From positions 1-22,603 of the IMG/VR virus record IMGVR_UViG_3300021197_001211: DNA of 22,603 nucleotides. The stretch is one strand, 5' to 3'. Below the pieces are notes generated by a model, which worked only from the letters and a program-made list of their open reading frames with translations, ran no database searches and was not told where the DNA came from. A program made the position numbers and the translations under genes. Positions 1 through 22,603 of the stretch are shown one piece after another. The stretch comes from a virus. How positions within the stretch are numbered: the first letter of the stretch is position 1; each line of letters starts with the position of its first letter.

Positions 1-2
1 TT

Positions 3-728
3 TTGGAGCCAGTCGAGCTTCAAAACTTCGTTGATCTGGTTGAGATGATGCAGGCGACCAGTTTTATCGCATCGAAAGGCGGCTCACCCACTCAGCCTTT
101 GTTGGCGCTGCAAAAGCTTTTAGACAAAGAAACTCGCGGTTTAGGACGGATAGCTGGTGGCGCTATTAAAGCCGCTATGGAAATACCGCAGCGAATTTTA
201 ATTCGAGGCTTTGACGATGCGACAGCGGCAAACATTGCGTTTCAACGTGAGGTTTACGAAGACAAACTTATTGAGGCGCTCATTGATCCAACGGTAGCGG
301 CTGATTTGGCAAAAGGCATCAGCGCGGTCAATCCTACTGTTTACTTCGTTTCTCAAGCAGCTACTCGCGGTGGCGCAGAAGTTTTTGACAACATACTTGA
401 AGACAGGCTGGTGCCAGATGAGATTAACCCAACAACGGGTCAGTTAGAGCGTGGGCCTCAAGGCATAGAGATGATCGAGAGTGCCAAGGAAGTGACTCAA
501 CCAGAGCAGCCGTTAGAAGATCCACAGGCTATGCTGCAAGGCTTGTCGGTTCCACAGGTTGGTGGTGACGTATCTGCATTTGAACCCCTCCCACAAGGCC
601 CGTCAGCAGCCCCCGCACTAGGCAAGATAGACCCAGCTATGTCGCCCACCATCCTGCCATCAGACAAGGATAGAGAGTTGGCTATGCGGCTGAGAGGGCC
701 ACTAGGCGGGATCGCTTCCCTCGCCTAA
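3..728 (+). CDS. C-terminal part of a phage internal virion protein (5'-truncated)
   Basis: The reading frame is open from the window edge, so the 241 residues seen are probably the C-terminal part of a longer protein; the TTG at base 3 is only the first possible codon. The region is helical and Ala/Gly-rich (residues about 1-130), then becomes a Pro/Gln-rich low-complexity stretch (about 140-210) and ends in a short conserved-looking tail with MSPTILP, a DRELAMRL helix and GGIASLA. From memory, tails of this form are common at the end of large internal or ejection proteins of marine phages; that is recognition, not a search. It is the last gene of a rightward block and converges with the leftward 702-974 gene, overlapping it by 27 nt. 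A structural role is inferred; no catalytic motif is visible. Confidence 0.55.
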   Translation: MEPVELQNFVDLVEMMQATSFIASKGGSPTQPLLALQKLLDKETRGLGRIAGGAIKAAMEIPQRILIRGFDDATAANIAFQREVYEDKLIEALIDPTVAADLAKGISAVNPTVYFVSQAATRGGAEVFDNILEDRLVPDEINPTTGQLERGPQGIEMIESAKEVTQPEQPLEDPQAMLQGLSVPQVGGDVSAFEPLPQGPSAAPALGKIDPAMSPTILPSDKDRELAMRLRGPLGGIASLA

Positions 729-974
729 CAAGGGGAGGTCTGGCTCGGCAGGGCTGGCGATGATCATTGCGCCACTGACGTTCCAGTCGAAGTCGTAACC
801 CATATGGAAGTCGCCCTCAAAGTCGATCATGAGGTTGCGGCTACAAAGCCGTAGTAGCGCGGCCTGTTGATGTAAGGTCATCCTGCTGAACAGGTCTATC
901 ACCTCGCCAGCGTCAGCCACAGGTCGGTAAGACTGTGGTATCTGAGTCGGCTTCTTCTTGAATATGTTTTTCAA
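702..974 (-). CDS. small hypothetical protein, translationally coupled
   Basis: A 90-residue protein of unknown function. It begins with TTG, whose bases overlap the TGA stop of the upstream gene in a TTGA arrangement; an AGGGA Shine-Dalgarno lies about 7 nt before it, so I prefer this start. The N-terminus is lysine-rich (MKNIFKKKP). The middle (about residues 22-50) looks like an alpha-helical segment with FSRMTLHQQAALLRLCSRN, and the C-terminus is acidic and proline-rich. It is the second gene of a leftward pair with the ribbon-helix-helix protein and runs 27 nt into the convergent end of the 3-728 gene. No known family recognised. Confidence 0.5.
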   Translation of the reverse strand: MKNIFKKKPTQIPQSYRPVADAGEVIDLFSRMTLHQQAALLRLCSRNLMIDFEGDFHMGYDFDWNVSGAMIIASPAEPDLPLLGEGSDPA

Positions 975-1147
975 TGGCGATCCCTATTGAACAGCTCTTC
1001 GTGTCGGTCTTCGATCATTAGCTGCAACTGACTAATCAACGTGCGGCGCTCTCTAGCGCATATCTCACGCAGCATCTCGTATGTCTCTATGTCGATAGCC
1101 AACGACTTTCTGCGTCGATCTACGGCTACTGGTTCTTCGATTTCCAT
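971..1147 (-). CDS. ribbon-helix-helix-like DNA-binding protein
   Basis: A 58-residue protein read from an ATG at 1147. After an acidic leader it shows a basic patch and short beta-strand (DRRRKSLAIDI, residues 10-20), a first helix (ETYEMLREICARER, about 21-34) and a second helix after a Thr cap (TLISQLQLMIEDR, about 36-48). That order is the Arc/CopG/MetJ ribbon-helix-helix layout, in which the strand pairs in a dimer and enters the major groove. The length is normal for the family. The gene is followed by the 702-974 gene with a TTGA overlap and diverges from the oxygenase gene; the intergenic region carries two ATTGTATA direct repeats 10 bp apart, a plausible operator for it. The fold assignment is by pattern only. 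Confidence 0.6.
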   Translation of the reverse strand: MEIEEPVAVDRRRKSLAIDIETYEMLREICARERRTLISQLQLMIEDRHEELFNRDRH

Positions 1148-1166
1148 GACAGTTCTCTAATTGATA

Positions 1167-1202
1167 TTGAGCAATTGTATAGGATTGTATATCATTGCAC
1201 AA
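1167..1202. promoter_or_regulatory. overlapping divergent promoters with ATTGTATA direct repeats
   Basis: Rightward, TTGAGC (1167-1172) and TATCAT (1190-1195) are separated by 17 bp. Leftward, TTGTGC (1202-1197) and TACAAT (1179-1174) are also separated by 17 bp. The two promoters interleave, so they should exclude each other. Two identical 8-mers, ATTGTATA, lie at 1174-1181 and 1184-1191, one helical turn apart, within both core promoters. This looks like an operator for a small regulator, most simply the adjacent ribbon-helix-helix protein. Promoter boxes are by eye. Confidence 0.4.
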
Positions 1203-1916
1203 ATGTATGAAGTCAAAAATTATATGCTGTCCATGCAGTCGCATTGGATGGTGAATCAGCCCCTGTACAAAGCCGTGCAGGAAACAGTGCCAATGATTGC
1301 GGACTTTCGCGCTAAGAATGGGCGTGAGAGTTTGCCTAAAACGCCTGCCTCTCAGCTCTGCAAGAAGATATTCCCAGACGTGTACAAGGTGCCTTTGTTC
1401 CGCAGGCAGTTCTGCAAGATGTTGGTCGAAGAGATCAAGCAGATGGAGAAGGAGATACCTTTCGAGCCTAACCAAGAAGAGGACGAGCTGAGACAGATTC
1501 CAGAGATTGTTCTGCAAGAGCACACGCCTGAACTGTATCGCAATATGTGGTTTGTGGTGCAAAACGTCCTGAACCCTATCTTCAATGTCTTGTACCACAG
1601 GGACTGTCGTGACGTAGCCTCGATTCAAATCGCCAACTACAACCCCAAGGACAAGCAGAAGGGTGCATGGCATCACGACGAGAGCGCAGACATCAGTGTG
1701 GTGGTGCCGCTAAACACCGACGAGTACAAGGGTGGTGGCACAGAGTTTCACAGTCACGGGGTGCTGAACCCGTTACCCAACGGACACGCCTTGATCTTTC
1801 CTTCCTTCACCAACCTGCACCGTGGCCTAGCGGTAGACAGTGGTGACCGTTACCTGTTGGTTTTCTGGCTTTACGACAAGAAAAGGCTAGTCGAAAACTA
1901 CAATAGTTTGGCTTAA
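1203..1916 (+). CDS. 2-oxoglutarate/Fe(II) dioxygenase, lysyl-hydroxylase (PLOD)-like
   Basis: A 237-residue protein whose C-terminal half carries the double-stranded beta-helix signature of 2-oxoglutarate/Fe(II) oxygenases: HxD at H157-x-D159 (WHHDES), a central YKGGGTEF strand, the distal iron ligand H206 (NLHRGLAV) and R216 (GDRY), which should bind the 2OG carboxylate. The order HHD...GGG.F...H.GL.V..G.RY closely follows the catalytic core of procollagen-lysine hydroxylases (PLOD), rather than the shorter phage prolyl-hydroxylase or PhyH types; this is by eye. The reaction would be hydroxylation of an unknown substrate with release of succinate and CO2. The N-terminal half (about 1-120) is helical and not recognised. 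The start is uncertain: ATG 1203 lies so close to the putative -10 that the message would be leaderless; ATGs at 1224 and 1233 are alternatives and none has a good Shine-Dalgarno. Confidence 0.8.
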   Translation: MYEVKNYMLSMQSHWMVNQPLYKAVQETVPMIADFRAKNGRESLPKTPASQLCKKIFPDVYKVPLFRRQFCKMLVEEIKQMEKEIPFEPNQEEDELRQIPEIVLQEHTPELYRNMWFVVQNVLNPIFNVLYHRDCRDVASIQIANYNPKDKQKGAWHHDESADISVVVPLNTDEYKGGGTEFHSHGVLNPLPNGHALIFPSFTNLHRGLAVDSGDRYLLVFWLYDKKRLVENYNSLA

Positions 1917-1917
1917 C

Positions 1918-1978
1918 TTGTAAATAGTTGCACTTATTTGTAAATAAATGTGTACAACGACACGGTAATCAGTATAAT
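1918..1978 (+). promoter_or_regulatory. sigma70-type promoter with direct repeats and CACGG spacer element
   Basis: A perfect TATAAT (1973-1978) lies 28 nt before the start codon of the 2006 gene. With a 17-bp spacer the -35 is GTGTAC (1950-1955), a poor match, so an activator may be needed. CACGG (1961-1965) sits inside the spacer, starting 12 bp before the -10, as in two other promoters of this window. Upstream, TTGTAAATA occurs twice exactly 20 bp apart (1918-1926 and 1938-1946); the second copy forms part of an AT-rich dyad, TTATTT-GT-AAATAA (1934-1947), ending just before the -35. Confidence 0.6.
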
Positions 1979-2005
1979 AGGTGCCATCAACAACGGAGAA
2001 CGGAC

Positions 2006-2299
2006 ATGACCAGCAGCAAAACCATCGACCAAATCATTGCTGAAGTAGCGGCGAATTTAGAATCCGAAAAAGACTTGCTCAAGAAATTTAGCTTCAAGAA
2101 AGGGTCTTGGTACACAGGCTATGAAGTCAAGGCAAACGGATATTTTGAAGGCTTGGATTTCTGGATGGTGCGCTTTGAGAAAGCTGGCGCAGGCTGGGTA
2201 GCCTTCCCAATATCTGAGCGTCAAGTCACCGAGCCAAAAAGGTTTGAAACACTGCACGAAGCCAAAATCAACATCTTAAAAAATGCAGAGGCCGCGTAA
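2006..2299 (+). CDS. small hypothetical protein under its own promoter
   Basis: A 97-residue protein from ATG 2006, chosen over upstream starts because of the GGAG Shine-Dalgarno (AACGGAGAACGGAC) and the TATAAT promoter 28 nt upstream. Residues 1-30 are charged and helical (IDQIIAEVAANLESEKDLLKKF); residues 35-75 are rich in aromatics and look like beta strands (WYTGYEV, YFEGLDFWMVRFE, GWVAFPI); a short helix ends the protein. It is mildly acidic and without a signal peptide or membrane segment. The stop codon lies in the loop of a GC-rich hairpin. It is probably an early accessory protein co-transcribed with the 2337 gene; family and function not recognised. Confidence 0.65.
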   Translation: MTSSKTIDQIIAEVAANLESEKDLLKKFSFKKGSWYTGYEVKANGYFEGLDFWMVRFEKAGAGWVAFPISERQVTEPKRFETLHEAKINILKNAEAA

Positions 2300-2305
2300 G
2301 CGGCC
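2290..2305 (+). other. GC hairpin with the stop codon in its loop
   Basis: Perfect 6-bp arms GGCCGC (2290-2295) and GCGGCC (2300-2305) enclose a GTAA loop, a GNRA tetraloop, whose TAA (2297-2299) is the stop codon of the 2006 gene. There is no U-run after it, so it is not a standard intrinsic terminator; RNA stability or partial attenuation is possible. Confidence 0.55.
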
Positions 2306-2336
2306 CCACACCCACACTAATTTTCAAGGAAAAAAA

Positions 2337-2696
2337 ATGTCAACAAGAGCAACATACCAAATCAAAAGCGGCTTCAGCACCGCAACCTTCTACATCCATT
2401 ACGACGGATACCTGTCTGGTGCAGCGTCTTACTTCAAAGACACTCTCGATCTTATGCGTATCAGTGACCGCCCTCTACTAACTTGCTTCTTGTGGGCAAA
2501 CGAGCGAGCAGAACTGACTGATGGGCACGAAGCTCACGGCGATACTGAATACCGATACGACGTAAAGAAGCGTATTGACGGATGGTTTGTCGCCGCCTAC
2601 AAGCGAAAGTCTTACGACAGCGATGTTTTCGAGATGGAATGGTCTGGCCCTATTGCTAACTTCGTTAGTCAATATGCAAAACAGGAAGCCGCATAA
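2337..2696 (+). CDS. conserved-looking hypothetical protein (MSTRATY family)
   Basis: A 119-residue protein from ATG 2337, preceded by an AAGGAAAAAAA Shine-Dalgarno region. The N-terminus MSTRATYQI, the following TFYIHYDGYLSGAASYF segment (about residues 16-33) and a later ERAELTDGHEAHGDTEYRY segment (about 60-78) resemble small proteins I associate with plasmids and phages, all of unknown function. The pattern suggests an alpha/beta fold with conserved aromatic and acidic residues; His19, Asp21 and the H-D-E cluster could form a site but this is speculative. It follows the 2006 gene after 37 nt and likely shares its promoter. Its stop codon also falls in a hairpin loop. Confidence 0.65.
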   Translation: MSTRATYQIKSGFSTATFYIHYDGYLSGAASYFKDTLDLMRISDRPLLTCFLWANERAELTDGHEAHGDTEYRYDVKKRIDGWFVAAYKRKSYDSDVFEMEWSGPIANFVSQYAKQEAA

Positions 2697-2701
2697 GCGG
2701 C
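2688..2701 (+). other. second stop-codon hairpin
   Basis: Arms GCCGC (2688-2692) and GCGGC (2697-2701) enclose ATAA, whose TAA is the stop of the 2337 gene. It mirrors the hairpin at 2290-2305: both genes end in a Glu-Ala-Ala coding stretch followed by TAAGCGGCC. No U-run follows. Confidence 0.5.
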
Positions 2702-2709
2702 CCCTAAAC

Positions 2710-2752
2710 GCCAACTTTCACCGATTGCAATACTCGGACACTGGAAGTTGGC
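2710..2752. repeat. inverted repeat between convergent genes
   Basis: GCCAACTT (2710-2717) is matched by AAGTTGGC (2745-2752), with a 27-nt loop, in the gap where the rightward 2337 gene meets the leftward 2752-2946 gene. A bidirectional transcription end is possible, but the long loop and missing U-run make this weak. Confidence 0.35.
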
Positions 2753-2946
2753 TACCGCCTAAACCTGCGCCGTAGCTCGACCCTGCAAGCATTCAGGGCT
2801 TCGAGCCACTGGTTAGATTGATCTTCCCCAGCATCTGGATACGCAACCATCAAGGTTGCGTAATTCATCAGCAGCTCCTGCACCTCGCTGATCTTTTCCT
2901 TGCCCTCCAGCTCAGTCTTGAGTTTGGACAGAAAGCTCACGGTCAA
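2752..2946 (-). CDS. small hypothetical protein, last gene of the leftward early operon
   Basis: A 64-residue, largely helical protein. The TTG start overlaps the TGA of the upstream 2943-3170 gene as TTGA, the same coupling seen at 971-974; a GTG two codons further in is an alternative. The sequence has helical segments (FLSKLKTELEGKEKISEVQE and QWLEALNACRVELRRRFRR) and a basic C-terminus (RRRFRR) that could contact nucleic acid. No family recognised. It is kept as a gene because of the tight coupling and operon position, not because of homology. Confidence 0.45.
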   Translation of the reverse strand: MTVSFLSKLKTELEGKEKISEVQELLMNYATLMVAYPDAGEDQSNQWLEALNACRVELRRRFRR

Positions 2947-3170
2947 CCCTTTTGTCTTTTCTGTTCTGCCATTCGGGCAGCGTACGCAGTGAGCGGCTCA
3001 CCAAACTTCTTCTCGAACCATTGTTCCCACGTCACCCTGCGGTGTGGCGGGTTGTTTGGCGTGGCGTGGTTTCTGCGCTTCCAGATTGATCGGGCAGCGT
3101 GGTACTTGATGTCTTCAGCCCACTGCTTCTCTTGCGCCTGCTCTTCCTCAGTTAAGGTCAGTAAGGCCAA
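2943..3170 (-). CDS. small hypothetical protein in the exonuclease operon
   Basis: The start is put at TTG 3170, giving 75 residues, because a GAGGGG Shine-Dalgarno lies 10 nt before it; the frame is open further upstream but that part lies inside the exonuclease gene. The protein overlaps the 3' end of the exonuclease gene by 23 nt. It is strongly charged and helical: LTEEEQAQEKQWAEDIKYH, then RSIWKRRNHA, and a C-terminal helix with tryptophans (WEQWFEKKFG) and a basic end. No known domain recognised; a small nucleic-acid-associated accessory protein is possible but unproven. Confidence 0.45.
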   Translation of the reverse strand: MALLTLTEEEQAQEKQWAEDIKYHAARSIWKRRNHATPNNPPHRRVTWEQWFEKKFGEPLTAYAARMAEQKRQKG

Positions 3171-3918
3171 ACTCTTTGATCCCCTCTTGGTTGTACGGCA
3201 GGTACAGGTCTTGCTCACGGCACTTGATACCGACAGCCATCGCCTGCTCGTTCTGAGCGTCGGCATAGGCTATGGCTTCATCCGATAGGGTGTAGACGCC
3301 AAACGGATATGGGTGAGCCTTTTCCTGCGCCAAGAAGTAAAACTTCTCAGTTGGCAGGCCAACGGCTCGACAGCCAGCCAGATAGTACGCAGCCTGCTGA
3401 TGGTATCGGAACGTATTGATCGCGCTTCTAAATCCTTTGGGTGAAGCGTCACGGCAGGTCTTGAGATCCCAGATGTCAGTGCCAGTGTGCCAGTCGAGCT
3501 TGCCCTTGCACGGCTGACCATTCCAGACCCAACACAACGTCAGCTCGACGCGATGCTCTGGCTTTGGAATGAAGTCGGAAACAACCTCACGGCGCTCCAT
3601 GCAGATGTCGTACATGTCCTGTTTGCAGGCAGTGCGATCACCCAAGTCTTCCAGCCATTCAGCATATTCAGACTTGCCAACCTTGGTGCGCTTATCAACC
3701 GCTGGCTCGATGGCGAACTCGTCAAAGAACTTGTGGTGCTCCAAGAACACGGTGTGCTGCACCCTGCCTTCGAGCAAAGCGGGGGAGTTGTTGAACACTT
3801 GGTTTTTCCAAGTGTATGGGCACTTAGCTATCGAGCTGAGATCGTGAGATCGCCACGCAGGGATCGAATCGTATGTGGGGTAGTCGAGGTCTTCGTAGAT
3901 ACCTACTTTGAAATCCAT
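3148..3918 (-). CDS. RecE-like PD-(D/E)XK exonuclease
   Basis: A 256-residue nuclease of the RecE C-terminal / putative exodeoxyribonuclease VIII type. Visible blocks: a helical entry motif GRVQHTVFLE (residues 51-60), the first acidic metal ligand D142 in GKLDW, the D-x-K pair D151-x-K153 in IWDLKTC, then YHQQAAYYLAG (172-182), a helix with the conserved Q that usually follows the K in this superfamily, and FLAQEKAHPYPFGVY. Such enzymes degrade one strand from double-stranded DNA ends to create single-stranded tails for annealing. The location in one leftward operon with an SSB-like protein supports a phage recombination or replication module. No annealing protein (RecT, Erf, Red-beta) is seen in the window. 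The start ATG 3918 follows an AAGGAAAA sequence. Confidence 0.82.
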   Translation of the reverse strand: MDFKVGIYEDLDYPTYDSIPAWRSHDLSSIAKCPYTWKNQVFNNSPALLEGRVQHTVFLEHHKFFDEFAIEPAVDKRTKVGKSEYAEWLEDLGDRTACKQDMYDICMERREVVSDFIPKPEHRVELTLCWVWNGQPCKGKLDWHTGTDIWDLKTCRDASPKGFRSAINTFRYHQQAAYYLAGCRAVGLPTEKFYFLAQEKAHPYPFGVYTLSDEAIAYADAQNEQAMAVGIKCREQDLYLPYNQEGIKEFGLTDLN

Positions 3919-3930
3919 CTGTTTTCCTTA

Positions 3931-4029
3931 TCAAGTGATGATGACCGTCAGGACAAGCGAAAGCAGATTGATCGCTACAACAATGCCAACGCCAATGAAT
4001 ATGGCTACTTTTACGCTGTCTTTGTCCAC
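3931..4029 (-). CDS. 32-residue single-span membrane protein
   Basis: A very short gene that starts at GTG 4029, with a GGAG Shine-Dalgarno 6-7 nt before it. The product is nearly all membrane helix: a charged N-terminus (MDKDSVK) and about 22 hydrophobic residues (AIFIGVGIVVAINLL and the following LVLTVIIT). It lies just before the exonuclease gene in the leftward operon and after a terminator. An ATG further upstream would extend the frame across the terminator hairpin and is less likely. A role in membrane perturbation or superinfection exclusion is only a guess. Confidence 0.5.
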   Translation of the reverse strand: MDKDSVKVAIFIGVGIVVAINLLSLVLTVIIT

Positions 4030-4107
4030 GCCAGTCTCCGAATAGCCCCAGCCTTCGGGCACACGGACTGGGGAACGTGCAGGAAAGAGTATGTTAGCTC
4101 TTGCCCT

Positions 4108-4139
4108 AAAAAACCCCGCCTTCGGCTCAGTGGACGGGG
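4108..4139 (-). terminator. rho-independent terminator, leftward
   Basis: On the minus strand a 7-bp GC-rich stem (CCCCGTC at 4139-4133 with GGCGGGG at 4120-4114, one G-U pair) with a 12-nt loop is followed directly by six T (4113-4108). It lies after the SSB/DUF3310/small membrane protein genes and before the exonuclease part of the operon, so it may partly reduce exonuclease expression. Confidence 0.65.
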
Positions 4140-4167
4140 ACACTGTTGGAGGGTCGTGATGGAACCC

Positions 4168-4275
4168 TTAGCCAAGACCAAATCCTATCAGCAAACCGAC
4201 ACTAAATGCCCCTATCACGGCATACGAGGTGAAGGTTGGCAATCTGGCCGAATCGACCAATCTGCGGGGGATCAT
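4168..4275 (-). CDS. 35-residue single-span membrane protein
   Basis: The ATG at 4275 overlaps the TGA stop of the 4272-4688 gene as ATGA and has a GGAG Shine-Dalgarno about 6 nt upstream, so translation is coupled. The product has a short basic N-terminus (MIPRRLVDSARLP) and one hydrophobic helix (YAVIGAFSVGLLIGFGLG) that reaches the C-terminus. Basic-in orientation predicts the N-terminus in the cytoplasm. It has no family assignment. It precedes the leftward terminator. Together with the 3931-4029 gene it makes two micro-membrane proteins in the early operon, both short enough to be missed by routine gene calling. Confidence 0.6.
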   Translation of the reverse strand: MIPRRLVDSARLPTFTSYAVIGAFSVGLLIGFGLG

Positions 4276-4688
4276 TTCGACTCCAAGCGTTTTATTTCAG
4301 CGTCGATGTAAAACTTGATCTTCTTCGCGTCACGCAGCTCATCAGAGTGTGATGACTCGCCATAGCGATACGCCGCTCTGAATATCTCACCAACCTGTGA
4401 GTTCATGTTTTTATGCGAGATCAGGTCTTGCAGCTCTTTGGCACCTGCTGGCAGCTCGTAATAGGAAGCGGTGCTGCCGTCGGAAACAGACTTGGCGACT
4501 GCAACCTTCGGCTTAGCTACCCAACTCTTGTTTTTCAGCTTCCAGATCCGCAACTGCTTTCCCGCATAGCTTTCGCTGACTGAGCACTCAACCGCCAAGA
4601 CTTCTGGCTTGGTGAAGCCGTGCTCATCCAGATACTCTCTAACTAACGCGCCCTTGACCGCCTTGCGGTTGTGTCTTCGTTTCGTCAT
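4272..4688 (-). CDS. HTH-like N-terminus plus DUF3310-like C-terminus
   Basis: A 138-residue protein. The N-terminal third is very basic (MTKRRHNRKAVKG) followed by a helix-turn-helix-like stretch (VREYLDEHG, KPEVLAVECSVSESYAGKQLRIW, residues 17-50). After a linker, the C-terminal 65 residues (YYELPAGAKELQDLI, then QVGEIFRAAYRYG, then ELRDAKKIKFYIDAEIKRLE) match the layout of DUF3310, a small domain found in many phage proteins, including T7 gp1.7 as I recall it, of loosely known function linked to nucleotide metabolism. The fusion of a DNA-binding-like head to this domain is mildly unusual. It sits between the SSB-like gene and a tiny membrane protein gene in the leftward early operon. Confidence 0.6.
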   Translation of the reverse strand: MTKRRHNRKAVKGALVREYLDEHGFTKPEVLAVECSVSESYAGKQLRIWKLKNKSWVAKPKVAVAKSVSDGSTASYYELPAGAKELQDLISHKNMNSQVGEIFRAAYRYGESSHSDELRDAKKIKFYIDAEIKRLESK

Positions 4689-4699
4689 CCCTGACCCCC

Positions 4700-5404
4700 T
4701 TAGAATGGTATATCGTCTTCAAATTCATCTTCGACTACTGGTGTTTCCGCCTTTGGCTCTTCCGCAACTGGCTCTGGCTTGTTACCGCCTTTGGCCATTG
4801 CTGCTTGCAGCTCGAAGCATGGATCGATCTTGTCTTTACCCGGTTCGTCGCACCCACCAATCTGCCACTGCATGAAGCGGGGTAGCTCCTCGAAGATGTC
4901 GCAGGCTTTCTTGCTGGCTTCATCAGACTCGCCAGTGAATTCCTTGCAGTAGTCCTCAAGGTCGAAAATGGTCTGGTCGTTCACGGTAGCGGCTTTCTTT
5001 GCACCGCCGTCCGCGCAGAACACGCCTACCACTTTGGCGTTACCGCCACTGGTTAAGCCGACATCAACCTTGCAGGTTGTGCCCAAGATTTTGGTGAGGT
5101 CAAAAGACTTCAGCTCTTCTTCAGTGAACGATTTGTTGCGCCATGCCTGCAAGTGCTGACGTAGCTTGGCCCGTTCATTCAGGGACAGCGTGTATTGGCA
5201 GTTGATCGACATAGGTCTGTCATCTGCCATACGCAGCTCTGGCAGTTCCCAGAAGATAAATACGTTGTGACGCTTATTCACTTCGCCTTGGTATTCGTTC
5301 ATTGTGGTGCCAGCGTCAACCAACTTGTAGCAAATTGCGTTGTGGGTTCCAGTTGGGACTTGCTCAAAGTCTCCACCGCCACCACCTGATGCTATGATTC
5401 CCAT
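4700..5404 (-). CDS. phage single-stranded-DNA-binding-like protein with acidic SSB tail
   Basis: A 234-residue protein. The start ATG 5404 is chosen over one eight codons upstream because AAGGAAAA lies just before it. The N-terminus is Gly-rich (IIASGGGGGDFE), followed by GTHNAICYKLVD, a FIFWELPE segment and the YTLSLNERAKLRQHL/WRNKSFT/EELKSFDLTKILG block. I recognise this pattern from phage proteins annotated as ssDNA-binding. The C-terminus is a Pro/Glu-rich linker ending in EDEFEDDIPF, the classic acidic SSB tip that recruits partner proteins. It is the first gene of the leftward early operon with a RecE-like exonuclease downstream, and it diverges from the primase gene. It probably coats ssDNA during replication and recombination. 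Confidence 0.7.
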   Translation of the reverse strand: MGIIASGGGGGDFEQVPTGTHNAICYKLVDAGTTMNEYQGEVNKRHNVFIFWELPELRMADDRPMSINCQYTLSLNERAKLRQHLQAWRNKSFTEEELKSFDLTKILGTTCKVDVGLTSGGNAKVVGVFCADGGAKKAATVNDQTIFDLEDYCKEFTGESDEASKKACDIFEELPRFMQWQIGGCDEPGKDKIDPCFELQAAMAKGGNKPEPVAEEPKAETPVVEDEFEDDIPF

Positions 5405-5432
5405 CGCGTTTTCCTTGTGTAATTGCAAAAAG

Positions 5433-5469
5433 GTGTACTATTATGCACATCTTGGAAAACGTGATGCAA
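5433..5469 (-). promoter_or_regulatory. leftward early promoter between SSB-like and primase genes
   Basis: On the minus strand TTGCAT (5469-5464) and CATAAT (5445-5440) are 18 bp apart, placing the transcript start about 30 nt before the SSB-like start codon. The -35 box coincides with the Shine-Dalgarno region of the divergent primase gene. A rightward promoter must also lie here; TACTAT near 5436-5441 is a possible -10 but lacks a convincing -35. Confidence 0.4.
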
Positions 5470-5480
5470 GGAAAAAATAC

Positions 5481-7637
5481 ATGGGATTGAAAATAACCGA
5501 TGGTAACAGCAAGGATTTCACTAGGCCGCTGAGCGGTGATATCCGCGCTGACTTCGAGGGATTCCTCGCGGCAAACGGGATGACGGTTGACCCGAAGAAG
5601 GGTTTGGTAGTTGGCGGAGACATTGGCAGAGCCTATATGGAGGTCGGCGGTAGGCAGAAGCTGGTCGGTTGGTATCAGGTCTGGCTCGATCAAGAGGTGC
5701 CGTTTGGCCGCTGTGGTGACCGCACGGTGAGCAATGACGAGCCGATAGCGTCATGGAAACCTGAGAACGCATCCAGCCACAAGATGACCGATGAGCAGCG
5801 GGAGCAGATTCGACTGCTGAGTGAGCAGGCAGCGAAAGACAGGGAAGAGCGGCAGGCTCAGGCAGCAAAGCGAGCGAGGGAGCTGTGGGACAGTTACTCA
5901 GAAGCCACGGATGACAATCCATATCTGAAGCGCAAGGGCGTGACCAACCACGGTTTACGGCAGGATGGCGACAGATTGGTCATACCCGTGCTCGACGCCA
6001 AGCTCAAGGTCGCTGGACTCCAGTACATTGATGACACTGGCGGCAAGAAGTTTTTGCAGGGCACGAAGAAGAAAGGTTCTTTCTTTGTCATCGACCCCGA
6101 ATCAATGCGTCAGGCGCACACCATCAACTACGTCGAAGGTTATGCGACTGGGGCCAGTTACTTTGCCGATTTAAGTCAGCCAGTCGTGGTTTGTTTCGAT
6201 GCCTTCAACCTGTCTCCAGTCGCTGAGACGATCAGCGGCTACTTTCCACAGGCTAAGCACGTCTTTATCGCAGACTTCGATGACTCAAAGACAGGTGAGC
6301 AGGAAGCGATCAAGGCCGCGCAGGTAGTGCAGCGTATCGGCGCTCAGGCCGAGGTGCTGATGCCGCAGAGCAAAGGCGACTACAACGACCACGCCATCGA
6401 GGGTGAGTTGATGCCTGAGCTGAACAGCGTGGAGGTGCCAGTCGAATACGACTGGAACAAAACGGAGAAGGGACGGCTGCTGAACACCAAAGACAATGTG
6501 CGCGGTGTTCTGACGGTGAACCAGATCGATGTGCGCTACAACGTCATCAAAAAGAACATGGAAACGATCATACCGCACACCCAGTTCATCGCTGATATGA
6601 AGGATGAGAGTGCGCTGATTGAGATCGAGGATCGCTGTATACAGATCGGTGTGCCACACCAAAAGGTGCGTGATTACTTGAAGCTGTTGGCGCGGGAGTA
6701 CAACCCAGTCAAAGAGTGGATGGAAAGTAGGCCGTGGGATAAGCGCAGCAGGCTTGCAGACTTCTTGGCAACCATTACCAGCAGCAACGAGCCGCTGAAA
6801 GAGATGCTGATGACGAAGTGGCTGGTTTCCTGCGTAGCAGCGGTGTGTGAGCCGAATGGCGTGGCGTTGGAAGGCATACTGGTGTTTCAAGGGGCGCAGG
6901 GACTGGGCAAGACGTTGTGGTTCAAGCGGCTGGCCGACTACGACAAGGGTTGGCTGTTGGAAGGTGCGACATTGAACCCTAGTGACAAGGACAGCGTGAA
7001 GCAGGCGGTGAGCCATTGGATTGTGGAGCTTGGTGAGATCGAGAGCACGTTCAAGAAGAGCGACATCGATCAGCTCAAGGCGTTTGTCACGAAGAAGAGC
7101 GACGAGCTGCGCCTACCTTATGACCGCGCCAGCACAACCTACCAACGCCGCACAGCGTTCTACGCCTCCGTCAACGCCCGTGAGTTTTTGACCGATACCA
7201 GCGGCAACCGACGCTTCTGGGTGGTTCCCGTCACGGCGATCAACGCAAACCACGGGATCGACATGCAGCAGCTCTGGGCCGAGGTCAAAGAGACGCTCTA
7301 CCCAAACACCGACTGGTACCTAAACCACGAGCAACGAGAGATGCTGCAAGACTCCAACGAATACTATCGCACCCAGTCTAGCGTCGAGGATTTGATCCTT
7401 GAGCACGTCCATTTCCAGAGCACACAGACCAAGCCAGTGCAGATGACAAAGCTGCTGAGAGACCTTGGAATCAGTCAGCCGAGGATGCCAGATATCAAAG
7501 ATGCGAGCAGGGTACTCTCGGCCCACGGGCTAGAACCGCGCAAAAGTAACGGCAAGAAAGTGTACGACTTGGACTATACGAAGGTCGAAGTTGGCAACGC
7601 AGATAAGTTTAGTGGCGCGTGGTCGAAGGATTTCTAA
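5481..7637 (+). CDS. Toprim/VirE-type primase-helicase
   Basis: A 718-residue replication protein. The start is ATG 5481, with an AAGGAA Shine-Dalgarno 7-8 nt before it. Residues 1-100 form an N-terminal domain without an obvious zinc ribbon. A charged coiled-coil-like helix (about 100-140, DEQREQIRLLSEQAAKDREERQ) follows. The Toprim domain spans about 150-310 with E219 (VEGYATG), a VVVCFDAF strand and D265-x-D267 (IADFDD). The C-terminal half is a VirE/SF3-like helicase (PF05272 type): Walker A GAQGLGKT at 471-478, Walker B-like IVELGEIE near 514-520, and conserved GNRRFWVVPV, a typical arginine-finger region. It should synthesise primers and unwind DNA. It diverges from the SSB-like gene and is followed directly by an origin-like region, which fits replisome loading in cis. 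Confidence 0.85.
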   Translation: MGLKITDGNSKDFTRPLSGDIRADFEGFLAANGMTVDPKKGLVVGGDIGRAYMEVGGRQKLVGWYQVWLDQEVPFGRCGDRTVSNDEPIASWKPENASSHKMTDEQREQIRLLSEQAAKDREERQAQAAKRARELWDSYSEATDDNPYLKRKGVTNHGLRQDGDRLVIPVLDAKLKVAGLQYIDDTGGKKFLQGTKKKGSFFVIDPESMRQAHTINYVEGYATGASYFADLSQPVVVCFDAFNLSPVAETISGYFPQAKHVFIADFDDSKTGEQEAIKAAQVVQRIGAQAEVLMPQSKGDYNDHAIEGELMPELNSVEVPVEYDWNKTEKGRLLNTKDNVRGVLTVNQIDVRYNVIKKNMETIIPHTQFIADMKDESALIEIEDRCIQIGVPHQKVRDYLKLLAREYNPVKEWMESRPWDKRSRLADFLATITSSNEPLKEMLMTKWLVSCVAAVCEPNGVALEGILVFQGAQGLGKTLWFKRLADYDKGWLLEGATLNPSDKDSVKQAVSHWIVELGEIESTFKKSDIDQLKAFVTKKSDELRLPYDRASTTYQRRTAFYASVNAREFLTDTSGNRRFWVVPVTAINANHGIDMQQLWAEVKETLYPNTDWYLNHEQREMLQDSNEYYRTQSSVEDLILEHVHFQSTQTKPVQMTKLLRDLGISQPRMPDIKDASRVLSAHGLEPRKSNGKKVYDLDYTKVEVGNADKFSGAWSKDF

Positions 7638-7829
7638 GGGTACCCTGAGAGGTGCCCTGTGGGTGGTTGTTGTAAGTTATTGATTTGTATGTAGTTATTA
7701 ACAGGGTAGGGTAGGGTACTACTATTTAATAATAATAATAATAATAGTATATAGCCTATATACAGTAAGAAACACGGGTATAAGTTTTTGAAAAAGTTTG
7801 AGGCGCTGTACCCTGACCCTAGTACCCTG
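7638..7829. other. candidate replication origin: AT-rich core flanked by GTACCCTG repeats
   Basis: The 211-bp gap after the primase-helicase gene has no ORF. It holds a GGGTACCC palindrome (7638-7645), GTACCCTG (7640-7647), a variant GTGCCCTG (7652-7659), an opposite-strand cluster with three tandem GGGTA units (7704-7718) preceded by CA, then six TAA triplets (7727-7744), a perfect 8-bp-arm dyad around 7755, and two further GTACCCTG copies 14 bp apart (7808-7815, 7822-7829). Iteron-like repeats in opposite orientations on either side of an easily melted AT tract next to a primase gene is the usual layout of a phage origin. It could instead be a regulatory region for the terminase genes. Confidence 0.5.
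7747..7763. repeat. perfect 17-bp dyad GTATATAG-C-CTATATAC
   Basis: Two perfect 8-bp arms around one central base (7755), directly after the TAA microsatellite and inside the candidate origin. It could be a dimeric protein-binding site or a cruciform-prone element. Confidence 0.6.
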
Positions 7830-7848
7830 TTCGGCAGAGGAGCGGGAT

Positions 7849-8058
7849 GTGGAACGATTCGAGTATGACGATGACGCGAGTGATGAGCAGAACTTTATAG
7901 CGTGGTCACTGATGAATGCCGATGAACGCGACGGCGTAGGGCAAGCGCCTCTTCCGCAGGAAGAGGCGCGGGGGTTGTTTAACGAACTGAAGGAAAGTGG
8001 ATGGCTGATGAGAAGCCGAGAAGAGGCAGACCAAGGAAAGAGCGAAAGCAACTGGTAG
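7849..8058 (+). CDS. small acidic hypothetical protein before terS
   Basis: A 69-residue acidic protein from GTG 7849, preceded by AGAGGAGCGGGAT, a strong Shine-Dalgarno about 7 nt upstream; the frame is also open before this but only through the repeat region. The N-terminus is rich in Asp and Glu (ERFEYDDDASDEQNF), with WSLMNADERDG following, then LFNELKESGWLMRSREEAD. No family recognised. The last 58 nt overlap the start of the terminase small subunit gene in another frame. An 11-bp perfect hairpin lies inside the coding sequence. It may be a packaging accessory or simply a leader for terS. Confidence 0.55.
   Translation: MERFEYDDDASDEQNFIAWSLMNADERDGVGQAPLPQEEARGLFNELKESGWLMRSREEADQGKSESNW
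7945..7969 (+). repeat. perfect 11-bp stem, 3-nt loop hairpin
   Basis: GCGCCTCTTCC (7945-7955) and GGAAGAGGCGC (7959-7969) flank a GCA loop. It is unusually strong for coding DNA. GGGGGTTGTTT follows, with only a short mixed T stretch, so an intrinsic terminator is possible but imperfect. It lies 32 bp before the terS start codon. Confidence 0.65.
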
Positions 8059-8528
8059 AGACGCCACAAGCTTTCGTTGCGGATGACGAGGCAGGCATCA
8101 CAGACATGCAAGCGGCTTTCGTGTGGCACTACACGGAAGGCGCGTGTGGGCAGACAGAAGCTGCGCGGAGAGCGGGGTTCTCGTTTCCTGCGAGCGCAGC
8201 GACCAAGATGCTCAACGGCAACGACTTCCCGAAGGTTACGCGAGCGGTTCGGGTGAAGCAGGATGAGCTGCGAGAGAAGTACGCGATCACGCCACAGAAG
8301 ACTGGCTCGATGCTATGGAACATAGCCGAGACTGCATTCGAGAGCGGAGCGTACAACGCAGCGGTGAGTGCAGTGAAGGAGCTGAACCAGCTCGCTGGCC
8401 TGACGATCCACCGCAGCCAGAACCTGAACATCAACGCTGACTTGCAGAAGATGACGAAGGAAGACATCAAAAGCAGGCTGAACGAGCTGCTCGGTGTAGA
8501 GTCAGAGATTAATGATAAAGATATGTGA
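8001..8528 (+). CDS. terminase small subunit
   Basis: A 175-residue protein. The N-terminus carries an AT-hook-like basic motif (RRGRPRKERK, residues 7-16). The helix-turn-helix domain follows: ITDMQAAFVWHYTEG (33-47), QTEAARRAGFSFPASAATKML (about 51-71) and VTRAVRVKQDELREKYAI, the layout of phage terminase small subunits (Terminase_2-like). The remainder is helical and suits oligomer-ring formation: SMLWNIAETAFESGAYNAAV, then LNQLAG. TerS rings bind the packaging site and bring in the large subunit. No large subunit follows; instead a methyltransferase gene starts inside the stop codon. The AGGAAAG sequence before ATG 8001 supports the start. Placement at the end of the early rightward block, before a non-coding region, is consistent with nearby packaging initiation. 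Confidence 0.78.
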   Translation: MADEKPRRGRPRKERKQLVETPQAFVADDEAGITDMQAAFVWHYTEGACGQTEAARRAGFSFPASAATKMLNGNDFPKVTRAVRVKQDELREKYAITPQKTGSMLWNIAETAFESGAYNAAVSAVKELNQLAGLTIHRSQNLNINADLQKMTKEDIKSRLNELLGVESEINDKDM

Positions 8529-9025
8529 TGATGGAAAAGAAAATTCTTGATGCCTGCTGCGGTGGGCGAATGATGTGGTTCGACAAGACAGATGACCGCT
8601 GCCTTTTTGCTGATTGCAGAGAAGGCACTTTGGATGTCAGTCATTGCACAGTGAATCCCGGCAAGAAAGAAGTTAAGCCGGATCAATTGCACGATTTCCG
8701 TGATATGCCATACGAAGACGAATCGTTTCATCACGTCGTTTTTGATCCGCCACACGTTCGCAATTTGTCTATGAAGTCGGTGACTGGCTTTAGTTACGGC
8801 TCTTTAGACAAAGAGACTTGGCAAGATGATTTACGGCTGGGGTTTTCTGAATGCTTCCGAGTTCTTTGTCATGGCGGCACGTTGATATTCAAATGGAACG
8901 AGGTTGATATTCCTTTGCGAGAGATTCTGGCTTTGACAACAGAAAAGCCTTTGTACGGGCATAGGTCTGGCAAAAAAGCCCAGACGCATTGGGTTGCCTT
9001 CTTAAAAGGCAGTGTGAGCGACTAA
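8528..9025 (+). CDS. phage class I SAM-dependent methyltransferase
   Basis: A 165-residue methyltransferase. Motif I is the glycine-rich SAM loop DACCGGRMMWFD near the N-terminus; acidic D/R residues (FADCREG) follow. Motif IV is DPPH, in VVFDPPHV, where most N6-adenine or N4-cytosine DNA methyltransferases have DPPY/F/W. Later, FRVLCHGGTLIFKWNE corresponds to the strand-4/5 region. The size fits small phage methyltransferases often annotated as adenine-specific, but the His in motif IV leaves the target base open. The likely start is ATG 8528, overlapping the terS stop as TGATG; ATG 8531 and GTG 8525 are alternatives. It may protect phage DNA from host restriction or mark DNA for packaging; both are inference. 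Confidence 0.75.
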   Translation: MMEKKILDACCGGRMMWFDKTDDRCLFADCREGTLDVSHCTVNPGKKEVKPDQLHDFRDMPYEDESFHHVVFDPPHVRNLSMKSVTGFSYGSLDKETWQDDLRLGFSECFRVLCHGGTLIFKWNEVDIPLREILALTTEKPLYGHRSGKKAQTHWVAFLKGSVSD

Positions 9026-9583
9026 CCTCGTCGGTTTTACGCATTGGCGGAATGAACATCGTTCTGGCCCCGCCTCCCGCCCAGCCCCTCAAAATCTCGG
9101 AAAAATGCCGATATTATGTTAAATTGGGGGAAATCCTAATAAAATCAATGCGTTACGCGCCGCGAAAGCGGCGCTCTGGTTGCGCCAAGACTGCGTGGCT
9201 CTGAGCAGGGCCGATACGGGCTAGGTCATCACCCACCCTCGACTGGTTTATCGCGCACCTGACGGCTCACAGCGCCGCATCAGGCGATCCCGTGCGCGGC
9301 AGTAGGAACCCTATAGGGTCGGAAAAAGCCTGAGAGATCGATCTGTGGCGCGACCCCCGTACACCCCTATATGGCGAGCGCGGCGAGCGCGATAGCTATA
9401 GCAAGGTTTGGCGCACTCAGTATCCAAAAATTTGTATGGGGAAAGGTAGGTACCCTGCCCATCCGATTTTTGCGGGATGATCAAAAATCAAGGGGTGGAT
9501 GAGCAGGGTTTGATCCGAAGATCAGGGCAAAGGTAACCCCCCAAAAATTTTATTTCTATTTTTTTTTCGCATAAACTCGCCCG
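9026..9583. other. 558-bp gene-free region rich in dyads; candidate packaging or control region
   Basis: No credible gene is visible on either strand. Contents in order: a GC hairpin with GAAA tetraloop (GCGCCGC-GAAA-GCGGCGC, 9157-9174); a bulged dyad CCTGACGGC / GCCG..TCAGG (9258-9284); a 12-bp palindrome ACCCTATAGGGT (9308-9319); a tandem 9-mer GGCGAGCGC (9373-9381, 9382-9390); a palindrome ATAGCTAT (9392-9399); a GTACCCTG copy (9450-9457), the same 8-mer as in the candidate origin; a long inverted repeat (9453-9508); and an A/T-rich run up to the next start codon. Adjacent to terS, this is a candidate pac/cos region, or a control region for the late rightward block. Which one cannot be told from sequence alone. 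Confidence 0.5.
9453..9508. repeat. long nested imperfect inverted repeat
   Basis: The outer arms CCCTGCCCATCC (9453-9464) and GGATGAGCAGGG (9497-9508) pair at 11 of 12 positions. The inner arms GATTTTTG (9465-9472) and CAAAAATC (9482-9489) pair perfectly around 9 nt. A 7-nt bulge (9490-9496) separates them on the right side. The left arm overlaps a GTACCCTG copy. This could be a cruciform, an RNA structure or a protein-binding site. Confidence 0.6.
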
Positions 9584-9994
9584 ATGGCAGATTCAAGAAA
9601 CAAGGGTGCGACATTCGAGCGCGACATCGTGAAGCGCATCAATGCGTTTGCCGATCAACATGCCCTTGGCTTCACCTGCAAGCGTAACCTCGACCAGTAT
9701 CAAACCGCTGACCTTTGCGACATCCAGATCCCGCGCCACTCGATTGAGTGCAAGGCGTATAAGTCTGGCTGGTGGTATGCACCCGCGTGGTGGGATCAGG
9801 TCTGCGCGGCTTGTGGCGACAACACGCCCATTTTGATATACAAGTTCAACAACAAAGCGATCAGGGTATGCCTGCCGCTCTACGCGATTAACGAAAACAT
9901 GGCGCGAGATAACTCTCGGACAGCGGTTATCACTCTCGATGAGTGGTTTGACCTGCTGAAAGAGAGCTTTGACGGCCAACGAGAGGCTGCGTAA
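9584..9994 (+). CDS. PD-(D/E)XK endonuclease, Holliday-junction-resolvase-like
   Basis: A 136-residue nuclease. The N-terminus NKGATFERDIVKRI gives E12, the helix-borne acid of Hjc-like resolvases. D46 (LCDIQI) and E55-x-K57 (SIECKAYK) complete the PD-(D/E)XK site. A following aromatic stretch (SGWWYAPAWWDQV) and PILIYKF strand also fit. Phage enzymes of this type resolve recombination or replication branches before packaging. The ATG 9584 has no Shine-Dalgarno and follows a long T-rich tract, so the message could be leaderless; CATAAA 15 nt upstream is a weak -10 candidate. It is the first gene of the late-looking rightward block and ends in TAATG overlapping the next start. RusA-type resolvase is less likely. 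Confidence 0.72.
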   Translation: MADSRNKGATFERDIVKRINAFADQHALGFTCKRNLDQYQTADLCDIQIPRHSIECKAYKSGWWYAPAWWDQVCAACGDNTPILIYKFNNKAIRVCLPLYAINENMARDNSRTAVITLDEWFDLLKESFDGQREAA

Positions 9995-10464
9995 TGGCAG
10001 GCATGGACGATATCGACATATTCGACAACCCATTTCGTGACCCAGTGTACGAAGAGCTTGGTTTTATCTTCGATCCAGACCGAAACCAATACTTTGAAGT
10101 GATCGAAGACCCCGAATATGGCGCTATGCGCCGATATTATTCGCCTAGAGACCGCGAACCTGTGCCTGAGTTAAGCGATGCGCGTATGGCTTTCGATGAA
10201 CAACTTCAACGAGAGGACATGGCGCGGTATTTGTCTCAAATGGGCGCTCTGAAAGGTTTGGTTGGCGGCGTCTCCGATGCAGACATGAGTCGTTTTGGCC
10301 GCTTGAAGTCTAAAACGATGAAAAGCAAAAAAATGCGAGACAATAAAAAGCTGAAGGCTATGAAGATGGCTCGCCTCATGAGTGAAATTGGCATAGACAC
10401 TAACGCTAACAGCGGTGGTGGTGTGGGAAGCTTAGAAATGGACTTGTTCAGGCGCAGCCGATGA
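9994..10464 (+). CDS. hypothetical protein with N-terminal DDIDIFD motif
   Basis: A 156-residue protein, acidic at the front and very basic at the back. The N-terminus MAGMDDIDIFDN carries a motif repeated at the start of the next protein and again inside it. Residues 15-50 contain aromatic/proline-rich blocks (DPVYEELGFIFDPDRNQYFE, RRYYSPRDREP). Residues 90-130 hold a lysine/methionine-rich stretch (SKTMKSKKMRDNKKLKAMKM) that could bind DNA. Its start overlaps the nuclease stop by one base (TAATG) and its stop overlaps the next start as ATGA, so it is co-translated with the giant ART protein. A virion-associated DNA-contacting or chaperone role for the 1707-residue protein is a reasonable guess. 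No family recognised. Confidence 0.6.
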   Translation: MAGMDDIDIFDNPFRDPVYEELGFIFDPDRNQYFEVIEDPEYGAMRRYYSPRDREPVPELSDARMAFDEQLQREDMARYLSQMGALKGLVGGVSDADMSRFGRLKSKTMKSKKMRDNKKLKAMKMARLMSEIGIDTNANSGGGVGSLEMDLFRRSR

Positions 10465-13400
10465 GCAGTTTTGACGATATCGACATATTTGGCGCTCCTC
10501 CGGTTACTGGCTCGACCCGTGATCGTGATTTAGATCGCCTTGAGCGCATGGTTCGTGGTCGATATATCGATCCGCTTGAGCAAAAAGCCAAAGACATGGT
10601 TAAAAATCAGGTTGTGCAGGCTCTGAGTGGCATCGAAGGCTTCACGGGAGCCGCGATAGCTCAAGTTGTTGCGCTTGCAGACTCCCCAGACCCGAATGAC
10701 AAGCTGGTTTTCAACCAAATCGCGTCTCGTTTGAATTTGCCGATCAATATTCGGCGCATGGGCGACGATTATATGGCTTCAAAGCGGTTTGAGGGTGCCT
10801 TGGGCCGTAATTCTAGCGTCGATGTGTCCGCCTATCGGCCAGATGAGGGTGAAACCCAGTACGGTTTGAGTGCTCAGAAGCGTTTTCCTAACCTTTTGGG
10901 CAAAAATTCGTCTGCTGGCGTGTCAGCGCGGGTTTCAACGATGGGTGACCCTGAAATTGGGGCCAGATTCGAGAAAAGATTTGCTGACGGCGGTGAAGTT
11001 GACATCTTTGAAGCCGAAGCACCGCGCAGGAGTCCAGACGCCTACCGCCGCGACGGTTCTCTCAAGTCTCAAACTGGTTTTTTAGGGCCGATTATCAACA
11101 AGCACAGCGGCAAACCGATGACGGAGCTGTCTATTGGCGTTGAGATTGGTGGTCGAGAGGTCGAGATACCCTCTATGGTGCCGACTTTGACCAAAGAAGA
11201 GCGTATTTTGCTGCAAAATTTGCGTATTGGCGTTGATCCAATGCCTAAAAGCATTGTTATCAAGGCCAAGCGTCACGCTATGGAGCGAATTAAGGCTGGT
11301 TTGAATCCTTTTTTGCCTGCTGAGCCGCAAAATATGAACCTTGGCGGCTCTGTCAGCACGATGATGGGCAGAACGCCTGAGCCTGAGCTTCCCAAGCTTA
11401 CTCCAGCCCAGCTTGCGAACATCGGAGGGGCTTTTGCAGACCCTCTGGGCATGGTTGACATCACGGGTGAGTACCCTGAGTTCCCCGCAGCGGGTGTTTC
11501 TACTGCTGAGATGGTTATGCAGGGGCCAAGATCGCCCAGTTTGATGGAAAATTTGCGCGAAGGAGACTTTGGGGCAGCGGCGCTTCAGAGTGTGGGGGTA
11601 ATTCCCGTCGTTGGAGGCGCTGCGAGGGCTATTCGAGGCGTTGCAAAGGGTGCAGACCGTCTTGCGAAGGCTCAAAAGGCTGGTTTTGACACCGATACGG
11701 TGTATTACCATGCCACGGATAGGTTTGCAGACTCAGAATCTGGGGAATTTGCCCAGTTACGTCCTTCTGTAAGCGGAAAACTAGGGCCGGGTATTTATTT
11801 ATCGCCTGATGCTAGTTACACGCAGAAATACATCCGTCGATCTTACAGATCAGACACTGAGGAGCCGCCTTTCGGTGAGGGTGCCCGTGTTTTGCCGGTT
11901 TTTGTGCGCGGAAAGGTAGGTACTAGAGAAGATTTTGGCGAAGCAGTCGAGAGCATCAAGAAAAACGCATCAGACAAAACAGATTTCAAAACCATCAAGC
12001 GTCAAGCCCAAGAAAAAATGGCAGACGATGGCTTTGCTGGGTTCAAGGTGCAGGATGAGCTTGTCATTTTCGACCCCAAAAACATCCGCTCGGTGAACGC
12101 TGATTTTGAAGACCTTGATTCGCCTGAATTGTTGAAGGCGGAGGGTGGGGAGATACGCAAGTTTAGCAAGGGCGGCATCCTCGACCTAATCGTCAAAGGT
12201 GATTTCGACCCACGGTTTGACCCACGGGCAAAAGAGCAAGATATGCTCCGCAACCTAGAGGCTGAGATCATTGGCAGCAATTACACGCAGCCTATGCCTC
12301 GGTTGGCGCTATCAGAGCTTGAAGGCGAAGACTTTGTCACCTCGATGTCTGACAGAACCCGTGCAGGAGGTGATGTTAAAAGCATCAACAGGGTGCAGTT
12401 GGTCGATCCGATTCACCTGCCGGGCGGTCAGGACTTTATGTTCAACAACCCCAGCGCGGTTTGGGCGTCTGCAAAAGCTCCTGCCGCCAAAATTTTAGAG
12501 TTGGCTAGAGATTTGAGGTCTAAGTCTGGCAAAGACCCGCTGTACATCCCGTGGCGCATGGCTCCGACTGGCGGCGACTTTTCTACAACGACAGGCGAGC
12601 TGATGCTCGGCTATGCCGCAGCCAACATGACCAAGGCGACAAAGAAAGCCTTGGACAAGGCTATGAGGTCTTATCGCACCACAGGCAGCATGGTTAAAGG
12701 CAAGCGCGTGAACGCTGGGCTAAAAGTTGAAGGTTGGAAAGGCATAGATGACCCCAGCTCGGTAGAAGTCTGGCGCAACACTCCAGACCCAATTCGCAAA
12801 GAGCTGATGACCATGATGGACGTTCAGTTCCGCGACAAGGGCGGGTTGTCGATTGGTGCTGCGCGATTGATTAACGCAGACCCTAAGCAGCTTGTAGGTC
12901 GAGACGCTGGTATTCAAAACGTAGGCCGCATCTTTGCCGACATCGATATATTCGACTCGGCTCACCCTTCGTACCCGTTTGCAGTGCCCGGCGGTGGTGT
13001 TGGTGTCCTTGAAAACGCAAGCGCAGCGACAGTGTTTGATTTATTGCCAAAAGCTAGGTTTGGTGCAGCGAAGAAAAAAGTAAAAGATCCAGCCAACCCT
13101 ACTGCCCAAGAAATTAGATCCCTTCAAAATCCAGCTAGATCAGGCACGATCACTGAGGAAATCTTGCGCCGCATGGAGGCTCGCGGTGTAGACGTAAACT
13201 CTATAGCGGGTCTGACGGGCGGCGCTTTGACGTTCACGTTGCTGTCCGCTGGCTTGGTTACACCGCAAGAGGTTCAGGCTGGTGCCTTGAAAGAATTTGG
13301 CAACAGTCTGCGTAAAGCCGATGAGATGGGCCTGAAGACCGATCAAGTCCTATATCACGGCTCTACGTTTGATATCGAGGAGTTTGTCGCAAGGCCAAAC

Positions 13401-15584
13401 AGCAATAGCGACTTTGGTGACGGCACTTACCTGACCATATCTCCGAGTGACGCTTCCCGTAACTACGCAGGCGAAGGGCCAGACCTAACGAGCCGAATCA
13501 ACTCGCTTTCTGAAAGCATACAAGAAAGCTTGGAAAGTGACTGGGATCTAAACCCAGACTTTTGGGACAAGATAAACGACCCAGAGGTATTTGCTAAACT
13601 CGAAAAGCTGGTCGATGAGTTTGAGGAAAATGGTTACCGAGAGGCGCTTGAAGAAGCCGCTAACCTCGCGGCCACATCTATTTTGAAGGGGCCAAACGAG
13701 GGCGTGATATACCCTGTCTTCGTAAACAACAAAGACTTTGCTGTCATCGGCGGCAAAAACAGAACGGTTATTGATATTGATAAAACACAATATTACGACG
13801 CCGCCGAAGAAGAAATATTCCGAACGGACTTTGATAGCGATGAGGCTTATGAGGACGCTATATTCGAGTACGCTCAAGAACTCGAAAACACCGACTATGA
13901 AAGTCCCATTGCAGAACTTTCATACAGTCTTAGAAGTGCAGGGGCTGGTGATGAGGTGGTCGGTCGGGTAATTGACTCAGCTATGGAAAGCGGTCAAATC
14001 GATTTGAGCGAGATGAATGATCTCATTCGCGGTTCTTACAACGAGGATTTTGACACTGGCGAATTGTTGAATAACGGCCAGATTGTGCAAAACGTGTTAA
14101 TCGACCTTGGTTACAAGGGCGTTGTTGATAACACAGTTGGTGAAAGGTTTGCAGGCATGGGTGCAGGCAAAATGCACACCATCGTATTCCCCGGTAACGA
14201 AAACCTGATTCGCTCAATAAACGCTAAGTTTGACCCCGCAAAAGCTGACTCGCCCAACATACTCGCAAGCGCACCACCGATATTGGCGCCGATTGGCGGG
14301 GCGACATTTCTCGCTGCCACGGCTTTGTCGGCGCAAGAAGCTCAAGCTGGAGGCTTGGGTAGTCTCAAAACAACTATAGACAAAAGTCGTGAACAAAGCC
14401 TCAAACAAGCCAAAGAGCAGGGCTATGACCTCGATAACGTCATGTACCACGCCAGCAAGCAAGACATCGATGAGTTTGTGCCGGGTTATGATGACGGTCT
14501 TGTTTTCCTGACCCCAAGCAAAGAGTTTGCAAATAACTGGCTTGGAAAAGGCAAGTTTCAAGAAAGGCAAGGCGGCACTGGTGCCATTGAAGGCGTGAGG
14601 GCAGAGAAAAAGCAGTTCAATAAAGAAGCAAATGAGATACTGGAATCACTGCCAGAAGATCAACGCAGCCAGTATTACCTAGAGGTTTTGAATCCCAAAA
14701 GCCAACAACTACTTCGAGAGGAACGAGAGGCCGACAGCGCCATCTACCCCGTTGTTACTAGGGCTAAAAAGCCATTTGTGCCAAGTAAAGATTTTGGTGT
14801 CTTGGAAGAGCTATTTGGCGAAGAGCGTTTCAATGCGCCATTCGGCAGCGGCTTTCCTACATACAAGGATGCCTTAAAAGACGGCAATTACCTTATGTAT
14901 GAAAACAAAGAGGTAGTAGATTTCTTAAAGACCAAGGGCTATGACTCTATGTTCTTGAAAGAAAGCTCTGGCGCAGATGAGCCGTTCACTACGTTGGCCG
15001 TTTTCGAGCCTTCCGATATCCGCTCGGTTAACGCTAAGTTTGACCCTAAAAAGAAAGGTTCCCCCAAGATACTGGCAAGCGCCCCGTTTGCCGCAGGACT
15101 AGGCGCGATGGGCGCTATGCAAGAAGCTAGGGCTGCGACATCGCAGGCAGAAGGAGCGCCGTTTGAGGTCGCTTTAGACGCCCTCACAGCCGCAGGAGCG
15201 CCGATTGTCGGCGGTTTGGCAGGGTTGGCTGAGTTTACGCAAGGCTTGCCACGCAGGATTGCAGGCGATCTTACTGATGAAGAATCTGCTGCTCGGATCA
15301 AGGCGTTGCGTGAAGGCGTGAGTGGTGCGTTGAACTACGACCCCACCAGCGAGATAGGTCGTGAGATCAGCCAGAAGGCGCAAGAAGGCATTGCTGGATT
15401 GTTGCAACCGATAGTCGAATCTGCAAAGCCGCAGGTTGAAGACTTATTGGATTACATACGCGCAGATGAGCAGCGATATACACCGCTTGGCGCGTTATAT
15501 CGAGGCGGCAAGTACGTTTACGAAGACATCTTCGGTGAGCCAGAGCGAGAGGCGACTAAGAGCGCAATGGACGTGGCTATTTAG
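10461..15584 (+). CDS. giant polyvalent protein with three ADP-ribosyltransferase-like domains
   Basis: A 1707-residue protein, by far the largest here. The N-terminus repeats DDIDIF. Residues about 100-180 hold two beta-rich repeats with alternate small and aromatic residues (RFEGALGRNSS, RFPNLLGKNSS). A domain at about 195-285 has GFLGPI, EIPSMVPTLT and a basic KAKRHAMERIKAGLNPF segment, seen in other phage internal proteins. Three ART-like modules follow at about 410-552 (VYYHAT, GPGIYLSP), 960-1262 (VLYHGS, GDGTYLTIS, acidic insertion) and 1325-1530 (VMYHAS, GLVFLTP); each ends with a DxIRSxNAxF strand. A phage-type domain about 600-870 (IPWRMAPTGGDF, DVQFRDKGGLSIG, HPSYPF) lies between ART1 and ART2. 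The H of YH and the Y of IYL/TYL fit the H-Y-x ART class. Such polyvalent proteins are thought to be packaged and injected to modify host targets. Confidence 0.75.
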   Translation: MSSFDDIDIFGAPPVTGSTRDRDLDRLERMVRGRYIDPLEQKAKDMVKNQVVQALSGIEGFTGAAIAQVVALADSPDPNDKLVFNQIASRLNLPINIRRMGDDYMASKRFEGALGRNSSVDVSAYRPDEGETQYGLSAQKRFPNLLGKNSSAGVSARVSTMGDPEIGARFEKRFADGGEVDIFEAEAPRRSPDAYRRDGSLKSQTGFLGPIINKHSGKPMTELSIGVEIGGREVEIPSMVPTLTKEERILLQNLRIGVDPMPKSIVIKAKRHAMERIKAGLNPFLPAEPQNMNLGGSVSTMMGRTPEPELPKLTPAQLANIGGAFADPLGMVDITGEYPEFPAAGVSTAEMVMQGPRSPSLMENLREGDFGAAALQSVGVIPVVGGAARAIRGVAKGADRLAKAQKAGFDTDTVYYHATDRFADSESGEFAQLRPSVSGKLGPGIYLSPDASYTQKYIRRSYRSDTEEPPFGEGARVLPVFVRGKVGTREDFGEAVESIKKNASDKTDFKTIKRQAQEKMADDGFAGFKVQDELVIFDPKNIRSVNADFEDLDSPELLKAEGGEIRKFSKGGILDLIVKGDFDPRFDPRAKEQDMLRNLEAEIIGSNYTQPMPRLALSELEGEDFVTSMSDRTRAGGDVKSINRVQLVDPIHLPGGQDFMFNNPSAVWASAKAPAAKILELARDLRSKSGKDPLYIPWRMAPTGGDFSTTTGELMLGYAAANMTKATKKALDKAMRSYRTTGSMVKGKRVNAGLKVEGWKGIDDPSSVEVWRNTPDPIRKELMTMMDVQFRDKGGLSIGAARLINADPKQLVGRDAGIQNVGRIFADIDIFDSAHPSYPFAVPGGGVGVLENASAATVFDLLPKARFGAAKKKVKDPANPTAQEIRSLQNPARSGTITEEILRRMEARGVDVNSIAGLTGGALTFTLLSAGLVTPQEVQAGALKEFGNSLRKADEMGLKTDQVLYHGSTFDIEEFVARPNSNSDFGDGTYLTISPSDASRNYAGEGPDLTSRINSLSESIQESLESDWDLNPDFWDKINDPEVFAKLEKLVDEFEENGYREALEEAANLAATSILKGPNEGVIYPVFVNNKDFAVIGGKNRTVIDIDKTQYYDAAEEEIFRTDFDSDEAYEDAIFEYAQELENTDYESPIAELSYSLRSAGAGDEVVGRVIDSAMESGQIDLSEMNDLIRGSYNEDFDTGELLNNGQIVQNVLIDLGYKGVVDNTVGERFAGMGAGKMHTIVFPGNENLIRSINAKFDPAKADSPNILASAPPILAPIGGATFLAATALSAQEAQAGGLGSLKTTIDKSREQSLKQAKEQGYDLDNVMYHASKQDIDEFVPGYDDGLVFLTPSKEFANNWLGKGKFQERQGGTGAIEGVRAEKKQFNKEANEILESLPEDQRSQYYLEVLNPKSQQLLREEREADSAIYPVVTRAKKPFVPSKDFGVLEELFGEERFNAPFGSGFPTYKDALKDGNYLMYENKEVVDFLKTKGYDSMFLKESSGADEPFTTLAVFEPSDIRSVNAKFDPKKKGSPKILASAPFAAGLGAMGAMQEARAATSQAEGAPFEVALDALTAAGAPIVGGLAGLAEFTQGLPRRIAGDLTDEESAARIKALREGVSGALNYDPTSEIGREISQKAQEGIAGLLQPIVESAKPQVEDLLDYIRADEQRYTPLGALYRGGKYVYEDIFGEPEREATKSAMDVAI

Positions 15585-15735
15585 CCACCTTCACAAACTC
15601 CGCAGTCACCTTCACCTCGACCTCTTCGTCTTGGTGAAGGGCTTCGAGTATCACGTCTTCGATCAGGTCTTCGAGGACATCGAGATCCACCAGCGTCTTC
15701 ACGCTGACTTCAGCTATTACTGTCATTTTTCGCAT
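15577..15735 (-). CDS. small hypothetical protein, end of the SprT operon
   Basis: A 52-residue protein from ATG 15735, chosen for the ACGAGGCATCA Shine-Dalgarno just upstream. The sequence alternates strands and an acidic helix: MRKMTVIAEVSV, then DLDVLEDLIEDVILEALHQDEE and VEVKVTAEFVKVAK, a beta-alpha-beta pattern. It overlaps the previous gene by 26 nt and runs 8 nt into the convergent end of the giant ART gene. Family unknown. Confidence 0.5.
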   Translation of the reverse strand: MRKMTVIAEVSVKTLVDLDVLEDLIEDVILEALHQDEEVEVKVTAEFVKVAK

Positions 15736-15901
15736 TGATGCCTCGTTCTTGTTTCCACAATCGAATGATGTAATCGGCCTCTGGCCCTGCGTCATGGTGC
15801 CTGTCGAGCACATGGCGGTAAAGCGTCATGGCTTTGTCGCTATCAGCTTCCAGCATCATGCGGAACGCTGCGGCGTCGAGTGTTTGGAAATACTTATCCA
15901 C
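15710..15901 (-). CDS. small hypothetical protein in the SprT operon
   Basis: A 63-residue protein. GTG 15901 is preferred because GGAGGAGATCA lies directly upstream, an excellent Shine-Dalgarno, although the frame is open for another 35 codons. The sequence is helical with many His and Asp residues: FQTLDAAAFRMMLEADSDKAMTLY is followed by RHVLDRHHDAGPEADYIIRLW. No known domain recognised. It overlaps its upstream neighbour by 8 nt and its downstream one by 26 nt, so all are likely made from one leftward message. Confidence 0.5.
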   Translation of the reverse strand: MDKYFQTLDAAAFRMMLEADSDKAMTLYRHVLDRHHDAGPEADYIIRLWKQERGINAKNDSNS

Positions 15902-16109
15902 TGATCTCCTCCAGCTCCGCCAGCCACCACGCCAGATCCCCAGCCTTGTATTCCTCGAAGGCTTGTTCGACCAACTCTGGTCTGCCAAGGCGCTCAGCCT
16001 CGGCATTGATCGCAGCTCGCTGCATCACCCCACGCTGCCACACCTTGTGGTCATCGCTGTACTGGAAATACCAGTCGTGGTTGCGTAGCAGCTTAATTAG
16101 CTTTTCCAT
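15894..16109 (-). CDS. small hypothetical protein in the SprT operon
   Basis: A 71-residue protein; ATG 16109 is chosen because GGAGGATCAAG is directly upstream. It begins MEKLIKLLRNHDWYFQYSDD and continues with KVWQRGVMQRAAINAEAERLG, then a tryptophan-rich helical end (GDLAWWLAELEEIS). The short WYF-aromatic start followed by a helical body recalls small phage proteins of unknown function. It overlaps the 16093-16323 gene by 17 nt. Function not recognised. Confidence 0.55.
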   Translation of the reverse strand: MEKLIKLLRNHDWYFQYSDDHKVWQRGVMQRAAINAEAERLGRPELVEQAFEEYKAGDLAWWLAELEEISG

Positions 16110-16323
16110 CTTGATCCTCCACAAACTTAGCGAGCTTCTGCTCGATACTCGTCCACCGAGCTTTTAGCTCGGCCTCTTCGTCTTTACCGTGGCACTGAAA
16201 CCAAAAGCAGGTGCCGATCAGCCCGTTGACGCGAGGATCGTCGGAGCTGCTACGCATAAGCGTAGACAGCATCTCGATCTCTTCGTTGGTGAGCTGAAGG
16301 TATTGGGTTTTAAGTAAAGTCAT
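16093..16323 (-). CDS. small hypothetical protein in the SprT operon
   Basis: A 76-residue protein whose ATG overlaps the stop of the SprT-like gene by one base (TAATG), implying coupled translation. It starts MTLLKTQYLQLTNEEIEMLSTL, predicted helical, has a central CFWFQCHGKDEE segment with two cysteines and one histidine, and ends in a charged helix (KARWTSIEQKLAKFVEDQDG). The C-x4-C-H arrangement (Cys39, Cys44, His45) is too slight to call a metal site. No family recognised. Confidence 0.55.
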   Translation of the reverse strand: MTLLKTQYLQLTNEEIEMLSTLMRSSSDDPRVNGLIGTCFWFQCHGKDEEAELKARWTSIEQKLAKFVEDQDGKAN

Positions 16324-16850
16324 TACGCTACCTCCTGAACTGGTTCGATGTAAGGGTTGACCAACGTGCGCCGCAGCTCACGATAGATCGTCTTGAACGC
16401 ATCGCCATGCGGCTTGTGATAGGTCTTTTTGAGATAACGAGTGAACGGGCCGTACCGCATCTGAATGTGGTGCGCCACCTCGTGAGCTACCAAGCATTTG
16501 AGCAGCAGTTCACGGTCATCGCAGTCTTTGATGGTGCCGATCACGGAGTCGCTTTCAAATGACTTGTATTCGTGAAAAGAGGTACAGCTATTTCGGTAAT
16601 CCTTCAGATCAATAGAAATGCGCTGGGCACCACCGTAGCTGCGTTGGCTTCGATATTTGGTCTCGACTTGTAATCGCTTGAGGGCGTCCGCGTAGGTCAA
16701 AGGTTGAACCTTCGGGTATGTGACCCCGATTTGAACCTCGTATTGTTTCTTGCAGATCTCCCGCAGGCACTGCTTGGCAAACTTCACGACCAGCTTGTGC
16801 TCGTCGGGTGTCACGTTGTGACCGCGCTTTGATTTGATTTCGGAACTCAT
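16323..16850 (-). CDS. SprT-like zinc metalloprotease
   Basis: A 175-residue protein; ATG 16850 is chosen over an earlier one because CAACGGAGAACGTG gives a Shine-Dalgarno. The zinc motif is HEVAHH: H123, E124 and H127 (HExxH), with a third likely ligand H148 in KPHGDAFK about 21 residues later. The layout HExxH...HGxxF is that of SprT/Spartan-like and WLM-type proteases, which in eukaryotes clear DNA-protein crosslinks. The N-terminal 90 residues are basic and helical and could be for substrate or DNA contact. The gene leads a leftward operon of five that converges on the giant ART gene. Candidate substrates are host DNA-bound proteins or a phage virion protein; the sequence does not decide. 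Confidence 0.68.
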   Translation of the reverse strand: MSSEIKSKRGHNVTPDEHKLVVKFAKQCLREICKKQYEVQIGVTYPKVQPLTYADALKRLQVETKYRSQRSYGGAQRISIDLKDYRNSCTSFHEYKSFESDSVIGTIKDCDDRELLLKCLVAHEVAHHIQMRYGPFTRYLKKTYHKPHGDAFKTIYRELRRTLVNPYIEPVQEVA

Positions 16851-16876
16851 CACGTTCTCCGTTGTTGGTTTCCAAC

Positions 16877-16905
16877 AGCCTACCACGCGCCGTGCCCATA
16901 TGCAA
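16877..16905 (-). promoter_or_regulatory. leftward promoter of the SprT operon with CACGG element
   Basis: On the minus strand TTGCAT (16905-16900) and TAGGCT (16882-16877) are 17 bp apart. CACGG occupies 16894-16890, starting 12 bp before the -10, exactly as in the promoters at 1950-1978 and 16940-16968. The expected transcript begins about 20 nt before the start codon at 16850. Confidence 0.5.
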
Positions 16906-16922
16906 ACACCTACACAAAAGAA

Positions 16923-16968
16923 TTTATTCAAATAAAGTGTTGCACATCGACACGGATACCCTTAGACT
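16923..16968 (+). promoter_or_regulatory. rightward promoter with upstream AT dyad and CACGG element
   Basis: TTGCAC (16940-16945) and TAGACT (16963-16968) are 17 bp apart, with CACGG at 16951-16955. An AT-rich dyad, TTTATT-CA-AATAAA (16923-16936), ends 3 bp before the -35, the same position as the TTATTT-GT-AAATAA dyad upstream of the 2006 gene. It should drive 16995-18294. Confidence 0.55.
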
Positions 16969-16994
16969 GCAATTTCACTTACAGGAGAAACGTG

Positions 16995-17276
16995 ATGACC
17001 GATAACGTAATTGTGACCCAAGCCGCTAAACGCTTTACCCTAGAGCTTAACAAGTTCGCGCAGCAGCACGATCTACAGCCTGTTGAGGCTATGTTGCTGC
17101 CGGGGCTGTTTCGCAAGGCCGCGAAAGTGGTTGACCAAGCAGTTCTTCGCTTTACCGAAAACGCTTTCGAGAATAAAGAGCTGGGCTTCTTTCTTGCAGC
17201 GCAGGCTCGCAAGCTTGGCGCGACGGATGAAGCCAAAAAGCTGTACGCAGAATTTTTGCAGGAGGGCGCAGCGTGA
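16995..17276 (+). CDS. small hypothetical protein at the head of the recombinase operon
   Basis: A 93-residue helical protein from ATG 16995, 8 nt after an AGGAGAAA Shine-Dalgarno. Helices are predicted at TQAAKRFTLELNKFAQQH, PVEAMLLPGLFRKAAKVVDQAVLRF and LGFFLAAQARKLGATDEAKKLYAEF. The last helix resembles a TPR-like repeat, but one is not enough for a call. There is no signal peptide or membrane span. It is the first gene after the CACGG promoter; its stop overlaps the next start as GTGA. Function unknown; a regulator or partner of the recombinase is possible. Confidence 0.62.
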   Translation: MTDNVIVTQAAKRFTLELNKFAQQHDLQPVEAMLLPGLFRKAAKVVDQAVLRFTENAFENKELGFFLAAQARKLGATDEAKKLYAEFLQEGAA

Positions 17277-17506
17277 GCGCCCAAGCAAAGAAGGTTTTCT
17301 ACAACCGAGTGCGCCGCACCTGCCTGAAGCACGACATCGACATTGTGTACGATGGGATGCCCAAGGCGGTGTACGGCGTGGAGTTGGTCAAAGACGGTCA
17401 GGTGATGTTCGCTGACCGCAGCACCGATAACATGCCGCTCGATATCAACTGGCAGCGGCTGCACGAAGAGATGGCCGACTATGGCTACAAAGGCGGTGTG
17501 AAATGA
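17273..17506 (+). CDS. small hypothetical protein between the leader gene and the recombinase
   Basis: A 77-residue protein. The GTG at 17273 overlaps the preceding TGA as GTGA, and its own stop overlaps the recombinase ATG as ATGA, so translation is coupled on both sides. The sequence has a basic N-terminal helix (KKVFYNRVRRTCLKH), a beta-rich middle (DIVYDGM, AVYGVELVKDGQVMFADRS) and a C-terminal helix with WQRLHEEMADYGYKGG. No family recognised. Confidence 0.62.
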   Translation: MSAQAKKVFYNRVRRTCLKHDIDIVYDGMPKAVYGVELVKDGQVMFADRSTDNMPLDINWQRLHEEMADYGYKGGVK

Positions 17507-18294
17507 GCGGCAACCCACTCAAGCAAATAAACAACATCTACGGCTACGTCCGCGTATCGACAGATGAGCAGGTCAAGTCTGGCATCTCATTGGAGACGCA
17601 GAAGCAGCAGATCAGCGAGTTTGTGCGCGAGAAGTACAACCGTGAGGTTACCGAGTTCTTTGCAGATGAGGGTATCTCTGGCACCCATGCGGTGCTAGAT
17701 CGACCCGCCAGTCGAGATATGACTGACGTGATTGACCGTCATGACGTGGTGATCTGCACTCGGCTTGACCGATTGAGCCGCTCCAGCTCTGACCTGTTGG
17801 GCCTGATTCCTGTGCTGCAAGACATTGGGATCACCCTGTACTTCTGTGAGCAGTTTGGTGAGATGCCGATTGTCTACCCAGACGCAGGCAGATCGAAGGG
17901 CTTGGATGCCAAGTTCGATATGAACTCGATGGCCAACCAGATCATGCTGATGGTGTTGTCAGCGGTTGCCGAGATCGAACACGCGACGATCAAGGATCGC
18001 TTCGCGGCAGGTAAGCTTGACTGGGCATCTCGCGGCTACGCCATCGGCGGATCAGCTCCGTATGGCTTTAGGCACGAAGAGGTCAAGACGGGCAGCAAGA
18101 CCCGCAAGAAGCTGGTCGAGGTACCCGAAGAGCAGGTGGTGTTGAAGACGATCTACAAGCTGCACAAACGCGGTCTTGGCCCTCGCAAGATAGCCAAGCA
18201 GGTCAACAGTATGCACAACATACCGCCGCTCACGCATTCCAAGGTGCAGCGGATTTTGAACCGAAAATTTCAGGGTGTTCCTGACGCCGCTTAG
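17503..18294 (+). CDS. serine recombinase (resolvase/invertase family)
   Basis: A 263-residue site-specific recombinase. The resolvase catalytic domain spans about 12-165: YVRVSTDEQ with nucleophile S19, QKQQI, ADEGISG (typical DxGxSG), DRP, and the conserved TRLDRLSRS with basic active-site residues. The long E-helix with MLMVLSAVAEIEHATIKDRF follows. Residues about 172-260 match the start of the 'Recombinase' domain (GSAPYGFR, LHKRGLGPRKIAKQVN), ending in VQRILNRKFQG. At 263 residues it is longer than Tn3-type resolvases (about 185) but shorter than large serine integrases (450 or more), lacking their zinc ribbon and coiled coil. It could integrate the phage, resolve multimers or invert DNA. 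A dyad 7 bp after the stop is a possible site. It overlaps the previous gene as ATGA. Confidence 0.85.
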   Translation: MSGNPLKQINNIYGYVRVSTDEQVKSGISLETQKQQISEFVREKYNREVTEFFADEGISGTHAVLDRPASRDMTDVIDRHDVVICTRLDRLSRSSSDLLGLIPVLQDIGITLYFCEQFGEMPIVYPDAGRSKGLDAKFDMNSMANQIMLMVLSAVAEIEHATIKDRFAAGKLDWASRGYAIGGSAPYGFRHEEVKTGSKTRKKLVEVPEEQVVLKTIYKLHKRGLGPRKIAKQVNSMHNIPPLTHSKVQRILNRKFQGVPDAA

Positions 18295-18300
18295 TCCGTA

Positions 18301-18330
18301 TTATGATGACCTCAACGGAGGTCATTATGA
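18301..18330 (+). promoter_or_regulatory. 13-bp hairpin covering RBS and start codon
   Basis: The left arm 18301-18313 and right arm 18318-18330 pair over 13 positions (11 Watson-Crick, 2 G-U) around an AACG loop. The right arm contains the Shine-Dalgarno (GGAGG, shared with the loop edge) and the ATG (18327-18329) of the small gene, so the folded RNA should block initiation. As DNA it is an 11/13 inverted repeat just after the recombinase gene, and could be a dimeric recombinase site instead. Confidence 0.6.
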
Positions 18331-18470
18331 CGGCTTTAGACGATATTGAAGAGGCTATCGAGACGATGGAAGCCTCTCTTGCGACAGATTTCATGACGAA
18401 TGCTGTTCGAGACATCATGCGAACAGCAGTTCAGCGCCTGAAAGACGCTAAATCTAAGTTGGCTGACTGA
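18327..18470 (+). CDS. 47-residue helical protein before the tail repeat protein
   Basis: A small helical protein, MTALDDIEEAIETMEASLAT followed by DFMTNAVRDIMRTAVQRLKD and AKSKLAD, from ATG 18327 with GGAGG upstream. It is an amphipathic two-helix pattern. Its TGA overlaps the next ATG by one base (TGATG), coupling it to the 18470 gene, which has no ribosome binding site of its own. Its start is inside the hairpin at 18301-18330, so this gene may control the translation of the tail module. Family unknown. Confidence 0.6.
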   Translation: MTALDDIEEAIETMEASLATDFMTNAVRDIMRTAVQRLKDAKSKLAD

Positions 18471-19213
18471 TGTCTCAGGAAGGCTGGGGTCGCGGAACAT
18501 GGGGTCAAGGCGGCTGGGGTAGCACCCTTTTCCAAAATGTAACGCCTACGGGTCAGCAGGCGACTGCCTCTGTGGGCGCTGTAACGGTAGACCTGCAAAA
18601 AAATGTAACCGTCAACGGCGTTGCCATTACCTCTGCTGTTGGCTCGGTCACAGTCCATGAATCCATTCAGTTCACCACGACTGGGCAAGCAATAACCGCA
18701 GCCGTTGGCGCTCCGACAGCAATCGCAGGCACAGTTGTTTCGGTCACTGGTCAAGCATTTGACTCTGGCTGGGGCCGAAGCTCATGGGGTCAAGGTGCTT
18801 GGAACAGTCTGGTCACCGTTGATGTCCAGATAACGTCCGCCGTTGGCTCGGTTCTAACGGTACAAAGTGGCGCTATCGTAGAGCCTACGGGCCAGTCGAT
18901 TACTTCAGCCGTTGGCGCTTTGACATTTAACGCTAAGGCCAACGTCACGCTTACGGGCCAGTCGATCACTTCAGCGATTGGTCAAGTCATTCAACAAACC
19001 CGCAATTCCGTACCCGTGACGGGCCAGCAGATAAACTCTGGCGTGGGCGGTGTAAGCACGTCGGCTGGCGCGGGTGTTAACCCCGTTGGCGTTTCAATGG
19101 TTGCAAGCGTCGGTAATATTCTGGTATGGGGTGAGATAGACACAAACCAAACGCCGTCTTACAATCCAATCAGTACAACACAATCTGCGAACTACTCGGT
19201 TATCGGTAGATGA
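18470..19213 (+). CDS. 22-residue-repeat tail/fibre protein
   Basis: A 247-residue protein almost entirely of repeats. A GWGRGTWGQGGWG motif opens it and recurs as GWGRSSWGQGAWN at residues 100-112. The rest consists of 22-residue repeats with core TGQxITSAVG, at residues 27, 49, 71, 93, about 117, 140, 162, 184 and 206; unlike copies are VAITSAVG and VSMVASVG. The register is exact except around the second GWG motif. Low charge and many Thr, Val, Gly and Ser suggest a beta-rich, extended fold exposed on the virion. The C-terminal 35 residues (NQTPSYNPISTTQ) are non-repeating. The gene lies just upstream of the tail-fibre and adhesin genes, so a tail or capsid decoration role is inferred. Confidence 0.65.
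   Translation: MSQEGWGRGTWGQGGWGSTLFQNVTPTGQQATASVGAVTVDLQKNVTVNGVAITSAVGSVTVHESIQFTTTGQAITAAVGAPTAIAGTVVSVTGQAFDSGWGRSSWGQGAWNSLVTVDVQITSAVGSVLTVQSGAIVEPTGQSITSAVGALTFNAKANVTLTGQSITSAIGQVIQQTRNSVPVTGQQINSGVGGVSTSAGAGVNPVGVSMVASVGNILVWGEIDTNQTPSYNPISTTQSANYSVIGR
18548..19129 (+). repeat. nine 66-bp coding repeats
   Basis: The DNA encodes nine 22-residue units within the 18470 gene. Copies such as ACGGGCCAGTCGAT recur nearly identically at about 18887, 18953 and, with change, 19019. Close DNA identity between some units suggests recent duplication, while others have diverged at most positions. Confidence 0.6.
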
Positions 19214-19269
19214 GCCAGTTCGCAGGCATGAAGAAATTAAAGCAGGCCGTGATGCCGCACAACAGGTGA
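19210..19269 (+). CDS. possible 19-residue micro-ORF
   Basis: ATG 19210 overlaps the stop of the repeat-protein gene as ATGA and encodes MSQFAGMKKLKQAVMPHNR. It ends four bases before the ATG of the fibre gene. The overlap is typical of coupling, but a peptide of this size without homology is weak evidence; it may serve only to carry ribosomes into the fibre gene. Confidence 0.3.
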   Translation: MSQFAGMKKLKQAVMPHNR

Positions 19270-19273
19270 TCAA

Positions 19274-20497
19274 ATGGTAACTTACGTCAACGATCTTAGG
19301 CTCTCAGAATTGGCTACCGGGGAAGGCTCGGGCACTTGGGGCAATACCACAAATACCAATTTAGAGCTAATTGCAGAGGCTTTTTCCTTTGGGACGGAAG
19401 CTATTACGACGAATGCTGATACTCACACTACCACCATTGCTGATGGTTCTACTGATCCGGGCCGCAGTCTCTTCCTCAAATATACTGGCACTCTTGATTC
19501 AGCTTGCACCATCACTATAGGGCCGAACACGGTCAGCAAGCTGTGGTTCATTGAGAACGCCACCAGCGGATCACAGAGCATCATCATCAGCCAAGGCTCT
19601 GGCGCGAATGTCACAATTCCCACTGGTCAGACCAAAGCAGTCTATTCAGATGGGGCTGGGTCAGGCGCAGCGATAGTTGACGCTCTCGTAGACCTTGATC
19701 TCACGGGCACAACAACTGTGGCGGCACTGACTGCCTCTGGAAATGTTCAAGTGGCTGGCGGCTCAACTAATGGTGTTGCTATTTCTCAAGGTGCAATTTC
19801 TATAAAAAATGGTGGGGCGCAGTCTTATATAGATTTCTATTGCGAGTCTTCCAACGCGCACTATGCAAGGATACTGGCTCCTGCTCATAGCGCGTTTAGC
19901 GGCAACATTACGCTGACACTACCAGCTACTACAGACACGTTAGTTGGCAAGACAACGACTGACACCCTAACCAACAAGACCCTCACTACGCCTACTCTTA
20001 CAACACCTATAGCAAATGCAGGAATACAGCTAAAAAATGGTGCTACAAGCGCAGGCTTTATAGAGTTTTTTGAGGACAGCGATAACGGCACAAACAAGGT
20101 CACGTTGATTGGCCCTGCTTCTACAGCAGATATTACCCTGACACTGCCTAGCTCAGACGGCGACAGTGGGCAGGTGTTAACAACTGACGGTTCTGGAGTG
20201 CTATCTTTTGCTACCGTTGGCGGGGCATACAATTCTTGGCTTGTCAAAACCAGCGCATATACTGCTTTGGCGGGAGATCAAATTATTGTGAATAGCTCAA
20301 GTGCAGTTACAATTACTTTACCTGCCTCTGCAAGTGCTGGGAACACCGTGACTATTAAGGCCACAGGAGGTGGCACAGTGACCATTGGGCGTAACTCACA
20401 GAAGATTAACTCGACAGCATCAGACGGAACCTTAGCAAGCGGAAGTGCTACTCAACTTGTGTTTGTAGACAGTACAATCGGGTTCTTAGAACTCTAG
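19274..20497 (+). CDS. phage tail fibre protein
   Basis: A 407-residue protein typical of marine-phage tail fibres. The N-terminus (VTYVNDLRLSELATGEGSG then TWGNTTNTNLELIAEAFSF, residues 2-40) is the conserved attachment region as I recognise it. The middle has TDTLVGKTTTDTLTNKTL, LTLPATTDTL-like and LTLPSSDGDSGQVLTTDGSG repeats, common in fibre shafts, and a further duplicated LKNGATSAGFIEFFED / IKNGGAQSYIDFYCES pair. The C-terminus (about 315-407) is a beta-rich domain with TITLPASASAGNTVTIKATGGG. The role is host recognition, mounted at the tail. AGGTGATC precedes the ATG. It is followed by two Gly-rich adhesin genes. Confidence 0.82.
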   Translation: MVTYVNDLRLSELATGEGSGTWGNTTNTNLELIAEAFSFGTEAITTNADTHTTTIADGSTDPGRSLFLKYTGTLDSACTITIGPNTVSKLWFIENATSGSQSIIISQGSGANVTIPTGQTKAVYSDGAGSGAAIVDALVDLDLTGTTTVAALTASGNVQVAGGSTNGVAISQGAISIKNGGAQSYIDFYCESSNAHYARILAPAHSAFSGNITLTLPATTDTLVGKTTTDTLTNKTLTTPTLTTPIANAGIQLKNGATSAGFIEFFEDSDNGTNKVTLIGPASTADITLTLPSSDGDSGQVLTTDGSGVLSFATVGGAYNSWLVKTSAYTALAGDQIIVNSSSAVTITLPASASAGNTVTIKATGGGTVTIGRNSQKINSTASDGTLASGSATQLVFVDSTIGFLEL

Positions 20498-20509
20498 AGG
20501 AGATTTAAC

Positions 20510-21322
20510 ATGGCAGTTATTTTAGGTGGTCTTAAAGATTACCCTGTAATTTTTTTAAGCAAGTCTCAAACTTTTGTCCCGCCTTTAGATGGCAATGTTT
20601 GCATCCATGTTATTGGCGCGGGTGGGAGTGGGTCTGGCGCTAACAGCTCCTCGGTTAATGGTGGTGGTGGAGCAGGGGGGTACTGTAAGAAAAACAGTCT
20701 AGCCGTTACTACATCTAGCTCGTTTACTGTTGTTGTTGGGGCAGGTCATAAACCTACTACAACAAATCAAGCGGGGGGTAATGGCGGCAATTCTACTGTT
20801 GCCGGTACAGGTCTTTCATCGACTTTGACTGCCAATGGAGGCACAGGGCATCCAAGGACTGATGCAACCTCTACTGCCGCAGGTGGAGCCGCCTCAAATG
20901 GAGATGTCAACAACACAGGCGGGGCTGGCGGAAAGTTTAGAGGCGGTGGTGCTGTTGGAATAGGAGGCACAGGCGCTCAAGGTTTCGATGCCGGTGGAAA
21001 CCCCGGAGATGGCGGTCAATCAATGGGCGGGTCTTGTGATGTTTTGGGGGATCTTTGGCGTAGTTCTTTAGGAGAAATTGCAGGGGGGCTTCCCGGAGTA
21101 GGGTGTTATGACAACGATGGATCTATGAGTTTTTTTCAAGCTAATGCTGGGCCTCTGTCTGGTGGAGGAGGTAGCGTCATAGGTGGTCAATATTGTTATC
21201 CAGTCGGCGGCGCTGCACTCATTGGAGGCGGTGGGGGCCGTTGTTATTACGGACAAGGAACTTGGGGGCCATTAGGAGGCCGTGGTGGTCAAGGTCTAGT
21301 AATTTTTCAGTACATACCATAG
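20510..21322 (+). CDS. glycine-rich tail adhesin, copy 1
   Basis: A 270-residue protein beginning MAVILGGLKDYPVIFLSKSQ. It has TFVPPLDGNVCIHVIGAGGSG, then extensive Gly-rich runs (GGGGAGGYCKKNS, QAGGNGGNS, GGAGGKFRGGGAVG) and ends GPLGGRGGQGLVIFQYIP. This is a 'Gly-rich' phage adhesin-like domain comparable in style to polyglycine receptor-binding tips (T4-like gp38). Polyglycine sandwiches present short variable loops that bind host surface receptors. AGGAGATTTAAC precedes the ATG. It lies directly after the fibre and is paralogous to the next gene. It has several cysteines, two of them next to aromatics. Compared with replication genes, it uses many T-ending codons. Confidence 0.75.
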   Translation: MAVILGGLKDYPVIFLSKSQTFVPPLDGNVCIHVIGAGGSGSGANSSSVNGGGGAGGYCKKNSLAVTTSSSFTVVVGAGHKPTTTNQAGGNGGNSTVAGTGLSSTLTANGGTGHPRTDATSTAAGGAASNGDVNNTGGAGGKFRGGGAVGIGGTGAQGFDAGGNPGDGGQSMGGSCDVLGDLWRSSLGEIAGGLPGVGCYDNDGSMSFFQANAGPLSGGGGSVIGGQYCYPVGGAALIGGGGGRCYYGQGTWGPLGGRGGQGLVIFQYIP

Positions 21323-21332
21323 GAGATTGAGT

Positions 21333-22139
21333 ATGGCGGTTATTTTAGGCGGTACTAAACAATTTCCTACATTTTTTCTGACCAGTTCTCAGACTTTTGT
21401 GCCGCCAAAAGACGGCAATGTAATGATTCATGTTATTGGTGCAGGTGGAAGTGGATCTGCCTCTAACTCCCAAACTACCAATGGTGCCGGAGGAGCAGGT
21501 GGATATTGCAGGAAGAATAGTTTAGCTGTCACCACCTCTAGCTCTTTTACGGTTGTTATTGGAGCAGGTCATGTACCTGTCCAAGTAAACCAAGCTGGTG
21601 GCAATGGAGGTAACTCTACGGTTGCTGGAACAGGCTTATCAGCCACTTTGACCGCTAATGGCGGTACAGGTCACGATAGAACAAATACAGCAACAGATGC
21701 CCCCGGAGGCTCTGCATCCAATGGTGATGTTAATTATACAGGAGGTGCTGGTGGCAAGAGCAGAGGAGGCGGCGCTGTTGGATTAACAGGCACAGGAGAG
21801 CAAGGTTTTGAAGCATCGGATGGTAGCTCCGGCATGAGAATGGGTGGTGATTGCGACATTATAGGCGACTTTTGGTCTTGTTCTTTAGGGCAAATTGCCG
21901 GAGGTCTTCCGGGTGCTGGCTGCTACGGTGGTGGTAACGCACAGGGTTTCAAGAATGCTGATGCTGCGCCTCTATCTGGTGCAGGAGGCGTTGGCATAAG
22001 TTCTGGGTATAACTATCCGACAGGCGGTAATGCGTCTATTGGTGGTGGCGGTGGCGGTGCTTACTTTGGAACAGGAACCTATGGGCCGTTAGGTGGGCGT
22101 GGCGGTGAAGGCATAGTCATTTTTCAGTACATACCGTAA
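21333..22139 (+). CDS. glycine-rich tail adhesin, copy 2
   Basis: A 268-residue paralogue of the 20510 gene, sharing MAVILGG, the QTFVPPxDGNVxIHVIGAGGSGS block, the GGYCxKNSLAVTTSSSFTV block and the end GPLGGRGGxGxVIFQYIP, with the same order and nearly equal length. ATG 21333 is chosen for AGGAGATTGAGT upstream. Variation concentrates in loops between glycine runs (for example FWSCSLGQIAGGLPGAGC against LWRSSLGEIAGGLPGVGC at similar places; NAQGFKNADA is replaced). This fits tandem duplication followed by diversification for receptor binding. Which copy sits on the virion, or both, is not clear. Confidence 0.75.
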   Translation: MAVILGGTKQFPTFFLTSSQTFVPPKDGNVMIHVIGAGGSGSASNSQTTNGAGGAGGYCRKNSLAVTTSSSFTVVIGAGHVPVQVNQAGGNGGNSTVAGTGLSATLTANGGTGHDRTNTATDAPGGSASNGDVNYTGGAGGKSRGGGAVGLTGTGEQGFEASDGSSGMRMGGDCDIIGDFWSCSLGQIAGGLPGAGCYGGGNAQGFKNADAAPLSGAGGVGISSGYNYPTGGNASIGGGGGGAYFGTGTYGPLGGRGGEGIVIFQYIP

Positions 22140-22149
22140 GGAGATTTAA

Positions 22150-22449
22150 GTGAAATATAATATTTTAGATGCCGAAGGCGGCAACGTAATTAACACGATC
22201 ATTGCTGATGCTGAGTTTGTCGAAGCTAACTTTGACCACTATGAGGTGTATGTAGCGCCTACTCCATCAGCGCCTTCAGCAGAAGACTCTGGGCGTATGT
22301 GGCGTGACATGGAGCTACACTCCACAGATCAAGCAGCACGAATCTCAGACTGGCCTAACCGAGATAACATCTTAACGTATCGTCAGGCACTACGGGATTG
22401 GCCTAGCACTTCAGACTTTCCAGATACTCGACCAACACTGGGATCATAA
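22150..22449 (+). CDS. tail fibre assembly chaperone-like protein
   Basis: A 99-residue protein from GTG 22150, with AAGGAGATTTAA 5 nt upstream. The N-terminus (KYNILDAEGGNVINTIIADAEFVEANFD) is a beta-rich unit. The C-terminal half shows the Phage_tail_APC (tail assembly chaperone) layout as I know it: MWRDMELHSTDQAARISDW, then N, then TYRQALRDWPSTSDFPDTRP. Such proteins aid folding or assembly of the fibres encoded upstream, which fits the adjacent fibre and adhesin genes. It may be a virion-bound fragment instead. Confidence 0.72.
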   Translation: MKYNILDAEGGNVINTIIADAEFVEANFDHYEVYVAPTPSAPSAEDSGRMWRDMELHSTDQAARISDWPNRDNILTYRQALRDWPSTSDFPDTRPTLGS

Positions 22450-22451
22450 CG

Positions 22452-22603
22452 ATGGACTTCTTGATTAACGTATTTCATGGCGTGACCTTTGCCATAGCAT
22501 TGTCAGCAGTGCTCTGCGCTACAACGTCCCCGCCAAACAACGAATGGGCGCAGAAAGCATATCGTATTATGAATATCATCGCTTTCAACGTCTGGAAGTC
22601 TGA
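22452..22603 (+). CDS. small membrane-associated phage protein (3'-truncated)
   Basis: The frame opens with ATG 22452, two bases after the stop of the previous gene, and runs out of the window after 50 codons. It begins MDFLINVFHGVTFAIALSAV with a hydrophobic segment (about residues 9-25), then a TTSPPNNEWAQKAYRIMN stretch and IIAFNVWKS. Small proteins of this pattern are frequent in marine phages and are of unknown function. A signal-anchor or holin-like role is possible. No Shine-Dalgarno is obvious; coupling to the upstream gene is likely. Confidence 0.6.
   Translation, partial: MDFLINVFHGVTFAIALSAVLCATTSPPNNEWAQKAYRIMNIIAFNVWKS

Follow-up and report, generated by a model that had tools for sequence, protein, structure and literature searches.

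What does a phage do with a protein that carries three modules resembling ADP-ribosyltransferases (ARTs) in one chain, and how might such a protein reach its targets? The question is raised by the viral record IMGVR_UViG_3300021197_001211 (IMG/VR), which was analysed whole (positions 1 to 22,603; hereafter the window, 22,603 bases). Positions 10461-15584 of the plus strand, on which all features of this protein and of its upstream neighbour lie, form a single open frame from an ATG and encode 1,707 residues. We consider it reasonably probable that the product is an injected, modular, host-modifying cargo protein, in which a canonical mono-ART is joined by two ART modules that are non-canonical yet conserved.

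Architecture and family assignment

From the reading frame, Pfam searches and the comparison of relatives, the protein can be partitioned into NT, PRE, ART1, MID, ART2, ART3 and CT. ART1 (residues 406-562; 11676..12146) is delimited by PF18760, AlphaFold, Foldseek and conservation, and bears the motifs VYYHAT, GPGIYL and DELVIFDPKNIRSVNA at residues 414-547. It is followed by MID (12141..13205), a domain of ~344 residues that was delimited by profile searches and has no Pfam match. A hydrophobic linker ending in VQA-G (13209..13283) leads to ART2 (13308..14285; VLYHGS, GDGTYL and MHTIVFPGNENLIRSINA at residues 963-1255), and a second linker, SPNILASAPP...EAQA-G (14250..14351), leads to ART3 (14400..15095; VMYHAS, DGLVFL and TTLAVFEPSDIRSVNA at residues 1327-1525), both modules being assigned by PF18760 and conservation. 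The linker between ART3 and CT (SPKILASAP...EARA-A; 15060..15137) is homologous to the preceding one, and all three linkers were defined by their sequence and by comparison with relatives. CT (15108..15581) matches no family and differs among relatives. A preliminary description had proposed a single 1,707-residue chain with three modules, and the open frame, motifs and positions agree with it. The third of the 'G-x-G' strands that it listed, GLVFL in ART3, is without Tyr; the insertion that it noted in ART2 is indeed acidic (51 D/E versus 16 K/R in 220 residues) and mainly helical, but comprises nearer 210 residues than 150.

Searched against Pfam, the whole protein matches PF18760 (ART-PolyVal) in three stretches with 51.3 bits (E 2.7e-13; curated cut-off 31.2 bits), and no other Pfam family exceeds its cut-off anywhere in the chain. 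When the modules are cut out singly, PF18760 is the best match of each, at sub-cut-off scores of 20.8 (ART1), 28.6 (ART2) and 27.5 bits (ART3). It is also the most widely matched family among relatives, where it is found in 9/10 members for ART1, 7/7 for ART2 and 6/6 for ART3, with best E-values of 6e-7, 4e-8 and 7e-8, respectively. An NCBIfam search of the protein returned no match, and PDB sequence searches with the whole protein, with ART1 alone and with alignment profiles gave nothing significant; the PARP domain of ZAP, the sole PDB match of the A5 profile, was discarded as being at chance level (E 0.6). The earlier assignment to polyvalent-type proteins with ART domains is borne out by the three PF18760 stretches, which are repeated in relatives, and by a multidomain chain of three ART modules, MID and other regions in a viral record. 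The protein extends the known 'polyvalent protein' class by a well-supported new member and does not represent a novel type of system.

Polyvalent proteins have been described with a single ART or with several, up to 12 in one case (Iyer et al., 2017; PMC5512222), so that the earlier view of three ARTs per chain as unusual has to be abandoned. The ART-PolyVal proteins of that study resemble the window protein in being large multidomain phage proteins with several ARTs of PF18760, large unassigned domains, mosaic architectures and a predicted co-delivery with DNA. They differ in carrying up to 12 ARTs instead of three, and MID and the tagged upstream protein (UP, see below) of the window match no family searched. 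The parallel with T4 Alt that had been drawn is useful as a working analogy, in that Alt is an ART which travels in the phage head and is injected, but does not extend to kinship: Alt has a single ART of the R-S-E clade (PMC5512222), whereas the invariant YH in strand 1 of all three modules departs from the R-S-E active site of the T4 Alt/VIP2 clade.

Predicted fold, triads and constraint

Does each of the modules possess the attributes of an ART? In an AlphaFold model of residues 395-948, ART1 displays the strand order of the ART fold with pLDDT mostly between 74 and 89 in 10-residue blocks (loops 49-65), and MID is poorly modelled. Foldseek searches of the PDB with ART1 placed 9k3a_B, 'Cyanophage A4 pre-ejectosome', at the top (prob 1.00, E 0.011), followed by seven tankyrase-2 PARP structures (prob 0.63-0.87), all E-values being modest (0.011 and up). 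These matches to solved ARTs lend moderate support to the fold that had been suggested for ART1. In a viral library, Pf-WMP3 ORF26 ranked second (prob 0.77). ART2-ART3 was modelled with low confidence (mean pLDDT 47), and a fold search with this model retrieved no ART structure, so that the fold of these two modules is predicted from sequence profiles.

The sequence of 9k3a_B is that of Anabaena phage A-4L ORF27L (1,717 aa; end-to-end match). ORF27L contains LYHGT...GTYFS from residue 1425 and ...TTLVINP ~150 residues on, and the part of 9k3a_B aligned by Foldseek presumably corresponds to this ART-like segment (~1425-1600), as judged by sequence rather than by coordinates. Pf-WMP3 ORF26 (1,495 aa) carries FHGT...AIYLT...TVAIYNP. 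Both are internal proteins of a length similar to that of the window protein, and both have a C-terminal ART-like segment of a shared pattern (YHGT/FHGT followed by x-x-Y, a hydrophobic strand and NP). They differ from the window protein in having one such segment, with H-Y-T, in the lack of detectable similarity elsewhere, and in the location of their genes within the structural cluster. ORF27L (L107:5117-10270, minus strand) is annotated as 'tail protein', and its ART-like H-Y-T segment is not reported by Pfam.

If the third residue is taken to lie four positions ahead of the F in the hydrophobic strand, the aligned triads are H417-Y446-E533 in ART1, H966-Y990-H1239 in ART2 and H1330-F1349-T1511 in ART3. 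In this alignment only ART1 has a canonical triad (H-Y-E); the H-Y-[EQD] triad sought in all three modules is therefore present in ART1 but not in ART2 (H-Y-H) or ART3 (H-F-T). The active site of PF18760 has been described as H in strand 1, Y in strand 2 and D in strand 5 (PMC5512222), from which the window modules appear to differ at the third residue, being E/Q in ART1, H in ART2 and T in ART3. In ART1, this residue is E in 15/16 sequences and Q in 1/16, and the adjacent D of FDP is mostly conserved. Because E/Q is kept while this D is changed to N in several relatives, E/Q is favoured over D as the third residue of ART1. Taken together, the predicted fold and the triad make ART1 activity likely.

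The odd residues of the other two modules are by no means erratic. The H-Y-H of ART2 is invariant down to ~30% identity and is also kept in a Tunturiibacter phage, with the third-position H in 'TKHFIVWQP'; the H, F and T of ART3 are invariant among relatives. An alternative ART1 module of other phages has H, F and V at the corresponding positions. Pairwise dN/dS against the window (Nei-Gojobori, saturated pairs excluded) is 0.07-0.21 for ART1, 0.10-0.29 for ART2, 0.05-0.10 for ART3 and 0.04-0.12 for MID, and ART3 has the least canonical triad yet the strongest constraint of the three ARTs. Together with the invariance of the odd residues, these ratios imply that ART2 and ART3 are not decaying. 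As non-canonical ARTs they may be inactive. Alternatively, all three modules may be active ARTs with different targets, whereby substrate-assisted catalysis would take the place of the missing glutamate in ART2 and ART3. Some PARP-family mono-ARTs do without the catalytic Glu, and strong purifying selection on the three modules, the invariant strand 1 H with an aromatic second residue that is common to all of them, and the recurrence of H-Y-H and H-Y-T in other phages are all consistent with this notion. It has to contend with a third residue of H or T and with the replacement of Tyr by Phe in ART3, and the activity is a predicted one; we regard this scenario as conceivable but tentative.

Modules, linkers and tags among related phages

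Relatives were gathered in four scans that yielded ~45 distinct viral contigs. In another scan, made with profiles, the 'ART3' profile was contaminated by MID, and only matches to MID, ART1 and ART1p as well as YH motifs were kept from it. The module order in relatives is NT-PRE-ART1-MID-ART2-ART3-CT. Full three-ART chains are found in the window and in L001, L035, L037, L045 and L048, ART1 with ART2 only in L003 and L038, an alternative ART1 with ART2 in L004, ART1 with ART3 in L033 and L043, and ART1 only in L039. In L006, L008, L013 and L017, the chain ends after ART1 or the alternative ART1 and is followed by a different large ORF, and in L009, L012 and L014 another domain is fused to the chain. 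Absent modules are excised cleanly and in frame at or beside hydrophobic linkers ending in A-x-A: one seam lies just past the MID/ART2 linker (ART2, and more, absent in L033 and L039), another at the ART2/ART3 linker (ART3 absent in L003, L004 and L038). The comparison shows the chain to be a set of exchangeable modules, with seams at AxA-ended linkers or at joints bearing the DIDIF tag described below.

The AxA endings of the linkers might be read as signal-peptidase sites; Ala-rich linkers easily yield such motifs. The start region of the polyvalent chain varies among relatives, and in L003 the DIDIF-tagged ORF upstream (1182-2168) and the polyvalent ORF (2111-5716), both taken from stop to stop, overlap by 58 bases in different frames. 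An ORF of a Tunturiibacter jumbo phage (L093:1-3846), annotated as 'MutT/NUDIX hydrolase', looks polyvalent and carries a zincin-like HELCHHE and two YHGT...IKS/VKS ART-like segments, one of them related to ART2.

MID, the large unannotated domain between ART1 and ART2, is widespread in uncultured phages, occurring in at least 145 viral contigs and often as a stand-alone gene of ~400 aa; none was found in named or cultured phages. Besides the window copy, its loci include L169:4680-5918, L144:4728-5957 and L163:2414-5896.

MID also holds one site of a short peptide, D-[IV]-D-[ILV]-F (DIDIF), of which 102 occurrences were counted across 2,005 unique ORFs from the contigs analysed. At least 17 of the 102 occurrences represent this single site within MID (six of them scored as 'start' through a nearby start codon), and the remaining ones lie directly after start codons, at extreme chain ends or at joints after GG. 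In the window, a motif scan located copies at the N-terminus of the polyvalent protein (10476-10490), at the MID site (12939-12953) and at the N-terminus of UP (10009-10023), making three DNA matches observed versus none expected in shuffles. UP is an ORF of 156 aa (9994..10464) without a match among named phages, and its 3' end shares 4 bases with the start of the polyvalent protein. In contig G009 the upstream gene is absent, and a UP-like start, AGMDDIDIF, runs directly into the polyvalent NT. DIDIF is spelled by 33 different codon combinations, so that it is conserved as a peptide and not as DNA; this argues for selection on the peptide and against a DNA repeat that serves solely for recombination, though the tag also coincides with seams. 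Our guess is that DIDIF is a packaging or processing tag. Extending this guess, one might picture a plug-board effector carrier, in which the tag (mostly after GG at joints) labels cargo chains and the ends of modules that are to be packaged or processed, the AxA linkers part the ARTs so that they act singly after release, and ART2 and ART3 embody conserved glutamate-free activities (H-Y-H, H-F-T) unlike canonical ADP-ribosyl transfer. We consider this picture speculative and rather doubtful.

Delivery and the roles of the modules

How might the protein reach a host? In the window, TerS (8001-8528) and a PDDEXK/RusA-like nuclease (together 8001-9994) are followed by the polyvalent gene and then by a serine recombinase (17503), and in its own lineage the polyvalent gene lies outside the capsid/tail operon. 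Homologues have structural neighbours: in L132 an ART1-MID gene is flanked by TerL and a virion protein, in L169 a stand-alone MID lies between portal and scaffold, and in L163 a 1,160-aa ORF with MID is located directly upstream of TerL and portal. The gp6 protein (493 aa) of Octadecabacter Antarctic DB virus 2 has a C-terminal ART that shares ~30% identity with ART1; the 'GFDT..YHG' at its entry and the 'FDPSNIRS' at its exit recur in ART1, and its third residue in register is Q (by eye). The protein differs in having a single ART and in the position of its gene between TerL and the tail tubular protein. These neighbourhoods and the match of ART1 to an internal pre-ejectosome protein make delivery in the virion likely, and the earlier proposal of delivery with phage DNA is upheld as probable.

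The phage itself is marine, podovirus-like and probably temperate. TerL of a related 48.9-kb contig shares 56-62% identity with its counterparts in Pelagibacter phages HTVC023P and HTVC027P and in two relatives, a tail-tube-like protein of a related 35-kb contig is common to those Pelagibacter phages and Octadecabacter DB virus 2, and the serine recombinase suggests a temperate habit. Neither ART1 nor MID has a relative among 84,980 cellular genomes, so that neither a host nor a prophage can be put forward; a plasmid search with ART1 gave no match. The serine recombinase/invertase (window 17503-18294) adjoins tail-fibre genes and may serve integration or tail-fibre switching. Two neighbouring paralogues of 268-270 aa (window 20510-21322 and 21333-22139) both match phrog_2295 and tail families.

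We envision a scenario whereby the polyvalent cargo protein is made late in infection, packed in the head beside or within the ejection core, and released with the DNA into the host. ART1, to judge from its fold and triad, would then, early in infection, transfer single ADP-ribose units from NAD+ to a host macromolecule. ART2 and ART3 would most likely be functional, either through glutamate-independent ADP-ribose transfer or only through binding of NAD+/ADP-ribose or a host target, and loss or exchange of modules at the seams would make effector sets differ between related phages.

Conceivably, the ART-like modules have lost their enzymatic role and serve the ejection core chiefly as structural or docking elements, akin to the virion-resident H-Y-T module of A-4L. 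The nearest solved match is a pre-ejectosome component, ART2 and ART3 are without a canonical triad, and conservation is highest in ART3 despite its non-canonical residues, as might befit such a part. Yet ART1 keeps H-Y-E/Q while the remaining module diverges to ~50% identity, a different ART can occupy the ART1 slot, and relatives can do without ART2 and ART3, which is not what one expects of a structural part of the core; a mainly structural role is hence unlikely. Equally improbable, in our estimate, is that the protein is expressed early or midway, acts in the producing cell and never enters the virion: its gene does adjoin replication and nuclease genes and a recombinase, but TerS is close by, homologues sit in structural clusters, and the structural match is to a virion protein. 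An origin of ART2 and ART3 by duplication of ART1, as decoys or as pseudo-copies in decay, would fit their non-canonical triads, common module tails and repeated linkers, but is very unlikely, decay being largely refuted by the strong purifying selection on both (dN/dS 0.05-0.29), by distant relatives that ART2 has of its own in other phages, so that it is no recent ART1 copy, and by profile-profile similarity among the three ARTs that is confined to the module tail; of the decoy idea in the preliminary description, only the missing canonical third residue stands.

More generally, the analysis shows ART modules that lack the canonical glutamate to be conserved and not decaying. The natural series of chains with ART1 only, ART1 and ART2, ART1 and ART3, or all three allows the role of each module to be compared. 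Finally, predicted virion-delivered ARTs of uncultured marine phages are linked to a solved particle component with an ART-like segment, 9k3a_B, through which the idea of delivery becomes testable in a cultivable phage, A-4L.
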